Shown here piece by piece: positions 1 through 64,000 of a DNA stretch of 64,000 nt. The translations under genes were made by a program, and so were the position numbers. The stretch spans positions 1 to 64,000 of the forward strand of contig JAGOIF010000002.1 of assembly GCA_017995775.1 (NCBI GenBank). The letters are read 5' to 3'. The notes under the pieces are model-generated. The model made no database searches. It had not been told where the DNA came from and was given only the letters and a program-made list of their open reading frames with translations. The number at the start of each line of letters is the position of its first letter. Position 1 is the first letter of the stretch. Source of the stretch: Aliarcobacter sp. GTDB lineage: Bacteria; Campylobacterota; Campylobacteria; Campylobacterales; Arcobacteraceae.

Positions 1-2
1 TT

Positions 3-482
3 GAAATAGCAGAAAAAGAGATTAAAGAATCAGATAAGTTTTCAAGCATAGAAGATATATTTAAAGCGTGGGAAGATTACCCTGTAAATCTAGTTTCATT
101 TTTAACTCCTCTTTATCATATGGGTTACTTTTTACTTTTAGCAGAGATTTCAAATAACAAAGATTTAAAAAATAAACTTAAAAACAGAGCTTCAAGTTTT
201 TTAAGATCTTACTATGAATTAGAAGAATATAAAGCTATCATTGAGCAGAAAGCTTATGCAAAAGTAAATATAAAATCTTTAACTTTTACAGAGCTAATAG
301 CTCAATGGATGTCTTTTATCAATTCTTTTTTAAATGATTTTTCTGTTTATTTAATTAAATCTAATCAAAAAGTAACTTTCCAAAATAAAGATGAAGTAGT
401 GTTAAATTTTAAAAATTTAATGAAAGATATTAAATCAAAAGCTCTTAATATTAATGAAGAGATTTTAACTTATTTAAAATAG
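3..482 (+). CDS. Partial gene of unknown function, C-terminal 159 residues
   Basis: The frame is open from the first complete codon at position 3 to a TAA at 480-482, so the 5' part lies before the window. An ATG at 120 is internal because coding-like sequence (EIAEKEIKES and onward) precedes it. The visible part is charged, lysine- and leucine-rich and probably all-helical. It has no clear membrane segment and no motif I recognise. It ends 39 bases before the hydrolase gene on the same strand, so the two may be cotranscribed. I do not know its function. Confidence 0.6.
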   Translation, partial: EIAEKEIKESDKFSSIEDIFKAWEDYPVNLVSFLTPLYHMGYFLLLAEISNNKDLKNKLKNRASSFLRSYYELEEYKAIIEQKAYAKVNIKSLTFTELIAQWMSFINSFLNDFSVYLIKSNQKVTFQNKDEVVLNFKNLMKDIKSKALNINEEILTYLK

Positions 483-521
483 AGTTCATGTCAAAAATTA
501 AAAATTATAGTGAGCAAATTA

Positions 522-1280
522 ATGATTGAATTAAATTATAAAAAAGTAGGAAATGGGTTTAAAACAGTAATTGTAATGCATGAATGGATGGGTGATCATA
601 CAAATTATGACACTACGATTCCTTATTTAAATATTACAGATTTTACTTGGATATTTGTTGATTTTAGAGCTTATGGTTTATCAAAAGAGATAAAAGGTGA
701 ATATACTTTAAATGAAGCTTCTACTGATATTAAAAATTTGATATCTAAATTAGAATTAAATAGTGTTTATTTACTTGGGCATTCAATGTCTTCATTGGTT
801 GCTCAAAGAATTGCTATTGATTTAAAAGAAAAAGTTAAAACTTTGATTTTAGTAACACCAATTCCTCCAACAGGAATTCAAATGACAATAAATGCAAAAG
901 AAAAACTACTTCAAAATGTAAGAGAAGAAAACGGTGTTATTGAGCAAGTTGTTGACGGTGCATCAAAAAGATACAATAGTGTTTGGAAAGATTATAGAAA
1001 AAAACTTGCCCATAATTGCTCTACTTTAGAAGGAAAATTAGGATATATGAATATGTATCTGTCAAATGATTTTTCAAAGGAAGCAAAAGATTTACAAACG
1101 AAAGTTTGTATCATTGTTGGGAAATATGATTTACCCACTTTTCATAAAAATTCTATACAAAAAGAATTTATAAAATATTATCCAAATATGGAATTAATTG
1201 AATGCATGGAAGCAGGACATTATCCAATGATTGAGTGTCCTGTTTTTTTTGCGAGTAAATTAGAACAATTTATGCTTTAA
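522..1280 (+). CDS. Alpha/beta-fold hydrolase
   Basis: The protein has the alpha/beta hydrolase layout. An N-terminal strand pair leads to an HEWMGDH oxyanion-type turn. The nucleophile elbow GHSMS (about residues 88-92) carries the serine. A late aspartate sits in GKYDLP, and the catalytic histidine is in EAGHYP near the C-terminus. The substrate cannot be told from sequence; esterase, lipase-like or C-C hydrolase activities share this fold. I place the start at the ATG at 522 because the protein then begins at the first fold strand. An in-frame GTG at 510 would add four residues, and neither has a strong ribosome site. Its stop is 23 bases from the stop of the convergent gene. Confidence 0.8.
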   Translation: MIELNYKKVGNGFKTVIVMHEWMGDHTNYDTTIPYLNITDFTWIFVDFRAYGLSKEIKGEYTLNEASTDIKNLISKLELNSVYLLGHSMSSLVAQRIAIDLKEKVKTLILVTPIPPTGIQMTINAKEKLLQNVREENGVIEQVVDGASKRYNSVWKDYRKKLAHNCSTLEGKLGYMNMYLSNDFSKEAKDLQTKVCIIVGKYDLPTFHKNSIQKEFIKYYPNMELIECMEAGHYPMIECPVFFASKLEQFML

Positions 1281-1303
1281 AATTCAAGGAACTCTCTGCT
1301 TAA

Positions 1304-1648
1304 TTACGAACAATAAGGGCAGCCATAATCTGCGTTTTCAGGTTTTATTGGGTGAGTTTTATTATCTATTTTATTTTTATCAAAAGCATGATAATTTTTA
1401 CACTCTTTTAGAAAAGCATTTTTAGGGCTTGAAGCATAGAAGAATTTAAATCTTTTATATTTACCAATCCAATTTTTAATTTCTGAATTTAAATCTGTAT
1501 CAGAACGACCATAATTTTGAACTACAAAAAGTCCATTTTTACTTTCAAATCCTAAAGCAAAGTTACCAGCTGATTTTTCTGTAATTTCATCATCTACACT
1601 CTTAGCTGTTAAAGCATAAGAACTTTTCATTCCAATAGATCTCTTCAT
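1304..1648 (-). CDS. Small conserved-looking protein with C-terminal Cys pair
   Basis: This is a 114-residue soluble protein of unknown function. It begins MKRSIGMKSS, has no signal peptide or membrane segment, and ends in GCPYCS, a CxxC pair at the very C-terminus that could bind metal or be redox active. A single further Cys lies in the middle (KECKNYH). It is preceded by a fair ribosome site (AAGGAAAAT) and lies 16 bases downstream of the ABC permease, so it may be the last gene of the metal-transport operon. If so, a role in metal handling is possible, but that is inference from position only. Confidence 0.6.
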   Translation of the reverse strand: MKRSIGMKSSYALTAKSVDDEITEKSAGNFALGFESKNGLFVVQNYGRSDTDLNSEIKNWIGKYKRFKFFYASSPKNAFLKECKNYHAFDKNKIDNKTHPIKPENADYGCPYCS

Positions 1649-1664
1649 ATATTTTCCTTATATT

Positions 1665-2465
1665 CTATTTTTTGAATTTAATTAATTTCACTAAACCTAA
1701 AACCACAACTGCAACTAAAATAATACTTGCCCCTGAACTAATGTCATATACATATGAAACAACTAATCCTAAAATTGTAAATATTGTAGCTAAGAATGAG
1801 CTAATAATCATCATTGTAGATAATCTTGATGCAAAGTTCTCTGCTAAATATGTGGGAATCGTTAAAAGTGCAATTACCAAAATCAATCCTACTGCTTTTA
1901 TTGCAGCTACCACACATAAAGCTGCTAGAATTAAAATAAGTGTATAAAAAAACTTTACATTTATTCCTCGTAAACTTGCAAACTCACTATCATACGAAAC
2001 AGCAAGTATTTGTTTATAAAAGAAAATTATTATTGAAATAATAAAAATATCTAAAATAAACATATAAATTAAATCTTCACTAGAAACTGCAATGATTGAA
2101 CCAAATAAATATGACATCAAATCCACGTTATATCCAGGTGTTAAATCAACAAAGATAATTCCTATGGCCATTCCACTTGCCCACATCATACCTATAATTG
2201 CATCTATTCTATTTCTATTTTTTAGAGTTATTATTGCTATTAAAACAGCGGTTATTACTGCAAACACTGTAGCTCCAAAAAGAACAGGAATACCTAAATA
2301 AATAGCAAGACCAATTCCTCCATAAGAGCTATGTGCAATTCCACCTGTTAGGAATGTAATTTTATTAACAACTACAAGTGAGCCTATTATTCCTGCTGCT
2401 ATTGATATTAGTACACCTGCTATTAAAGCATTTTGAATAAAATCGTATTGTAAAACTTCTATCAT
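1665..2465 (-). CDS. znuB: Metal ABC transporter permease (ZnuB/MntB family)
   Basis: The 266-residue integral membrane protein is built of about eight hydrophobic segments, the usual size and pattern of ABC-3 family permeases that move zinc or manganese across the inner membrane. Recognisable family features are the early AGVLISIAAGIIGS segment and the glycine-rich GGIAHSSYGGIGLAIYLG stretch. The MWASGMAIGI motif lies about 100 residues in. It starts with ATG eight bases after the stop of the ATPase gene. No periplasmic metal-binding protein (ZnuA) is present in this cluster, so the pair must borrow one from elsewhere or a linked gene lies outside. Zinc rather than manganese or iron is the likely substrate, but this is not proven. 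Confidence 0.85.
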   Translation of the reverse strand: MIEVLQYDFIQNALIAGVLISIAAGIIGSLVVVNKITFLTGGIAHSSYGGIGLAIYLGIPVLFGATVFAVITAVLIAIITLKNRNRIDAIIGMMWASGMAIGIIFVDLTPGYNVDLMSYLFGSIIAVSSEDLIYMFILDIFIISIIIFFYKQILAVSYDSEFASLRGINVKFFYTLILILAALCVVAAIKAVGLILVIALLTIPTYLAENFASRLSTMMIISSFLATIFTILGLVVSYVYDISSGASIILVAVVVLGLVKLIKFKK

Positions 2466-2473
2466 TTTTTGCC

Positions 2474-3214
2474 TTAGTGAGTGTGATTACAACATTCATG
2501 TGTTTTTCCTAAAGCTGATAAAAGCTCAACTTCACATAAATGTTCATTTTGTGTATTTATATTTTTTTGTATATTTTCTAAAGAGTGATAAACTAGATTT
2601 TTATTTATATGTGCAACATTTTTTGCATAATTTAATAAAACTGAAATATCGTGACTAACAACAACTATACATATGTATTTATTAAGCTCTTTTAATAGCT
2701 CATAAATCTCCCTTTGACCTTTTACATCAATACTTGCAGTTGGTTCATCTAAGAGCATTACTTTTGGGTTTGAACAAAGTGCTCGTGCTATAAAAACCCT
2801 TTGTCTTTGCCCTCCACTTAAATCACCAATTTTACTATTTGCGAAATCTTGCATACTTACTTTATTTAAAGAATCCATTGCACAGGCAATATCTTCTTTT
2901 GAGTATCCAAATATTTTTTTCTTAGAACTTATATGTCCCATCAATACAATTTCTAATGCAGTTATTGGAAAATCTATATTTAAATTTGTATTTTGAGGAA
3001 CATATCCTATTTGATTATTTTTGATTTTCTTTTGTATTTTTCCATTTTGAGGAGTAAGTAAGCCTAAAATTAATTTTAATAAAGTAGATTTTCCTCCACC
3101 ATTTGGTCCAATAATTGCTAAGAAATCGTCGTTCTTTATTGATAAATTTATATTTTCTAAAACATCTGTTTTATTATATTTATAGAATAAATCATTTATT
3201 TTTATTAATTCCAC
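2474..3214 (-). CDS. znuC: Metal ABC transporter ATP-binding protein (ZnuC family)
   Basis: This is a 246-residue ABC ATPase. It has Walker A GPNGGGKST (about residues 37-45), the Q-loop in GYVPQNTN, signature LSGGQRQR, Walker B VMLLDEPTAS and the H-loop VVSHD. The C-terminal tail ends HECCNHTH, a His/Cys-rich metal-binding-like end that is common in zinc-type ATPases. The start is a GTG at 3214 with AAAGG seven bases upstream. It heads an operon with the permease. Upstream lies a perfect 7-3-7 palindrome next to a TACTAT -10-like hexamer, which suggests control by a metal-sensing repressor. The predicted product sits on the cytoplasmic face of the inner membrane. Confidence 0.87.
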   Translation of the reverse strand: MELIKINDLFYKYNKTDVLENINLSIKNDDFLAIIGPNGGGKSTLLKLILGLLTPQNGKIQKKIKNNQIGYVPQNTNLNIDFPITALEIVLMGHISSKKKIFGYSKEDIACAMDSLNKVSMQDFANSKIGDLSGGQRQRVFIARALCSNPKVMLLDEPTASIDVKGQREIYELLKELNKYICIVVVSHDISVLLNYAKNVAHINKNLVYHSLENIQKNINTQNEHLCEVELLSALGKTHECCNHTH

Positions 3215-3227
3215 TAAAAACCTTTAT

Positions 3228-3244
3228 TTGCAACTTTGTTGCAA
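3228..3244. promoter_or_regulatory. Perfect 7-3-7 palindrome, probable operator of the metal ABC operon
   Basis: TTGCAACTTTGTTGCAA is a perfect inverted repeat with seven-base arms and a three-base centre. On the minus strand it lies directly after a TACTAT -10-like hexamer (3247-3252) and about 14 bases before the GTG start of the ATPase gene, the place expected for a repressor. Zur/Fur-family regulators bind palindromes of this general size, so a zinc repressor is the natural guess. The sequence is not the enterobacterial Zur consensus. The pairing is seen; the regulator is inferred. Confidence 0.5.
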
Positions 3245-3272
3245 TAGTATCAGATATTGGATTAATTTTTTA

Positions 3273-4016
3273 TCAAATTTCATCTCTTAAGCTTGAATAT
3301 ATCAAACCTAAGTACTCATGAATAGCTATTTCGCAATTTTTTATATTTCTAGCAGCAAAGTATGAAGACAAAGAATCAGCTCCATATGCCATGTGATTCG
3401 TAGGACTTGCAATCACATTTAAGCCCTCTTTTTGGAATAATAAAATAGATCTTTTCATATGTGAAGCGGATGTTACAAGTATAATCTGCTCATTTTTTAC
3501 TATCTTTTTTACTTCAATTGCTTCTTCTTTTGTATCTTTTGGAGTATCAAGTCTTATAATATCTTCTTTTTTCACACCCAAAGAAATAGCAAGCTTTTCT
3601 TGCATGGAAGCATGTGTATTTTCATCATATCCACCATATCCTGAAACTATTAATTTTGCATTTTCAAGATTTTTATAGTGTCTTATTCCTTCTACTAATC
3701 TATTTATTCCAACCATTTTAATTTGTGAAGAGATACTTAATTCATCATCGCTTTTATGTCCACTTCCTAAAACTAAAACATACTGAACCTTAGGAGTTTC
3801 AATCAATGAAGGGTAAGCATTTTCAAGAGGTTTTAAAATAGCATCTGAAACTGGCTGAAAACTCAATAGTGCAAACCATAAAAGTGCTAAAAATGAAAAA
3901 ACCTTAGCTTTTTTATATGAATTAAACATCAAATATATAAATGCAATTAAAAGTAAAAATAAACCAATTGGAATTGGCAACAAAAAAGCTGAAACAATTT
4001 TTTTAAATAAAAACAT
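3273..4016 (-). CDS. ElyC/SanA/YdcF family membrane protein (DUF218)
   Basis: Two hydrophobic N-terminal segments (about residues 8-50) anchor a DUF218 domain. Family motifs are visible: VLVLGSGH (about residue 82), GINRLVEGIRHYK, LIVSGYGGYDE, the acidic stretch DTPKDTKEEA and VTSASHMKRSILLFQ. Proteins of this family in E. coli (ElyC, SanA) act in envelope and peptidoglycan or lipid-carrier metabolism, but no firm enzymatic reaction is known. The start is an ATG directly abutting the stop of the MEMO-family gene, so the two are probably translated from one message. The product is expected in the inner membrane with the domain outside. Confidence 0.8.
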   Translation of the reverse strand: MFLFKKIVSAFLLPIPIGLFLLLIAFIYLMFNSYKKAKVFSFLALLWFALLSFQPVSDAILKPLENAYPSLIETPKVQYVLVLGSGHKSDDELSISSQIKMVGINRLVEGIRHYKNLENAKLIVSGYGGYDENTHASMQEKLAISLGVKKEDIIRLDTPKDTKEEAIEVKKIVKNEQIILVTSASHMKRSILLFQKEGLNVIASPTNHMAYGADSLSSYFAARNIKNCEIAIHEYLGLIYSSLRDEI

Positions 4017-4802
4017 CTATTTTCCTATAAGTGCAGAGGTATATCCTACTACACGAGTTTTATCTTTAGAGATTTTTGCACTTGTACAATAATCTAATAT
4101 TTGGGTTTTGTAGTCTTTTTTAATACTACTTTTTATAAGTGCTTTAATACCTATTTTTCCACAAGCTTCACCATAATCTAAGAGATTTAAATCTTTATTT
4201 TTAATAGCATTTATACAATTCTCATCAAGATTATTTGCTTTTATTTCATCATAAAAATGACTTAAATCTGTACTTATTACAATAAGATTATCCTTATCTT
4301 CTAAAAGATTATCTATTAATTTACTTAATTTTTCAGAATCTAAATCTCCATAAATTATCTCTACTATTGATGTATTTTTAAAATAATATTTTATAAAAGG
4401 CATTTGTGTTTCTGTGGAATGTTCAAATTCACATTCAATATTAAAATCTAAAAAATCGTAAGTATTTATTAAATCTTCACTAAATTTTTTATCAATTGTT
4501 AGATTTCCAATAGGTGTTTCAAAATCATCATATAAAGCCACACTTGCACCTTTTAAATAGACGTGATGGGATGGACCTATTACTATTACTCTTTTAGGAT
4601 TTTTATCTTTTAAGTGAAAATATGCCAGATTTGCAATATTTCCACTATAAATATATCCAGCATGGGGAACTATAATTGCTCTTATATTTTCTATTTGTTT
4701 AAAAGTTTTAATATCTTTATTTAAATCTTCTATATATTTTAAAATTTCATCTTTATTATTCGGATAAAAACTTCCGCTAACTACTGTTTTTCTAATACTC
4801 AT
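4017..4802 (-). CDS. amrB: MEMO family protein, AmmeMemoRadiSam system protein B
   Basis: This is a 261-residue MEMO-family protein, related in fold to extradiol dioxygenases. Likely metal-site residues are seen in IVPHAGYIYSG (about residue 47), GPSHHVYL, the FEHSTETQMPF segment and ISTDLSHF. The first residues RKTVVSGSFYPN are typical of the family. Its start codon overlaps the stop of the AMMECR1 gene in an ATGA arrangement, so the two are translationally coupled. In many genomes A and B proteins sit beside a radical SAM enzyme, forming the AmmeMemoRadiSam set whose reaction is not established. That third gene is absent here. The symbol is used only as a family tag. Confidence 0.82.
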   Translation of the reverse strand: MSIRKTVVSGSFYPNNKDEILKYIEDLNKDIKTFKQIENIRAIIVPHAGYIYSGNIANLAYFHLKDKNPKRVIVIGPSHHVYLKGASVALYDDFETPIGNLTIDKKFSEDLINTYDFLDFNIECEFEHSTETQMPFIKYYFKNTSIVEIIYGDLDSEKLSKLIDNLLEDKDNLIVISTDLSHFYDEIKANNLDENCINAIKNKDLNLLDYGEACGKIGIKALIKSSIKKDYKTQILDYCTSAKISKDKTRVVGYTSALIGK

Positions 4803-5368
4803 AGGATTATATTTTTCTTGATTTTTGTAACTTCGTAAGTAAAAATTCTTGGATTAAATTCTAAGCAATTAGTTTCAAAACTTCCTTTGTAACAAAGTTG
4901 TGAAAAAAACTCTTCAAAAGTTGGAAGCTGTTCCCACACTTGGGGTAAAAAAGTACTTCTTCTTCCATCTTTTTCTAAAATTACGCCATGAATATTTATT
5001 TTGATTTTTGATTTTAAATCTTCTATATCTTCATAAATCACTTCATTAGGAGTTGCTAAAATTGAAATTTCAATATTTACTTTTTCAAACTCTTCTACAC
5101 TTAATTCATAAAACCTTGGGTCTTCAAAAGCGGCACCATAAGCATTTGATATTAAATCATCTATTAAAGATTTATTTGCATAAAGGGTTCCTATACATCC
5201 TCTTAATTTATTATCTAAAGTAAGAGTTACAAAAGAAGCACCAAGATTTTCTAAGCTTGGGAACTCTTTTAAAAGTTTTTCTTTATTAATTTTAATATTT
5301 GAATCAAATTTTTGCTTTATTGCATTTTTTGCTATTTCTAGTAAAAGTTGATTTTTTTTATTGTCTAT
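4799..5368 (-). CDS. amrA: AMMECR1 domain protein, AmmeMemoRadiSam protein A, with non-canonical start
   Basis: The AMMECR1 hallmark LRGCIGTL is clear, followed by AFEDPRF and, further on, GVILEKDGRRSTFLPQVWEQ. The real gene is much longer than the 80-codon stretch beginning at the GTG at 5041, because the hallmark motifs lie upstream of it in the same frame. That frame is open back to a stop at 5399-5401 but holds no ATG, GTG or TTG before the family sequence begins. The best start is an ATA at 5366-5368, six bases after AAAGGA (5375-5380). This would give 189 residues, normal for the family. It follows hemH by 11 bases and overlaps the MEMO gene by four. A sequencing error or degraded start is the alternative. 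Confidence 0.75.
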   Translation of the reverse strand: MDNKKNQLLLEIAKNAIKQKFDSNIKINKEKLLKEFPSLENLGASFVTLTLDNKLRGCIGTLYANKSLIDDLISNAYGAAFEDPRFYELSVEEFEKVNIEISILATPNEVIYEDIEDLKSKIKINIHGVILEKDGRRSTFLPQVWEQLPTFEEFFSQLCYKGSFETNCLEFNPRIFTYEVTKIKKNIIL

Positions 5369-5379
5369 ATTAAGTCCTT

Positions 5380-6318
5380 TTATTTTTTTATAATGTCTTT
5401 AATGGCATCAATAAATTCATCACTATCATTTACACATTTACATACTTTATAATCTTTTATTCCGATTTCATGAGCAATTTCTCTATATTCAATGTCAAGT
5501 TCAAAATCTGTTTCAGAGTTATCAACAATAAAAGCAATTGGATAAATAATTACATTTTCATCTTTGAAGTTTTTTAACATCTCATCAAGTGAAGGATCAA
5601 GCCATTTCATAGGTCCTACTTTTGATTGATAAGCTAAATTTATTGATTTAAAATTTATATTTTTTTCAAGAAGTTTTTTTGAAAGAATTTCCACATGTTC
5701 AATCATTTGTTCTTGGTATGGATCACCTGCATCTACTATTTTTTGAGGAAGACCGTGAGCTGAGAAAATTAAATTATATTGTGCAGCATCTTGTGTTTTT
5801 GAAATAATTTCATTTATAATACAATCATTAAATTTATCATTTTTATAAAATGTCTCAATATATCTTATGTTTTTACCAAAAGTATATGGAAGATAATCTA
5901 TGAAATCTTCAACAGATGATTTTGTAGTTGTTGTAGAAAACTGTGGATATAAAGGAAGTAAAATTATTTCATTTATTTCATCTTTCATCATTTGATCTAT
6001 TACTTCAGAGGCAAATGGTGGAGTATATCTCATAACTTGATATGTTTTAAAATCAACTAATTTTTCATTACATTTATCTACTAGTTTTTCTGTTAATTTA
6101 TTTATAGGTGATTCATCTCCTATTTCTTCGTAGTTTTTCCAAGCACTATTTAATCTAGTTGTTGTAATAAAAAATGCTATCATTTTTCTAATCAAAGGAT
6201 TTTTTACTGTAATTATATTTTTATCATTAAACATATTTGTTAAAAACATTTTCAATTCATTCTTATTTCTAGCACCACCCATATTAAGTAGCACTATTGC
6301 TTTTTTATTTTTTTGCAT
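5380..6318 (-). CDS. hemH: Ferrochelatase
   Basis: Ferrochelatase inserts ferrous iron into protoporphyrin IX, the last step of haem synthesis. The 312-residue length is right for the compact bacterial form. Motifs seen are the N-terminal AIVLLNMGGA, MRYTPPF (about residue 97), LPLYPQFS with the metal-site region, FSAHGLP with the catalytic histidine (about residue 187), and SKVGPMKWLDP. The acidic helix segment NSETDFELDIEYRE is also present. The ATG overlaps the end of the ABC ATPase gene by 14 bases, and hemH is followed directly by the AMMECR1 gene. The placement suits a cytochrome-rich organism. No Fe-S cluster cysteines are evident at the C-terminus. Confidence 0.93.
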   Translation of the reverse strand: MQKNKKAIVLLNMGGARNKNELKMFLTNMFNDKNIITVKNPLIRKMIAFFITTTRLNSAWKNYEEIGDESPINKLTEKLVDKCNEKLVDFKTYQVMRYTPPFASEVIDQMMKDEINEIILLPLYPQFSTTTTKSSVEDFIDYLPYTFGKNIRYIETFYKNDKFNDCIINEIISKTQDAAQYNLIFSAHGLPQKIVDAGDPYQEQMIEHVEILSKKLLEKNINFKSINLAYQSKVGPMKWLDPSLDEMLKNFKDENVIIYPIAFIVDNSETDFELDIEYREIAHEIGIKDYKVCKCVNDSDEFIDAIKDIIKK

Positions 6319-6910
6319 TTTCTTCTAACCTTATTATTTTATCACTGCACCAAGTGGCCATATTTAAATCATGTGTAATTAATAAAATTGCACACGAATC
6401 CAATAACTCTACTAATAACTTCATCACATCATATGCAATGATATTATCCAATGCTGATGTTGGTTCATCAATTAGTAGTAATTCTGGCTTCATTAATAGT
6501 GCTCGCAAAATCGAGCATCTTTGAAGTTGTCCGCCACTTAGTTCATGTGGTTTTTTTTCTAATAGTTTTTTATCTAAACTTAGTTTTCCTAAAAGTTCAT
6601 CTAATTCTTTTTTATTCAGTTCTTTTTTTATAACATCTTTTATTTGTTCAAATATTGTATAAGTTGGATGAAAAGAATTATATGGATCTTGAAAAATCAT
6701 ACTAATATTTGATTTTTTTATTGTTCCTTTAATTGGTTTTAAACTTCCTAAAATAAGTTCAAAAAGTGTTGTTTTTCCCGTACCACTTTTTCCAAATATT
6801 GTAACTAACTCTCCTTTTTTTAACTCTAAAGAAAAATTATCATATATAGGATTATCTTTTTTATAAAAAAAAGTTAAATCTTTTATTTGTAAAACTAAAT
6901 CTTTTTGCAA
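6305..6910 (-). CDS. Orphan ABC transporter ATP-binding protein, peptide/nickel type
   Basis: This is a compact 201-residue ABC ATPase. Walker A is FGKSGTGKTT (about residue 39), the Q-loop region MIFQDPYNSFHP matches the DppF/OppF/NikE subgroup, the signature is LSGGQLQR, Walker B is LLLIDEPTSALD, and the H-loop is LLITHD. It starts with TTG at 6910, six bases after AGGGAT. The family normally works as one of two ATPases with two permeases and a binding protein. None of these is beside it; the upstream neighbour is a divergent cytochrome gene. Nickel or oligopeptide transport is therefore only a family-level guess. It overlaps hemH by 14 bases and probably shares its transcript. Confidence 0.8.
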   Translation of the reverse strand: MQKDLVLQIKDLTFFYKKDNPIYDNFSLELKKGELVTIFGKSGTGKTTLFELILGSLKPIKGTIKKSNISMIFQDPYNSFHPTYTIFEQIKDVIKKELNKKELDELLGKLSLDKKLLEKKPHELSGGQLQRCSILRALLMKPELLLIDEPTSALDNIIAYDVMKLLVELLDSCAILLITHDLNMATWCSDKIIRLEENAKK

Positions 6911-7075
6911 AGTACATCCCTTTATTTTAAAGTTTTACTATATTGAAAATTTCCTTTATTTATCGAAATTTTCATAGTTTTATATCTATTCACTTTTTTT
7001 ATACAATTAATTGCCAAACTGCTTTTTGTGTTTAAAATAATTGAAAAATATTAAGCTTTTAAAGGAAAAAAAAGC

Positions 7076-7081
7076 TAGAAT
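7076..7081 (+). promoter_or_regulatory. Probable -10 box for cytochrome c553
   Basis: TAGAAT lies 27 bases before the cytochrome ATG, downstream of an A-rich tract. An AAAGGA ribosome site follows at 7097-7102. No -35 hexamer is recognisable, which is usual for sigma-70 promoters in Campylobacterota. Confidence 0.45.
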
Positions 7082-7108
7082 CTTTTTCTTAAAATCAAAG
7101 GAAAAAAA

Positions 7109-7399
7109 ATGAAAAAAATCGTATTAACTGCAATGTTAACAGCTGTTACAGCTGTTTCTTTATCAGCTGCTTCTGTAGCTGCATGTGCTGGTTGTCATGG
7201 TGCTGGTTTTGAAAAAGCTGCATTAGGTAAATCACAAATAATTAAAGGTTGGGATGCTGCTAAAGTTGAAGCTTCATTAAATGGTTACAAAAATGGAACT
7301 TACGGTGGACCTATGAAAGGTGTTATGCTTGGTCAAGTTAAAAACTTAACTGATGCTGATATCAAAGACATTGCAACTCAAATTTCAGCAATGAAATAA
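7109..7399 (+). CDS. Cytochrome c553, periplasmic class I c-type cytochrome
   Basis: The 96-residue precursor has a Sec signal peptide (KK followed by a hydrophobic stretch and an SLSAASVAA cleavage region). The mature monohaem domain has C26-A-G-C29-H30 for haem attachment and the distal methionine in GPMKGVM (about residue 68 or 72). It is a small soluble electron carrier, expected to pass electrons from the bc1 complex to the cbb3 oxidase in the periplasm. It is transcribed alone from its own promoter and converges on ccoS with a shared terminator. The location next to the cbb3 assembly genes supports the respiratory role. Confidence 0.9.
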   Translation: MKKIVLTAMLTAVTAVSLSAASVAACAGCHGAGFEKAALGKSQIIKGWDAAKVEASLNGYKNGTYGGPMKGVMLGQVKNLTDADIKDIATQISAMK

Positions 7400-7406
7400 T
7401 TCTTTT

Positions 7407-7437
7407 AAAAGTTAGTCAATTTTTTGACTAACTTTTT
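7407..7437. terminator. Bidirectional terminator between c553 and ccoS
   Basis: A 12-base-pair stem AAAAGTTAGTCA / TGACTAACTTTT with a six-base loop is followed by further T residues. It reads as a terminator on both strands and overlaps the last codons of ccoS. Confidence 0.75.
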
Positions 7438-7636
7438 CTTCTTTCGCATCTTTTATCTTTTTTTCTTTTTTTATAGCATCATTTAAATCATCCACACTAT
7501 CAAACAACAATCCATTTACCATTTTATTTGAATCATCAAATTGTCCAGATTTTGCAGCCCAAATAAATAGAAATAACATTCCTGCTGAAATTATAATTCC
7601 TACAATTAACATAAAAAAAAGTGTATCATCTATCAT
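7412..7636 (-). CDS. ccoS: CcoS, cbb3-type cytochrome oxidase assembly protein
   Basis: This small protein of 74 residues has one N-terminal membrane helix (about residues 6-28, FFMLIVGIIISAGMLFLFIWAA). The CcoS-type motif follows: WAAKSGQFDD, then LLFDSV, and a charged lysine-rich tail. CcoS is required with CcoI to deliver or insert copper and complete the cbb3 oxidase. It lies eight bases downstream of ccoI on the same strand, the usual arrangement, and its end is inside the hairpin shared with c553. The structural genes ccoNOPQ and the partners ccoG and ccoH are not in the window. Confidence 0.88.
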   Translation of the reverse strand: MIDDTLFFMLIVGIIISAGMLFLFIWAAKSGQFDDSNKMVNGLLFDSVDDLNDAIKKEKKIKDAKEEKVSQKID

Positions 7637-7644
7637 TTTTATTC

Positions 7645-10083
7645 CTATTTCATTTTTATTCTAAGAGAGTTTAACACAACCATCAATGAGCTTAAACTCA
7701 TAGATAAGGCAGCTACTAATGGTATTACAAATCCTAACATCGCCAATGGAATTGTTACCATATTATAAATAATTGATAAAGCTAGATTTTGTTTAATAAA
7801 CTTATACGTCTTACTTGAAATTACAAAAGCATCTTTTAATGAACTCAAAGTTGAATTCAATAAAACAATATCAGAAATAGCCAAAGATACATCAGCTGAA
7901 TTCCCCATAGCGATTGCAACATCTGCATTTCCTAACGCAACACTATCATTTACACCATCACCTACCATCACAACTACTTTATTTTCTTTTTTTAGCTGTT
8001 TTATATAATCAGCTTTTGATATTGGTGTTTGTTTTGATAAATATTTATTTATATTTAATTGTTTTGCTATTTTTGAAGCAACATGTTCATTATCACCCGT
8101 TAACATCACAACTTCAATGTTTTTCTTTTGTAAAAATTCTATTAAACCTTTTGCATTATCTTTTATTTGATCTTCTAGTTCAAAAGTTGCTATTACTTTT
8201 TTATTTATTGAAAACAAATAAACCGTTTTATCAGAATCAAATTTATAGTTAATTTCATTTTGTTCCAATAACTCAATATTTCCACCTAAAAGTTCATAAC
8301 TTTTGCCTTCAATATTTTTATATCTTGCGCTCATACCTTTTGCTTCGATATTTTTCACATCTTCTAATTTTTTTATCTCTAATTCATATTTCGAAGATAA
8401 GTAATTTTTTATTGAAGTACTAACGGGATGAGAAGATGCACTTAGAATCGAATATAATAGGTTGAGTTTATGAATATTATCATCAAAAAATTGTGCTTTA
8501 CTTACGTTTAATTCACCTTTGGTAAGTGTTCCTGTTTTATCAAAAACAACAGTATTTGCAACGGCTAGGGTTTCTATGAATTTTGCTTCTTTAAACAGTA
8601 AACCTTTTTTTGCTAACTCAGAAATTCCAATTAAACTAGCCATTGGAGTTGCTAGTGCTAAAGCACATGGGCATGCGATTACAATTACTGAAACTGCAAC
8701 AATAAATGATTTTTCAAAATGATTAGTTTGTTCATAATCAAAACCTAAATCAAGCCCAAAAAAATACCAAACTAAAAAAGTCATCAAAGCAAGACTTAAA
8801 ATAGTAATAGAAAAACCTTTTGAAATTTCAGTGGCTTTTGTTTGAATATTTGGTTTAGAATTTAGTGAATCTTCAAGAAGTGCAACAATAGAAGAAAAAG
8901 TTGAGTTTTTAAAGTTTTTAGTCACTTCATATTGAATTAAAGAATCAACATTTATAGTCCCACTATAAATATCATCACTAATTTTTTTATAAACAGGGAT
9001 AGATTCTCCGGTCATTGATGATTCATCAAAAAAACCTGCTCCAAAGATTATTTTTCCATCAACTGGAATTTTTTCACCTGCTTTTAGTTCTATAATATCG
9101 CCAATATTTAAACTATTTAAAGCTACTAATTTTCTACTGTTGTTTAAAATCACTGTCGCTTCCAAAGGAAGGCTTGATTTTATTTTATCTAAGGTATCAA
9201 CAGCTGATTTTTTACCAATAACTTCTAAATATTTTCCAACTAATACAAAAGTAATAATCATAGCCACCGAGTCAAAGTAGCTTTCTCCTTTTGCACCAAA
9301 AAGAATAAACATAGAATAAATATATGTCAAAGTAGCTCCAAATGCTACCAAAAAATCCATATTTAATATACGATTTTTTACACCAAAATAAGCGCCTTTG
9401 TAAAATATCCATCCACTATAAAATAGTACAGGTGTTGAAAGTAAAAACTCTCCAATATGAATCATATCTTTTACTTCGTTTGAAATTCCAGTAAAAAATC
9501 CTGTATATTTAGCAACACTTAACATCATAATATTCATAGAAGCAATTACAGCAACCATCATACGAATAAAATAATCTTGTTTTGCCTTTGAAGCTTGAAC
9601 ATCTGCAATTGCTGAATCATAAGCATATGCGTTATATCCTATTGATCTTATTTTTTCAATTATTTGTGATAGTTTTAGCTTATCTTCATCCCAAGTTATT
9701 TTTGCTTTATTGCTTGTGAAATTTATATTTGCTTCTATAATTCCATTTGTATCATGAAGTATTTTTTCATTTAGCCAAACACATGCTGCACAATGTATTC
9801 CTTCTATGATTAAATCAATTTGACTAAAGCCATCTTTTGATTTGCTAACGTAATTATCAAGAAAGTTTAAAGAATCAAATTTTGTAAGATCGTTATTATC
9901 TAGTTTTAATGGAGGTGTTATGGTTTTATTTCCAAGTTTGTCATAAAAAGAGTCTAATCCATCACTTTTTAATATGTGATAAACGCCTTGACAGCCTTTA
10001 CAACAAAAGTTTAGTTCATTTTCCTTTATCATTACTTCAGGGGAAAAGGATAAATGACAATGATTACACTTTATTTTAGACAA
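7645..10083 (-). CDS. ccoI: CcoI/FixI copper-transporting P1B-type ATPase for cbb3 oxidase
   Basis: This is an 812-residue P-type ATPase. An N-terminal Cys-rich segment (CNHCHLSF and CCKGCQGVYH) typical of CcoI/FixI is followed by a heavy-metal domain with HCAACVWLNE (about residues 96-105). The core has the actuator motif SMTGESIP, the copper-binding membrane motif CPCALALATP, the phosphorylation site DKTGTLTKG and the hinge GDGVNDSVALG. It exports or delivers copper for cbb3 oxidase maturation at the inner membrane. The TTG start at 10083 is chosen because AGGAG lies five bases upstream and the Cys motif begins at once. It is cotranscribed with ccoS. A general copper-efflux CopA is less likely given the N-terminus and ccoS. 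Confidence 0.92.
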   Translation of the reverse strand: MSKIKCNHCHLSFSPEVMIKENELNFCCKGCQGVYHILKSDGLDSFYDKLGNKTITPPLKLDNNDLTKFDSLNFLDNYVSKSKDGFSQIDLIIEGIHCAACVWLNEKILHDTNGIIEANINFTSNKAKITWDEDKLKLSQIIEKIRSIGYNAYAYDSAIADVQASKAKQDYFIRMMVAVIASMNIMMLSVAKYTGFFTGISNEVKDMIHIGEFLLSTPVLFYSGWIFYKGAYFGVKNRILNMDFLVAFGATLTYIYSMFILFGAKGESYFDSVAMIITFVLVGKYLEVIGKKSAVDTLDKIKSSLPLEATVILNNSRKLVALNSLNIGDIIELKAGEKIPVDGKIIFGAGFFDESSMTGESIPVYKKISDDIYSGTINVDSLIQYEVTKNFKNSTFSSIVALLEDSLNSKPNIQTKATEISKGFSITILSLALMTFLVWYFFGLDLGFDYEQTNHFEKSFIVAVSVIVIACPCALALATPMASLIGISELAKKGLLFKEAKFIETLAVANTVVFDKTGTLTKGELNVSKAQFFDDNIHKLNLLYSILSASSHPVSTSIKNYLSSKYELEIKKLEDVKNIEAKGMSARYKNIEGKSYELLGGNIELLEQNEINYKFDSDKTVYLFSINKKVIATFELEDQIKDNAKGLIEFLQKKNIEVVMLTGDNEHVASKIAKQLNINKYLSKQTPISKADYIKQLKKENKVVVMVGDGVNDSVALGNADVAIAMGNSADVSLAISDIVLLNSTLSSLKDAFVISSKTYKFIKQNLALSIIYNMVTIPLAMLGFVIPLVAALSMSLSSLMVVLNSLRIKMK

Positions 10084-10200
10084 AAGAACTCCTAAGCATA
10101 TTATAAAAAATTATTTTATTTTTCATGATTATTAATTGAAGATAGATATTATGTTTTATTATGATATTATATCTTAATAATTTAATAGAGAGTCTTAATA

Positions 10201-11820
10201 ATGATAAACAATATTTCTATACTAAAAAACGTAACTATTTTATATGCTGAAGATGAAAAAGACCTAAGAGAGGTTACTCACCAAATCTTAAAAGGCTTTA
10301 CTAAGAAGCAATATGTTGCTGAAAATGGTCAAGAAGGTTTAGAATTATTTAAAGCTCACGAAAAAGAAATAGATTTAATTATCACAGATGTAAACATGCC
10401 TATACTAAATGGTTTAGACATGATAAAAGAGATAAAAAAGATAAATATAAATATCCCAATTATCGTTGCAACTGCATTTTCAAATAAAGAATATTTACTT
10501 GAAGCCATTGATATTGGTGTTGATAAATATGTATTAAAACCAATAGATATTGCAAAACTTCTTCAAGTAATGTCACAATCACTAATTTACCATGAATTAA
10601 AAAATTTATACACAGATACTCTTACGAATCTGCCAAATAGAAATAAACTAAAAAAAGATTTAGAAGAAAATAATATGGATTTAATGGCACTTTTAGACAT
10701 TGATGAATTTTCAACTATAAATGATTTATTTGGAGAAAAAATAGGTGATACGATTCTTTATGAATTAGCCAATAAAATTAGAGATTATTTTAATGATGAT
10801 TATTATGTTTATAGAATAGAAGCTGATAAGTTTGCTATTGTTGCAAAACAAAATAACCAAAATGTGGATGATTTTTATAATTTATGCAAAATATTTGCGG
10901 ATAAAATAGAAAAAGAATCTTTACTAATAGATGAAGATGAAATAGATATAAACATAACAATAGGAATTGCTCAAGGCGATGGTGCAAGAGCCTTTAAATA
11001 CTCACAAAGAGTTATAAACTATGCAAGAACTAAACTTCAAAGAATTATGATTTATAATGAATCATTTAAAATTCAACAATCTTTTGAAGAAAATATAAAA
11101 TGGGTTAAACAATTAAAAGTAGGATTTAGAGAAAATTTATTTCAAGCATATTTCCAAGCTATTGTGGATACGCAAACAAAAAAAGTACACAAATACGAAG
11201 CTTTAATCAGATATGTAACAAAAGAAGGTGTTGAAATAGCTCCTTATAATTTTATAAACGTTGCAAAAAAGACAAAACTTTATCCAAATATAATAAAAAT
11301 TGTAATTCAAGACTCTTTTAAACTAATAAAAAATAAAAATAAAAGAGTATCTGTAAATATTTCATTTGATGATATTGCAAATGAAGAAACAACAGCATTT
11401 ATATATGATATTTTAGAACAAAATAAAGAATATACTCAATTTTTAGAGTTTGAAATATTAGAATCAGAAGAAATTTCAGATTTTAATGAAGTATCAAAAT
11501 TTATTAGTGAAATTAAGAAATTTAATTGTATTGTTGGAGTGGATGACTTTGGTGCTGGATATTCAAACTTCAACCTATTAACACTTCTTGATATTGACTT
11601 CGTTAAGATTGATGGATCATTAATTGAAAAAATCAATACTTCAAAAGATTTAGAGATTATAGTAAGTACTATTGCTAATTTCTCAAAAGAATTCAAAGTT
11701 AAAACAGTAGCTGAATACGTTTCAAATGAAGATATTTATAATAAAATAAAAGAGTTGAAAATAGATTACTGTCAAGGTTATTATTTTGATAGACCTTTAA
11801 GTTACGATAATATCAAGTAG
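10201..11820 (+). CDS. Response regulator with degenerate GGDEF and intact EAL domain
   Basis: The 539-residue cytoplasmic protein has three domains. The receiver (residues 1-125) has acidic residues AEDEKD, phospho-acceptor D in IITDVNMP and lysine in VLKPIDI. The GGDEF domain (about 140-300) begins DTLTNLPNRNKL, but its active-site loop reads RIEADKFA instead of GG[D/E]EF, so diguanylate cyclase activity should be lost. The EAL domain (about 310-535) keeps YEALIRY, DDFGAGYSNF, and VKIDGSLI, so c-di-GMP hydrolysis is plausible. It stands alone without an adjacent kinase and converges with gmk, leaving one base between the stops. The GGDEF remnant may serve as a nucleotide sensor for the EAL domain. 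Confidence 0.88.
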   Translation: MINNISILKNVTILYAEDEKDLREVTHQILKGFTKKQYVAENGQEGLELFKAHEKEIDLIITDVNMPILNGLDMIKEIKKININIPIIVATAFSNKEYLLEAIDIGVDKYVLKPIDIAKLLQVMSQSLIYHELKNLYTDTLTNLPNRNKLKKDLEENNMDLMALLDIDEFSTINDLFGEKIGDTILYELANKIRDYFNDDYYVYRIEADKFAIVAKQNNQNVDDFYNLCKIFADKIEKESLLIDEDEIDINITIGIAQGDGARAFKYSQRVINYARTKLQRIMIYNESFKIQQSFEENIKWVKQLKVGFRENLFQAYFQAIVDTQTKKVHKYEALIRYVTKEGVEIAPYNFINVAKKTKLYPNIIKIVIQDSFKLIKNKNKRVSVNISFDDIANEETTAFIYDILEQNKEYTQFLEFEILESEEISDFNEVSKFISEIKKFNCIVGVDDFGAGYSNFNLLTLLDIDFVKIDGSLIEKINTSKDLEIIVSTIANFSKEFKVKTVAEYVSNEDIYNKIKELKIDYCQGYYFDRPLSYDNIK

Positions 11821-11821
11821 G

Positions 11822-12442
11822 TTAATTTAACCAGTTTGATACTATTTTTTCCTTATCAAAAAGCTTAGTTTTTATTCTTGCAATATTAGCTATACAAACA
11901 AGTTCTTTCGCTGCAATTTCTAAGTCATCATTTATTATTAGATAATCATAGTCTTGAAAAAATCCAACTTCTATTTTTGCATTGTTAATTCTTTTTTCAA
12001 TAATTTCAATACTATCCGTATTTCTTGCATTTAATCTTTCTTCTAAAAGTGTTAATGAAGGTGTTGTAATAAACACTGATGTAACAATAGAATCAAGCTT
12101 ATTTCTTACGATTTCATGCCCTTGAACATCAATATCAAAGATTACAAGTTTACCCTGCTCTAAAGCTTCTTTAATAGGTTTTAAAGAAGTTCCATAATAA
12201 TTATCATGAACTTTTGCATACTCTAAAAAGTCGTCATTTTGTATGTCTTTTTCAAACTCTTCTTTACTTGTAAATAAATAATCTACGCCATTTTCTTCAC
12301 CAGTTCTAGGCTCTCTAGTTGTAGTTGATATTGAAAAATAGTAATCACTTATATCTTTATACACTTCTTTTAAAAGAGTTGATTTTCCACAACCGCTTGG
12401 TCCTGAAAGTATTAAAATTGCGCCTTTTTTTTCATTAATCAA
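11822..12442 (-). CDS. gmk: Guanylate kinase
   Basis: Guanylate kinase converts GMP to GDP with ATP. The 206-residue protein shows the P-loop LSGPSGCGKSTLL (about residues 13-25), the GMP-binding segment STTTREPRTGEENGVDYLF, the Tyr-containing YAKVHDNYYGTS, and the lid and late motif NARNTDS. The start is a TTG at 12442 because no ATG is available ahead of the P-loop. It follows the ChePep-like gene with no gap. The same pairing, gmk directly after a receiver plus acidic protein, is known from Helicobacter pylori (HP0321/HP0322). Confidence 0.93.
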   Translation of the reverse strand: MINEKKGAILILSGPSGCGKSTLLKEVYKDISDYYFSISTTTREPRTGEENGVDYLFTSKEEFEKDIQNDDFLEYAKVHDNYYGTSLKPIKEALEQGKLVIFDIDVQGHEIVRNKLDSIVTSVFITTPSLTLLEERLNARNTDSIEIIEKRINNAKIEVGFFQDYDYLIINDDLEIAAKELVCIANIARIKTKLFDKEKIVSNWLN

Positions 12443-13270
12443 TTATTTTTCCTTTAAACTAATTCTCACGTCAACCGTTTCACCACTTGAAAGCTTATCA
12501 ATTACTGTTTGATCAAATTTTTCTAGTAATGGTCTTAATTCATTAATATTAAAATTGCTTAATATCAAATTATAAGGTTTAAGAGGTGGTTTATTCAAAT
12601 CAAATTCATAATCTTTTACTTCTTCAAGTGCATCATCGATAATTGATGCAATATCTTTCCAATCATTTTTTTCAAGATTAATCTCATTTTGAATAGTTTC
12701 TTCTCTTAATATATCATTTATCTTATTTAATTCTCTGTGGTCTAATATTCCACTTGATTTTAATGTATCAAGATGAACAATACTTTCATCTTCTTCATCG
12801 TAAGAATCATCTTCATCATAAAATGTTGCAATTTTTTTATAATGTTCCTCTTCTTCCAAAGAATTTACATAATTAACAACAGGAACCGTTACTTCTTCGT
12901 CTTCTTCATATGAATTTTTTGAAAAAGATATTCTTTTATTGTTTTTATCTTGTTCTTTTTCTTCTTTTATAAATTTAATTTGTTCAAGAAGTATTTTTTC
13001 AAGGCTTGTAGGTAAAAAAGGTCTTGGGATTATAAAGTCTCTTGCTTTATCAAAAGGTAGTTCTTCAGAGCTAATTGCTCCTAATTTTCTTGAATATTGC
13101 TTAATTAAATTAAATTTATCATCAATAAAACTTTGATCAATTACAATTAAATCATATTTGTCATATACATTAGTAGTTTTTTGTGAAGTTAGATTGATAT
13201 TCAATCTTTTGCAAACTAAAGTAAAAATATGCTCAATTATATTTGTTTCACATATTAATAATAAATTCAC
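12443..13270 (-). CDS. ChePep-like protein: degenerate receiver domain plus acidic linker
   Basis: This is a 275-residue cytoplasmic protein. Residues 1-100 resemble a receiver domain: hydrophobic first strand NLLLICE, then YDLIVIDQSF in the phospho-site position, and FIIPRPFLPTSLEKIL, like the K-P-F end of receivers but with R for K. A highly acidic middle (about 110-165, EEEEHYKK, DEDDSYDEEDE) leads to a helical C-terminal domain with repeated blocks such as LDHRELNKINDILREE and LKPYNLILSNFNINEL. Position before gmk and the Glu/Asp-rich layout match the H. pylori poly-E protein ChePep, a polar chemotaxis regulator of Campylobacterota. The homology is my inference. It overlaps the upstream ATPase gene by four bases. 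Confidence 0.6.
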   Translation of the reverse strand: MNLLLICETNIIEHIFTLVCKRLNINLTSQKTTNVYDKYDLIVIDQSFIDDKFNLIKQYSRKLGAISSEELPFDKARDFIIPRPFLPTSLEKILLEQIKFIKEEKEQDKNNKRISFSKNSYEEDEEVTVPVVNYVNSLEEEEHYKKIATFYDEDDSYDEEDESIVHLDTLKSSGILDHRELNKINDILREETIQNEINLEKNDWKDIASIIDDALEEVKDYEFDLNKPPLKPYNLILSNFNINELRPLLEKFDQTVIDKLSSGETVDVRISLKEK

Positions 13271-13950
13271 TTCATCTCCTGCAGTTTCAAGTCTTCTAGT
13301 TTATATACTTTGTCACATCGCATAGCTAATTCATGCTCATGGGTTACTAAGATTAAGCCACAATCATTATTTCTAATATATTTAAATAAAGTATCCATTA
13401 CAATATTTGCTGTATCTTTATCTAAATTTCCAGTTGGTTCATCTGCAAAAATAATTCTTGGTTTTTTAGTCATTACCCTTGCAATTGAAAGTCTTTGTTG
13501 CTGTCCGCCACTTAGCTCTCCAACTCCTTGATTTATAACATAATCAATATTTAGCTCTTTTAATAAATTTTTATCAATCTCTTCACCACTTAAAAGAGTT
13601 GCTATTTCAAGATTTTCAATTGCCGAAAATCCTCTAAATAAGTAGTGTGCTTGAAAAATAATTCCAAAGTCATCTCTTCTGATTTTTAGAAGTTCACTTT
13701 GTTTTTGTGAATAAATATCTTTACTTTTAAAAACAACACTACCAGAAGATGGCTTTAAAAGTGAAGATAAAATATTAAGAAGAGTAGATTTTCCGCTACC
13801 ACTTGTTCCTATGATTGCAATTGATTCTTTTTTATATAGAGATAAGTTTATATCATTGAAAAGCTCATAATCAAACTTATGAGATAGATTTTTTGCTTGC
13901 AGTAAAAGGTCATCTGCGATGAGCTCATCCATTTTATTAGCTTCACTCAT
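13267..13950 (-). CDS. LolD/MacB-type ABC transporter ATP-binding protein
   Basis: This is an ABC ATPase of about 227 residues of the LolD/FtsE/MacB subfamily. It has Walker A IGTSGSGKSTLL, a Q-loop in IIFQAHYLFRGFSAIENLEI, signature LSGGQQQRLSIARV, Walker B IIFADEPTGNLD and H-loop LVTHE. In Campylobacterota such an ATPase serves lipoprotein release or efflux together with a LolC/E-like permease, which is not adjacent here. ATG at 13950 and GTG at 13953 are adjacent in-frame starts; AAGGA upstream could serve either. It precedes the ChePep-like gene with a four-base overlap and follows tsf after 42 bases, so it may be expressed from the rpsB-tsf promoter. Confidence 0.83.
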   Translation of the reverse strand: MSEANKMDELIADDLLLQAKNLSHKFDYELFNDINLSLYKKESIAIIGTSGSGKSTLLNILSSLLKPSSGSVVFKSKDIYSQKQSELLKIRRDDFGIIFQAHYLFRGFSAIENLEIATLLSGEEIDKNLLKELNIDYVINQGVGELSGGQQQRLSIARVMTKKPRIIFADEPTGNLDKDTANIVMDTLFKYIRNNDCGLILVTHEHELAMRCDKVYKLEDLKLQEMK

Positions 13951-13992
13951 CACGTATTTCCTTTTATTGTTTACATAGTTTTTAAACTACGA

Positions 13993-15039
13993 TTATTTAC
14001 CCATTTGTTTTGCAACTTCAGCTGCAAAATCTTCTTCTACTTTCTCAATACCTTCACCAAGTTCAAATCTAATGTACTCAGTAATTTTAATAGATGCATC
14101 AACATCAGCAATTGCTTGCTCAACAGTTTTTTTGTCATCCATTACATAAGCTTGAGATAAAAGCGCAAATCTACCATCTAATTGAGTATTATCTGTAATA
14201 TATCTTTCGATTTTTCCAGGAATAATATTTGCCCAAATTTTTTCAGGTTTACCTTGTTCTTTTAATTCAGCTTCAAAAGCTGCTTTTGCAGTTGCAATAG
14301 CAGCGTCTGTTAATTGAGATTTAGAAACAAAATCAGGAATGTTTTTTAATGGTTTTCCTAATCTTACTAATTCTTCGTTATCAGCTATTATTTCTGCAAC
14401 GATTGCTCTGTTTTCAGAATCTACAAATGCAGGATCTAAATCAGTATAAGAAATAACAGTTGGTTTCATAGCAGATGCATGCATAGCTAATGATTTTAAT
14501 AATGCAGTTGCTTTATCTTTAGCAGCAGCATCACAAGTTGCAGCTAATAAAACTCCAACTCTACCATTTGTATGAACATAAGCATTAACTACAGTTCCTG
14601 TAATTGTTACTACTTTTCTTGCAACTAGATTTTCACCAATTGTTGCGATTTTTCCATTTAAGAAATCTGAAAAACTTGTACCATTAATAGTAGATACTGC
14701 TAATGCATCAGCATCAGCAATATTATTATCTTGTACGTGTGTAACTATTTCTTGTGTTAAGTTAAGAAAGTTTTCATTTTTAGCAACGAAATCTGTTTGT
14801 GCATTTAATTCAAGCATAGTTGCAACTGTGTTATCTGCGTTAACTTTAACAGCAATAACACCTTCAGCAGCTACATTTCCAGCTTTTTTAGCAGCTTTCC
14901 CAAGTCCAGCTTCTCTTAAAGCTTGAACCGCTTTATCTAAATCACCATCAGTTTCATTAAGTGCATTTTTGCAATCAAGCATACCTGCACCAGTCATTTC
15001 TCTTAATTCTTTAATTAGTTTTGGAGTTGCCCCTGCCAT
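13993..15039 (-). CDS. tsf: Translation elongation factor Ts
   Basis: EF-Ts recycles EF-Tu by exchanging GDP for GTP. The N-terminal UBA-like module and signature PKLIKELREMTGAGMLDCK are present, followed by the core motif NAQTDFVAKNENF (about residues 79-91) that contacts EF-Tu. At 348 residues it is longer than the roughly 280-residue E. coli protein, as is common in Campylobacterota, where the core domain carries an extra subdomain. It follows rpsB by two bases in the standard rpsB-tsf operon. Confidence 0.96.
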   Translation of the reverse strand: MAGATPKLIKELREMTGAGMLDCKNALNETDGDLDKAVQALREAGLGKAAKKAGNVAAEGVIAVKVNADNTVATMLELNAQTDFVAKNENFLNLTQEIVTHVQDNNIADADALAVSTINGTSFSDFLNGKIATIGENLVARKVVTITGTVVNAYVHTNGRVGVLLAATCDAAAKDKATALLKSLAMHASAMKPTVISYTDLDPAFVDSENRAIVAEIIADNEELVRLGKPLKNIPDFVSKSQLTDAAIATAKAAFEAELKEQGKPEKIWANIIPGKIERYITDNTQLDGRFALLSQAYVMDDKKTVEQAIADVDASIKITEYIRFELGEGIEKVEEDFAAEVAKQMGK

Positions 15040-15041
15040 AA

Positions 15042-15827
15042 TTATACTTCCTCAGTTTCAGCTATTTCGCCTTCTGCAACTGCTTCTGCAATTAACGCTT
15101 CAGTTTCTTCTTGTGATACAGGTTCTAAATCTTCACCATTTGCATCAGCTCTTGCTGCTTTACCTTCATTCATTGCTGCAGCCATTTCGTTGCAGAATAA
15201 GTGAATTGATCTGATTGCATCATCATTACCTGGAATTGGTAAATCAACTACATCTGGATCACAGTTAGTATCTAAAGGAGCTACAACAGTAATTCCTAAT
15301 CTTCTAGCTTCAGCAATAGCAATTTTTTCTTTAACAGCATCAAGAACAAACATCATATCTGGAAGTTTGTGCATTTCTTTGATACCACCAAGGTATAATT
15401 CTAACTTTTCTTCTTTTCTAGAAAGCATTAATGCTTCTTTCTTAGTTAAAAGTTCTAATTGACCTTCTTCTCTCATTTTTTTAATAATTTCTAATTTTCT
15501 AATTGATTTTTTAATTGTTCCGAAGTTAGTTAACATTCCACCTAACCATCTGTGGTTAACGTATGGCATGTCACAAGAAATTGCAGCTTTTTTAATTGCT
15601 TCACTAGCTTGTTTTTTAGTACCTACGAAAATCATTGTTTGACCTTCAGCAGCTCTATCTCTAACAACATTATATGTATATCTGAAATATCTTAATGTTT
15701 TTTGTAAATCTATAATATAGATATTTTTTCTAACACCGAAAATGAATTTTTTCATTTTTGGATTCCATCTTCTTGTTTGGTGTCCGAAGTGTACACCACA
15801 CTCTAATAGGTCTTTCATTGTTACCAT
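15042..15827 (-). CDS. rpsB: 30S ribosomal protein S2
   Basis: S2 is a late-assembling small-subunit protein needed for S1 binding. The sequence begins with the family signature [21 protein letters not shown] and contains [10 protein letters not shown] (about residue 93). The conserved C-terminal core [18 protein letters not shown] is also present. A Glu/Ala-rich tail after residue 225 makes the protein 261 residues. AAGGAGAAT immediately upstream of the ATG at 15827 is a strong ribosome site. It heads the rpsB-tsf operon behind an approximately 130-base leader that starts at a TATAAT promoter. Confidence 0.96.
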
Positions 15828-15970
15828 GAGTAATTCTCCTTGAATTAATTGTATTTTTTGTAATAGGGTTTCAGCCTCTGTATCCCTTAATGCCTAAATT
15901 TCTTTAGTCACAACCCCTACAAGGATTGATACATGTGAGGTTCTAATTTAAAATTAGAGTCGTGATTATA
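15828..15970 (-). promoter_or_regulatory. rpsB promoter and long untranslated leader
   Basis: On the minus strand TATAAT lies at 15965-15970, which predicts a start near 15958 and a leader of about 130 bases before the rpsB ATG. The leader begins with a small AT palindrome (15941-15957) and then a G-rich section (TAGGGGTTGTGAC) that can pair with a downstream AACCCTA stretch. S2 mRNAs are autoregulated through leader structures in other bacteria. Whether this leader does the same is inference. Confidence 0.45.
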
Positions 15971-16076
15971 ACCATGTTATGATTAATCTAACTTTAATTG
16001 AAATTAAATCATTTATTCAAATTTTCTTTATTTCTTATTAGATAAAATGATTCAATTAAAAAGCTAAGGATTATTT

Positions 16077-17030
16077 TTGAGTTTACAAAATAAGTTACAT
16101 GAATTAAGAAAAGAGATTGCAAAAGGTGTAGTTGGTCAAGAGCAAATGGTAAATTCTATTCTTATTGGACTTCTTACAAATGGACATATTTTACTCGAAG
16201 GAGTTCCAGGTTTAGCAAAAACCACAACAGTTAAAGCGGTTGCACAAGCAATTGATTTAGATTTTAAAAGAATCCAGTTTACACCTGATTTACTTCCAAG
16301 CGATATTATTGGCGCTCAAATATTTGATATGAAAACAAATGAATTTAAAATCAAAAAAGGACCGATTTTTACAAATCTTCTTTTAGCAGATGAGATAAAT
16401 AGAGCTCCAGCAAAAGTTCAATCCGCTTTACTTGAAGTTATGCAAGAAAGACAAGTTACTATTGCTGATAATACTTTTAAAATCCCATCTCCTTTTTTAG
16501 TTCTTGCAACTCAAAATCCAATTGAGCAAGAAGGAGCTTATAGTCTTCCTGAAGCACAACTTGATAGATTTATGTTTAAAATTATTGTTTCATATAATAC
16601 AAAAGAACAAGAATATGAAATAGCAAAAAAAGCTACAATGAATAGTTTTGAGCAAATTAATAAAATAATAGACAATGATGATTTAGAAAAGCTAAAAGAA
16701 GAAGTTCAAAATATTCATATTGATAAAGAATTAGAAGAATATATTATTGATATCATTGATGCTTCACGAAACCCAAAAGATTATGATTTGGATGAATTGG
16801 TTGACATTATTCAGTTTGGTGCAAGTCCAAGAGCTACTATTGATATGTTTAAAGCAGTAAAAGCAAATGCATTTTTAAGAGGAAACGATTATGTAAGTCC
16901 CATTGATATTGCACTTATTGTAAAAGATACACTTAGACATAGAATTATTTTATCATATGAAGCACTTGCAAAAGAGATAAATATTGATGATGTTATTCAA
17001 AAAATTCTAGAAAAAATAGATATTCCATAA
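16077..17030 (+). CDS. MoxR-type AAA+ ATPase
   Basis: This is a 317-residue MoxR-family ATPase, a chaperone-like AAA+ protein that acts with VWA-domain partners. Walker A is GVPGLAKTT (about residue 41), Walker B LLADEINRAP, sensor 1 LATQNPIEQEG, and the arginine region GASPRATIDM lies in the lid. The start is TTG at 16077, six bases after TAAGGA; no ATG lies ahead of the first conserved helix. It is the first gene of a run with DUF58, a small membrane protein and a VWA protein (a compact bat-type set). It is divergent from rpsB. MoxR systems are linked to stress tolerance and metal-cofactor insertion, but the client here is unknown. Confidence 0.88.
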   Translation: MSLQNKLHELRKEIAKGVVGQEQMVNSILIGLLTNGHILLEGVPGLAKTTTVKAVAQAIDLDFKRIQFTPDLLPSDIIGAQIFDMKTNEFKIKKGPIFTNLLLADEINRAPAKVQSALLEVMQERQVTIADNTFKIPSPFLVLATQNPIEQEGAYSLPEAQLDRFMFKIIVSYNTKEQEYEIAKKATMNSFEQINKIIDNDDLEKLKEEVQNIHIDKELEEYIIDIIDASRNPKDYDLDELVDIIQFGASPRATIDMFKAVKANAFLRGNDYVSPIDIALIVKDTLRHRIILSYEALAKEINIDDVIQKILEKIDIP

Positions 17031-17033
17031 AAT

Positions 17034-17867
17034 ATGAATCAAGCTTTAAAAAAAATACTCATCAAAACACAAAAACAAGTATTCTCTGAGATTATTGGAA
17101 ATAATAGCACCAGACAAAAAGGTTCTGGTTATGATTTTTCAGAACTAAAAGAGTACGAATATGGTGAAGATGTTAAAAATATTGATTGGATAATAAGTGC
17201 AAAAATGCAAAAACCTTATGTTAAAGTTTTTCATGCACAAAAAGAGTTAAATGTAAAAATAGTTTCTTTTTTAAATGGCTCTACATATTTTGGAACAGAT
17301 GTTTTCAAACAAGAAGTTATAGTTCAAATTGCAGTTGCCTTAGGATTTATTTGTGTGAAACAATCAGATCCTTTTACTTCATATATTGCAAATGAAGAAC
17401 TTAATATTTGTACAAAAAAATCTAAACAGATTTTCAATGTAAACTTTATGGCTGAGCAACTTTATTCTTATAATGTAATTGGAAAAAATATTGATTATAA
17501 GAAAATTATAAGTGAGCTTTTTAAAGTAATTCGTCATAAATCTATGATTTTTTTAATAGGTGATTTTTTTGAAATTTCAAATCTTGATTTAAAACTTCTT
17601 AGTCAAAAGCATGAAGTATTAGCGATCATTGTAAGAGATAAGTTTGAAGAAAATCCACTTGAGCTTGGAAATGTAAACTTTATAGATCCCTCATCAAATA
17701 AAAGCTTTGAAGGTGTTTTAAATAAAAGTACAGTTGAAGCATATATAAAAAATGTAAAAGAAAATGATCATAAACTTTATACTCATTTTCAAAATTGTGC
17801 TGTTAGATTTACTAAAATATATACAAATGAAGATCCAATAAAAAAACTAATAGGACTTTTAAGATAA
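17034..17867 (+). CDS. DUF58 domain protein of the MoxR/VWA operon
   Basis: The 277-residue protein matches DUF58. The characteristic motif is seen as GSGYDFSELKEYEYGEDVKNIDW (about residues 25-47, quoted in parts: YEYGEDVKNIDW), followed by a VWA-like fold with AKMQKPYVKVFHAQKE. No membrane segment is present, although many relatives carry two N-terminal helices. It begins with an ATG three bases after the MoxR stop and abuts the next gene (TAATG overlap). DUF58 proteins almost always accompany MoxR ATPases. Their biochemical role is unsettled. Confidence 0.83.
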   Translation: MNQALKKILIKTQKQVFSEIIGNNSTRQKGSGYDFSELKEYEYGEDVKNIDWIISAKMQKPYVKVFHAQKELNVKIVSFLNGSTYFGTDVFKQEVIVQIAVALGFICVKQSDPFTSYIANEELNICTKKSKQIFNVNFMAEQLYSYNVIGKNIDYKKIISELFKVIRHKSMIFLIGDFFEISNLDLKLLSQKHEVLAIIVRDKFEENPLELGNVNFIDPSSNKSFEGVLNKSTVEAYIKNVKENDHKLYTHFQNCAVRFTKIYTNEDPIKKLIGLLR

Positions 17868-18262
17868 TGAATGAAAATATATTATCAAAACTTCATGATA
17901 TAAAAGAACTTGAAAATATTCCTGATAACTCTATTTTTATTTTCTCTTTTTTAATTTTTATTGCACTTTCTATTTTATTGATTATTCTATTTTTTGTGAT
18001 TAAGTTTTTTAGAAACAAAAAGCAAAGTGATAGAAAAAAATACTTTAAAATTTTACAAGAAATTGATTTTAAAGACTCAAAATCAAGTGCCTATATAATT
18101 ACCAAATACTCAAGATTACTTGCTATTAATGAAAGAGAAAAGAGATTATGCTATGAATTAATAGCTGAGTTAGAAAAATTTAAATACAAAAAAAATGTCT
18201 TAGAAATAGATGATTCAATCAAAGCGAAATATTCTAGGTTTATGGATTCATTAGATGTTTAG
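17867..18262 (+). CDS. Small single-pass membrane protein of the MoxR operon
   Basis: This 131-residue protein has one hydrophobic helix (about residues 22-47, FSFLIFIALSILLIILFFVIKF) and a lysine-rich cytoplasmic region of about 80 residues with helical character. It sits between DUF58 and VWA genes, overlapping both, where other bat-type operons encode a DUF4381-like membrane protein. Size, topology and position fit that role, but I see no decisive motif. It probably tethers or scaffolds the VWA and MoxR partners at the membrane. Confidence 0.65.
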   Translation: MNENILSKLHDIKELENIPDNSIFIFSFLIFIALSILLIILFFVIKFFRNKKQSDRKKYFKILQEIDFKDSKSSAYIITKYSRLLAINEREKRLCYELIAELEKFKYKKNVLEIDDSIKAKYSRFMDSLDV

Positions 18263-19157
18263 TAATTTTAGTTTTGAATATCCATATTTCTTATTTTTAA
18301 TAGTTTTGTTTATATTTTGTAGTATATTTTGCAAAGCAAAAGCTCCTAGTTATCTTATCCCTCATTTAAATATTTTTCAATTTGCTAATCAAAAATCTAT
18401 GATTTTTATAAATATTTTAAAATATTTTGTGATTATTTTCTCTATTATCGCCCTCGCCTCACCTGTAAAAATAAATGACACAATTATCTTAAAAAATGAT
18501 GGAATAAATATTCTTTTAAACCTAGATGCAAGTGGTTCTATGAAAGAGACTGATTTGGAAGAAACCTATACTAAAAGTCGTTTTGATGTTGTAAAAGAGA
18601 TTGTAAAAGATTTTATTTCTACTAGACTTAGTGATAATATTGGAATAGTTTTATTTGGAGATTCAGTTTTAGTTGCAAGTCCTTTGAGTTTTGATAAAGA
18701 TTCACAAAAACAAATTATTGATTATTTAGATGTGGAAATGGCTGGACAAAAAACTGCACTTATTGATTCATTGGCTGCAAGTATAAATATTTTAAAAGAT
18801 AAAAAAGCCAAATCAAATATTATTATTTTATTAAGTGATGGAGAAGATAATGCAAGTAAAATTCCATTAGATGTTGTTCTTAAAATGCTTAATAAATACA
18901 ATATAAAAGCATATACGATTGGAATTGGAAATTTTAATACAACAATGCTTCATAAAATTGCGAAAGAATCAAATGCAAAATCATATGAGGCTTTATCAAA
19001 AGATGATTTAGTTTTTATTTATAAAGATATTAATAAGCTGGAGAAATCGCAAATTGAGCAAAATAAAATAGTTTTAAAGGATTATTTATTTTTTTATCCA
19101 CTATTCTTTGCTATTTTTTCTTTAATATCATTGATTTATTTCAAGAATAAAGAGTAA
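18255..19157 (+). CDS. VWA domain membrane protein, BatA-like
   Basis: The 300-residue protein has N-terminal hydrophobic segments (about residues 6-26 and 55-70), then a von Willebrand A domain with a full MIDAS: DASGSMKETD (D-x-S-x-S), a later threonine in GQKTALID and LLSDGEDNAS. A C-terminal membrane helix (YLFFYPLFFAIFSLISLIYF) closes it. This is the BatA layout. It overlaps the preceding gene by eight bases and ends the MoxR operon; no BatB, BatC or oxygen-tolerance TPR partner follows. The domain should face the periplasm and bind a divalent cation. Confidence 0.85.
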   Translation: MFSNFSFEYPYFLFLIVLFIFCSIFCKAKAPSYLIPHLNIFQFANQKSMIFINILKYFVIIFSIIALASPVKINDTIILKNDGINILLNLDASGSMKETDLEETYTKSRFDVVKEIVKDFISTRLSDNIGIVLFGDSVLVASPLSFDKDSQKQIIDYLDVEMAGQKTALIDSLAASINILKDKKAKSNIIILLSDGEDNASKIPLDVVLKMLNKYNIKAYTIGIGNFNTTMLHKIAKESNAKSYEALSKDDLVFIYKDINKLEKSQIEQNKIVLKDYLFFYPLFFAIFSLISLIYFKNKE

Positions 19158-19195
19158 AATGAACTTACATTACAGTGGAAACTTAAGGAAATAAT

Positions 19196-20545
19196 ATGAT
19201 TAAAAGAATGTCTTCATACGTCAAAATAACACTCATTTATTTTTTATTTAGTATTTTATGGATTTATTTTTCTGATACTGCTATAAATTTATTATTTGAA
19301 GATTTAGATAAATTACAATTTTTTCAAACTATAAAAGGTGGGCTATTTGTAAGCATATCATCTGTTATTCTTTATTTCTATTCAAAACGACAATTTATTA
19401 ATTTACAAAATGAAAAAGATGAGTTAGCAAGAACAAATTATATATTAGAAAACATCATAGAAAATGCTCCAATTATGATATTTTGGAAAGATAAAAATGG
19501 AGTTTTTCTTGGTTGTAACACACAATTTTTAAATTTACTTAATTTAAAAAATAAAAATGATTTATTTGGGAAAAAAGATTCAGATTTAAGTGTTAAAGAA
19601 AAAGAAAATTATGTAGATGATGATATATATATCATGACAACAAAACAAGCAAAATTAAATTATATTGAGACCATTACTTCAGAAGATGGAAATTCCAAAA
19701 TTTTAAACACATCAAAAGTTCCTTTATTTGATAAAAATAAAAATGTAATTGGAGTGTTAGGTGTTATTCAAGATATAACAGAACAAACAAATAATCAAAA
19801 TCTAATCAAAGAACAAGAACTGTTATTAATCCAACAATCAAAACTTGCTTCAATGGGTGAAATGTTAGCAAATATAGCACACCAATGGCGACAACCTTTA
19901 TCAATTATTTCTACTCTTGCAACGGGAATGAAGTTACAAAAAGAACTTAATCTAGCTTGTAAAGAGAATGAAAAAGAGTCCTTAGAGATGATTAATGATA
20001 ATGCTCAATATCTTTCAAGAACTATTGATGATTTTAAAAACTTTTTTAGAATAACTAATGTTAAAAAAACAGTTACAAGTAATGATTTATTTTCAAAAAC
20101 ATTAAAATTAATCTCTCCAAGATTAAAAACTAAAGATATTGAAATTATTAAAAGTAGTGAAAATATTGAATTTAATACTTATGAAAGTGAAATATTACAA
20201 GTATTTATTAATATAATAAATAACTCAATTGATGCTTTTGAAAGTATTAAAACAAAAAAATATATTTTTATTGAAGTGAAAAAATTGAATAATAATTTAA
20301 TTATTAAGATAAAAGATAATGCAGGAGGAATTGAAGATAATATAATAAATAGAATTTTTGAACCATATTTTACAACTAAAAATGAAGAACAAGGAACAGG
20401 AATAGGACTATATATGTGTAATGAAATAATTACTAAACATCTAAGAGGAACAATACAAGCATCAACAACAATTTTTGATTATTTAGATAATGAATATAAA
20501 GGGACTATTTTTACTATAAATTTACCAATGGATATGCAACTATAA
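19196..20545 (+). CDS. PAS-domain membrane sensor histidine kinase (orphan)
   Basis: This is a 449-residue kinase. Two membrane helices near the N-terminus (about residues 8-26 and 42-62) have only a short external loop, so sensing is probably through the cytoplasmic PAS domain (about 80-195, IIENAPIMIFWKDKNGVFLG and GVIQDITEQ). The dimerisation helix holds NIAHQWRQPL with the phospho-histidine (about residue 225). The ATPase domain shows N-box NIINNSIDAFE, G1 DNAGGIED and G2 GTGIGLYMCNEII. No response regulator is adjacent. The AHQWRQPL form of the H-box is frequent in Campylobacterota kinases. The gene converges with murE on a shared hairpin. Confidence 0.87.
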   Translation: MIKRMSSYVKITLIYFLFSILWIYFSDTAINLLFEDLDKLQFFQTIKGGLFVSISSVILYFYSKRQFINLQNEKDELARTNYILENIIENAPIMIFWKDKNGVFLGCNTQFLNLLNLKNKNDLFGKKDSDLSVKEKENYVDDDIYIMTTKQAKLNYIETITSEDGNSKILNTSKVPLFDKNKNVIGVLGVIQDITEQTNNQNLIKEQELLLIQQSKLASMGEMLANIAHQWRQPLSIISTLATGMKLQKELNLACKENEKESLEMINDNAQYLSRTIDDFKNFFRITNVKKTVTSNDLFSKTLKLISPRLKTKDIEIIKSSENIEFNTYESEILQVFINIINNSIDAFESIKTKKYIFIEVKKLNNNLIIKIKDNAGGIEDNIINRIFEPYFTTKNEEQGTGIGLYMCNEIITKHLRGTIQASTTIFDYLDNEYKGTIFTINLPMDMQL

Positions 20546-20570
20546 ATAAAGAAATTAATCTTTATTTATA
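20541..20570. terminator. Hairpin shared by the convergent PAS kinase and murE genes
   Basis: A perfect 12-base-pair stem TATAAATAAAGA / TCTTTATTTATA with a six-base loop spans the stop codons of both genes. The AT-rich arms provide the U-run on either strand. Confidence 0.6.
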
Positions 20571-21841
20571 ATCTTTAATATTTCTTCTTTGTCAGAAAAA
20601 GGGAACTTTTTATCATAAATAATTTGAGTTGATTCATCACCTTTTCCAAGAACTAAAACAACAGAATTTTCATCTGCTTTTTCAATTGCTTTTCTTATGG
20701 CTTCTTTTCTATTTAATTCCACAATAACACTTGAATGATTTTTAATACCTTTTAAAATATCTTCAATAATCATATCCGGATCTTCAAATCTTGGATTATC
20801 AGATGTTACGATTATATGTTTAGCGAAACTAGCAGCAATGCTTCCCATAAGTGGTCTTTTTTCTTTATCTCTGTCCCCACCTGCACCAAATACACAAATG
20901 ATATCTCTTTCATTAAAGCTTTGTAAAACTTCTTTCATTCCATCAGGTGTATGGGCAAAATCAACAATTATTAAAGGATTTTCACTAACCGTTTCCATTC
21001 TTCCACTAACTCCACCAAATCCTTCTAAAGCTTCACATATCTCTTCAAGTGGTTTTTGTGTTGTTATATGAACAGCAGCAACTGCTGCCATTAGATTGTA
21101 AACATTGAAAATTCCCATCATATTTGATGAAAAAGAGTGTATTGCTCCAAAGTGATTAAACATCACATGCATTCCATTTTTAAATGAATATGCATCAACT
21201 TTATATGTTGATGGATTTTCTAAAGAGTATGCAAAACCATTTTTTGTATTGCACTTTACTTTTGAATCATCTTTATTTATAAGCTTAGGTGATTCATCAC
21301 TTAAAAAAGAGTTTTTAACATTTATGTACTCTTCTATGGTTTTATGATAATCAAGATGATCTCTTGTAATATTTGTATGGATTTTTAAAGCAAAAGTTAA
21401 TCCCTCGATTCTTTTTTGCTCAATTGCATGGGAACTTACTTCCATTACAAAAAAGTCACATCCATTTTGCATTGCTTTTTGAATATGGGCAAAATTTCCA
21501 AGCTGAACAGGAGTTGTTAATGAATAATCTTCAACTCTTTGTTCATTTATAAAAAATCCACGTGTACCTTGAAGTGCAACTTTATATCCTAAATCCAAAA
21601 GAATAGAATATATAGCAGCAGCTGTTGTTGTTTTTCCATTTGTTCCAGTGATTCCAATAATTTTTATTGAACTTAAATCAATATGATTTTTTAACTCACT
21701 TGAATCTATAATGTTTTTGCATCCATTATCAATTGCATTTTGTTTAAATTTTTCATTTTGTTTTGAAACAACAAAAACAGAATTTTCATCTGCTTCTTGT
21801 GAATTATCTGTATAAAGTTTATTATTTATGATTAGTTGCAA
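20555..21841 (-). CDS. murE: UDP-N-acetylmuramyl-tripeptide synthetase MurE
   Basis: MurE adds the third amino acid (meso-diaminopimelate in this group) to UDP-MurNAc-L-Ala-D-Glu. Motifs are the ATP loop GITGTNGKTTTA (about residues 58-69), the substrate region TTPVQLGNF and EVSSHAIEQKR. The Mur-ligase stretch HTNITRDHLDYH is also seen. The DAP-recognition motif appears as SDNPRFEDP, close to the canonical DNPR. At 428 residues it lacks part of the usual N-terminal domain, as in other Campylobacterota. The TTG start at 21841 overlaps the upstream TPR-like gene by 20 bases. Confidence 0.93.
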   Translation of the reverse strand: MQLIINNKLYTDNSQEADENSVFVVSKQNEKFKQNAIDNGCKNIIDSSELKNHIDLSSIKIIGITGTNGKTTTAAAIYSILLDLGYKVALQGTRGFFINEQRVEDYSLTTPVQLGNFAHIQKAMQNGCDFFVMEVSSHAIEQKRIEGLTFALKIHTNITRDHLDYHKTIEEYINVKNSFLSDESPKLINKDDSKVKCNTKNGFAYSLENPSTYKVDAYSFKNGMHVMFNHFGAIHSFSSNMMGIFNVYNLMAAVAAVHITTQKPLEEICEALEGFGGVSGRMETVSENPLIIVDFAHTPDGMKEVLQSFNERDIICVFGAGGDRDKEKRPLMGSIAASFAKHIIVTSDNPRFEDPDMIIEDILKGIKNHSSVIVELNRKEAIRKAIEKADENSVVLVLGKGDESTQIIYDKKFPFSDKEEILKIINKD

Positions 21842-22415
21842 GGTTTTTCTCTTCTAGTTTTTTATATAATCTTTCTATCTCTTTATCATATGAAAAATAT
21901 TCATTAAATCCATCAAGATAGGTATAAGCCGTACTATTAAAATCATTATCTATTAATTTTGTTACAAAATCAAAAAAATCATCTTTATTTTCAATTGCAA
22001 CTTTTGTTGAAAACATTATATCTTCAAAAGCGATTCTAAATGAACCACGTGAATCTATAAGTTTCTTAAAATCATCATATCTAATTGCATCCAAGGCTTC
22101 AACTGTTGATGTGCTTAAATCTTTTAACATTTCCATCATTTTATCAACATCGCCATCGTATGCATCTATTACATCTTCTATATATATTATTGCATCTTCT
22201 AAATTTTCTTCTTTAATAATAGAAAAATAATCAAAAAGCGACATCGCTTTTATTTCATCTTCACTTGCTAAATCACAAAACAATGCATAAATTTGGTATT
22301 CTTTATTTTCTGGAAAATTTGACGATAATTGTGAATATAAAAATAAAGCTTTATCAAATTTCTTTTGTAAAAAAAAAGCATTTGCTTCATTTAATAATTT
22401 ATTCTCATTTATCAT
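21822..22415 (-). CDS. TPR-like helical protein of unknown function
   Basis: The 197-residue acidic protein begins with an obvious TPR-like helix pair (LLNEANAFFLQKKFDKALFLYSQL, residues 6-29, quoted in part as KKFDKALFLYSQL). It continues as helices rich in D, E and F. There is no signal peptide or catalytic motif. Its ATG overlaps the last base of the nfu stop (TAATG), and it overlaps murE downstream, so it sits in a tightly packed run of genes. A scaffold or interaction role is all that can be suggested. Confidence 0.65.
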   Translation of the reverse strand: MINENKLLNEANAFFLQKKFDKALFLYSQLSSNFPENKEYQIYALFCDLASEDEIKAMSLFDYFSIIKEENLEDAIIYIEDVIDAYDGDVDKMMEMLKDLSTSTVEALDAIRYDDFKKLIDSRGSFRIAFEDIMFSTKVAIENKDDFFDFVTKLIDNDFNSTAYTYLDGFNEYFSYDKEIERLYKKLEEKNLATNHK

Positions 22416-22693
22416 TAGAATGCCTCTAAATTGTTTTCCATACCTTGGGGTACATTTACTATTTGTAACTCTGGATGAATTGCAGCTTTTAATTCTTTTT
22501 CTACAATATACTTAAGTGTACTTGAACTTGCGCTACAACCAACACAAGCACCTTTTAATTGTACAAAAACTCTTGCATTTTTTATATCTAAAAGCTCAAT
22601 AGCACCACCATCTCGCGCTAACATTGGAGCAATTTTATTTTTTATTATTGTATTTACAGGTTCTTGTAAATCTTCATCTGAAAATGGCATCAT
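22415..22693 (-). CDS. NifU-like (Nfu) iron-sulfur scaffold protein
   Basis: The 92-residue protein is essentially one NifU C-terminal domain. It has the helical start DLQEPVNTIIKNKIAPML, the RDGGAIELLDI strand and the cluster-binding pair CVGCSAS (Cys about residues 56 and 59) with the following STLKYIVEKEL helix. Such proteins carry or transfer 4Fe-4S clusters in the cytoplasm. Two adjacent ATG codons begin the protein (MMPFS); the first overlaps the stop of a 38-residue upstream gene as ATGA, so translation is probably coupled. Confidence 0.88.
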   Translation of the reverse strand: MMPFSDEDLQEPVNTIIKNKIAPMLARDGGAIELLDIKNARVFVQLKGACVGCSASSSTLKYIVEKELKAAIHPELQIVNVPQGMENNLEAF

Positions 22694-22806
22694 TTATTCT
22701 TACCTCTTTTGCTATTTTTTACATAATATATTCCAATAGCTGTAAATACTAAAATCACAGCTATTGTTTGAAATATAAAAGAAAGTGTTACTTCTTCTTG
22801 AAACAT
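22690..22806 (-). CDS. 38-residue single-pass membrane protein
   Basis: A very short gene fills the space between ileS and nfu. It starts ATG at 22806 with AGGA about seven bases upstream, and its TGA overlaps the nfu start codon as ATGA. The product is MFQEEVTLSF followed by a hydrophobic helix (about residues 9-28, ending GIYYV) and a basic tail KNSKRGKNK. This is the N-out, positive-inside pattern of a real inner-membrane peptide. I know no family for it. The clean ribosome site, coupled stop and membrane pattern support coding. Confidence 0.65.
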   Translation of the reverse strand: MFQEEVTLSFIFQTIAVILVFTAIGIYYVKNSKRGKNK

Positions 22807-22813
22807 TTTATTC

Positions 22814-25543
22814 CTATTTTAATACTTCATCACATCTATTACAAAGTGTTTCTTCTTTTACAGATGTAAACTTCCAACATCTTGGACATTTATGTGCATC
22901 TGCCTTATAAACTTCAAAATCTTTTCCTTCAATTTGGAAAGTCCCAAGTATATCAGATTTTTGTTTATCATTTGTAACAGAGCTTACCAAGAACCAATCA
23001 CTTGCTTCCACAACATCAAGTGCTAAAACATCTTCACAATTTGTATATAGCATTAATTCTAAAGTAGATTTTATTACTTTTTCTTTACTTAATGCATCTT
23101 TGATTTCAGAGAATTTTTCTTTTGCACTTAATAAAATATTTTCATTTATATTTGATTGAACATCTGGTAAATCAAATTTCTTATAATCAAATATATCTTC
23201 ACAATCTTCTTTTATAAAAGCAGGTGAAAAAGCTAATAATTCATCCATCGTATAAGTTAAAATTGGAGCCATTGTTGAAATTAGTTTTTTTGCTATTAAT
23301 GCCATTGCACTTTGAGATGCAAGTCTATGAATATCATTTTTATCATCACAATACAATCTATCTTTACAAACATCTAAATAAATTCCTGATAAATCAACAA
23401 CTAAGAAGTTGTTTAATTTATTTAGCCCTTTTGAGAATTCATATACTTTAAATGATGCTTCGATTTCATCAAATACTTTTTTAGCTTTATTTAAAACCCA
23501 TTTATCTAAAGGTCCCATTTTATCAACTGTTACAATTTGCTCTAAATCACTAACGTTTGCAAGTAAAAATCTTGCTGTATTTCTAATTTTTCTATAAAGT
23601 TCTGCATTTTGTTTTAAGATATTATCAGAGATTTTTAAATCAGATTGATAATCACTCATAGCAACCCAAAGTCTTAAAATCTCACTTCCGTACTCTTTTA
23701 AAACCTTATCAGGAGCAACAACATTTCCTTTTGATTTAGACATTTTTTCACCTTTTTCATCAACAGTGAATCCATGTGTTAAAATCGATTTATAAGGAGC
23801 AATTTCGCTTGATGCTAAAGTTGTTAAAAGTGAAGATTGGAACCAACCTCTATGTTGGTCACTTCCTTCAAGATACATATCAGCAGGGAAAGTTCCAGCA
23901 TCATAGTTTCTGCTTCTTAAAACTGCATTTTGAGTTGAACCTGAGTCAAACCAAACATCTAAAATATCAGTTGTTTTTTCTAAATCATCAGCATTTAATC
24001 CACTTCCTGGATATAATAATTCAGAAATTTCTAAATCATACCAAGCATCACAACCTTTTTGCTCAAAAATCATAGCAGTGTAATTTAATACTTTTTCATC
24101 AAAAACAATCTCATCAGTTTTTTTATTTCTAAAAAATGCAATTGGAACACCCCAATCTCTTTGTCTTGAAATACACCAATCAGGTCTTCCATCAAGCATT
24201 GCTTTTAATCTATTTCTTCCCCATTCAGGATAGAAAGTTAAATTTTCAACAACATTTAAAGCATTTTCTCTTAGCGTTTTATTTTGTTTTCCATATTTAT
24301 CATCAACAGAAATAAACCATTGTTTTGTAGCTCTAAAAATAATTGGTGTATGTGTTCTCCAACAATGTGGATAAGAGTGTCTAATATTTACTCTTTTTAA
24401 AAGTGCATCACCTAATTCTTCTAAAATTAAATCATTTGCTTTAAATACATTTAATCCTAAATACTTTTCAGTATCTCTAAAAAGTTTTTCTCTTACAATT
24501 GTTTCATCATATTTTCCATATGCATCAACTGGCATTAAAACATCAAGATTATATTTAAGCCCTACTTTGTAGTCATCCTCTCCATGCCCAGGAGCTGTAT
24601 GAACAGCACCAGATCCAGAGTCCATAAGTACGTGTTCACCTAAAATAATTTTTGAAGTTCTACCATTTAATGGATTTATTGCATTTGTATTTTCTAAATC
24701 ATTTGGATTAATAGTTTCAATTATACTTCCAGAAATTACTTCATTTTCAATCAATGCATTATAAAGTTTCTTTGCTACAATAAATTTATCACTCGTAAGA
24801 ACATAATCTTCTTCACCATTTAAAGCAATTCCCGTATTTGCAGGTAATGTCCAAGGTGTAGTAGTCCAAATAATAACACTTGCATCAATAGTTTCATGTT
24901 TAAATGCCACATAAATTGATGGTGAAGTTTTATCTTCATATTCAACTTCAGCTTCAGCAAGTGCTGTTTGTGCAGCCCATGACCAATAAACAGGCTTACT
25001 TCTTTGAATCAATAAACCTTGTTTTGCAATTGCACATAATTCTCTATAAATATTAGCTTCAAATTTAAAATCCATTGTTAAATAAGGATTTTCCCAATCA
25101 GCAATAACACCTAATTGTTTAAATTCACTTCTTTGAATATCAACAAATTTAGCAGCATGATCACGACAAAGTTGTCTAAGTTTTGATTTGGGAAGTAATT
25201 TTTTCTTTTCAGAACCAATTTTTTCCTCAACTTTTTGCTCAATTGGTAAACCATGACAATCCCATCCTGGAACATATCTAATTGATTTCCCTTCGAAATA
25301 ATGAAATTTATTTATAATATCTTTTAAAATTTTATTTAGTGCATGTCCAATATGAATATTCCCATTTGCATAAGGAGGTCCATCATGAAGTGTGAATGAT
25401 TCACATCCCACTCTATTTTGTTTCATTTTTTCATAAACTTTTTTTTCATCCCATTGCTTATACTTTATAGGCTCGTTTCCAGGAAGATTTCCTCTCATAG
25501 GAAAGTCTGTTTTTGGAAGTAGTAAACTCTCTTTATAATCCAT
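22814..25543 (-). CDS. ileS: Isoleucyl-tRNA synthetase
   Basis: IleRS charges tRNA-Ile. The class I motifs are present: HIGH as NIHIGHALNKIL (about residue 65) and KMSKS as GEKMSKSKGN (about residue 600). The zinc-binding editing region includes DWENPYLTMDF. The CP1 editing domain has TTTPWTLPANTG, and the C-terminal zinc finger CPRCWKFTSV ... CNRCDEVL closes the protein. I choose the ATG at 25543 (MDYKESLLLPKTDF) because GAAGG lies eight bases upstream. A TTG seven codons earlier is possible but lacks such a site. The length is about 909 residues, normal for the bacterial type. Confidence 0.95.
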   Translation of the reverse strand: MDYKESLLLPKTDFPMRGNLPGNEPIKYKQWDEKKVYEKMKQNRVGCESFTLHDGPPYANGNIHIGHALNKILKDIINKFHYFEGKSIRYVPGWDCHGLPIEQKVEEKIGSEKKKLLPKSKLRQLCRDHAAKFVDIQRSEFKQLGVIADWENPYLTMDFKFEANIYRELCAIAKQGLLIQRSKPVYWSWAAQTALAEAEVEYEDKTSPSIYVAFKHETIDASVIIWTTTPWTLPANTGIALNGEEDYVLTSDKFIVAKKLYNALIENEVISGSIIETINPNDLENTNAINPLNGRTSKIILGEHVLMDSGSGAVHTAPGHGEDDYKVGLKYNLDVLMPVDAYGKYDETIVREKLFRDTEKYLGLNVFKANDLILEELGDALLKRVNIRHSYPHCWRTHTPIIFRATKQWFISVDDKYGKQNKTLRENALNVVENLTFYPEWGRNRLKAMLDGRPDWCISRQRDWGVPIAFFRNKKTDEIVFDEKVLNYTAMIFEQKGCDAWYDLEISELLYPGSGLNADDLEKTTDILDVWFDSGSTQNAVLRSRNYDAGTFPADMYLEGSDQHRGWFQSSLLTTLASSEIAPYKSILTHGFTVDEKGEKMSKSKGNVVAPDKVLKEYGSEILRLWVAMSDYQSDLKISDNILKQNAELYRKIRNTARFLLANVSDLEQIVTVDKMGPLDKWVLNKAKKVFDEIEASFKVYEFSKGLNKLNNFLVVDLSGIYLDVCKDRLYCDDKNDIHRLASQSAMALIAKKLISTMAPILTYTMDELLAFSPAFIKEDCEDIFDYKKFDLPDVQSNINENILLSAKEKFSEIKDALSKEKVIKSTLELMLYTNCEDVLALDVVEASDWFLVSSVTNDKQKSDILGTFQIEGKDFEVYKADAHKCPRCWKFTSVKEETLCNRCDEVLK

Positions 25544-25776
25544 TGTAATACCTTCAGTTTTCAATATTTATAGTTTTCATTTAATCCTAGATTATATCCA
25601 ATTAAATTTAAAATTACATTTATCAAAAAAATTATTTATGTATTTATTTTATTTATTAGTGTTACTAAAATCAATATTTTATTTACTAAAAAATTCTTTT
25701 TTATTCTATTTATGTAAATTAAAAAAATTATATGATAGAATCCTTCCATATTTCACAAAAAACATAGGAATGATAA

Positions 25777-27141
25777 ATGAATGAAAAACACTATGAAGTC
25801 GTTATTGTAGGTGGGGGAATTTCAGGAGCTGCTTTATTTTACGAGTTAGCAAAATATTCAACTGCAAAGAATATCTGTTTATTAGAAAAATATGAAGATC
25901 TTGCTACTTTAAACTCAAAAGGGACAAGTAACTCTCAAACTATTCACGTAGGTGATATAGAAACTAACTATACTTTATCAAAAGCTAAAGTTACAAAGAG
26001 AACTGCAAAAATGATTGAGAAGTTCTGTTTACAATATGGTTTACAAGAAAAAATCATGTTTAAACATCAAAAAATGGCTTTAGGTGTAGGAGAGAAAGAA
26101 GTTGAATTCATTACAAAAAGATATAATGAATTTAAAGAAGTTTTTCCTTATTTAGAATTATGGGATAAAGAAAAGTTAAGAGAGTTAGAGCCTAAATTAG
26201 TTTATGCGGATAAGGCACAAACAATAGATAGACCTGAACCAATTATTGCAATGGGTGCAAAAGATCAATATACAACTGTTGATTTTGGAGCTATGACAAA
26301 AGAGCTTGCAAAAGCTGGTCAAAATGCAGATACTACTAAAACAACTGATATTTTCTTTAATTCAGAAGTTGAAGATATTGAAAAAGTTGGAAATAAATAC
26401 AAATTAACAACTGTTAATGGAACTGTTTATACAGCTGATTTCGTTGTAGTAAATGCAGGAGCTCACTCACTATTCTTAGCTCATAAAATGGGATATGGAA
26501 AACATATGGGTTCTTTATCAATGGCTGGATCATTCTATATTACAAATGGTGAATTTTTAAATGGTAAAGTTTACATGGTACAAAATGATAAATTACCATT
26601 TGCTGCACTTCATGGAGATCCAGATATCTTAGAAAATGGTAAAACAAGATTTGGTCCAACTGCCCTTGCTTTATTAGTTCTTGAAAGATATAAAGGTGGT
26701 AAATCAATATTCCAATGTTTAAAAACAATGAATATAGATGGAAGCATTATTAAAATTTTCTGGGATTTATTAAAAGACTCAGAAATCAGAAATTATGTAT
26801 TTAAAAACTTCTTATTTGAAGTACCAGGAATCAATAAAGGTCTTTTCGTTAAAGATGCTAGAAAAATCGTTCCATCTTTAAGTGTAGATGATTTAGAGTA
26901 TGCAAAAGGATTTGGTGGTGTTAGACCTCAAGTTCTTAACAAAACTGAAAAGAAATTAATGCTTGGTGAAGCATCATTAAGTGAAGGAAAAGGAATTATC
27001 TTTAATATGACTCCAAGTCCAGGAGCAACTTCTTGTTTAGGAAATGCAGAAAGAGATATTAAAGTAGTTTGTGAATACTTAAATCTTCAATTCGATGAAG
27101 CACAATTCTTAGCTGATTTAACTGATCCAGAAATCGCTTAA
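25777..27141 (+). CDS. mqo: Malate:quinone oxidoreductase, FAD-dependent
   Basis: Mqo oxidises malate to oxaloacetate and passes electrons to menaquinone at the inner membrane, replacing or supplementing malate dehydrogenase in the TCA cycle. The FAD-binding motif is YEVVIVGGGISGAAL (about residues 6-20). SKGTSNSQTIHVGDIETNY is the conserved substrate region, and the late GFGGVRPQVLNK plus TPSPGATSCLGNAERD complete the family. At 454 residues it matches the Campylobacterota form. The ATG follows AGGAATGATAA; a TATGATAGAAT -10 region lies about 45 bases upstream. It is a single-gene unit ended by a hairpin. Confidence 0.9.
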   Translation: MNEKHYEVVIVGGGISGAALFYELAKYSTAKNICLLEKYEDLATLNSKGTSNSQTIHVGDIETNYTLSKAKVTKRTAKMIEKFCLQYGLQEKIMFKHQKMALGVGEKEVEFITKRYNEFKEVFPYLELWDKEKLRELEPKLVYADKAQTIDRPEPIIAMGAKDQYTTVDFGAMTKELAKAGQNADTTKTTDIFFNSEVEDIEKVGNKYKLTTVNGTVYTADFVVVNAGAHSLFLAHKMGYGKHMGSLSMAGSFYITNGEFLNGKVYMVQNDKLPFAALHGDPDILENGKTRFGPTALALLVLERYKGGKSIFQCLKTMNIDGSIIKIFWDLLKDSEIRNYVFKNFLFEVPGINKGLFVKDARKIVPSLSVDDLEYAKGFGGVRPQVLNKTEKKLMLGEASLSEGKGIIFNMTPSPGATSCLGNAERDIKVVCEYLNLQFDEAQFLADLTDPEIA

Positions 27142-27157
27142 CAAACTTTTTTTATAT

Positions 27158-27186
27158 GAATAATAGGATTTTATTTCCTATTATTC
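27158..27186 (+). terminator. Hairpin terminator after mqo
   Basis: An 11-base-pair perfect stem GAATAATAGGA / TCCTATTATTC with a seven-base loop lies 17 bases after the stop codon. No long T-run follows, so termination may be incomplete or assisted. Confidence 0.5.
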
Positions 27187-27268
27187 ACACCTACTTAAAT
27201 TCTATCTAATAAAATATCAACAATAAATTTAATATACTCCTATAAAATGATTTTAAAGGACTTTAAAG

Positions 27269-27775
27269 ATGTATGAAAATATTTTTAATGAAAATGATAT
27301 GTTAAGACTTCAAAACCTTCTAAGAGCAAGAAAACAATCAATTACAGCAGCAGAATCTTGTACAGGTGGATTAGTGGCATCAATGATTACAAAAGTTGCT
27401 GGTTCATCAGATATATTTAATGGAAGCATCGTAACTTATTCAAATAAAATAAAAAATCAAGAATTAAACGTGCAAAATGAGACCTTAGAAAAATTTGGAG
27501 CAGTGAGTTCTGAAGTAGTAAAAGAGATGTTAGAGGGAGTAATTAATAAATTTAACGCAAATTATGCAATTGCAATATCAGGAATTGCAGGTCCAGGAGG
27601 AGCTACAATTAACAAGCCAATAGGTACTGTAGTAATTGGTATTTGCGATGACAAATACTATAAAATGGTAGATGTTTATACTTTTAAAGGATCAAGAGAA
27701 GAGGTTCAAATACAAGCTGCAAAATACTCTTTGAAAAAAATTTTAAAATTTATTGAAAATACTCTTGACAAATAA
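27269..27775 (+). CDS. pncC: Nicotinamide-nucleotide amidase (CinA C-terminal domain, PncC)
   Basis: The 168-residue protein is a stand-alone CinA C-terminal domain. It has the active-site segment TAAESCTGGLVASMITKVAGSS (about residues 26-47; key part AESCTGG) and the conserved GISGIAGPGGAT (about 105). GTVVIGI and a final arginine/lysine-rich helix complete it. PncC removes the amide from nicotinamide mononucleotide in pyridine-nucleotide recycling. The ATG has AAAGG eleven bases upstream. Its 3' end contains the promoter of the tRNA operon. Confidence 0.88.
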   Translation: MYENIFNENDMLRLQNLLRARKQSITAAESCTGGLVASMITKVAGSSDIFNGSIVTYSNKIKNQELNVQNETLEKFGAVSSEVVKEMLEGVINKFNANYAIAISGIAGPGGATINKPIGTVVIGICDDKYYKMVDVYTFKGSREEVQIQAAKYSLKKILKFIENTLDK

Positions 27776-27793
27776 AAAAAAAGCTATTATAAT
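27765..27793 (+). promoter_or_regulatory. Consensus sigma-70 promoter of the tRNA operon
   Basis: TTGACA (27765-27770) and TATAAT (27788-27793) are both exact consensus hexamers separated by 17 bases, with an A-tract between. The -35 box lies inside the last codons of pncC. This drives the tRNA cassette that starts at 27837. A full consensus -35 is unusual in Campylobacterota, where -35 boxes are normally weak, and it is fitting for a stable RNA operon. Confidence 0.85.
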
Positions 27794-27836
27794 TCCAGTC
27801 CAATTTAAGTAGAACATACTTGAAAAGGACAAATGT

Positions 27837-27912
27837 GACCCGTTAGCTCAGCCGGTAGAGCATCTCACTTTTAATGAGGGGGCCGATGGTTCGAATCCAT
27901 CACGGGTCACCA
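27837..27912 (+). tRNA. tRNA-Lys (TTT), copy 1
   Basis: A 76-base cloverleaf: acceptor GACCCGT/ACGGGTC, anticodon loop CTTTTAA with TTT, T-loop TTCGAAT, encoded CCA end. Confidence 0.97.
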
Positions 27913-27937
27913 TTTATTTATTCATTGTTGCAATCTT

Positions 27938-28012
27938 GGCCCCTTCATCTAACGGTTAGGATCTTGGATTTTCATTCCAATCACAGGGGTTCGAATCCCC
28001 TAGGGGTCACCA
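27938..28012 (+). tRNA. tRNA-Glu (TTC), copy 1
   Basis: A 75-base cloverleaf: acceptor GGCCCCT/AGGGGTC (one G-T pair), anticodon loop TTTTCAT with TTC, encoded CCA end. Confidence 0.97.
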
Positions 28013-28028
28013 AGCCTTTGCAACAAAT

Positions 28029-28104
28029 GGTCGATTAGCTCAGTTGGTAGAGCGCTACCCTTACAAGGTAGATGTCATAAGTTCGAGTCTTATATCGACC
28101 ACCA
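28029..28104 (+). tRNA. tRNA-Val (TAC), copy 1
   Basis: A 76-base cloverleaf: acceptor GGTCGAT/ATCGACC, anticodon loop CTTACAA with TAC, encoded CCA end. Confidence 0.97.
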
Positions 28105-28161
28105 CTTTAAATAATCATAAAATGCAGTAGCATTGGTTCTTAAAGTTTATTTCAGTGACTT

Positions 28162-28182
28162 CTATTTACATCTTGTAAATAG
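28162..28182 (+). other. Spacer hairpin between tRNA-Val and tRNA-Asp, copy 1
   Basis: CTATTTACA / TGTAAATAG form a perfect nine-base-pair stem with a TCT loop in the 90-base spacer. The identical element recurs at 28617-28637. It may be an RNA-processing or attenuation structure; it lacks a T-run. Confidence 0.5.
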
Positions 28183-28194
28183 TATTCTTATAGT

Positions 28195-28271
28195 GCGGTT
28201 GTAGTTTAGTTGGTTAGAATGCCTGCCTGTCACGCAGGAGGTCGAGGGTTCGAGTCCCTTCAACCGCGCCA
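28195..28271 (+). tRNA. tRNA-Asp (GTC), copy 1
   Basis: A 77-base cloverleaf: acceptor GCGGTTG/CAACCGC, anticodon loop CTGTCAC with GTC, discriminator G and encoded CCA. Confidence 0.97.
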
Positions 28272-28291
28272 CTTTTTGTTTATTCTTATGT

Positions 28292-28367
28292 GACCCGTTA
28301 GCTCAGCCGGTAGAGCATCTCACTTTTAATGAGGGGGCCGATGGTTCGAATCCATCACGGGTCACCA
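28292..28367 (+). tRNA. tRNA-Lys (TTT), copy 2
   Basis: Identical to the copy 455 bases upstream. Confidence 0.97.
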
Positions 28368-28392
28368 TTTATTTATTCATTGTTGCAATCTT

Positions 28393-28467
28393 GGCCCCTT
28401 CATCTAACGGTTAGGATCTTGGATTTTCATTCCAATCACAGGGGTTCGAATCCCCTAGGGGTCACCA
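28393..28467 (+). tRNA. tRNA-Glu (TTC), copy 2
   Basis: Identical to the copy 455 bases upstream. Confidence 0.97.
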
Positions 28468-28483
28468 AGCCTTTGCAACAAAT

Positions 28484-28559
28484 GGTCGATTAGCTCAGTT
28501 GGTAGAGCGCTACCCTTACAAGGTAGATGTCATAAGTTCGAGTCTTATATCGACCACCA
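28484..28559 (+). tRNA. tRNA-Val (TAC), copy 2
   Basis: Identical to the copy 455 bases upstream. Confidence 0.97.
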
Positions 28560-28649
28560 CTTTAAATAATCATAAAATGCAGTAGCATTGGTTCTTAAAG
28601 TTTATTTCAGTGACTTCTATTTACATCTTGTAAATAGTATTCTTATAGT

Positions 28650-28726
28650 GCGGTTGTAGTTTAGTTGGTTAGAATGCCTGCCTGTCACGCAGGAGGTCGA
28701 GGGTTCGAGTCCCTTCAACCGCGCCA
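28650..28726 (+). tRNA. tRNA-Asp (GTC), copy 2
   Basis: Identical to the copy 455 bases upstream. The T-rich stretch after it (28728-28742) may end the transcript. Confidence 0.97.
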
Positions 28727-28811
28727 CTTTTTATTTATTCTTTCAAAAGATATTCCTTATCAAAAATCAGATACTATTTAAGCCTTAGAAAAACAAAAGG
28801 TTCCACATATT

Positions 28812-30395
28812 ATGTTAAAAGCAAAAAGTTTATATCACTTAATTCTTTATAGTATATTATTTATTATTATACTTATCTCTTTTTTTACATTTATTATTAT
28901 AAATAATGCCCATGAAGAACTTCAAGATAAAATAAGTACTCTTAAAATAGACTATACAAATAGTCAAAAAGAACTAATAAAAAACGATGTTAATTATGTA
29001 ATAAATTTTATAACTTACTATAATAATAAATATAAAAACACAAAATCTCAAGATGAAATCAAAAAAGAAGTTTTAGAAGCATTAATACCACTTCGTGCAT
29101 CTGACAATACAAAAGATTATTTATTCATTTATGATTTTAATGGTTTAAATATATATAATCCTATTTCTAAAAATATTATTGCTAAACAATATTTGGAATT
29201 AAAAGAAAAAGAAAGAGAAAGCATTATAAAAGAGCTTATAGATGTTTCTAAAAAGCCTAATGGCGGATATACTGAATATCTTTGGTATAAAATAGACATT
29301 GAAAAAGATGTAAAGAAAGTATCTTTTTCTAATTCATATAAAGATTGGAATTGGACTATTGGAAAAGGTGTTTATTTAGATGAAATAGATAAATTAGTAA
29401 TTGAAAAAGAAGATGAATACAATCGAAAAATTTCTAACTATACCCTACAAATAACATCATTAACTATTATGCTAGTATTATATTCAATATTTATTTATAA
29501 AAATGCAACAATTTTAATTGTAAATGATGTAAAAGAGATTGGTAAATATTTCAAAGAATCTCAAAAAAATGATAATCCAATAAATGAAAATAAAATTATC
29601 TTTGGAGAATTCAAAGTAATTGCAAATTATGCAATGGATGCCATTAAGAATATTAAATTAAAAACCCACATGCTCGAAGATTTAAATAAGAATCTTGAAG
29701 ATAAAGTATCTGAAAAAACTAAAGAATTAACAAAATTAATTGATGCACAAAAGACTTTTATTAAAAATTCTGTACATGAAATAAATACTCCCTTATCAAT
29801 TATTCAAACAAATATTGATTTGTTAAAAATGAAAATACCAAATAATAAATATATCACAAATATAGAATCAGGCTCTAAAATAATTCAATACATTCATGAT
29901 GACTTATCTTATTTAGTAAAAAAAGATAGGGTTACATATAAAAAAGAGTATTTAGATTTTTCAAAAATATTAAAAGAAAGATTAGAGTTTTTCGATGAAA
30001 TTGCAATATCTAACACTTTAAATTTCATTCAAGATATAGAAGATGATATTTATATTAAATTTAACATCACTGAGCTTCAAAGAGTAATAGATAACAATCT
30101 ATCAAATGCAATAAAATACTCCTTTGCAAAATCATCTATTTTTATAAAACTAGCATATATTAATGATGACGAAATAGAATTTACAACAACAACTCATTCA
30201 AAGAAAATTGAGAATGTAAAAAAAATATTTGATGACTTTTATAGAGAAAATATTGCAAGGGGAGGATTTGGCTTAGGTCTAAAAATTGTAAAAGATATTT
30301 GTGATAAGAATTTAGTTATAATTAATCTTGATTCTAATGAAAAAAATACAAAATTTGCGTATAGGTTTAAAATAAATGAAGATACTATTACTTGA
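28812..30395 (+). CDS. Cache-domain membrane sensor histidine kinase
   Basis: This is a 527-residue kinase. Helix 1 (about residues 9-31) and helix 2 (about 212-232) flank a periplasmic region of roughly 180 residues with single-Cache features: DYLFIYDFNGLNIYNP, GGYTEYLWYK and WNWTIGKGVYLDEI. Such domains bind small organic acids or amino acids. After a coiled coil the H-box reads VHEINTPLSIIQ (about residue 325), then NNLSNAIKYS and GGFGLGLKIVKDICD of the ATPase domain. The last 20 bases overlap the response regulator gene, so the two form one two-component system. It opens the acetate gene island, so a carboxylate ligand such as acetate is a reasonable guess. That is inference from context. 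Confidence 0.87.
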   Translation: MLKAKSLYHLILYSILFIIILISFFTFIIINNAHEELQDKISTLKIDYTNSQKELIKNDVNYVINFITYYNNKYKNTKSQDEIKKEVLEALIPLRASDNTKDYLFIYDFNGLNIYNPISKNIIAKQYLELKEKERESIIKELIDVSKKPNGGYTEYLWYKIDIEKDVKKVSFSNSYKDWNWTIGKGVYLDEIDKLVIEKEDEYNRKISNYTLQITSLTIMLVLYSIFIYKNATILIVNDVKEIGKYFKESQKNDNPINENKIIFGEFKVIANYAMDAIKNIKLKTHMLEDLNKNLEDKVSEKTKELTKLIDAQKTFIKNSVHEINTPLSIIQTNIDLLKMKIPNNKYITNIESGSKIIQYIHDDLSYLVKKDRVTYKKEYLDFSKILKERLEFFDEIAISNTLNFIQDIEDDIYIKFNITELQRVIDNNLSNAIKYSFAKSSIFIKLAYINDDEIEFTTTTHSKKIENVKKIFDDFYRENIARGGFGLGLKIVKDICDKNLVIINLDSNEKNTKFAYRFKINEDTIT

Positions 30396-31038
30396 AGATG
30401 AATTAATGCTTAACAACGCCATTAGTGAATATTTAAAAAATATTGGACACATGGTTGAAAGTTTTTGCGATGGTCAAGAGGTTTTAGATAATGTAAATAG
30501 TTCATACGATTTGTTAGTACTTGACATAAATGTGCCAAGTATAGATGGATTTGAAATATTAGAACTGCTTAATAAACAAAAATTATATATTCCAACAATT
30601 TTTATATCTGCCTTAATTGATATTGAAGATATCAGTAAAGCATATGATTTGGGATGTAGAGAATATATTAAAAAACCTTTTCACTTAGGGGAATTAGGTA
30701 TTAAAATAAATCAAATTTTAAAAAAAGAACAAAATAACACTTCACATATTAGATTCTCAGAAAATTATTCTTATGCAAAAGATAAACAAACTTTATATTT
30801 TAATGGTGAACCTCAAAACTTAACTAAAAAACAATTAGAAATTATTCATATCTTAGCACTTAATATAAATATGATTGTAGATTTCGAAAGATTTAGAATG
30901 GATATTTGGGATGGAGAAAATATTGACAATCCTACAATACGAGCTGAAATATCAAGATTGAAAAAAGCATTAAAAGAAGATTTCATTAAAAATATAAGAG
31001 GTCTTGGCTACAAAATCGATAGATACTACTCAGTATAA
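30376..31038 (+). CDS. OmpR/PhoB-family response regulator
   Basis: This is a 220-residue DNA-binding regulator. The receiver (1-120) has the acidic pair LEDE, phospho-acceptor D in LVLDINVPSIDG (about residue 51), and lysine in YIKKPFHLGEL. The C-terminal winged helix (130-220) has LTKKQLEIIHIL, the recognition segment NPTIRAEISRLKKAL and the closing IRGLGYKI, classical for OmpR/PhoB proteins. Such regulators bind direct repeats about 11 bases apart. That is the geometry of the TGCTA-N6-TGCTA sites found before three acetate-related units in this island, so it is the leading candidate to bind them. The ATG lies inside the end of the kinase gene. Confidence 0.92.
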   Translation: MKILLLEDELMLNNAISEYLKNIGHMVESFCDGQEVLDNVNSSYDLLVLDINVPSIDGFEILELLNKQKLYIPTIFISALIDIEDISKAYDLGCREYIKKPFHLGELGIKINQILKKEQNNTSHIRFSENYSYAKDKQTLYFNGEPQNLTKKQLEIIHILALNINMIVDFERFRMDIWDGENIDNPTIRAEISRLKKALKEDFIKNIRGLGYKIDRYYSV

Positions 31039-31062
31039 AATCCTTATTTAAGGACTTTATAC
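31033..31062 (+). terminator. Hairpin after the response regulator
   Basis: GTATAAA-A-TCCTT and AAGGA-C-TTTATAC form a 12-pair stem with one mismatch and a four-base loop, overlapping the stop codon. No T-run follows, so it may only partly stop transcription. Confidence 0.45.
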
Positions 31063-31118
31063 GCTACAAATCAAAATATTCTTTTATTTATTCATAAAAA
31101 ACTTACAAAAAAATCAAT

Positions 31119-31151
31119 TGCTACCTTTTTGCTATTTACAACTATTATAAT
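31119..31151 (+). promoter_or_regulatory. TGCTA-N6-TGCTA direct repeat and TATAAT promoter of the DUF4212/SSS unit
   Basis: TGCTA at 31119-31123 and again at 31130-31134 are 11 bases apart, one helical turn. TATAAT lies at 31146-31151, starting 16 bases after the start of the second repeat, so that repeat occupies the -35 position as for an activator. The same repeat occurs at 38300-38315 and 45697-45712. Probable response-regulator site; unproven. Confidence 0.6.
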
Positions 31152-31209
31152 GCCAATGTTATATTATTAAACAATAATTTGTTTTATAAAATTTATTAAG
31201 GAGAGCAGA

Positions 31210-31464
31210 ATGAGTCCAGAAAAAGCACAAGCATACTGGAAAGAAAATATTTCTATGATAATTAAACTATTAGTAGTTTGGTTCTTAGTTTCTTTTGGTT
31301 GTGGGATTTTATTTGTAAACGAACTTAACGCAATAGAGATAAGTGGTGTTAAATTAGGTTATTGGTTCGCACAACAAGGTGCGATATATGTATTTGTTAT
31401 CTTAATTTTTGTTTACGTAAAAGTAATGACGGGAATTGATGAGAAATACGGTGTGAACGAATAA
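31210..31464 (+). CDS. DUF4212 small subunit of a sodium:solute symporter
   Basis: The 84-residue protein has two membrane helices (about residues 17-37 and 50-72). DUF4212 features include the start AQAYWKENISMIIKLLVVWF and the middle GVKLGYWFAQQGAIYVFV. DUF4212 proteins are encoded directly before SSS-family symporters of the VC_2705 type and are thought to be small accessory subunits. The gene has GGAGAG before its ATG and is followed 11 bases later by the symporter. It is the first gene behind the TGCTA direct-repeat promoter. Confidence 0.88.
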   Translation: MSPEKAQAYWKENISMIIKLLVVWFLVSFGCGILFVNELNAIEISGVKLGYWFAQQGAIYVFVILIFVYVKVMTGIDEKYGVNE

Positions 31465-31475
31465 GGAGTGGTAGT

Positions 31476-33371
31476 ATGGAATTACAATCTTTAATTTACC
31501 TATTTGTAGGTGTTTCTTTTGCAATATATATCGGTATTGCATTATGGGCAAAAGCTGGTTCAACTAAAGACTTCTATGTTGCTGGTGGTGGAGTTCATCC
31601 AATTGCAAATGGTATGGCAACAGCAGCAGACTGGATGTCAGCAGCTTCGTTTATCTCATTAGCAGGAATCATTGCATTCAAAGGTTCTGATGGTGCTGCT
31701 TATTTAATGGGTTGGACAGGTGGATACGTTCTACTTGCTATGTTATTAGCTCCATATTTGAGAAAATTTGGTAAATTTACTGTTCCTGACTTCGTTGGAG
31801 ATAGATATTATTCTGATACAGCTAGATTAGTTGCTGTTGTTGGTGTTATTTTCGTTTCATTTACATATGTTGCTGGACAAATGAGAGGGGTTGGGATCGT
31901 ATTCTCAAGATTCTTACAAGTTGATGTAAATACAGGTGTACTTATTGGTATGGCTATTGTATTTTTCTACTCTGTTCTTGGTGGTATGAAAGGTATTACA
32001 TATACTCAAGTTGCACAATATGTTGTTATGATTTTTGCTTATATGATTCCTGCAATTTTCTTATCATTACAAGTAACTGATACATTTATACCTCAATTAG
32101 GTATTTTTGCAACTACAAGTTTTGCATTTAGTAATGGTGTACAAGTTATTCCTGAGGGAACATATCTTTTACATGCACTTGATCAATCTTTATTAGATTT
32201 AGGTTTTAAAGCATATACAGAGCCAGGTAACTTATGGAATATGTTTATGTTAACAACTGCATTAATGTTAGGAACAGCTGGGTTACCTCACGTTATTGTT
32301 AGATTCTTTACAGTTCCTACTGTTAAAGATGCTAGAGTATCTGCTGGGTGGGCATTGATATTTATAGCAATTATGTATACAACTATTTCATCTGTTGCAT
32401 CATTTTCAAGAATTAACTTAATTAAAAACGTTCAAAATGTTGAATATTCTGCGTTTGTTAATGATGAAGTTAAACATCCTGATGGTACTCATAACTATGG
32501 TAAATGGTTTAAAACATGGGAAGAAGGTGGTTTATTAGCATGGAATGATAGAAATGGCGATGGAAAAATTCAATATGCATCTGGTGCTGCATTTGAAGGA
32601 AAAGGTTCTAAGCCTGCATTTGATTTAGAGAATAAAGCTGCCGATGGACATAAGTTAACAACTAATCCTATGCCTGCTGCAAATGAAGCAGAACTTGCAA
32701 AAGGAAATGGAATAGCGAATGAAATATATGTTGATAATGACATTATGGTTCTTGCGAATCCTGAGATTGCAAACTTACCAAACTGGGTTATAGCATTTAT
32801 TGCAGCTGGAGGTTTAGCAGCAGCATTATCAACAGCAGCTGGGCTATTACTTGTTATTGCTTCAGCGATTTCACACGATTTAATGGGTCAAGTTATCTTT
32901 AAAGATAAAGCGACTGGTAAATCTACGTTAAATGAAAAAACTGAATTAATGTGGGCAAGAATATCAGCTGTAGTTGCTATTGCAATTGCTGGATATCTTG
33001 GAATAAACCCTCCAGGTTTCGTTGCACAAGTTGTTGCATTTGCCTTTGGTTTAGCAGCTGCTGCATTCTTCCCTACAATTATCCTTGGGGTTTTTGATAA
33101 GAGAATGAATAAAGAAGGTGCCATTGCAGGTATTGTAGTTGGATTAACGTTTACATTTGGATACATCGTATACTTTGTATTCTTAGGTGGAGCGAAAGAA
33201 GATTACTTATTTGGAATTGATCCAACTGGAATTGGAACAATAGGAACTTTATTACACCTAATTGTTGCATTCATTGTATCAAGAATGACTCCTCCTCCTC
33301 CTCAAGAGATTCAAGATCTTGTTGAGAGAATTAGGATTCCATCTGGTGCTGGTGAAGCAGTAGATCATTAA
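31476..33371 (+). CDS. Sodium:solute symporter of the DUF4212-linked (VC_2705-like) subfamily
   Basis: This is a 631-residue SSS-family transporter with about 13 membrane helices. Family motifs are DFYVAGGGVHPIANGMATAADWMSAASFI (about residues 31-60; key part AADWMSAASF), FVGDRYYS and TAGLPHVIVRFFTV. A long hydrophilic insertion of about 110 residues (near 315-425) contains the EF-hand-like loop DRNGDGKIQ, suggesting an external calcium-stabilised loop. It is paired with DUF4212 upstream. Relatives move acetate or other monocarboxylates with sodium. The acetate-rich neighbourhood supports an organic-acid substrate, which is not proven. A strong hairpin terminator follows. Confidence 0.87.
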   Translation: MELQSLIYLFVGVSFAIYIGIALWAKAGSTKDFYVAGGGVHPIANGMATAADWMSAASFISLAGIIAFKGSDGAAYLMGWTGGYVLLAMLLAPYLRKFGKFTVPDFVGDRYYSDTARLVAVVGVIFVSFTYVAGQMRGVGIVFSRFLQVDVNTGVLIGMAIVFFYSVLGGMKGITYTQVAQYVVMIFAYMIPAIFLSLQVTDTFIPQLGIFATTSFAFSNGVQVIPEGTYLLHALDQSLLDLGFKAYTEPGNLWNMFMLTTALMLGTAGLPHVIVRFFTVPTVKDARVSAGWALIFIAIMYTTISSVASFSRINLIKNVQNVEYSAFVNDEVKHPDGTHNYGKWFKTWEEGGLLAWNDRNGDGKIQYASGAAFEGKGSKPAFDLENKAADGHKLTTNPMPAANEAELAKGNGIANEIYVDNDIMVLANPEIANLPNWVIAFIAAGGLAAALSTAAGLLLVIASAISHDLMGQVIFKDKATGKSTLNEKTELMWARISAVVAIAIAGYLGINPPGFVAQVVAFAFGLAAAAFFPTIILGVFDKRMNKEGAIAGIVVGLTFTFGYIVYFVFLGGAKEDYLFGIDPTGIGTIGTLLHLIVAFIVSRMTPPPPQEIQDLVERIRIPSGAGEAVDH

Positions 33372-33384
33372 TCTAAAATCTAGG

Positions 33385-33408
33385 AGGCGTACCTTTGGTG
33401 CGCCTTTT
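33385..33408 (+). terminator. GC-rich terminator after the SSS symporter
   Basis: AGGCGTACC / GGTGCGCCT is a nine-pair stem with one G-T pair and a three-base loop, followed by TTTT. It is the clearest terminator in this island. Its 3' arm is shared with the long palindrome that begins at 33404. Confidence 0.75.
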
Positions 33409-33454
33409 AGTATTTTTTTATGTTAATATTATTAATATAAAAAAATACTAAAAG
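33404..33454. repeat. 51-bp near-perfect AT-rich palindrome upstream of the DUF294 gene
   Basis: Bases 33404-33427 pair with 33431-33454 over 24 positions with one G-T pair and a three-base loop (ATT). The palindrome lies between the SSS gene and the ribosome site of the DUF294 gene. It shares five bases with the preceding terminator, so the two hairpins are mutually exclusive in RNA. It may be a bidirectional terminator, an attenuator or a protein-binding palindrome. Confidence 0.7.
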
Positions 33455-33469
33455 AAAATAAGGAAAAAT

Positions 33470-35290
33470 ATGAGTCTTCAAGATCAAGCTAGTTTTCTTT
33501 CAAATATCCATCCCTTTCAAGTTTTAACACCAGGTCAAATGGACAAATGTATAAGACATATGGATATAGCTTATTATCCTAAGAATTCTGTTTTAATAAG
33601 CCCTGAAAAAATATCAAGTCATTTTTTTATAATAATAAAAGGTTCTGTATACGAATACTCTGCTGATAATTTAGTAGTTATGGATTATCATCAAGAAGAT
33701 TCTTTTGATTCAAATTCTTTAATTTATGGAAAATGCAATAACACGTTTAAGGTTTATGAAGAACTAATTTGTTATGAAATTGAAAAAAATACTTTTCTAA
33801 GATTAATTGAAGAAAATCAACAATTCAAAGACTATTTTTTAAAAGATTTAGTAAATAAAATACAAACATTAAAAGATAAAGAATATACATCAGAACTATC
33901 ATCTTTTATGATTGCAAAAGTTGATGATACATTAATTCATGATGCATGTATCGTGGATGAAAATACAAAATTAATAGATGCAATACAACAATCTATGGAT
34001 TATAGAACTTCAACTATAATAGTAAAAAAACAAAGTGGAGAATATGGAATTATTACAGATTCTCTTTTAAAAATTAAAGTTTTACTAGAAGGAAGAGACT
34101 TAACAATTCCAGTTATTGATATTGCTATTTTCCCACTTTTAACTGTACATGATGATGATTATTTATTTGAAGCATTAACAATTTTAATTAAAAAAAATAT
34201 AAAAAGAATTGGTGTTACAAATAATAAAGGTGAGATGATAGGAATATTAGAACAAATGGATGTATTGTCTCATTTTGCAAACCATACTTATGTTGTTGAT
34301 TCAAAAATAAAAAGAGCTAAAGGCATAGAAGACTTAAAATCTGCAAGTATGGATTTTATAAATATAATAAAAAGTTTACAGATAAAAGGTGTAAAAGTAA
34401 ATCATATTTCAAATTTAATAGGTCAATTAAATACAAAAGTTTATCAAAAACTTTATAAATTAGTTTTACCAAATGAATTACAGAAAAATGCTTGTCTTAT
34501 TGTTATGGGAAGTGAAGGAAGAAACGAACAAATAATCAAAACTGATCAAGATAATGCACTTGTTATAAAAGATGGTGTTGATGTTGAACAATATAGACCT
34601 TATATGGAAGCAATTACTTCACATTTAATAGACTTTGGTTATCCAAGATGTGAAGGAAACATCATGGTTTCAAATCCATTTTGGTGTAAAACTGTAAGTG
34701 AATATAAAAGCGAAACAGCACGTTGGATAGAAGCTCCTGATATGCAAAACTATATGGATTTAGCAATATTTTTTGACTCTTTTGCCGTTGCGGGAGATAA
34801 AGATTTATTAATTAATTTAAAAGATGATTTATTTAATAAATTACATGATAAAGACGTATTTATGGCATATTTTGCAAAAGCAACTTTGGCTTTTGAAACT
34901 CCAAGTACCGTTGCTAATTTTATGACAAAAACTCATAATATTGATATCAAAAAAGCAGCAGTTTTCCCTATTGTTCAAGGGATTAGAAGTTTAGCATTAA
35001 GAGAAAAAATCAGAGAAACTACAACTGTTAAAAGAATCAAAATTCTAGAAGAAAAAAAAGTTTTACAAAAAGACAAGGCTGCTGAATTAATAGAAGCTTT
35101 TGATGTTGTAAATAATCTTAGACTAAAAGCTCAACTTGAACATATTCAAGATGGCAAAAAAATAAATAACGAAGTAGATACTCATACTCTAGGTAAAATT
35201 GAAAGAGATTTATTAAAAGATTCTTTTAAAATTGTTAATGAATTTAAAAAATTTATTAACTACACATTTAGAATAGATAAGATTTCATAA
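33470..35290 (+). CDS. DUF294-type protein: cyclic-nucleotide-like, CBS and nucleotidyltransferase domains (copy 1)
   Basis: This is a 606-residue cytoplasmic protein. A cNMP-binding-like domain (about 15-140, FLSNIHPFQVLTPGQ) is followed by a CBS pair (about 160-280). A GlnD-like nucleotidyltransferase core then reads VMGSEGRNEQIIKTDQDNAL (about 345-364; catalytic G-S and D-x-D residues present), and GNIMVSNPFW and a helical DUF294 C-terminal domain close it. Such proteins are repeatedly encoded beside ActP/Acs genes in proteobacteria, but their reaction and target are not known to me. An adenylyltransferase or uridylyltransferase acting on a protein is plausible. Its stop overlaps the exonuclease start (TAATG). 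A diverged paralogue lies at 40505-42346. Confidence 0.85.
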   Translation: MSLQDQASFLSNIHPFQVLTPGQMDKCIRHMDIAYYPKNSVLISPEKISSHFFIIIKGSVYEYSADNLVVMDYHQEDSFDSNSLIYGKCNNTFKVYEELICYEIEKNTFLRLIEENQQFKDYFLKDLVNKIQTLKDKEYTSELSSFMIAKVDDTLIHDACIVDENTKLIDAIQQSMDYRTSTIIVKKQSGEYGIITDSLLKIKVLLEGRDLTIPVIDIAIFPLLTVHDDDYLFEALTILIKKNIKRIGVTNNKGEMIGILEQMDVLSHFANHTYVVDSKIKRAKGIEDLKSASMDFINIIKSLQIKGVKVNHISNLIGQLNTKVYQKLYKLVLPNELQKNACLIVMGSEGRNEQIIKTDQDNALVIKDGVDVEQYRPYMEAITSHLIDFGYPRCEGNIMVSNPFWCKTVSEYKSETARWIEAPDMQNYMDLAIFFDSFAVAGDKDLLINLKDDLFNKLHDKDVFMAYFAKATLAFETPSTVANFMTKTHNIDIKKAAVFPIVQGIRSLALREKIRETTTVKRIKILEEKKVLQKDKAAELIEAFDVVNNLRLKAQLEHIQDGKKINNEVDTHTLGKIERDLLKDSFKIVNEFKKFINYTFRIDKIS

Positions 35291-35922
35291 TGTTTGATAA
35301 CTTTTTTAAAAATTGGAATAGAAAAAAATTAAAAGATAAAAAATATGATTTTTTATTTGACACTCCAATTGGGAATGAATATATTTGTCTAGATTGTGAA
35401 ACAAGTGGCTTAAATCCGAGAAAAGATGAAATTCTTTCGATTGGTGCTGTTCATATTAGAGATAATAAAATACTTATGAGAAAAACATTCAATATGTTTT
35501 TAAAACCTTCAAATGACATAAATGCAACATCAATAAAAATACATCATATCAGACCAATAGATTTAGAAAATGGTATGGATCCAAAGGATGCAATTTTACA
35601 ATTATTAGATTTTATTGGCTCTCGTCCAATAGTTGGTTATTATATTAAATTTGATGTTGCAATTATTTCAAGATATACAAAAAAATTCATTGGAATTAAA
35701 CTTCCAAATGAAACAATTGAAGTATCAACTTTGTATTATAAAACAAGAAAAAAAACTAGTGATTATGAGTTTATTGATCTAAAATTTGACACCATATTAA
35801 AAAATCTAAACATCCCAGCTTTAGGGAAACATGATGCATTAAATGATGCAATTATGACATCAATGATGTTTTTAAAATTAAAAGATTTAACTCCTGCAAA
35901 AACAACTTTTTACACAAGTTGA
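35290..35922 (+). CDS. DnaQ-like DEDDh 3'-5' exonuclease (copy 1)
   Basis: This is a 210-residue exonuclease-fold protein. Active-site motifs are CLDCETSGLNPRKDEILSIGAV (Exo I, key residues D-x-E near residue 38), IVGYYIKFDVAI (Exo II aspartate) and GKHDALNDAI (Exo III, H and D). All four acidic residues and the histidine are intact, so it should cut DNA or RNA or a nucleotide-like substrate. It is translationally coupled to the DUF294 protein, a pairing seen beside acetate genes in other bacteria. A role as the remover of a modification placed by the nucleotidyltransferase is an inference, not known. Confidence 0.86.
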   Translation: MFDNFFKNWNRKKLKDKKYDFLFDTPIGNEYICLDCETSGLNPRKDEILSIGAVHIRDNKILMRKTFNMFLKPSNDINATSIKIHHIRPIDLENGMDPKDAILQLLDFIGSRPIVGYYIKFDVAIISRYTKKFIGIKLPNETIEVSTLYYKTRKKTSDYEFIDLKFDTILKNLNIPALGKHDALNDAIMTSMMFLKLKDLTPAKTTFYTS

Positions 35923-36102
35923 TCTAACTATAAAATACTTACAAAATATCGATTCAAAAAGTTACATTATCTTTAGAATTTTCTTAAGTTTTTAAACTTT
36001 CTTTATAAACTTATTAAATCTAAAATTAAAAGAAGTATAATTAGTTACTATTTAAATTTAGGTGTAAGAGCAGCTATTTTAAATGAAAATTAAGGGGAGA
36101 AC

Positions 36103-36417
36103 ATGAACAAGGACTTAGTACAAAAAATTAAATCTAATCCTAAATATCAAGAGTTAGTTTCAAAGAGAAATTCTTTTTCTTTAAAATTATCACTTTTTGT
36201 TTTGGTAATGTTTTATGCATACATTGTAGTTATTGCATTTGACAAAGAACTTTTAGCGACAAAAATTGGGGAAGGTGTAATGACGGTAGCGTTTCCAGTA
36301 GGAGCTGCAATTATTATAATTAGTTTTATAACAACGTTGATTTATGTAAATCGAGCAAATAATGAATTTGAAGATTTAACAAATGAAATTAAAGAAGATG
36401 TAAAGGATTTACTATAA
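36103..36417 (+). CDS. DUF485 small membrane protein, ActP partner (copy 1)
   Basis: The 104-residue protein has two membrane helices (about residues 27-49 and 62-84). The DUF485 pattern is [19 protein letters not shown] followed by [18 protein letters not shown] and an internal [27 protein letters not shown]485 proteins (YjcH in E. coli) are encoded immediately before acetate permease ActP. Its stop overlaps the ActP start by one base. The promoter probably includes TATAAT at 36036-36041. A GGGGAG ribosome site is present. It is a paralogue of the gene at 38393. Confidence 0.92.
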
Positions 36418-38066
36418 TGTTAAAAATTATTACACTATTAAGTTTATTTGCACTTGGATTATTTGCAGCAGGTGATGCAACATTCGAGGGTAAAAGAGAT
36501 TTAAATATTTCTGCAATTATAATGTTTTTCATCTTTATTGCTGGAACATTAGGAATCACAAAATGGGCTGCTAGTAAAACAAAATCTGCTTCAGATTTCT
36601 ATACAGCAGGTGGAGGAATCACTGGATTCCAAAATGGTATGGCAATTGCTGGAGATTATATGTCAGCGGCGTCTTTCCTAGGTATTTCTGGAATGATTTA
36701 CTTAAGTGGATATGATGGTTTAATTTATGCTGTTGGATTCCTTGTTGGTTGGCCTGTAATTTTATTCTTAATGGCTGAAAAATTAAGAAACTTAGGTAAA
36801 TTTACATTTACTGATATTGCTGCATATAGATTAGATCAAACTAAAATCAGAATTTTAGCTGCTTTTGGTTCTTTATCTGTTGTAACTTTATATCTAATCG
36901 CTCAAATGGTTGGAGCTGGAAAATTAATCCAAATCTTATTTGGTATGGATTATGAGTACGCGGTTATCCTTGTTGGTGTTATGATGATTATTTATGTAAC
37001 ATTTGGTGGAATGTTAGCTACAACTTGGGTACAAATTATCAAAGCTGTATTATTACTTTCAGGTGTTACTTTCATGGGTCTTATGGTAATGATTCATTAC
37101 AATTTCTCTTTCGGAGATTTAGCTACTCAAGCAGTTGCAGTTCATGAAAAAGGTCAAGCTATTATGGCTCCTGGTGGATTTATAACAGACCCTATTTCTG
37201 CAATTTCTTTAGGTATGGCGTTAATGTTAGGAACTGCTGGTTTACCACATATCTTAATGAGATTCTTTACTGTTGGAAATGCTAAAGAAGCTAGAAAATC
37301 TGTTGTTTATGCAACTGGATTTATTGGTTACTTCTATTTAATTATTGCTGTTATTGGTTTAGGTGCGATTGTATTCTTAAACTCACCAGATGGTGCTCAA
37401 TACTTTAAAGATGGTAAGCTAATTGGTGGTGCTAATATGGCTGCTATTCACTTATCACATGTTGTTGGTGGAGATATTTTCTTAGGATTTATTTCAGCTG
37501 TTGCATTTGCTACTATTTTAGCGGTTGTTTCAGGATTAACACTAGCAGGTGCATCATCAATATCTCATGATATTTATGCAATTGTAATGAAAAAAGGTAA
37601 AGCTACTGAAGCTGCTGAAATTAAAGTTTCAAAAAGATCAGTAATCGTTATTGGTATTGTTGGAGTTATTTTAGGAATTGCTTTTGAAAAACAAAATATT
37701 GCATTCATGGTTGGTCTTGCATTTGCTATTGCTGCATCTGCTAACTTCCCTATTTTATTCCTTTCAATTTACTGGAAGAAATTAACAACTAGAGGTGCGT
37801 TTATTGGTGGATTTATTGGTCTTATAACTGCTGTTGTTCTTGTAATCTTAAGTCCAACTGTATGGGTTGAAATTCTAGGAAATGCAAAAGCAATTTTCCC
37901 ATATAAACACCCTGCGTTATTCTCAGTAACTGCGGCATTTGTTTCTATTTGGTTCTTCTCAATTACTGACAAATCAGAAAGTGCTAAAAAAGAAATCGAA
38001 TCATATGATGCTCAAAATGTTAGAGCTGAAACTGGTATTGGTGCAGACGGAGCTGTTTCTCACTAA
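36417..38066 (+). CDS. actP: Cation/acetate symporter ActP (copy 1)
   Basis: This is a 549-residue SSS-family transporter with a hydrophobic leader ([17 protein letters not shown]) and about 13 helices. Motifs are [30 protein letters not shown] (key part [12 protein letters not shown]), [24 protein letters not shown] and [14 protein letters not shown]. ActP imports acetate with a cation and accepts related short monocarboxylates. It is cotranscribed with DUF485. The C-terminus ends in [13 protein letters not shown], nearly the same as in the second copy. A hairpin terminator follows. Both copies look intact, so dosage or differential regulation rather than decay is likely. Confidence 0.93.
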
Positions 38067-38070
38067 AGAT

Positions 38071-38099
38071 TTACTAAAGAGATTTATTCTCTTTAGTAA
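38071..38099 (+). terminator. Terminator after ActP copy 1
   Basis: TTACTAAAGAGA / TCTCTTTAGTAA is a perfect 12-base-pair stem with a five-base loop, starting five bases after the stop codon and followed by a T-rich stretch. Confidence 0.7.
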
Positions 38100-38299
38100 T
38101 ATTTCTATCTACTAAAAAATTATTAAATCTTTCATACACTAATTATCTTAATAAATTATAAAATTTTTAAACTAAATTAAATAATTTATAATCTATTTTT
38201 GTGTTACTAATCTACAAATCATTACACAAATTTTACACAATTATCAAAATATATCTATCTAATTTCCAACATTGAATGTATAATCACTTACTTTTAATT

Positions 38300-38315
38300 T
38301 GCTATTTTAATGCTA
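38300..38315 (+). promoter_or_regulatory. TGCTA-N6-TGCTA direct repeat upstream of DUF485/ActP copy 2
   Basis: TGCTATTTTAATGCTA holds TGCTA twice, 11 bases apart. The spacer TTTTAA is identical to that of the pta site. Candidate -10 sequences TATTAT (38322-38327) or TATGGT (38325-38330) follow at slightly shorter spacing than in the other two sites. Confidence 0.55.
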
Positions 38316-38392
38316 TGGTATTATTATGGTTTATTTTAAAAATGATAATAATATGTTATTTATTTATTATCAACTTAGAAAAAGGAAGCAGA

Positions 38393-38707
38393 ATGAATGA
38401 CGAATTAGTAGACAGAATTGAATCTAATCCTAAATATATTGAATTAGTTTCAAAAAGAAATAGTCTGGGAATTAAACTTGGTATTTTTGTATTAGTTATG
38501 TTTTATGCATATATTGTAATTATTGCTTTTAACAAAGAAATTTTATCAGCAAAAATTGGTGATGGTGTTACTACTATTGCATTTCCAATAGCTTTAGCTA
38601 TTTTAGTTCTTAGTTTCATCACAACTTTAATTTATGTGAGAAAAGCAAATGGTGAATTCGAAGATTTAACTAATGAAATAAAAAAAGACGTAAAGGATTT
38701 AATCTAA
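38393..38707 (+). CDS. DUF485 small membrane protein, ActP partner (copy 2)
   Basis: The start is placed at the ATG at 38393, which has AAAGGAAG just upstream and gives a 104-residue protein, exactly the length of copy 1. Starting earlier would add an unlikely hydrophobic leader. It has the same two-helix DUF485 layout ([37 protein letters not shown]). It precedes the second ActP with a one-base stop/start overlap. It is the first gene behind the TGCTA repeat at 38300, unlike copy 1. Confidence 0.92.
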
Positions 38708-40377
38708 TGTTAAAAATACTAACACTAACTTTAATTTTTGCAATATCTTTATTTGCAGCAGGTGATGCAACATTTGATGCAGTAAAAAGAGACCTTAATA
38801 TTCCTGCGATTGTTATGTTCTTAGTTTTTATTGCTGGAACTTTAGGTATTACTTATTGGGCAGCTAGAAAAACAAAATCTGCAAGTGATTTTTATACAGC
38901 AGGTGGAGGAATTACTGGTTTTCAAAATGGTTTAGCAATTGCTGGAGACTATATGTCTGCTGCTGCGTTTCTTGGGGTTTCTGGTCTTATTTACATGAAA
39001 GGTTATGATGGAGTAATTTATGCTGTATCTTTCTTGGTTGGTTGGCCTGTAATTTTATTTTTCATGGCTGAAAAATTAAGAAACTTAGGTAAATTTACTT
39101 TTGCTGATATTGCTGCTTATAGATTAGGACAAAAAGAGATTAGAACTTTAGCTGCGTTTGGTTCTTTATCTGTTGTTATTTTATATCTTATTGCACAAAT
39201 GGTTGGGGCTGGAAAACTAATTCAAGTTTTATTTGGTATGGAATATGAATATGCTGTATTTATGGTTGGGGCATTAATGATTATTTATGTAACTTTTGGT
39301 GGAATGTTAGCTACTACTTGGGTACAAATTATTAAAGCATGTTTACTATTATCAGGTGTTTCATTTATGGCTGTTATGGTTTTATATCATTTTGACTTCT
39401 CATTTGAAGCATTAGCTGCAAAAGCTGTTGAAAATCATAAATCTGGAGAAGCAATATTAAGTCCAGGTGGATTCTTAACTGATCCTATTTCTGCTATTTC
39501 TTTAGGTATGGCCTTAATGCTAGGAACTGCTGGTCTTCCTCACGTTTTAATGAGATTCTTTACAGTTGGTAATGCAAAGGAAGCTAGAAAATCTGTTGTT
39601 TATGCAACTGGATTTGTTGCATATTTCTGGGTAATTATCACAATTGTTGGATTCGGTGCAATTGCATTTTTAAATACGGCTGAAGGTGCACAATATTTTG
39701 ATGGAGCAAAAGCTTATATGGATGGTGGAGCTTTATTTGGTGGAAGTAATATGGCTTCTGTTCACTTATCTCATATGTTAGGTGGAAATGCATTCTTAGG
39801 ATTTATTTCAGCTGTTGCATTTGCTACTATTTTAGCAGTTGTTTCAGGATTAACACTTGCAGGTGCAAGTGCTATATCACATGATATTTATTCAAATGTT
39901 ATCAATCCAAATGCAAGTGACGAACAAGTTGTAAAAATCTCTAAAATCACTGTTGTTATAATAGGTGTTATTGGTGTTACTTTAGGAATTGCTTTTGAAT
40001 CACAAAATATTGCTTATATGGTTGGATTAGCATTTGGTATTGCAGCATCTGCAAACTTCCCTATTTTATTCCTTTCTATTTACTGGAGAGGATTAACTAC
40101 AAGAGGTGCATTTATTGGTGGATTCTTAGGATTAATTACTGCTGTTGCTTTAGTAATCTTAGGACCAAATGTTTGGGTACAAATTTTAGGAAATGAAAAA
40201 GCGATTTTCCCTTATGCGCACCCTGCACTATTCTCTGTAACTGTTGCATTTGTTTCTATTTGGTTATTCTCAAAACTTGATAACTCTCCTAGAGCTAAAC
40301 ATGAAAGACAATTATTTAGAGCACAAAACGTAAGAGCTAATACTGGTATTGGTGCAGCTGGAGCTGTTTCTCACTAA
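38707..40377 (+). CDS. actP: Cation/acetate symporter ActP (copy 2)
   Basis: This is a 556-residue paralogue of the transporter at 36417 with long identical stretches ([43 protein letters not shown]). The two differ in a small insertion ([15 protein letters not shown] near residue 340) and in the middle of the C-terminal half. It should import acetate or related monocarboxylates with a cation across the inner membrane. Its upstream region carries the TGCTA direct repeat, so it may be the regulated copy. The end is followed by a hairpin and then the second DUF294 unit. Confidence 0.93.
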
Positions 40378-40382
40378 ATCAT

Positions 40383-40410
40383 TTTATCAAAGGATTTTTC
40401 CTTTGATAAA
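40383..40410 (+). terminator. Hairpin after ActP copy 2
   Basis: TTTATCAAAGG / CCTTTGATAAA form an 11-base-pair stem with a six-base loop five bases after the stop codon. Confidence 0.6.
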
Positions 40411-40504
40411 TATCTTCAAATTTTTTATCTTTTTCAAGCTATTTAATGATAATTTTTTTACTCATTTATAGCTATAATAATGTATTTTAACATAAAGAGT
40501 AACT

Positions 40505-42346
40505 ATGAGTATGCTAGAACAAAAAACATTTATTTCTTCAATTCATCCTTTTGAAAATTTAACAATACATGAACTTGATCATCTTGTGGAAAGTATTGAT
40601 ATTGTATATTTTAAAGAAAAACAAATTGTACAAAAACCAGATCAAGAACCTGAATATCTTTTTTTTATTTTAAAAGGATTAGTTCAAGAAAAACATGAAG
40701 ATGAAGTTTTATCGATTTATTCAAAAAATGAAATTTTTGATTCTGTTTCTTTAATAGAAAATCATTCAAAAAATACATTTGTTACAACAGAAGAAACAAT
40801 TTGTTATACACTTCCTAGAGAAATTTTTATTGCTACATTACAAGAAAATCAAATATTAAAAAAATATTTCTTTCAATCTATTTCTGAGAAATTAAACAAT
40901 AATATTCATTATGAAAAGAATAAAGAAATGGCAAATATTATGGTTGCAAAGGTTAAAGATGCAACTATTCATAAAGCTGTAATTATTGATACTAATAAAT
41001 CTATTTTTGAAGCTGCTCAAATAATCAAAAAAGAAAAAGTTCCTACAATTTTACTAAAAGATGAAAATGGTGAAATGTATATTGTAACTGATTCGGATTT
41101 CAGACAAAAAGTAATTTTAAATAGAATGGATTTTGATGATAAAATTATCAAAATTGCAACTAAAGGTCTAATTTATATAAATGAAAATGATTTTTTATTT
41201 AATGCACAGTTAATCATGGCAAAACATGGACTTAAAAGAGTTGTTGTAAAAAATGATAATGATGAAATTATTGGAATTATAGATCAAATATCTTTATCTT
41301 CATTTTTTGCTACAAATACTTTTTCAGTTTCAAATAAAATTGTTAAAGCAGAAACGGTAGAAGAACTAAAAGAAGCTTCATTGTCTTTTATAAAAATTAT
41401 CAAATCATTAAATGCAAAAGGTGTAAAGATTGAATTTATTTCAAGATTGGTAAATCAATTAAATAAAAAACTTCTAGATAAATTATATAAGTTATTAGCG
41501 CCAAGTGAATTATATGAAAAATCTTGTTTAGTTGTTATGGGAAGTGAAGGAAGAGGAGAACAAATTTTAAAAACTGATCAAGATAATGCAATAATCATAA
41601 ATGATAATTGTACTATTGATGAAAAAGAGTTATTAGAATTTACTCATAATTTCACAGAAACCTTAGTTGATTTTGGATTTCCTAGATGTGAAGGAAATAT
41701 TATGGTTTCAAATCCTTTTTGGTGTAAGAAAGAATCAGAATTTAGAAATTCTATTTTCAAATGGGTAAATGAACCAAGTGGTGATAATTTTATGAATATT
41801 GCAATTTTCTATGATGCTATTTGTGTTTCAGGAAATAGAGATTTAGTTCTTAATTTAAAAGAATATTTATTTAATGTTGCAGGTAATTCTCAAATTTTTA
41901 ATGCTCATTTTGCAAAAGTAATAAGTAATTTTGATGTTCCTTTAGGATTCTTTGATGGTTTTATATTAAATAATAAAGATGATAAACATAAAAATGAAAT
42001 TGACATTAAAAAAGGCGGTATTTTTATTATTGTTCAAGGAATTCGTTCTCTTAGTTTAGAGCACAAACTTCTAAATACAAGCACTGCAAAAAGAATTCAA
42101 AGATTAATTGAAATTGGTGTTTTAGAACCAGAATTAGGGAAAGAATTAACAATGGCGTTTAATTTTCTAACAAATTTAAAATTAAAATCAAATTTAGAAA
42201 AACTTGATAAAAATTTAACTATTGATAATTATATAAATCCTAATAATTTAAATACTATGGAAAAAGATTTATTAAAAGAATCCTTTAAAATAGTAAATAA
42301 ATTAAAGAAAAAACTAGAATTCCACTTTAAGTTAAACTATGTTTAG
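40505..42346 (+). CDS. DUF294-type CBS/nucleotidyltransferase protein (copy 2)
   Basis: This is a 613-residue diverged paralogue of the protein at 33470. The same domain order is seen: cNMP-binding-like segment (FISSIHPFENLTIHE), CBS pair with PTILLKDENGEMYIVTD, nucleotidyltransferase core MGSEGRGEQILKTDQDNAI (about residues 350-368) and GNIMVSNPFWCK, and a helical DUF294 C-terminus. Catalytic residues match copy 1. It has its own likely promoter (TATAAT at 40473-40478). It overlaps the second exonuclease gene by eight bases and is followed by two acetate kinase genes, tying this module to acetate activation. Confidence 0.85.
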   Translation: MSMLEQKTFISSIHPFENLTIHELDHLVESIDIVYFKEKQIVQKPDQEPEYLFFILKGLVQEKHEDEVLSIYSKNEIFDSVSLIENHSKNTFVTTEETICYTLPREIFIATLQENQILKKYFFQSISEKLNNNIHYEKNKEMANIMVAKVKDATIHKAVIIDTNKSIFEAAQIIKKEKVPTILLKDENGEMYIVTDSDFRQKVILNRMDFDDKIIKIATKGLIYINENDFLFNAQLIMAKHGLKRVVVKNDNDEIIGIIDQISLSSFFATNTFSVSNKIVKAETVEELKEASLSFIKIIKSLNAKGVKIEFISRLVNQLNKKLLDKLYKLLAPSELYEKSCLVVMGSEGRGEQILKTDQDNAIIINDNCTIDEKELLEFTHNFTETLVDFGFPRCEGNIMVSNPFWCKKESEFRNSIFKWVNEPSGDNFMNIAIFYDAICVSGNRDLVLNLKEYLFNVAGNSQIFNAHFAKVISNFDVPLGFFDGFILNNKDDKHKNEIDIKKGGIFIIVQGIRSLSLEHKLLNTSTAKRIQRLIEIGVLEPELGKELTMAFNFLTNLKLKSNLEKLDKNLTIDNYINPNNLNTMEKDLLKESFKIVNKLKKKLEFHFKLNYV

Positions 42347-42956
42347 AAAAATCTATAACTATTTCAATAAACGAAATTTAAAAGATAATAAATATTTATT
42401 TTTATTTGATGAACCAAATGATGAAGAGTTTGTTTGTTTTGATTGCGAAACAACTGGACTTGACCCAAAAATAGATGATATTATCTCAATTGGTGCTGTT
42501 ATAATAAAAAATAACACTATTGTATCAAGTAAAAAATTTGTAAGATTTGTAAAACCAAAAACAGATCTTCAAGCAGATGCTATAAAAATACATCATATTA
42601 GAGTATGTGATTTAACAAATGCTGGTGATATTGATAATATGATTATTGAATTTTTAGAATTTATTGGTAATAGAACTTTAGTTGGTTATTTCTTGGAATT
42701 TGATATTAATATGATTAACAAATATTTAAAACCAATGTTAGGAATAAAACTTCCAAATAAAGCACTTGAAGTTTCTGCTATTTATCATGATTATAAAATG
42801 GAAATAATTCCTCAAGGACACATTGATTTAAGATTCAACACTATTATGGATGAATTAAAAATTCCAAATTTTGGAAAACACGATGCATTTAATGATGCAC
42901 TAATGACTTCAATGATTTTTGTAAAATTAAAAAATCTACCAAATGTAAAAATATAA
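42339..42956 (+). CDS. DnaQ-like DEDDh 3'-5' exonuclease (copy 2)
   Basis: The 205-residue paralogue of the nuclease at 35290 keeps Exo I (CFDCETTGLDPKIDDIISIGAV, with D-x-E), Exo II (LVGYFLEFDINMI) and Exo III (GKHDAFNDALMT). All catalytic residues are intact. It overlaps the DUF294 gene by eight bases and lies 26 bases before the first acetate kinase, so it shares its transcript. Two independently diverged exonuclease/DUF294 pairs in one island argue that the pair functions together. Confidence 0.86.
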   Translation: MFRKIYNYFNKRNLKDNKYLFLFDEPNDEEFVCFDCETTGLDPKIDDIISIGAVIIKNNTIVSSKKFVRFVKPKTDLQADAIKIHHIRVCDLTNAGDIDNMIIEFLEFIGNRTLVGYFLEFDINMINKYLKPMLGIKLPNKALEVSAIYHDYKMEIIPQGHIDLRFNTIMDELKIPNFGKHDAFNDALMTSMIFVKLKNLPNVKI

Positions 42957-42982
42957 AAGTTAAAATATAAAGGAAAATAATA

Positions 42983-44173
42983 ATGTTAATATTTGTATTA
43001 AATGCAGGTTCATCCTCTTTAAAATACCAATTAATTAATGCTGAAACTTCTGAATTAATAGCAAGTGGAATAGTTGAAAGAATTGGAATAGATGGAATTT
43101 TAAAACATGTAATTTCAGAAAATAAAAAGATAACTATTGAATCGCATATTCCATCTCACAAAGAAGCTATTGAACTTATTTTAGAAACATTAACCCATGA
43201 TGAAACTAAAACTATAAATTCAATTGATGAAATCCAAGCAGTTGGACATAGAGTTGCCCATGGTGGAGAATATTTTAAAGAATCAACTATTGTCACTGAT
43301 GAAGTAATAAGAAAGATTGAAGATTTAATTCCTTTAGCACCACTTCATAATCCTGCGAATATATTAGGTATGAAAATTTGTAGAGAATTAATGCCAAATG
43401 TTCCCAATGTTGCAGTTTTTGATACAGCGTTTCATCAAACAATGTCGGAAACACACTTTTTATTTCCAGTTCCCCATGAAGACTATACAGAACACCATTT
43501 AAGAAAATATGGTTTTCATGGAACATCTCATTATTATGTTTCAAAAGAAGCGATAAAACTTTTAGGAAATAAAAAAAATAGTAAAGTAATTGTATGTCAT
43601 TTAGGAAATGGCTCATCTGTTTGTGCTGTTAAAGATGGAAAATCTTTAAATACAACAATGGGATTAACTCCACTTGGTGGTTTAATGATGGGAACAAGAA
43701 GTGGAGATATTGATGCTGGAGTAATTCCATATTTAATGGATAGAAAAGGTATGGATACTCATCAGATTATTGATTATTTAAATAAAAAATCTGGAATTTT
43801 GGGAGTTTCTGGAATTAGTTCTGATTTAAGAGAGATTATTAGTGCGGCAAATGATGGTGATGAAAGAGCGAAAGTTACAATTGATATGATGTGTAACAGA
43901 GTTAAAAAATATATTTGTTCATATTCTGGATTATTAGGTGGAGCTGATGCAATAGTTTTTACTGCTGGTATTGGAGAAAATTCTGCTTTAATAAGAGAAA
44001 AAGTTTGTTTTAATTTAGATTTTATGGGTATTGAACTTGATAGTGAAAAAAATGAGATAAAAACTCATGAGCCTAGAGAAATTAGTAAAAATAGTTCAAA
44101 AACAAAAATTTTTGTTATTCCTACAAATGAAGAGTTAGTTATCGCAAAAGATACATATAATCTTGTAAAATAA
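42983..44173 (+). CDS. ackA: Acetate kinase (copy 1)
   Basis: Acetate kinase interconverts acetate plus ATP and acetyl phosphate. The 396-residue protein has the N-terminal phosphate loop LNAGSSSLKY, GHRVAHGG, FDTAFHQTM, FHGTSHYYVS, HLGNGSS and GTRSGDIDAG with the active-site arginine. The C-terminal PTNEELVI carries the metal-binding glutamate, so it looks fully active. It follows the exonuclease gene by 26 bases with an AAGGAAA ribosome site and is probably cotranscribed with it. It is close to copy 2 (44296) and more distant from copy 3 (46786). Confidence 0.93.
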   Translation: MLIFVLNAGSSSLKYQLINAETSELIASGIVERIGIDGILKHVISENKKITIESHIPSHKEAIELILETLTHDETKTINSIDEIQAVGHRVAHGGEYFKESTIVTDEVIRKIEDLIPLAPLHNPANILGMKICRELMPNVPNVAVFDTAFHQTMSETHFLFPVPHEDYTEHHLRKYGFHGTSHYYVSKEAIKLLGNKKNSKVIVCHLGNGSSVCAVKDGKSLNTTMGLTPLGGLMMGTRSGDIDAGVIPYLMDRKGMDTHQIIDYLNKKSGILGVSGISSDLREIISAANDGDERAKVTIDMMCNRVKKYICSYSGLLGGADAIVFTAGIGENSALIREKVCFNLDFMGIELDSEKNEIKTHEPREISKNSSKTKIFVIPTNEELVIAKDTYNLVK

Positions 44174-44295
44174 AGTCGAAGAACTTAAAATTTGAAATTT
44201 ATTTCAAAATAGAACTAATTACAAAAGCAAACTTAGATTTAAGATTAACTACAATAGCAAAAAAATTTAAATCGAAAATTATAAAGGAAAAATTT

Positions 44296-45489
44296 ATGTT
44301 AGTATTTATATTAAATGCTGGTTCATCTTCTTTAAAATATCAATTAATCAACGCAAAAACTTCTGAATTAAAAGCAAGTGGATTAGTTGAAAGAATTGGA
44401 ATAGATGGAATATTAAAACACGAAGTTGGAGAAAATAAAAAACTAACTTTCGAACTTCCAATTCCTACACATAAAGAAGCAATAGAATTGGTTCTTAGAA
44501 TTTTAACAAATGATGAAACAAAAGTTATTAATTCAATCACTGAAATCGAAGCTATCGGACATAGAGTTGTACATGGTGGAGAATATTTTAAAAACTCTAC
44601 TTTAATTACAGAAGATGTAATAGATAAAATCAAAAAACTTATTCCATTAGCTCCTTTACACAATCCCGCTCACGTTATAGGAATTGAGATTTGTAGAGAA
44701 TTAATGCCAAATGTTCCAAATGTTGCAACTTTTGATACAGCGTTTCATCAAACAATGCCAGAAGAAAACTTCTTATATGCAGTTCCTTATGGAGATTATA
44801 CAGAACATCATTTAAGAAAATATGGTTTTCATGGAACATCACATTATTATGTTTCAAATGAAGCAGTAAAAATATTAAATAAAAAAAATAGCAAAATTAT
44901 TGTTTGCCATTTAGGAAATGGTTCATCTGTTTGTGCTGTTCAAGATGGAAAGTCTATTAGCACTTCTATGGGATTAACTCCACTTGAGGGATTAATCATG
45001 GGAACAAGATGTGGAGATATTGATGCAGGTGTAATTCCTTATTTGATGGAAAGAAAAGGATTAGATAGTAATCAAATCATTAATTATTTAAATAAGAAAT
45101 CAGGAATTTTAGGTGTTTCTGGAATTAGCTCTGATTTAAGAGAAGTAATAAAAGCTTCAAATGATGGAGATAAAAGATCAAAAATCGCTATTGAAATGTT
45201 ATGCAGTAGAATTAAAAAATATCTTTGTTCTTATGCTGGATTAATGCATGGTGTTGATGCTATTTGTTTCACTGCTGGTATTGGAGAAAATTCTGATTTA
45301 ATAAGAGAAAAAGTTTGTGAAGGTTTAGACTTCATGGGGATCGAAATTGATACTGAAAAAAACAAAGTTAGAACTCATGGAATTAGAGAAATAAATAAAG
45401 AATCTTCAAAAACTAAAATATTCATTATTCCAACAAATGAAGAGTTAGTGATTGCAAAAGATACATATAATCTTGTAAAATCTAAATAA
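44296..45489 (+). CDS. ackA: Acetate kinase (copy 2)
   Basis: This 397-residue paralogue of copy 1 has all active-site motifs (LNAGSSSLKY, GHRVVHGG, FDTAFHQTM, FHGTSHYYVS, HLGNGSS, PTNEELVI). In the arginine motif it reads MGTRCGDIDAG, a serine-to-cysteine change next to the catalytic arginine that is probably tolerated. It lies 122 AT-rich bases after copy 1. AAGGAAA precedes the ATG. Similarity to copy 1 over the whole length indicates a local tandem duplication. A palindrome follows at 45525. Confidence 0.92.
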   Translation: MLVFILNAGSSSLKYQLINAKTSELKASGLVERIGIDGILKHEVGENKKLTFELPIPTHKEAIELVLRILTNDETKVINSITEIEAIGHRVVHGGEYFKNSTLITEDVIDKIKKLIPLAPLHNPAHVIGIEICRELMPNVPNVATFDTAFHQTMPEENFLYAVPYGDYTEHHLRKYGFHGTSHYYVSNEAVKILNKKNSKIIVCHLGNGSSVCAVQDGKSISTSMGLTPLEGLIMGTRCGDIDAGVIPYLMERKGLDSNQIINYLNKKSGILGVSGISSDLREVIKASNDGDKRSKIAIEMLCSRIKKYLCSYAGLMHGVDAICFTAGIGENSDLIREKVCEGLDFMGIEIDTEKNKVRTHGIREINKESSKTKIFIIPTNEELVIAKDTYNLVKSK

Positions 45490-45524
45490 TTTGTTACAAA
45501 TTAGCAATTTAATTAAAAATTGTG

Positions 45525-45551
45525 GATGATGTACATTTTTTGTACATCATC
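45525..45551 (+). terminator. Hairpin after acetate kinase copy 2
   Basis: GATGATGTACA / TGTACATCATC is a perfect 11-base-pair stem with a TTTTT loop, 36 bases after the stop codon. No clear T-run follows. It could also be a palindromic operator. Confidence 0.5.
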
Positions 45552-45696
45552 TAATAATTAATCTACATTAGAAGCATCTATTCCTATATCTTATTACCTT
45601 TTTTCACACATTCAGAATTTTTCTACAATTATGTACTTTATATGTACTTTTTTTGAAATTTGCTATAAAATTATACTTAGTAAGATTATAAGTAAA

Positions 45697-45729
45697 TGCT
45701 ATTTTAATGCTACGTTTATTTTTTATAAT
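45697..45729 (+). promoter_or_regulatory. TGCTA-N6-TGCTA direct repeat and TATAAT promoter of pta-ackA3
   Basis: TGCTA at 45697-45701 and 45708-45712, spacer TTTTAA, 11 bases apart. TATAAT lies at 45724-45729, starting 16 bases after the start of the second repeat. That is the same spacing as at 31119-31151, although the genes are unrelated. Confidence 0.6.
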
Positions 45730-45764
45730 CTTCCACAAACTTCTAAAACAAAGGATAAGTCAAC

Positions 45765-46760
45765 ATGGGTTTAATTGAAAATATCAAAGTAAAAGCCAAA
45801 TTACAATTAAGAACAATTGTTCTTCCAGAATCAGAAGATGAAAGAGTTTTAAAAGCTACACAACAAGTACTAGAAGAAAAAACAGCAAAAGTTGTTCTAA
45901 TAGGAAATGCAGAAACAATTAAAGCTGATGCAATTAAATGTGGTGCAAATATTGATGGTGCAGTTATAGTTGACCCTAAAAAATTTGACAATATAGATAA
46001 GTATATTGATGAGTTAGTGGAATTAAGAAAAACTAAAAATCTTTCAAGAGAAGAAGCTACAAAAATCATGACAACTGAGCCTAGATTTTTTGGTTGTATG
46101 ATGGTAAGACTTGGAGATGCAGATGGTTTAGTTGCAGGTTCAAACTCTCCAACAGCAGATGTTTTAAAAGCTGCTATTCAAGTTATTAAAACGGCTCCTG
46201 GAATTAATACTGTTTCTTCTACATTTATTATGGAAACAGCTGATGGTAATTTTGGTGATAATGGTTTAATTTTATTTGCAGACTGTGCTGTTATTCCTGA
46301 GCCAAATGCTGAACAATTAGCGGATATTGCATGTGCAACAGCAGCAACTGCTGCAAGTGTTGTAGGTCTTGAGCCAAGAGTTGCTATGTTATCTTTTTCT
46401 ACAAAAGGAAGTGCAAAACATCCTTTAGTTGATAAAGTTCAATTTGCATGTGAAATTCTTGAAGATAGAAATGTTAACTTTGCTTTTGATGGTGAATTAC
46501 AAGCAGATGCTGCTATTGTTGAAGCAATTGGAGCTAAAAAAGCACCAGGTTCAAAAGTAGCAGGTCATGCAAATATTTTAGTATTCCCTGATTTACAATC
46601 TGGAAATATTGGTTATAAACTTGTTCAAAGATTTGCAGGGGCAGAAGCTCATGGACCAATCGTTCAAGGATTAAATCAACCTGTTAATGATCTTTCACGT
46701 GGTTGTTCAGTAGAAGATATAGCAAACTTAGTTGCAATCACTGCAACTCAAATCAAATAA
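45765..46760 (+). CDS. pta: Phosphate acetyltransferase, short form
   Basis: Pta exchanges acetyl phosphate and CoA to give acetyl-CoA, the partner of acetate kinase. The 331-residue protein contains only the catalytic domain, without the N-terminal regulatory part of E. coli Pta. It shows VLPESEDERVLKATQ at the start, GLVAGSNSPTADVLKAA and STFIMETADG. The late PDLQSGNIGYKLVQRFAGAEAHGPIVQG carries the conserved active-site region (key part GNIGYKLVQR). Its promoter has the TGCTA direct repeat. Acetate kinase copy 3 follows 25 bases later. Confidence 0.93.
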   Translation: MGLIENIKVKAKLQLRTIVLPESEDERVLKATQQVLEEKTAKVVLIGNAETIKADAIKCGANIDGAVIVDPKKFDNIDKYIDELVELRKTKNLSREEATKIMTTEPRFFGCMMVRLGDADGLVAGSNSPTADVLKAAIQVIKTAPGINTVSSTFIMETADGNFGDNGLILFADCAVIPEPNAEQLADIACATAATAASVVGLEPRVAMLSFSTKGSAKHPLVDKVQFACEILEDRNVNFAFDGELQADAAIVEAIGAKKAPGSKVAGHANILVFPDLQSGNIGYKLVQRFAGAEAHGPIVQGLNQPVNDLSRGCSVEDIANLVAITATQIK

Positions 46761-46785
46761 TTAAACTCAAAAAAGGAAGTAATAT

Positions 46786-47988
46786 ATGTTAGTATTTATT
46801 TTAAACGCAGGAAGCTCATCTTTAAAGTACCAATTAATGAACCCAGTAACTAAAGAAGTTTTAGCAACAGGTCTTTGTGAAAGAATTGGTTTAGATGGTA
46901 TTTTAAAACATGAGTTTGGTGAAGGTCAAAAGTTAACTTTAGAAGTTCCAATGCCTACACATAAAGAAGCAATTGAGTTAGTATTAAAAACTTTAGTTGA
47001 AAGTGAAGGAAAAGTTATCAATTCTATTGATGATATTGATGCAATAGGACATAGAGCTGTTCATGGTGGAGAAGAATTCGCTTCTTCTGTTATGGTAACT
47101 GCTAAAGTTATTGAAACAATGAAAAAATTAATTCCATTAGCACCTTTACATAATCCTGCGAATATTATGGGAATGGAAATTTGTGCTGATTTAATGCCAG
47201 GTAAACCAAATGTTGCTGTTTTTGATACTGCATTTCATCAAACTATGCCTGATTATGCTTATATGTATGCATTACCTTATGATCAATATACTAAACATGG
47301 TATTAGAAAATATGGTTTTCACGGGACTAGCCACTACTTCGTTTCAAATGAAGCAAAAGGTATGTTAGACAAAAAACATAACACTAGAGTTATTGTTTGT
47401 CATTTAGGAAATGGTTCTTCTGTAAGTGCTGTATTAAATGGTAAATGTATTGATACTTCAATGGGTCTTACTCCTGTTCAAGGTTTAATGATGGGAACAA
47501 GAGTTGGAGATATTGGAGCTGGTGCAATTTCTTATATGATGAGCCAAGAAAATATAACTATAGATCAAGCACTTGATATCATGAATAAAAAATCTGGTAT
47601 CTTAGGAATTTCTGGAAAATCATCAGATTTAAGAGAAGTTTTACAAGGTATGCAAGATGGTGATGATAAATGTAGATTAGCAGTTCAAATGGTAGCTTAT
47701 AACATTAAAAAATATGTTGGTGCTTATGTTGCTGCACTTGATGGTGTTGATGCATTATGCTTCACAGGTGGAATTGGTGAAAATTCATCTTTAATTAGAG
47801 AAATTGTATGTGCAGGACTTGATGGAATGGGATTAATTATTGACCCAACAAAAAATAATAAAAGAAGTTCAGTATCAAGAGATATAGCTACAAACAGCTC
47901 ATCTGCTAGAATTTTTGTTATTCCTACAAATGAAGAGTTTGTTATTGCAAATGATACTTATAAAATTGTTTCAGAACTAACAAAATAA
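46786..47988 (+). CDS. ackA: Acetate kinase (copy 3), pta-linked
   Basis: This 400-residue acetate kinase in an operon with pta is the classical arrangement and therefore probably the core housekeeping copy. Motifs are LNAGSSSLKY, GHRAVHGG, FDTAFHQTM, FHGTSHYFVS, HLGNGSS and PTNEEFVI. The arginine motif reads MGTRVGDIGAG, so the usual serine and the first acidic position differ from copy 1 (RSGDIDAG) while the arginine and aspartate remain. It is clearly more divergent from copies 1 and 2 than they are from each other. AAGGAAG precedes the ATG. Confidence 0.93.
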   Translation: MLVFILNAGSSSLKYQLMNPVTKEVLATGLCERIGLDGILKHEFGEGQKLTLEVPMPTHKEAIELVLKTLVESEGKVINSIDDIDAIGHRAVHGGEEFASSVMVTAKVIETMKKLIPLAPLHNPANIMGMEICADLMPGKPNVAVFDTAFHQTMPDYAYMYALPYDQYTKHGIRKYGFHGTSHYFVSNEAKGMLDKKHNTRVIVCHLGNGSSVSAVLNGKCIDTSMGLTPVQGLMMGTRVGDIGAGAISYMMSQENITIDQALDIMNKKSGILGISGKSSDLREVLQGMQDGDDKCRLAVQMVAYNIKKYVGAYVAALDGVDALCFTGGIGENSSLIREIVCAGLDGMGLIIDPTKNNKRSSVSRDIATNSSSARIFVIPTNEEFVIANDTYKIVSELTK

Positions 47989-47997
47989 ATCAAAAAA

Positions 47998-48023
47998 AAA
48001 GATGAAGCAAAAGCTTCATCTTT
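47998..48023. terminator. Bidirectional terminator between ackA copy 3 and sppA
   Basis: AAAGATGAAGC / GCTTCATCTTT with an AAAA loop, flanked by A-rich and T-rich tracts on the two sides, lies between convergent genes. Confidence 0.8.
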
Positions 48024-48054
48024 CTATCTTTAAATCTTTTAAATTCTATTTATC

Positions 48055-48939
48055 CTAATAAGCTTTTAATCCACCAACAAAATTCATACTAACATTTGAA
48101 ATAGTTTCACTTACTAATTTATTCATAAATTTATCAAACTTATCTTGTTTTTTCCAAACAGGAGTTTCAACTTTTGCTAATGTAGCCAATGAATCTTGTG
48201 CAAATGAAATTGTAGCTACCTCATCAACCAATCCAACCTCTTTTGCTTGTTTTGCTGTAAATATCTTTGCATCTGCAAATAATGTATGATTTTTAACATC
48301 AAGATTTCTAGCACCTGCAACATCTGTTATAAACATAGTATAAGTATCATCAATAACACTTTGAAGTTGTTTTTCTTCATAATCTAACCATTTTCTAGTT
48401 GGTGTTCCTGATTCTTTATATTTACCTGCTTTTACAGTTTGTGTAGAAATTCCTATTTTCGTCATTAATTCTTCTGCATTTACACCTTGCATAATAACTC
48501 CAATTGATCCCACCATACTTCCAGGATTTGCAACAATCTTATTTGCCCAAATAGAAGCATAGTAACTTCCACTTGCAATTACACCACTTGCGTATGCAAC
48601 AACGGGCTTAATAGCCTTTAACTCTTTAATTGCATAAGCTAGTTCAACGGAAGGTGCAACTGCACCTCCTGGAGAGTTTACAACTAATAAAATACCTTTT
48701 ATATTTTTATCAAGTTTTGCTTTTTCTATTTCTTCTAGTGTTTTACTTACATCCATGATTGGACCACTTAATTCTATTTTTTGTAAATTTGCAAAATTGC
48801 TTGTTTCTGTTAAACTCTCATTTGAATCAACAAGTAAAAAATACATAATTGTTAAAAATACTATTGTTTTAAAATACTTAGTTATAAAATCTAAAATTGC
48901 AATTATTGGTGAAAATATAATCTTTAAAAAATTAAACAA
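48055..48939 (-). CDS. sppA: Signal peptide peptidase SppA
   Basis: SppA degrades released signal peptides in the inner membrane, facing the periplasm. The 294-residue short form has one N-terminal membrane helix (about residues 18-38) and the serine-protease region VVNSPGGAVAPSVELAYAI, then SGVIASGSYYAS with the nucleophile region (about residue 117). NPGSMVGSIGVIM and the lysine of the catalytic dyad in KAGKYKESG complete it. The start is TTG at 48939, five bases after a perfect GGAGG. The mqnF-like gene overlaps it by eight bases. The aroQ, amidohydrolase and sppA neighbours are conserved in Campylobacter. Confidence 0.9.
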   Translation of the reverse strand: MFNFLKIIFSPIIAILDFITKYFKTIVFLTIMYFLLVDSNESLTETSNFANLQKIELSGPIMDVSKTLEEIEKAKLDKNIKGILLVVNSPGGAVAPSVELAYAIKELKAIKPVVAYASGVIASGSYYASIWANKIVANPGSMVGSIGVIMQGVNAEELMTKIGISTQTVKAGKYKESGTPTRKWLDYEEKQLQSVIDDTYTMFITDVAGARNLDVKNHTLFADAKIFTAKQAKEVGLVDEVATISFAQDSLATLAKVETPVWKKQDKFDKFMNKLVSETISNVSMNFVGGLKAY

Positions 48940-50155
48940 ATTCTCCTCCTATTATTACTTTATCTACAAATTTAGTATGCAATATAATCTGCATTGCTAA
49001 ATCTTCTTTCTCTTGTATTTCATCAGGTAAAGTAAAAGCTATCATATCAGCATCAAGATCTTTTATGATTGCACCTTTATTTAATCCTAATGCACCACTT
49101 GCATTTACTGTTGCAGCTTTTATTAAAGTTCTTGAGAATTCTAATATGTTTTCATTACTATGGGCCATTAAAGCATTTCTTAGTTCATCAAACATTGATA
49201 AAGAGTTATTTGAGCTAAGTCCATCTGTTCCTATTGTAAAAGGAATATCATTTAGTTTTGTTAAATCTAGTTTTGTATTATTTAAAAATCTATTTGAAGT
49301 AACACAGTGGTTAATACTAGCACCCAATGATTTTATCTTTTCTAAATCAGCCTTTGATGCTTCCACACAATGTGTAAATGAAAGATTTTTAACATTTGAA
49401 AAAAGATTCAAAAACTCCATTGGTTTTGAAACAGCTTTTTCTTGATTTAAAAAATTCTTGAAAAATTCTAAGAATGATCCTTCATCTTTATGAAGCCACT
49501 CTAATTCTTCTTTTGATTCTAAGAAATGTGAACTAACAGCTAGTTCTTCTTGTCTTGCTAAATTTAGTGTTTCTCTTACTAAAAAAGGATGCACTGAATA
49601 TGGCGAGTGAATTGCGATTGCTGGAATAAAGCTTTTTGATTTATGTTTTTTTGCAATATTTAATCTATCTTTAAAATCTGCAAATAAAGTATCAATCATA
49701 TCACCCTTTGATCCAATTACTTCACAGAAAAAAACTGTATTAATAGGACTTTGCACACATGCTTCTAAATCATATGAATATGAAGATATTGCTCCAATAG
49801 TTGTTGTTCCTGTTTTTTTCATACGGTCTAGTTTTGTAGCTATTAATTTTTTTGTAGCTTTTGTTATTAAATCATCTCTAAATTTTATTACTGAATTTAA
49901 CCAATTGTAAAAATTTCCATATTTTAAAGTTGTTGTATTTGCACTAAATTCTAAATGTACATGGGAATTTATAAGTCCTGGCATTAAAACAGAGTTTTTA
50001 GGAAGTTTTGTTATTTCAATATTTGGATATTTTTTTTCTATATTTGTAAGGGTATCTATATCTTGGATTTTATCATCATAAACAACAGCACCATTTTCAA
50101 TGATACCGTCGTTTTCATCGCAAGTTACAACCCAATTTGCGCTAATTATTTTCAT
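48932..50155 (-). CDS. mqnF: Amidohydrolase, probable aminofutalosine deaminase of menaquinone synthesis
   Basis: This is a 407-residue metal-dependent amidohydrolase. The metal ligands are in GLINSHVHLEFSA (H-x-H, about residue 65), AIAIHSPYSVHP, SFTHCVEAS and the aspartate motif FTIGTDGLSSNNS. This is the chlorohydrolase/deaminase group. In Campylobacter jejuni the gene beside aroQ with this sequence type is the aminofutalosine deaminase of the futalosine menaquinone route, so I propose the same. Guanine deaminase-like or methylthioadenosine deaminase activity would be alternatives. The ATG is 12 bases after the aroQ stop, and the gene overlaps sppA. Confidence 0.8.
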   Translation of the reverse strand: MKIISANWVVTCDENDGIIENGAVVYDDKIQDIDTLTNIEKKYPNIEITKLPKNSVLMPGLINSHVHLEFSANTTTLKYGNFYNWLNSVIKFRDDLITKATKKLIATKLDRMKKTGTTTIGAISSYSYDLEACVQSPINTVFFCEVIGSKGDMIDTLFADFKDRLNIAKKHKSKSFIPAIAIHSPYSVHPFLVRETLNLARQEELAVSSHFLESKEELEWLHKDEGSFLEFFKNFLNQEKAVSKPMEFLNLFSNVKNLSFTHCVEASKADLEKIKSLGASINHCVTSNRFLNNTKLDLTKLNDIPFTIGTDGLSSNNSLSMFDELRNALMAHSNENILEFSRTLIKAATVNASGALGLNKGAIIKDLDADMIAFTLPDEIQEKEDLAMQIILHTKFVDKVIIGGEFV

Positions 50156-50167
50156 AAATTATAAAAA

Positions 50168-50638
50168 TTATTCTGCAGTTTGTTGCGCTTGAGTTACAGC
50201 TTTTACTTCTGAAATAATTTGCATTAATGCAATTAATCCCATATGATAACCAAATGGACCAAATCCAGAAATAACACCCGTTGATGCACCTGCTGTTATT
50301 GATTTTTGTCTAAACTCTTCTCTTTTATAAATATTTGAGATATGTACTTCAACAACTGGCATTGAAACTGCACTTAATGCATCTTTAATTGCAATTGATG
50401 TGTGAGAATAAGCAGCTGGATTAATCATAATTCCATCAACTGTTCCTAAACACTCTTGAATCCTATCAACTATTTCACCCTCTAAATTTGATTGAAAAAA
50501 TTCTACTTCAATTCCATTTTGTGCAGCTGCATTTTTTAATTGATCGTGAATTTGTTCAAGGCTCATAGAACCGTAAATGTGTTGTTCTCTAATTCCTAGC
50601 ATATTTAAGTTTGGTCCTTGAATTATGGCAATTTTCAT
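50168..50638 (-). CDS. aroQ: 3-Dehydroquinate dehydratase, type II
   Basis: AroQ removes water from 3-dehydroquinate in the shikimate pathway. The 156-residue size is right for a type II dodecamer. Active-site motifs are [12 protein letters not shown] (about residues 7-18), [17 protein letters not shown] with the catalytic region and [15 protein letters not shown] with the histidine. The ending [12 protein letters not shown] is also typical. It heads an operon with the mqnF-like gene and sppA, divergent from pepQ. Confidence 0.95.
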
Positions 50639-50714
50639 ATTATATTCCTTTTATAAATTTTAGGTAAGATTATAATTAAATTTATGTTAAACGATACCAT
50701 ATTAAAGGCTTTTA

Positions 50715-51740
50715 ATGAAAAACTTTATCCTACAAAATGAGAATGCTGTATATTTTGAATGTAAATTTTCTTGTGATAATGTAATTTTTTTAAATTTAAA
50801 TGAAGAAAAATACTTTATTACAGATGCAAGGTATACAACAGAAGCAAAACAATACGCAAAAAAATGTGAAGTTATAGAATCTTCAAATTTAATAGATACA
50901 ACAAGAGAAATTCTAAAAAAAAATAAAATAAAAAAATTAATATATGATCCAAATGACTTTACACACGCAGCATACACAAACTTAAGTGAAAATATTAAAA
51001 CTATTTTTATTGCAAAACCAAATTTTTCTAAACTAAAAAGAATTATAAAAACTGAAAAAGAAATAGAACTATTAAAAAAAGCTGCCATGGCAGGAAGAGT
51101 TGGTTTTAAAGAATTTGCAAATTATATTAAAAAAAATGGTTTTGATAAAACAGAACAATTTTTATATTTTAAAGCTTTCGAGAAAATGACACAAACAGGA
51201 AAACTAGATATCAGTTTTGAGCCAATTATCGCAATAAATGAAAATGCTGCAAAACCCCATGCACTTCCAACTTCTAAAAAATTAAAATTAAATGACTTGA
51301 TTCTTGTTGATGCTGGAGTTAAATACAAAAGATATTGTTCAGATAGAACTTGTACAAGTGTTGTTGATTTCGAAAAATTCTCTTTTAAAAGAGAACAAAA
51401 ATTCAAAAATACTAAACATCAAAAAGTATATGACATAGTTTTAAAAGCTCAGTTAAATGCTATTGAAAAAGCAAGAGTTGGAATGAAAGCTAGTGAAATT
51501 GACAAATTAACTAGGGATGTAATAGAAAAAGCTGGATTTGGAAAATATTTTATTCACAGCACAGGACATGGAGTTGGACTTGATATTCATGAATTTCCAA
51601 ATATAAACTCAAAATCAGATGTAATAATTGAAGACAATATGGTATTTACAATAGAACCTGGAATTTATTTACCAAATGAATTTGGTGTTAGAATTGAAGA
51701 TACAATTGTAATGCAAAATGGAAAAGCTGTAATTTTATAA
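50715..51740 (+). CDS. pepQ: Xaa-Pro aminopeptidase/prolidase family M24B
   Basis: This is a 341-residue metallopeptidase with a creatinase-like N-terminal domain (about 1-115) and the pita-bread catalytic domain. Metal ligands are the aspartates in LVDAGVKYKRYCSDRTCTSV, the histidine in HSTGHGVGLDIHE, and the glutamates in FTIEPGIY and VRIEDTIV. It cleaves an N-terminal residue before proline, or Xaa-Pro dipeptides; the two cannot be separated by sequence alone. It is divergent from aroQ with a TATAAT-containing intergenic region, and folK follows 47 bases later. Confidence 0.88.
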   Translation: MKNFILQNENAVYFECKFSCDNVIFLNLNEEKYFITDARYTTEAKQYAKKCEVIESSNLIDTTREILKKNKIKKLIYDPNDFTHAAYTNLSENIKTIFIAKPNFSKLKRIIKTEKEIELLKKAAMAGRVGFKEFANYIKKNGFDKTEQFLYFKAFEKMTQTGKLDISFEPIIAINENAAKPHALPTSKKLKLNDLILVDAGVKYKRYCSDRTCTSVVDFEKFSFKREQKFKNTKHQKVYDIVLKAQLNAIEKARVGMKASEIDKLTRDVIEKAGFGKYFIHSTGHGVGLDIHEFPNINSKSDVIIEDNMVFTIEPGIYLPNEFGVRIEDTIVMQNGKAVIL

Positions 51741-51787
51741 AAAATATACTTGACTTATTTAATAAGTTAAGTATTTTAAGAAGAAAA

Positions 51788-52264
51788 ATGAAAAAAAAAT
51801 TAACACAAAATCTAACACTTTTTTATACTGCTAATTTCCCTAAAAAGTTCAATGCTAGTTCAAGTAAAAAATATACTGTAACTATAGGAATTGGGGGAAA
51901 TATTGGAAATACAAAAAAATTATTTGATAAATTAATCTTATGTTTAAAACAAGATTCAAGATTTACTTTACTTATGACTTCACCACTTTTAAGAAACCCT
52001 CCTTTTGGATTCTTGGAACAAAATGACTTTCTAAATGGTATAATTCGCCTCAAAACAAATCTTTGTCCTAATAGCTTTTTAAAAGCGATGCAAAGATATG
52101 AAAATAAATTCGGAAGAAAGCGATCCTTTCAAGATGCGCCTAGAACCTTGGATATAGATATAATATTTTTTGATGATAAAAAAATAAATACAAAAGATTT
52201 AATTATACCTCATAAAAATTGGGCAAGTAGAGAGTCAGTGATTATTCCTTTAAAAAGGATGTAA
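51788..52264 (+). CDS. folK: HPPK, 2-amino-4-hydroxy-6-hydroxymethyldihydropteridine pyrophosphokinase
   Basis: FolK transfers pyrophosphate from ATP to the pterin in folate synthesis. The 158-residue protein has a basic N-terminal extension of about 30 residues before the domain starts (VTIGIGGNIGNTKKLFDKLI). It then has the pterin loop LRNPPFGFLEQNDFLNG and the signature FGRKRSFQDAPRTLDIDIIFFD, with IIPHKNW near the end. It lies 47 bases after pepQ and two bases before mnmA. The near-flhF/folK/aroQ neighbourhood is known from Campylobacter, although flhF itself is not in the window. Confidence 0.92.
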   Translation: MKKKLTQNLTLFYTANFPKKFNASSSKKYTVTIGIGGNIGNTKKLFDKLILCLKQDSRFTLLMTSPLLRNPPFGFLEQNDFLNGIIRLKTNLCPNSFLKAMQRYENKFGRKRSFQDAPRTLDIDIIFFDDKKINTKDLIIPHKNWASRESVIIPLKRM

Positions 52265-52266
52265 TA

Positions 52267-53301
52267 ATGAAAAAAAAAGTAATGGTTGGTATGAGTGGTG
52301 GAATTGATTCTTCAGTAACTGCTTATATGCTACAAAAAGATGGATATGAAGTTGAGGGTGTTTATTTAAAACTTCATAATAGAACTGATGGTTATCACGA
52401 AAGAAATTTAGGTTATATAAAAGATGTTGCTGAATTTTTAAATATCAAATATCACATTTTAGATTTAGCTGATAAATTTACTGCTGAAATTTATGATTAT
52501 TTTGTTGAATCATACCTAGAAGGTACAACTCCAAACCCATGCGTAAAATGTAATAAACAAATAAAATTTGGTGCTATGTTAAAGTTTGCACAAGATCATG
52601 GTGCTAGTTATTTAGCAACTGGACATTATGCAAAAACTGATGGTGAGTTCTTCTACGAAGCTGATGACAAAACAAAAGATCAAAGCTACTTTTTATCACA
52701 AGTAGATAAAGAAGCCCTTCCTTTTATGATGTTTCCATTAAGTACTTATAAAAAAGAAGACATTGTAAAATTTGGTGCAACTTTATCAAATGTATATAAA
52801 AGAATCACAGAAAAAAGTGAATCACAAGAAATTTGTTTTGTTGAAACTGTTTATACAGATGTTGTAAAAAGACATGCAAATATTGATGTTCCAGGAAAAG
52901 TATTAGATGAAGAGGGAAATGTTGTTGGTGAGCATAAAGGTTATGCACATTATACAATAGGAAAAAGAAGAGGTTTTACAGTTCATGGAGCACATGATCC
53001 TCATTTTGTAACAAAATTAAATCCAAAAGATAATACTATTGTTGTTGGTAAAAAAGAGGCTTTAGAAGTAAATGAAGTTATTGCAAATAACTCAAATATG
53101 TTTATGGATAAAAAAGATTTTGATTGTTCTGTAAAACTAAGATACAGATCAATATCTACTCCTTGTCATGTAAAAATTGAAAATGAAAAAGCATATATAA
53201 CTTTAAAAGAACCAGCTTTTGGTGTTGCTTCTGGACAATTAGCTGTTTTTTATGATGGTCAAAAAGTAATCGGAAGTGCTTGGATAGAGAGTTCTAAATA
53301 A
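52267..53301 (+). CDS. mnmA: tRNA-specific 2-thiouridylase MnmA
   Basis: MnmA puts sulfur at position 2 of the wobble uridine in tRNA-Lys, Glu and Gln. The 344-residue protein has the PP-loop GMSGGIDSSVTA (about residues 8-19), the catalytic cysteines in TPNPCVKCNKQIKFG and ESQEICFVE, and the late KRRGFTVHG tRNA-contact region. The start is two bases after folK. Its likely substrates include the tRNA-Lys(TTT) and tRNA-Glu(TTC) genes in this window. A strong hairpin follows. Confidence 0.95.
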   Translation: MKKKVMVGMSGGIDSSVTAYMLQKDGYEVEGVYLKLHNRTDGYHERNLGYIKDVAEFLNIKYHILDLADKFTAEIYDYFVESYLEGTTPNPCVKCNKQIKFGAMLKFAQDHGASYLATGHYAKTDGEFFYEADDKTKDQSYFLSQVDKEALPFMMFPLSTYKKEDIVKFGATLSNVYKRITEKSESQEICFVETVYTDVVKRHANIDVPGKVLDEEGNVVGEHKGYAHYTIGKRRGFTVHGAHDPHFVTKLNPKDNTIVVGKKEALEVNEVIANNSNMFMDKKDFDCSVKLRYRSISTPCHVKIENEKAYITLKEPAFGVASGQLAVFYDGQKVIGSAWIESSK

Positions 53302-53323
53302 ATTTTTTGATTTATTTAGTTTT

Positions 53324-53352
53324 ATAATTTAGGAGTTTAACTCCTAAATTAT
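53324..53352. terminator. Bidirectional terminator between mnmA and the porin
   Basis: ATAATTTAGGAG / CTCCTAAATTAT is a 12-base-pair stem with a TTTAA loop between two convergent genes. Confidence 0.72.
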
Positions 53353-53358
53353 TTTATA

Positions 53359-54492
53359 TTAGAAGCTATATTCTACGCTTGCTAATATTTTGTTGTAATC
53401 TAAATCCCCATAATCTTTATCAGCTTTAATATCTGCATATAAAACAGATGCTTCTAAAGAATCAGTAAATGAGTAAGCTACTGTTAAATTTAACTCTTTT
53501 TCTTTATAATCTCTTTCAAATTTTGTTTGACCATATAATGCACCTAATTCAATATCAGCAATTGTATATCCCAAAGATCCATAAATTGTTTTTGCATCGA
53601 TTTCATATACATAATTTCCATCTTCAAATGGAGATATATTATCACCAATTTCTGCCATCGAACCAGCTCCACCATCTTTATCAGTTTTAATATATCCTAC
53701 TGCTGCTGTAAAATCTTCAATTTTTGTATTTAACTCAACATGTCCAATTGTTCCATCTTCATATCCGTTTGCAAGCCCATATGCTTTGTCAATATCACTT
53801 TGAGCATAATGTGCAATTAAACCAAAGTTTTCAGCTGTAAATGTAGTTTTCAATCCAAACCAATCAGCCATATCAGGAGCTGAATAGAAATAAGGATTAA
53901 ATTCTACTCCTGCAAAACCTGCATATTTAATATCAGCAACATATGCACCTTTGTTTTCATTAAATTTATCAAAATCTTCACTTAAATCAATTCCTGATTC
54001 AGCTTTTCTTTGTGAATATCCTAAAACAATTGTTGTATCAGCAATTGCAGTAATTTCAGCAATTACAGCTTGTTGATAATCACCCATCCACTCTAAATCA
54101 ACCGCTTGTCTACCAGCTTTTAAAGCAATCATTTCATTTGCATATTTAAGATATGCTTCTGTCATTAATGCTGTGTTTTGGAAAGCATCTTCACTTTTAT
54201 AATCGCCTTTTTCAACTTCACCTAATTTTAAATTTCCTTTAAATTCAGCTTTTGCACTTATTCCATAAAATGAAGCAGTTTCATATCCTAATGTTGCATT
54301 TGCATTTGCGTATCCAAAATCTGGTTCAAAATTTTTTACTTCTACTTTTTGACCGTATATTCCTAAACTACCTGTTACTTTTCCTTCTTTAAAAGCAGAA
54401 TCAATTGTATCTGCTGCAAATGTCATAGTTGAACTTAAAATCAATCCACTTACAACTAAACTAACTTTTTTACCTGTTAAAAGGTTTCTCAT
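53359..54492 (-). CDS. Outer-membrane porin-like beta-barrel protein
   Basis: The 377-residue precursor has a Sec signal peptide (KKVSLVVSGLILSSTMTFAADT, cut near residue 27). Amphipathic beta strands with many glycine and aromatic turns then continue to a C-terminal phenylalanine (ASVEYSF), the signature of outer-membrane barrels. Strand-like segments such as GSLGIYGQKVEV and TAAVGYIKTD recur. Conserved charged loops suggest ion or small-solute passage. A near-consensus Fur box lies about 85 bases upstream of its start, so iron repression is likely. The specific substrate is unknown. Confidence 0.82.
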   Translation of the reverse strand: MRNLLTGKKVSLVVSGLILSSTMTFAADTIDSAFKEGKVTGSLGIYGQKVEVKNFEPDFGYANANATLGYETASFYGISAKAEFKGNLKLGEVEKGDYKSEDAFQNTALMTEAYLKYANEMIALKAGRQAVDLEWMGDYQQAVIAEITAIADTTIVLGYSQRKAESGIDLSEDFDKFNENKGAYVADIKYAGFAGVEFNPYFYSAPDMADWFGLKTTFTAENFGLIAHYAQSDIDKAYGLANGYEDGTIGHVELNTKIEDFTAAVGYIKTDKDGGAGSMAEIGDNISPFEDGNYVYEIDAKTIYGSLGYTIADIELGALYGQTKFERDYKEKELNLTVAYSFTDSLEASVLYADIKADKDYGDLDYNKILASVEYSF

Positions 54493-54576
54493 TTTTTTTC
54501 CTTATAAAATAATCTTTTTAAATATAATTTTTAACTTCCATGTTATTTTAAGCATGTTTCACAGTATTGTTGCTTA

Positions 54577-54591
54577 TGATAATCATTATTA
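54577..54591. promoter_or_regulatory. Near-consensus Fur box upstream of the porin gene
   Basis: TGATAATCATTATTA matches the 7-1-7 Fur consensus (TGATAAT-N-ATTATCA) at 14 of 15 positions, counting the free centre. It is 85 bases upstream of the porin ATG on the minus strand and about 95 bases before prs on the plus strand. The porin is the more likely target. Confidence 0.6.
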
Positions 54592-54686
54592 TTTTATATA
54601 AATTTATCTTAATTTTTTATTAACTTAATATTCATTAAGTACACTTTAGATAAAATTTATTCATTAATCAAATCCAAGGAATTTTT

Positions 54687-55616
54687 ATGTCAACATTTAA
54701 ACTTTTTAGTGGTTCAGCTAATCCTGAATTTGCAACAAAAGTAGCAGAATATTTAGGTATGACTGTATCTAACGCGAAACTTAACAAATTTAGTGATGGT
54801 GAAATATCGGTTCAAATTACAGAGAGTGTAAGAGGACAAGATGTATTTATTATTCAACCAACATGCGCACCTACTAATGATAATTTAATGGAATTATTAA
54901 TTATGGTAGATGCACTTAAAAGATCAAGCGCAAAATCAATTTCTGCTGTAATTCCATATTATGGTTATGCAAGACAAGATAGAAAAGCAGCTCCAAGAGT
55001 TCCTATTACTGCAAAATTAGTTGCTGATTTACTTGAAACTGCTGGTATTTCAAGAGTTGTTACTATTGATTTACATGCTGCTCAAATTCAAGGATTTTTC
55101 AATATTCCTGCGGATAATCTTTTTGGTTCAATTGTATTTGGAAATTATATTAAATCTAAAAATTTAAAAAATCCAATTATTGCCAGTCCAGATATTGGAG
55201 GAGTTGCACGAGCTAGATCTTATGCTGATATTTTAGGATATGACTTAGTAATTGTTGACAAAAAAAGAGAAGCTGCGAATGTTGCCGAAGTTATGAATAT
55301 TATTGGTGACGTTGAAGGTAAAGATGTAATTTTAGTTGATGATATGGTTGATACAGCAGGAACTTTAGTAAAAGCTGCGGAAGCTTTAAAGAAAAAAGGT
55401 GCTACTTCCGTAATGGCATGTTGTACACATGGAGTATTAAGTGGACCTGCATATGAAAGAATTGAAAATGGAGAACTAGATGAATTAGTTATCTCAGACA
55501 CAATTCCTACACGAAAAAATGCTAAAAAGATAACTGTTTTAACAGCGTCAAAAATGATGGGTGAAGCAATAAGAAGAATTCACAATAATGAATCTGTAAA
55601 CTCAATTTTTGATTGA
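54687..55616 (+). CDS. prs: Ribose-phosphate pyrophosphokinase
   Basis: Prs makes PRPP from ribose 5-phosphate and ATP. The 309-residue sequence has the N-terminal KLFSGSANPEFATKVAEYLG, the EISVQITESVRGQDVFIIQP segment and the flexible-loop residues RQDRKAAPRVPITAKLVADLLE. DLHAAQIQGFF and the PRPP-binding loop ILVDDMVDTAGTLVKAAEAL (key part VDDMVDTAGT) complete it. Length and motifs are those of a normal active class I enzyme. AAGGAATT precedes its ATG. It feeds the histidine and nucleotide pathways, including HisH/HisA further along. Confidence 0.96.
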   Translation: MSTFKLFSGSANPEFATKVAEYLGMTVSNAKLNKFSDGEISVQITESVRGQDVFIIQPTCAPTNDNLMELLIMVDALKRSSAKSISAVIPYYGYARQDRKAAPRVPITAKLVADLLETAGISRVVTIDLHAAQIQGFFNIPADNLFGSIVFGNYIKSKNLKNPIIASPDIGGVARARSYADILGYDLVIVDKKREAANVAEVMNIIGDVEGKDVILVDDMVDTAGTLVKAAEALKKKGATSVMACCTHGVLSGPAYERIENGELDELVISDTIPTRKNAKKITVLTASKMMGEAIRRIHNNESVNSIFD

Positions 55617-55636
55617 TTAATGTTAAAATAAAAAAA

Positions 55637-55654
55637 ATGTGATATAATTCACAT
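55637..55654. promoter_or_regulatory. CRP-like palindrome overlapping the -10 box of the OmpA gene
   Basis: ATGTGATATAATTCACAT has perfect arms ATGTGA / TCACAT around a TATAAT hexamer (55643-55648). TGTGA-N6-TCACA is the classical CRP half-site arrangement. The -10 box occupies the spacer, so a CRP/FNR-family protein bound here would block the promoter. The start codon is at 55679. Seen directly; binding is inferred. Confidence 0.5.
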
Positions 55655-55678
55655 AATTATTACATAAAAGGAATAAAT

Positions 55679-56707
55679 ATGAAAAAAATTTTATTATCTA
55701 CAATTGCTTGTGCAACAATGGTATTAGCTGCAAATAGTGACTATAAATATGAAATCACTCCATTAATTGGTGGTGTTGTTACTGAGGGTAACTTAGGTTT
55801 AGAAAGAAATTATGCAAATGCTGGTTTAAGCTTAGGTTTCAACCAATTCGATTCTATGATTGATCAAGTTGAACTTGGTTTTTTAAGATCAATTAAAGAT
55901 GTAAATTACAAAGATGGTTCTGACAAAGATACAGGAATTACAAGAATATTCACTAACTTAATCAAAGAATATTCAGTTGCTGAAAACACTTCTTTATATG
56001 CATTAGTTGGAGCAGGTGTTGAAATTTTTGATAACGAATTACATGGTAACAAAAATGGATTATATGGTAATTATGGAGCAGGTGTTAAATACCAAATTGC
56101 TGACCAATTCGCATTAAAATTTGATGTAAGACATTTAATTGAAGTTGACCATGGAGATAATAACTTATTATATACTCTTGGTTTTGCTGTTCCATTTGGT
56201 GAAGTTTCTAAGCCAGCTCCAGTTGTTGAAGCTCCTGTTGTTGCAGCTCCTGTTGTTGTTCCAGCTCCTAAAGCAGCTCCAAAAGATACTGATGGTGATG
56301 GTGTTATCGATGCATTAGACCAATGTCCAGATACAATGAAAGGTGCAAAAGTTGATTCTGTTGGATGTATGACTTTAATTAACTTAAATATTAACTTTGA
56401 TACAAATAAGTCTGATATTAAAGATTCTTACAACTCAAGAATTGCAGAATTCGCAAAAATGATGAATGCTAATCCAAAATTAAAAGCTACAATCGGAGCA
56501 CATACAGATTCTGTTGGTTCTGATGCTTATAATCAAAAATTATCTGAAAGAAGAGCAGCTTCTACAGTTAATGCTTTAAAAGCATTAAAAGTTGATGCAG
56601 CAAGAATTAAAGCAGTAGGATATGGTGAAACTAAACCAACTGCTTCAAATGCAACTGCTGAAGGTAGAGCAGAAAATAGAAGAGTTGAAGCGGTAATGAA
56701 CAAATAA
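55679..56707 (+). CDS. OmpA-family outer-membrane protein (CadF-like), copy 1
   Basis: The 342-residue precursor has a signal peptide (KKILLSTIACATMVLAANS). An eight-strand-type N-terminal barrel (about residues 20-180) is followed by a proline/alanine/valine-rich linker (PAPVVEAPVVAAPVVV) and a thrombospondin-3-like acidic segment DTDGDGVIDALDQCPDT. The C-terminal OmpA domain (about 230-342) carries the peptidoglycan-binding motif TIGAHTDSVGSDAYNQKLSERRA, quoted here only for its key residues HTDSVG, N and RR. It links the outer membrane to peptidoglycan. The Campylobacter homologue CadF is a fibronectin-binding adhesin, which is possible but not shown here. A strong terminator follows. Confidence 0.88.
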   Translation: MKKILLSTIACATMVLAANSDYKYEITPLIGGVVTEGNLGLERNYANAGLSLGFNQFDSMIDQVELGFLRSIKDVNYKDGSDKDTGITRIFTNLIKEYSVAENTSLYALVGAGVEIFDNELHGNKNGLYGNYGAGVKYQIADQFALKFDVRHLIEVDHGDNNLLYTLGFAVPFGEVSKPAPVVEAPVVAAPVVVPAPKAAPKDTDGDGVIDALDQCPDTMKGAKVDSVGCMTLINLNINFDTNKSDIKDSYNSRIAEFAKMMNANPKLKATIGAHTDSVGSDAYNQKLSERRAASTVNALKALKVDAARIKAVGYGETKPTASNATAEGRAENRRVEAVMNK

Positions 56708-56728
56708 TTTTTTTAAATTATTTTTCTT

Positions 56729-56764
56729 AAAAAGGGGCTAAGAGGAATCTTAGCCCCTTTTTTT
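56729..56764 (+). terminator. Strong terminator after OmpA copy 1
   Basis: A 15-base-pair stem with GGGGCTAAGA / TCTTAGCCCC at its core and a GGAA loop, followed by a T-rich run, is the strongest terminator in the window. Confidence 0.92.
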
Positions 56765-56834
56765 ATTTTAATAAAGTTAATTGTATAATTTTTTATGTTA
56801 TAATCTACAAAATTATTATTCAAGGAAAATTTTA

Positions 56835-57887
56835 ATGAAAAGAATTTTATTAACATCAATCTTATGTGCATCATCTATTTTCGCAGCAAGCGATCCTAGT
56901 AAGACTTATAACTATGAAGTTACACCATTTGCATCAGGAATATTAACAGATAGCAAAGCTGGTTTAAAAGATGATAACTATATAAATTTAGGAATATCTT
57001 TAGCAAAAAATTTAGATGATTCTTTTATTGATCAAGTTGAAGTAGCATATATGAGAAGTGCAAAAGTTGACTATGATGGAAATAATGGAACTACTCATAT
57101 AAACAGAACTTTTTTAAATGCTGTTAAAAGATTTGAGTTAACTGATAGATTAGCTGCTTATGGTTTAGCTGGGGTTGGGTATCAAGATGTAACTCAGGAA
57201 TTAAATAAACATCAAGATTCAGCTGTACTTAATTATGGTGTTGGATTAAGATATGATATTCCATATTATGGAATTGCTTTAAAAGGTGATGTTCGTCATT
57301 TAATTGCACTTAAAGAGAATCAAAATGATTTAATGTACACAATTGGTCTAGGAATGCCTTTAGGTAAAAATTATAGAAATAGCGAAATAACTGCTACTGT
57401 TCCAGTAGTTGAAGAAGAAAAAACTCCAGTTGAAGAAGAAGCACAAGCTGCTGTAATCAACGATGATGACGATAATGACGGGGTTAAAAATAGTTTTGAT
57501 AAATGTCCTAATACATCTCCTGGTGTTAAAGTAAATAAAGATGGTTGTGTAGAAACTGTTGATTTAAAAATTAACTTTGATAATAACTCTGCTAATATTA
57601 AATCAGACTATGAAAATAAAATAACACAATTTGCGAATATGATGAAAGAGAATAAATCAATAACAGCAGTTATTGAAGCTCACACTGATTCAAAAGGTAG
57701 TGATTCTTATAATCAAACTTTATCAGAAAGAAGAGCTGTTTCTGTAGTGAATTCTTTAAAATCTTATGGTATAGAATCTACAAGATTAAGAGCTGTAGGT
57801 TATGGTGAATCTCAACCAATCGCTTCTAATGATAATGAAGAAGGAAAAGCTCAAAATAGAAGAGTTACTGCTTTAATTAACCAATAA
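56835..57887 (+). CDS. OmpA-family outer-membrane protein (CadF-like), copy 2
   Basis: This is a paralogue of the preceding gene. The true start is the ATG at 56835, with AAGGAAA nine bases upstream; it begins a proper signal peptide (KRILLTSILCASSIFAASD). A start at 56781 would add 18 unlikely residues. The 350-residue protein has an N-terminal barrel, a short Glu-rich linker (VVEEEKTPVEEEAQAA) instead of the proline-rich one, an acidic DDDNDGVKNSFDKCPNT segment, and the OmpA domain with HTDSKGSD and RR. The barrel differs, so the two may not be equivalent in exposed surface. It has its own promoter region after the strong terminator. Confidence 0.88.
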   Translation: MKRILLTSILCASSIFAASDPSKTYNYEVTPFASGILTDSKAGLKDDNYINLGISLAKNLDDSFIDQVEVAYMRSAKVDYDGNNGTTHINRTFLNAVKRFELTDRLAAYGLAGVGYQDVTQELNKHQDSAVLNYGVGLRYDIPYYGIALKGDVRHLIALKENQNDLMYTIGLGMPLGKNYRNSEITATVPVVEEEKTPVEEEAQAAVINDDDDNDGVKNSFDKCPNTSPGVKVNKDGCVETVDLKINFDNNSANIKSDYENKITQFANMMKENKSITAVIEAHTDSKGSDSYNQTLSERRAVSVVNSLKSYGIESTRLRAVGYGESQPIASNDNEEGKAQNRRVTALINQ

Positions 57888-57922
57888 TTTTAAGAGATTT
57901 AGATTTTCTAAATCTCTTAAAA
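57888..57922. terminator. Long hairpin after OmpA copy 2
   Basis: TTTTAAGAGATTTAG / CTAAATCTCTTAAAA is a perfect 15-base-pair stem with an ATTTT loop overlapping the final stop region. It reads as a terminator on either strand. Confidence 0.75.
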
Positions 57923-58015
57923 AAAATCTTAAAAACATTTAACTACTATCTTACAAAACTTTAGATATAATCACTACTAATTGACAAAATAATAAACAAC
58001 ATATAGGAATTACCC

Positions 58016-59803
58016 TTGCAAAAAAATATTAGAAACTTTAGTATTATTGCTCATATTGATCATGGAAAATCAACTCTTGCAGATAGAATAATTCAAGAAT
58101 GTGGAGCTGTGGCAGATAGAGATTTATCAGCACAAATGATGGATACTATGGATATAGAACAAGAAAGAGGGATTACAATTAAGGCTCAAAGTGTAAGACT
58201 TAATTATGTAAAAGATGGACAAGATTATATTCTAAATCTAATTGACACTCCAGGTCACGTTGATTTTTCTTATGAAGTAAGCCGTTCACTGGCATCTTCT
58301 GATGGAGCCCTTTTGATTATTGATGCAACACAAGGTGTTGAAGCTCAAACAATTGCAAATGTATATATTGCAATGGATAATAACTTAGAAATTCTTCCTG
58401 TTGTAAATAAAATTGATCTTCCAAGTGCTGATCCAGATAGAGTTTTAGAAGAAGTTGAAGAAGCAATCGGGATTGATTGTACAGAAAGTAATTTAATCAG
58501 TGCAAAAACAGGTGTTGGAGTAAAAGATTTAATTGATGCTATTGTGGATAGAATTCCCTCACCTGAGGGTGATACGAATGCTCCTACAAAAGCTTTAATT
58601 TATGATTCTTGGTTTGATAACTATCTTGGAGCTTTAGCACTTGTTAGAGTTTATGATGGAAGTATTAAAAAAGGGCAAATGCTTAGAATGATGAATACAA
58701 AAGAAGAACATCAGGTTCTTAATTTAATGTATCCACATCCTAGAAAACCAACTCCCACAAAAGAGATTTCAACTGGTGAAATTGGAATTGTTGTACTTGG
58801 ACTTAAAACAACAAATAGTATTGCAGTTGGTGATACTATGACTGATGCAAAAAATCCAACAGCTGAAATAATTCATGGATTTGAACCTGCGAAACCTTTT
58901 GTATTTGCAGGGCTTTATCCAATTGAGACAGATAAGTTTGAAGATTTAAGAGAAGCTTTAAATAAGCTTCAACTAAATGATAGTTCAATCTCTTTTGAAC
59001 CTGAAAGTTCAGCAGCACTTGGAAGTGGTTTTAGAACAGGTTTTTTAGGAATGCTTCATATGGAAGTAATCAAAGAAAGACTAGAAAGAGAGTTTGATTT
59101 AGATTTAATTGCAACTGCTCCAACGGTTATTTATGAAATTTTAAAAACTGATGGGTCAAGAATTACAATCCAAAACCCAAGTGAATTACCAGCTCAAAAT
59201 TATATAGATACAATTTTTGAACCTTATGTAAAAGCAACTATTTTAGTACCTGATGAATTTTTAGGGAATGTTATCAAACTTCTTAACGATAAAAGAGGTT
59301 CTCAAAATAAAATGGATTATATAGGAAAAAGAGTTTTACTTGATTATGATATTCCAATGAATGAAATTGTAATGGATTTTTATGATAAATTAAAATCAAC
59401 AACAAAAGGTTATGCATCTTTTGATTATGAACCAATCGGATTTAGACCAGGTGTTTTACAAAAACTTGATATTAAAGTAGCAGGTGAAGTTGTAGACGCA
59501 CTTTCAATCATAGTTCCTGAAAATAAAGCACTTTCAAAAGGAAGAGAATTTATTAAAGCCTTAAAAGAATTAATTCCAAGACAATTATTTGAAGTTGCAA
59601 TTCAAGCAAGTATTGGAAATAATGTAATTGCAAGAGAAACTGTAAAATCAACAGGTAAAAACGTAACAGCAAAATGTTATGGTGGGGATATTACAAGAAA
59701 AAGAAAATTACTTGAAAAACAAAAAGCAGGTAAAAAAAGAATGAAAGCCATAGGAAAAGTAAATGTTCCTCAAGAAGCATTTATGGCGGTGTTAAAGATT
59801 TAA
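58016..59803 (+). CDS. lepA: Elongation factor 4 (LepA)
   Basis: LepA is a translational GTPase that remodels or back-translocates ribosomes. The 595-residue protein has G1 [13 protein letters not shown] (about residues 12-24), switch [27 protein letters not shown] for guanine recognition and the characteristic C-terminal domain ending ([16 protein letters not shown]). The start is a TTG at 58016 with TAGGA about seven bases upstream; no ATG lies before G1. It has its own promoter region and ends before an imperfect hairpin that also contains a TATAAT sequence. Confidence 0.95.
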
Positions 59804-59820
59804 TTTTATTTTCCACGAAA

Positions 59821-59857
59821 TTTAAAGCTAGTATACTTTTAGTATAATAGCTTTAAA
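59821..59857 (+). terminator. Hairpin after lepA with embedded TATAAT
   Basis: TTTAAAGCTA / TAGCTTTAAA form ten pairs, then one mismatch and five inner pairs (TATAC/GTATA). A TATAAT at 59843-59848 in its 3' arm may be the -10 box of the comF-like gene, so the element could both end one transcript and start the next. Confidence 0.5.
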
Positions 59858-59885
59858 TAAACATAATTTATGATATTATTATTTT

Positions 59886-60458
59886 ATGTTATGTCTAACT
59901 TGTAAAAACCTATCATTTCAAATAATCTGTAAAGATTGTCAAACAATACTTCTTCAACCATCTTTTCATAAAAGAGAAATAGAAGATGGCTTTTTTAACT
60001 ACTCTTTTTATACTCTTTCAGAACTTGAAGATTTAATCTCTTCAAAATATTATTTTCACGGTGATAGAGTTTTTAATATTTTGGCAAAACTCTCCTTTGC
60101 TAAATTTGCTCAAAATTTTAGTTTTACAAATGAAGTATATGCCATTCCAATAGATGACCATACAAGACATGATTTTTCTCATACAGCTATTTTAGCACGT
60201 CATCTAAAATCCCAATTTATTACTCCTAAATATAACACATTAAAAGCCTCAAATATAGTCAAATATGCAGGAAAAGATTTAGAATTTAGACAGAAAAATC
60301 CTAGACGTTTTCAAAGTACAAATATATCTAATAAGATGACAATTTTATGTGATGATTTAATTACAACTGGTGCTACAATTAAGGAAGCTAAAAAAGCTTT
60401 AGAGAAAAAAAATAATCAGGTTTTATTTTCTTTAACCCTAGCTGATGCAAAACTTTAG
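59886..60458 (+). CDS. ComF-family phosphoribosyltransferase-like protein
   Basis: The 190-residue protein has an N-terminal zinc-ribbon-like pair of cysteine motifs (CLTC and CKDC) and the phosphoribosyltransferase signature CDDLITTGATIKEAKKAL (about residues 155-172), with the DD-x-x-TTG PRPP-binding loop. ComF proteins are linked to natural transformation, but in many bacteria the family is of general, uncertain function. It has an ATG without a clear ribosome site, so the mRNA may have a very short leader. It lies 30 bases before hisH. Confidence 0.8.
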   Translation: MLCLTCKNLSFQIICKDCQTILLQPSFHKREIEDGFFNYSFYTLSELEDLISSKYYFHGDRVFNILAKLSFAKFAQNFSFTNEVYAIPIDDHTRHDFSHTAILARHLKSQFITPKYNTLKASNIVKYAGKDLEFRQKNPRRFQSTNISNKMTILCDDLITTGATIKEAKKALEKKNNQVLFSLTLADAKL

Positions 60459-60488
60459 TATAATTTTTTTTTACAAAAGGGAACATAC

Positions 60489-61097
60489 GTGATAGGAATA
60501 ATTGATTATAATATGGGAAATTTAGCAAGTGTTTATAATGCTTGTAAGTTAATTGATGCAAAAGCAACTGTCGTTAAAAATCCAGAAGATTTAAAAAATT
60601 TCAATAGAATTATTTTACCAGGTGTTGGTGCTTATAAAGATGCCATGGAGCATCTTATTCAAACTGGTATGAATGAAGCTATTTATGAGTTTGCAAAAAC
60701 TGGAAGACCTATGATTGGTATTTGTCTTGGAATGCAACTCTTATTTGAAAATTCTTCTGAATTTGGACATACGGAAGGTCTTGGATTAATTGATGGACAG
60801 GTTGTAAAATTTGATAAATCAAAAATGAATGAAGATTTTAAAATTCCTCATATGGGTTGGAATACAATAAAAAATAAAGAACATGCTTTATTTGAAGGAT
60901 TAAAAGATCCATATTTATATTTTGTGCACTCATATCATGCGATTACAAGTGAAAAAAATATTATAGGAACTACAACTTATGGATATGATTTTACAAGTGC
61001 TGTAAATAAAGATAATATTTATGGATTTCAACCACACCCTGAGAAATCACATGATAATGGTTTAAGAATTTTAAAAAACTTTATACAATTAAAATAA
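60489..61097 (+). CDS. hisH: Imidazole glycerol phosphate synthase, glutamine amidotransferase subunit HisH
   Basis: HisH hydrolyses glutamine and passes ammonia to HisF in histidine synthesis. The 202-residue protein has the class I glutaminase triad: cysteine in GICLGMQLLFE (about residue 79), histidine and glutamate in FQPHPEKSHD (about residues 184-186), and the oxyanion region LPGVGAYKDAM. It starts with GTG at 60489. hisA lies downstream, with an epimerase-family gene between. The partner hisF is not in the window. Confidence 0.95.
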   Translation: MIGIIDYNMGNLASVYNACKLIDAKATVVKNPEDLKNFNRIILPGVGAYKDAMEHLIQTGMNEAIYEFAKTGRPMIGICLGMQLLFENSSEFGHTEGLGLIDGQVVKFDKSKMNEDFKIPHMGWNTIKNKEHALFEGLKDPYLYFVHSYHAITSEKNIIGTTTYGYDFTSAVNKDNIYGFQPHPEKSHDNGLRILKNFIQLK

Positions 61098-61110
61098 TAA
61101 AGGATAAATA

Positions 61111-61962
61111 ATGAAAACTATTGCAATTTCTGGAGCTAGTGGTTTCGTAGGAAGCAGTTTAAATAAATATTTTTCTAATCTTAATTATAAAGTAATTTCT
61201 ATATCAAGAGATGTTTTAAATAATCAAGAAAAATTGAATGAAGTTATAAGCTCAAGCGATATTATAATAAATCTTGCAGGTGCAAATATTATAAATAGAT
61301 GGAGTGAGTCTTATAAAAAACTTCTTTATTCAAGCCGTATTGATACTACATCAAAAATTGTAAATACAATTAATACAATTACTAATAAACCTAAACTTCT
61401 TATTTCAACTTCTGCTGTTGGAATTTATGATAACAAATCAACTTATGATGAAAAGGGAAATTATTCAAATGATTTCTTATCAAATCTTTGTCAAGATTGG
61501 GAAAAAGAGGCTTTAAAAGCAAAAAATGAATCTACAAAAGTATCTATTTTCAGATTTGGAATAATAATGGGCAAAGATGGTGGCGCTTTACAAAAAATGA
61601 TTACACCATTTAAATTAGGTGTTGGTGGAGTTATTGGAAGTGGAAATCAAGCATTTTCTTTTATTCATATTGAAGATTTATTAAATGCTTACAAATTTGT
61701 TATTGAAAATGAATATGAAGAAGTTTTCAATCTTACTGCTCCTGTTCCTACAACCAATAAAGGTTTGACAAAAGCTTTAGGAAAAACATTAAATAGACCT
61801 ACATTATTTCCAGTTCCTGAATTTGTTTTAAATCTTATTTTTAGTGAAGGCGCACGTGTTTTAACAGACGGACAAAGTGCAATTCCACAAAAATTATTAG
61901 ATTTAGGATTTGAATTTAAATTCAAAAATATTGAAGATACTATAGAAAATTTGTGTAAATAA
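61111..61962 (+). CDS. TIGR01777-family (SDR39U1/YfcH) epimerase-like protein
   Basis: This is a 283-residue short-chain dehydrogenase-like protein. The nucleotide-binding motif GASGFVGSSLNKYF (about residues 8-21), the INLAGANI segment (about 54), STSAVGIYDNK and FIHIEDLLNAYKFVI fit the TIGR01777 group. Its physiological substrate is unknown; NAD(P)-dependent sugar epimerisation is only a family label. It lies between hisH and hisA, each within 25 bases, and has a normal ribosome site (AAAGGAT). It interrupts the histidine gene pair but is probably transcribed with them. Confidence 0.85.
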   Translation: MKTIAISGASGFVGSSLNKYFSNLNYKVISISRDVLNNQEKLNEVISSSDIIINLAGANIINRWSESYKKLLYSSRIDTTSKIVNTINTITNKPKLLISTSAVGIYDNKSTYDEKGNYSNDFLSNLCQDWEKEALKAKNESTKVSIFRFGIIMGKDGGALQKMITPFKLGVGGVIGSGNQAFSFIHIEDLLNAYKFVIENEYEEVFNLTAPVPTTNKGLTKALGKTLNRPTLFPVPEFVLNLIFSEGARVLTDGQSAIPQKLLDLGFEFKFKNIEDTIENLCK

Positions 61963-61984
61963 AAATTAAATAAGGAAATGTTAG

Positions 61985-62692
61985 ATGGATATTTTACCAG
62001 CAATTGATTTAAAAGATGGAAAAGCTGTAAGACTTAGTAAAGGACTTATGGATAGTGCAAAAATCTATTCAGATGAACCATGGCAAGTTGCAAAAAGATT
62101 TGAAGAGTTAGGTTCAAAATGGGTTCATATCGTTGATTTAAACGGAGCATTTGAAGGAAAACCAGCAAACTTAGAGCAAATTAAAAAGATTAGAGAAAAC
62201 TGTAATCTAAAGATTGAACTTGGTGGTGGAATCAGAGATGAAGAGACTATTAAAATGTACCTTGAACTGGGTGTTGATAGATTAATTTTAGGTTCAATTG
62301 CTGTGAAAAATCCACAATTTGTAAAAGATATGGCAAGTAAATACCCAATTGCAGTAGGTATTGATGCAATGAATGGAATGGTAGCGGTTGAAGGTTGGGC
62401 AGAAGTTTCAAATATGAAAGCAACTGATTTAGCACTTGAATTTGCGAACGCTGGTGTTGAAGCAATAATTTGCACAGACATAAGCAAAGATGGAATGCTT
62501 TGTGGAGTAAATGTTGAATTTACAGAATCTATTGCACTTAGCTCTAAAGTTGATACCATTGCAAGTGGTGGAGTAAAAGATATTCAAGATATCATAAACT
62601 GCAAAGCAAATGGAAATATTTCAGGTGTGATTGTTGGAAAAGCATTTTATGAAGGAACACTTGATTTAGAAGAAGCTTTTAAAATTTTGTAA
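61985..62692 (+). CDS. hisA: HisA, ProFAR isomerase
   Basis: HisA rearranges ProFAR to PRFAR in histidine synthesis. The 235-residue beta/alpha barrel has [16 protein letters not shown] (first strand, catalytic aspartate), [26 protein letters not shown] and [15 protein letters not shown]. The second phosphate site is [14 protein letters not shown] (second catalytic aspartate), and [11 protein letters not shown] follows. AAGGAAATG precedes the ATG. Its neighbours HisH and the TIGR01777 gene are upstream on the same strand. Confidence 0.95.
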
Positions 62693-62699
62693 TTTAATA

Positions 62700-62731
62700 A
62701 TTTTTTTAATAAAAATACTTATTAAAAAAAT
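62700..62731 (+). terminator. AT-rich hairpin after hisA
   Basis: ATTTTTTTAATAA / TTATTAAAAAAAT is a 13-base-pair stem with an AAATAC loop shortly after the stop codon. AT-only pairing makes it weak. Confidence 0.45.
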
Positions 62732-62776
62732 AATTTTATGTTATCATATTAAAAACAATTTGTAAGGATGCTTTAG

Positions 62777-64000
62777 GTGAATTCTAATAAAAAAATAACA
62801 ATAATTATATTTACAATGATAACATTCCTTACTGTGGTGATTGTTGCTTTAGTAGCTTTTGGTTCTAGACAAAGTGGTTATGAAAGTACAAAAAAAAGAG
62901 CTTATTTAACAGCTGATATTGTAAAAAAATCTTTAACATCTCATATGATAAACGGAAATATGCAACAAAGAGATGTTTTTCTAAATAGTATTAATGATTT
63001 GGATGAAGTAAATGATTTATGGGTTATTCGAGCAAAAAGTGTTAGTAAACAATTTAGTAATTCTGGTCTTGGAAATGAAACACCAAAAGATGAAATTGAT
63101 GAAAAAGTATTAAGAACTGGAAAAGAAGAAGTTGTTATTACTGAAACATTAAAAGACGCTAATTTAAGAATCACTATTCCTTACACTGCATCTTCGTTAG
63201 ATAAACCAAATTGTTTATCTTGTCATAATGCCCAAGAAGGTGAAGTTCTAGGAGCTATTTCTTTAAAATTTGATATCCAAGATGATAGAATTTCTAGTAT
63301 TGTTGTTTTATTAAATATTGTTGGTACAATAATTATCTTTTTAATAATTATACTTATTTATATTAGTAGAAAAATAAAACCTTATACAAATTCATTTGAT
63401 TCAATTACAGAAGTTTTAAAACAAGTTCATGATGGAAATTATTCTGTTAGAGCAAAAGTTGGAGTTTTAAAAGAAGACAAAGAAGCTTTTTTATGGCTAA
63501 ATGAAATAATTGAAAAGCTTGAAACTGTACTAACTGGGATTGAGAAAAATCTAACAGCGTTTGTTCATAATAGATCTTCAACTTCAAATAATGATAAATT
63601 ATTAACAGCAAAAGAGATAATTCAAGATATTTCAGAAATTTATAATTATAAAAAAACAATTGAAACAGATTTAACAAAAGATGATATCTATCATAGATTG
63701 ATTCAAGTATTTAAAAATAAATTACACATCAAAAATTTTTATATATTTGAAAATGATTTAATAAAAGATGAAAGAATAACTATTTTTTCAACAAAAAATA
63801 CAAAAGCTTGTTGTAATGTTATAAAAAATATAAAAGAACAATGCCGAGCAGAGAGAACTGATATGATAGTTTTATCTGAAAATTTCCCTGAAATTTGTAG
63901 AAATGCAACTTGCCAAAATGAATCAAAATATATTTGTATTCCATTTTCTATAAATGAACAAAAAAGTATTACAATTCATATTTTATGCGAAGATGAAGAG
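62777..64000 (+). CDS. Membrane sensor with periplasmic CxxCH haem motif and GAF-like domain, partial
   Basis: The open frame runs from a GTG at 62777 (AAGGA eight bases upstream) through 408 codons to the window edge, so it is incomplete at the 3' end. Membrane helices lie at about residues 8-29 and 174-196. The periplasmic part contains NCLSCHNAQEG with C146, C149 and H150, a c-type haem-binding motif, as in DUF3365/Tll0287-like sensors. After a HAMP-like stretch comes a GAF-like region with clustered cysteines (ACCNVI, QCRAERT, EICRN, TCQNE). The missing C-terminus is probably a GGDEF, kinase or methyl-accepting domain. It may sense redox state, oxygen or NO. Confidence 0.8.
   Translation, partial: MNSNKKITIIIFTMITFLTVVIVALVAFGSRQSGYESTKKRAYLTADIVKKSLTSHMINGNMQQRDVFLNSINDLDEVNDLWVIRAKSVSKQFSNSGLGNETPKDEIDEKVLRTGKEEVVITETLKDANLRITIPYTASSLDKPNCLSCHNAQEGEVLGAISLKFDIQDDRISSIVVLLNIVGTIIIFLIIILIYISRKIKPYTNSFDSITEVLKQVHDGNYSVRAKVGVLKEDKEAFLWLNEIIEKLETVLTGIEKNLTAFVHNRSSTSNNDKLLTAKEIIQDISEIYNYKKTIETDLTKDDIYHRLIQVFKNKLHIKNFYIFENDLIKDERITIFSTKNTKACCNVIKNIKEQCRAERTDMIVLSENFPEICRNATCQNESKYICIPFSINEQKSITIHILCEDEE

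Follow-up and report, generated by a model that had tools for sequence, protein, structure and literature searches.

The window, a 64,000-nucleotide stretch of an Aliarcobacter genome, contains a two-component system with a cluster of organic-acid genes directly behind it, all on the forward strand. The sensor histidine kinase (28812–30395; 527 aa) has a periplasmic sCache_2 domain (4.4e-24 in Pfam) set between two transmembrane segments, which we assigned by eye, followed by HisKA (8e-8) and HATPase_c (8.6e-12), the layout of an sCache_2 sensor histidine kinase. Motif positions placed the phospho-acceptor at His322 in HEINTPLS, with both N and G boxes present. The start of the regulator gene (30376–31038) overlaps the end of the kinase gene, and its 220-aa product is an OmpR/PhoB-type response regulator, with Response_reg (PF00072, 1.7e-20) and Trans_reg_C (PF00486, 1.8e-10) both above the Pfam cut-off, Asp50 in the LDINVP strand and the recognition region DNPTIRAEISRLKK. 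Directly before the kinase gene, a Lys-Glu-Val-Asp tRNA cluster occurs twice in tandem (27837–28726), apparently as near-identical copies.

Behind the regulator lie genes for a DUF4212 small subunit (31210–31464; TIGR03647) and a VC_2705-family SSS transporter (31476–33371; TIGR03648), both assigned with Pfam and NCBIfam. Pfam calls and coordinates thus bear out the preliminary description, which had placed a Cache kinase and an OmpR regulator directly ahead of a DUF4212/SSS operon. These genes are followed by a cNMP-binding/CBS/DUF294 nucleotidyltransferase-like protein (33470–35290) and a DnaQ-type exonuclease (35290–35922), both from Pfam, and then by DUF485a with the acetate-type symporter ActPa (36103–38066; Pfam and NCBIfam) and DUF485b with ActPb (38393–40377; Pfam and homologue starts, the DUF485b start being re-assigned from 38276 to 38393). 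ActPa and ActPb scored 905.5 and 875.1 bits, passing the NCBIfam PRK09395 cut-off of 750, and both fell under the stricter TIGR02711 cut-off. A second cNMP/CBS/DUF294 protein with a second DnaQ-type exonuclease (40505–42956), two acetate kinase paralogues (42983–45489), pta (45765–46760) and a third ackA (46786–47988) complete the cluster. Three acetate kinase genes are therefore grouped around pta (42983–47988), and the two cNMP/CBS/DUF294–exonuclease pairs upstream each lie near a transporter set. No Acs above the family cut-off was found in the home genome, and acs was dropped as a target there.

A direct repeat at organic-acid gene promoters

The direct repeat TGCTA-N6-TGCTA (TGCTACCTTTTTGCTA; 31119–31134), the proposed regulator site at DUF4212–SSS, reads TTGCTAC-CTTT-TTGCTAT in full, giving 7-bp half-sites, a 4-bp spacer and an 11-bp period, and is followed by a TATAAT −10 box (31146–31151) 10 bp past the second half-site (31119–31151: TGCTACCTTTTTGCTATTTACAACTATTATAAT). 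A pho box is built in the same way, with 7-bp half-sites and a 4-bp spacer (11-bp period) that replace the −35 element 10 bp before the −10 box. The regulator is likewise of the OmpR/PhoB type and half-site length, period and −10 spacing agree, but the half-site here is TTGCTAY, and signal and regulon are unrelated. A direct repeat in this promoter had been noted in the preliminary description, whose interval (30376–31151) stops with the last base of the TATAAT, and we found it with no mismatch in 33 of the 33 genomes in which the DUF4212 start could be placed. The same promoter layout recurs in nearly all genomes examined, with a single changed half-site base in one locus (L065).

Two more exact copies with the same half-sites and spacing occur in the window. 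The first (TGCTATTTTAATGCTA; 38300–38315) lies upstream of DUF485b–ActPb and has no −10 box at the usual spacing, which counts against the explanation developed below, while the second, of identical sequence, forms the pta–ackA promoter together with a TATAAT at 45724–45729 (45697–45729). Allowing up to one mismatch, the window holds four repeats compared to 5.8 expected and so is not enriched; three of the four are exact, and all three precede organic-acid genes. Repeats followed by TATAAT 9–13 bp on were found twice genome-wide, both times in the window, and in 31 of 31 genus genomes, compared to zero matches of a reversed-pattern control in the home genome and in each of the others. This control and the conservation rule out chance as the source of the repeat. 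Further exact copies in the home genome were set aside, being inside coding sequence (C61 and C69) or having no −10 box at the usual spacing (C45, C53:10978 and C184, left out of the count). A gene for a sulfite-oxidase-like molybdoenzyme lies ~150 bp downstream of the C45 copy (G000:C45:9865-9880; L072).

At up to one mismatch, the repeat was found before DUF485a in 22 of 36 genomes and before DUF485b in 16 of 36, counts in which some assignments are mixed because the two genes are paralogues; no repeat lies upstream of DUF485a–ActPa in the home genome. The pta repeat is positioned 63–75 bp upstream in all ten genus genomes with pta sequence examined. At the same threshold, none was detected before the kinase (38 genomes), the regulator (38), DUF294 (38), DnaQ (36), ActPa (35), ActPb (35) or CBS (35) genes, and the SSS gene itself was preceded by one only in the 3 of 38 genomes where it directly follows the site. 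The 38 kinase genes thus gave no support for autoregulation through the same site. OmpR/PhoB-family regulators bind direct repeats with a period of about 10–11 bp, and the 11-bp-period repeat conserved at the target promoters is a candidate site for such a regulator.

Conservation in the genus and beyond

The kinase–regulator pair lies directly upstream of DUF4212–SSS, in the same orientation, in 27 of 27 genus genomes with DUF4212. Together with the phylogenetic footprint, this synteny supports two-component control of organic-acid transport, which had previously been proposed from position alone. The regulator is 85–95% identical in the 26 other DUF4212-carrying genus genomes, and 79 of the 104 genomes of the family carry an ortholog (E ≤ 1e-90). 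One regulator gene (L051, genome G025) reads in two overlapping frames, which suggests a frameshift or a sequencing error.

In about half of these other genomes the SSS protein falls to 40–49% identity beside neighbours at 66–89% (L053–L065), indicating either replacement of the transporter or its rapid drift next to a retained regulator. A recognisable DUF4212 is lacking in three genomes (G015, G016 and G026), which keep the regulator, a divergent SSS protein (31–32%) and the repeat, here 10–17 bp behind the regulator coding sequence (L153 in G026). These cases (L053–L065 and L151–L153) suggest a fixed regulatory slot in which the transporter is exchanged or changes fast.

Regulator relatives from other families are 51–62% identical and, although not all of them have the repeat, it lies about 60–125 bp downstream where present. 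Behind it we found DUF485–ActP (L163), DUF485–ActP–acs (L220) or an OprD porin, the latter followed by DUF485–ActP in L167, L169 and L170; the acs gene in another family ties the regulon to acetate. Acs and the porin of L145 and L147 were recognised by eye from sequence. With an OprD-type or similar porin behind the repeat (L145, L147, L167, L169 and L170), outer- and inner-membrane uptake are joined, the inner part being seen in L167, L169 and L170. In one relative (L150), what follows the repeat behind the regulator is a chemoreceptor-like gene. The pairing of regulator and predicted site is argued most strongly by the presence of the repeat next to a large number of diverged relatives, in most cases ahead of an uptake gene.

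Candidate ligands of the Cache sensor

An AlphaFold model of the sensor (pLDDT 83) matches sCache structures. By sequence and predicted fold, the nearest are 2qhk/4exo, 4k08 and 5g4y, domains of chemoreceptors with pyruvate, acetate and propionate as bound ligands (PMC5062169). In PscD, the carboxylate is hydrogen-bonded by Tyr90, His103, Tyr143 and Lys156 (PMC5062169). Sequence alignments place three of these four, Tyr90, Tyr143 and Lys156, at Tyr103, Tyr156 and Lys169 of the kinase, all invariant in an alignment of 30 relatives. Of the flanking tryptophans, PscD Trp145 corresponds to the invariant Trp158 and Trp92 is replaced by Phe105, while Tyr107 matches an extra pyruvate-contacting tyrosine of the Vibrio protein. 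The His103 position is variable, being Asn116 in the kinase and Ser, Asp or Tyr in relatives. The sensor thus shares its fold and most carboxylate-contact residues with sCache_2 chemoreceptors (PscD, McpP, Adeh_3718 and a V. parahaemolyticus MCP), but its output is a histidine kinase, the His103 equivalent is not conserved and Trp92 is Phe.

Based on the PscD-type contact residues and the nearest structures, the ligand is likely a C2–C3 monocarboxylate; the predicted pocket lacks the usual His103 (Asn116) and would fit any of these acids, so that acetate is one candidate among them. Acetate should not be assumed, since A. butzleri was reported not to grow on acetate and grows on lactate and pyruvate (PMC2147049), and for the same reason a growth test on acetate could be uninformative in some species.

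A small structured RNA behind the repeat

In most genus genomes, one repeat with TATAAT has no open reading frame behind it and is instead followed by an element of ~70 nt that ends in a hairpin and, in many genomes, a T run. The hairpin loop, UUUUUGCGACCUU, is nearly invariant (GCGACCUU). Compensatory changes occur in seven of the ten stem pairs of the alignment, and 98.6% of cells are paired, compared to 81% with shuffling and a maximum of 56% with sliding. With a covariance model, a single copy was detected in each of 30 genus genomes out of 31, the exception being a genome that is 54% complete; one other genus also gave a strong match. Each of the 30 copies examined, eight of them outside the model-building set, is preceded by the exact repeat, at a distance that hardly varies, and by a −10-like box. 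Four of the RNA loci gave no Rfam match up to E = 1. The home copy (G000:C53:94230-94301, minus strand) lies outside the window beside bioF-like and carbonic-anhydrase-like genes and has a partly diverged loop (GUGGCAACCUU) and a −10 box reading TACAAT.

The loop is complementary to ribosome-binding sequences, which makes the element a possible anti-Shine–Dalgarno sRNA. Among 374 genes in 400 kb of one relative, the DUF485–ActP leader ranked third by duplex energy with the loop. Across 26 genomes, it was the only leader among ten cluster genes to pair clearly more strongly with the loop than with shuffled loops (−11.0 compared to −7.5 kcal/mol), a comparison of ten genes in which the genomes are not independent and three to seven of them do not fit. 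We therefore treat the DUF485–ActP leader as a putative target, as a hypothesis; DUF4212 was dropped, its pairing being little better than with shuffled loops.

Relation to known systems

The nearest architectural precedent is MctS/MctR of Rhizobium leguminosarum, in which a Cache-domain kinase and its regulator adjoin and regulate the SSS monocarboxylate transporter gene mctP (PMC9100948). A Cache kinase beside an SSS transporter is therefore a kind of system already known. The NCBIfam MctS model (NF052443) matches only the sensor half of our kinase (residues 10–224; 5.8e-25) and, at 87.5 bits against a cut-off of 700, the kinase is not MctS. The transporters also differ, being MctP there and DUF4212/VC_2705-type SSS and ActP here, and the account consulted of the Rhizobium system mentions neither a direct repeat nor pta or an RNA (PMC9100948).

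CrbS/CrbR (MxtR/ErdR) of Vibrio and Pseudomonas governs acetate uptake and activation, with DUF485-actP and a putative signal-transduction protein in its regulon; CrbS senses through a fused SLC5/STAC module, and CrbR is a LuxR-family protein that needs an imperfect inverted repeat (PMC5715377). The gene set here is similar, but the sensor is an sCache_2 domain in a kinase with no SSF match and hence no CrbS-type SLC5/SSS fusion, and an OmpR-type regulator and a direct repeat take the place of a LuxR-family protein and an inverted-repeat ACTU site. The contrast with CrbS/CrbR drawn in the preliminary description therefore stands. Within the Campylobacterota, BumS/BumR of Campylobacter jejuni is a two-component system responding to short-chain fatty acids, a resemblance by description, and differs in that BumS acts as a phosphatase only and detects isobutyrate and isovalerate (PMC11796366). 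In the open-licence literature we found no match for the combination of an OmpR-type regulator, a pho-box-like repeat, a transporter–pta(–acs) regulon and a small RNA, and no regulator of organic-acid uptake for Arcobacter and relatives in the open-licence papers searched.

Discussion

The genes, their order, the conserved repeat, its promoter specificity and the RNA structure were all observed directly by computation. From them, we consider it likely that the kinase–regulator pair is a periplasmic carboxylate-sensing two-component system acting through a paired site on the transporter, pta and RNA promoters. The sCache_2 domain would bind a small monocarboxylate such as acetate, pyruvate or lactate, and the kinase would then phosphorylate Asp50 of the regulator. 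A regulator dimer would occupy two TTGCTAY half-sites 11 bp apart, in place of a −35 box, and recruit RNA polymerase as PhoB does at the pho box. The predicted targets are DUF4212–SSS, pta–ackA and DUF485–ActP, plus the small structured RNA outside the window. Binding of the repeat, activation by that binding and the ligand are what we infer; very probably, the sensor and its DNA-binding partner switch on the uptake and use of acetate-like acids through the conserved paired site.

The repeat might instead be read by another OmpR-type regulator, the adjacent pair merely sharing its neighbourhood. One such protein is a paralogue on contig C107 of the home genome, 57% identical and with a recognition region (DNATIRAEVNRVK) resembling that of the regulator (DNPTIRAEISRLK), and it may share sites with it. 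Repeats also persist in genomes without a close regulator ortholog, as in genus g2, where more distant relatives may therefore read the same site. We nonetheless regard this as quite unlikely: three genomes with no second regulator match at E ≤ 1e-40 (G007, G015 and G026) still have repeats by the transporter genes and the RNA, two of them (G015 and G026) at pta as well, and none of the paralogues examined has a repeat in the 500 bp downstream, whereas one stands close behind the true regulator, other families included. Far less probable still is that an SSS-fused kinase of the CrbS/CrbR or CbrA type controls these genes from elsewhere while the local pair does something else. Pseudomonas CrbR does control like genes, namely DUF485-actP and a putative signal-transduction protein (PMC5715377), but its site is an inverted repeat for a LuxR-family protein rather than a direct one, and the 95%-complete home genome carries three SSS genes and no more; all three lie in the window and none contains a kinase domain. 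CrbS is therefore missing from this genome and was rejected as a hidden regulator.

Repression rather than activation is also rather unlikely. The half-site nearest the −10 box occupies the −35 region, where binding could block polymerase, but the 10-bp spacing to the −10 box matches PhoB-type activator sites and no good −35 hexamer remains at the promoter, both points being judged from general knowledge of OmpR/PhoB activators. It is likewise improbable, although less so, that the hairpin behind the third site is only a two-way terminator of a convergent yraN-like gene and not a small RNA; it may still double as that terminator. It lies just past the stop of this opposite-strand gene in most genomes and has T runs on both sides. 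Yet, leaving aside its T-rich start, the loop is the same in all but one of 22 sequences, a constancy that a terminator would not require, there is no yraN-like gene next to the home copy, and the upstream repeat and −10-like box accompany all 30 copies examined.

If the activating two-component reading is extended to the RNA, a mixed protein and RNA circuit can be tentatively proposed, in which the regulator would drive the transporters, pta and the ~70-nt RNA, and the loop would pair with the DUF485–ActP ribosome-binding site and tune acetate uptake post-transcriptionally. If true, such a circuit would bring with it a new sRNA family and, for the organic-acid metabolism of Campylobacterota, a new feed-forward loop. 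The structured RNA itself is conserved and has no counterpart in Rfam; the analysis assigns it a predicted regulator and one candidate target. In Arcobacter and related bacteria organic-acid uptake is a central part of metabolism, and the footprint names a regulator for it, defines a DNA site and outlines a short regulon. Our results suggest that a sensor, regulator and site unrelated to those of Pseudomonas CrbS/CrbR may control a similar gene set (DUF485–ActP, with acs in another family), and that such wiring reaches across several families of Campylobacterales.
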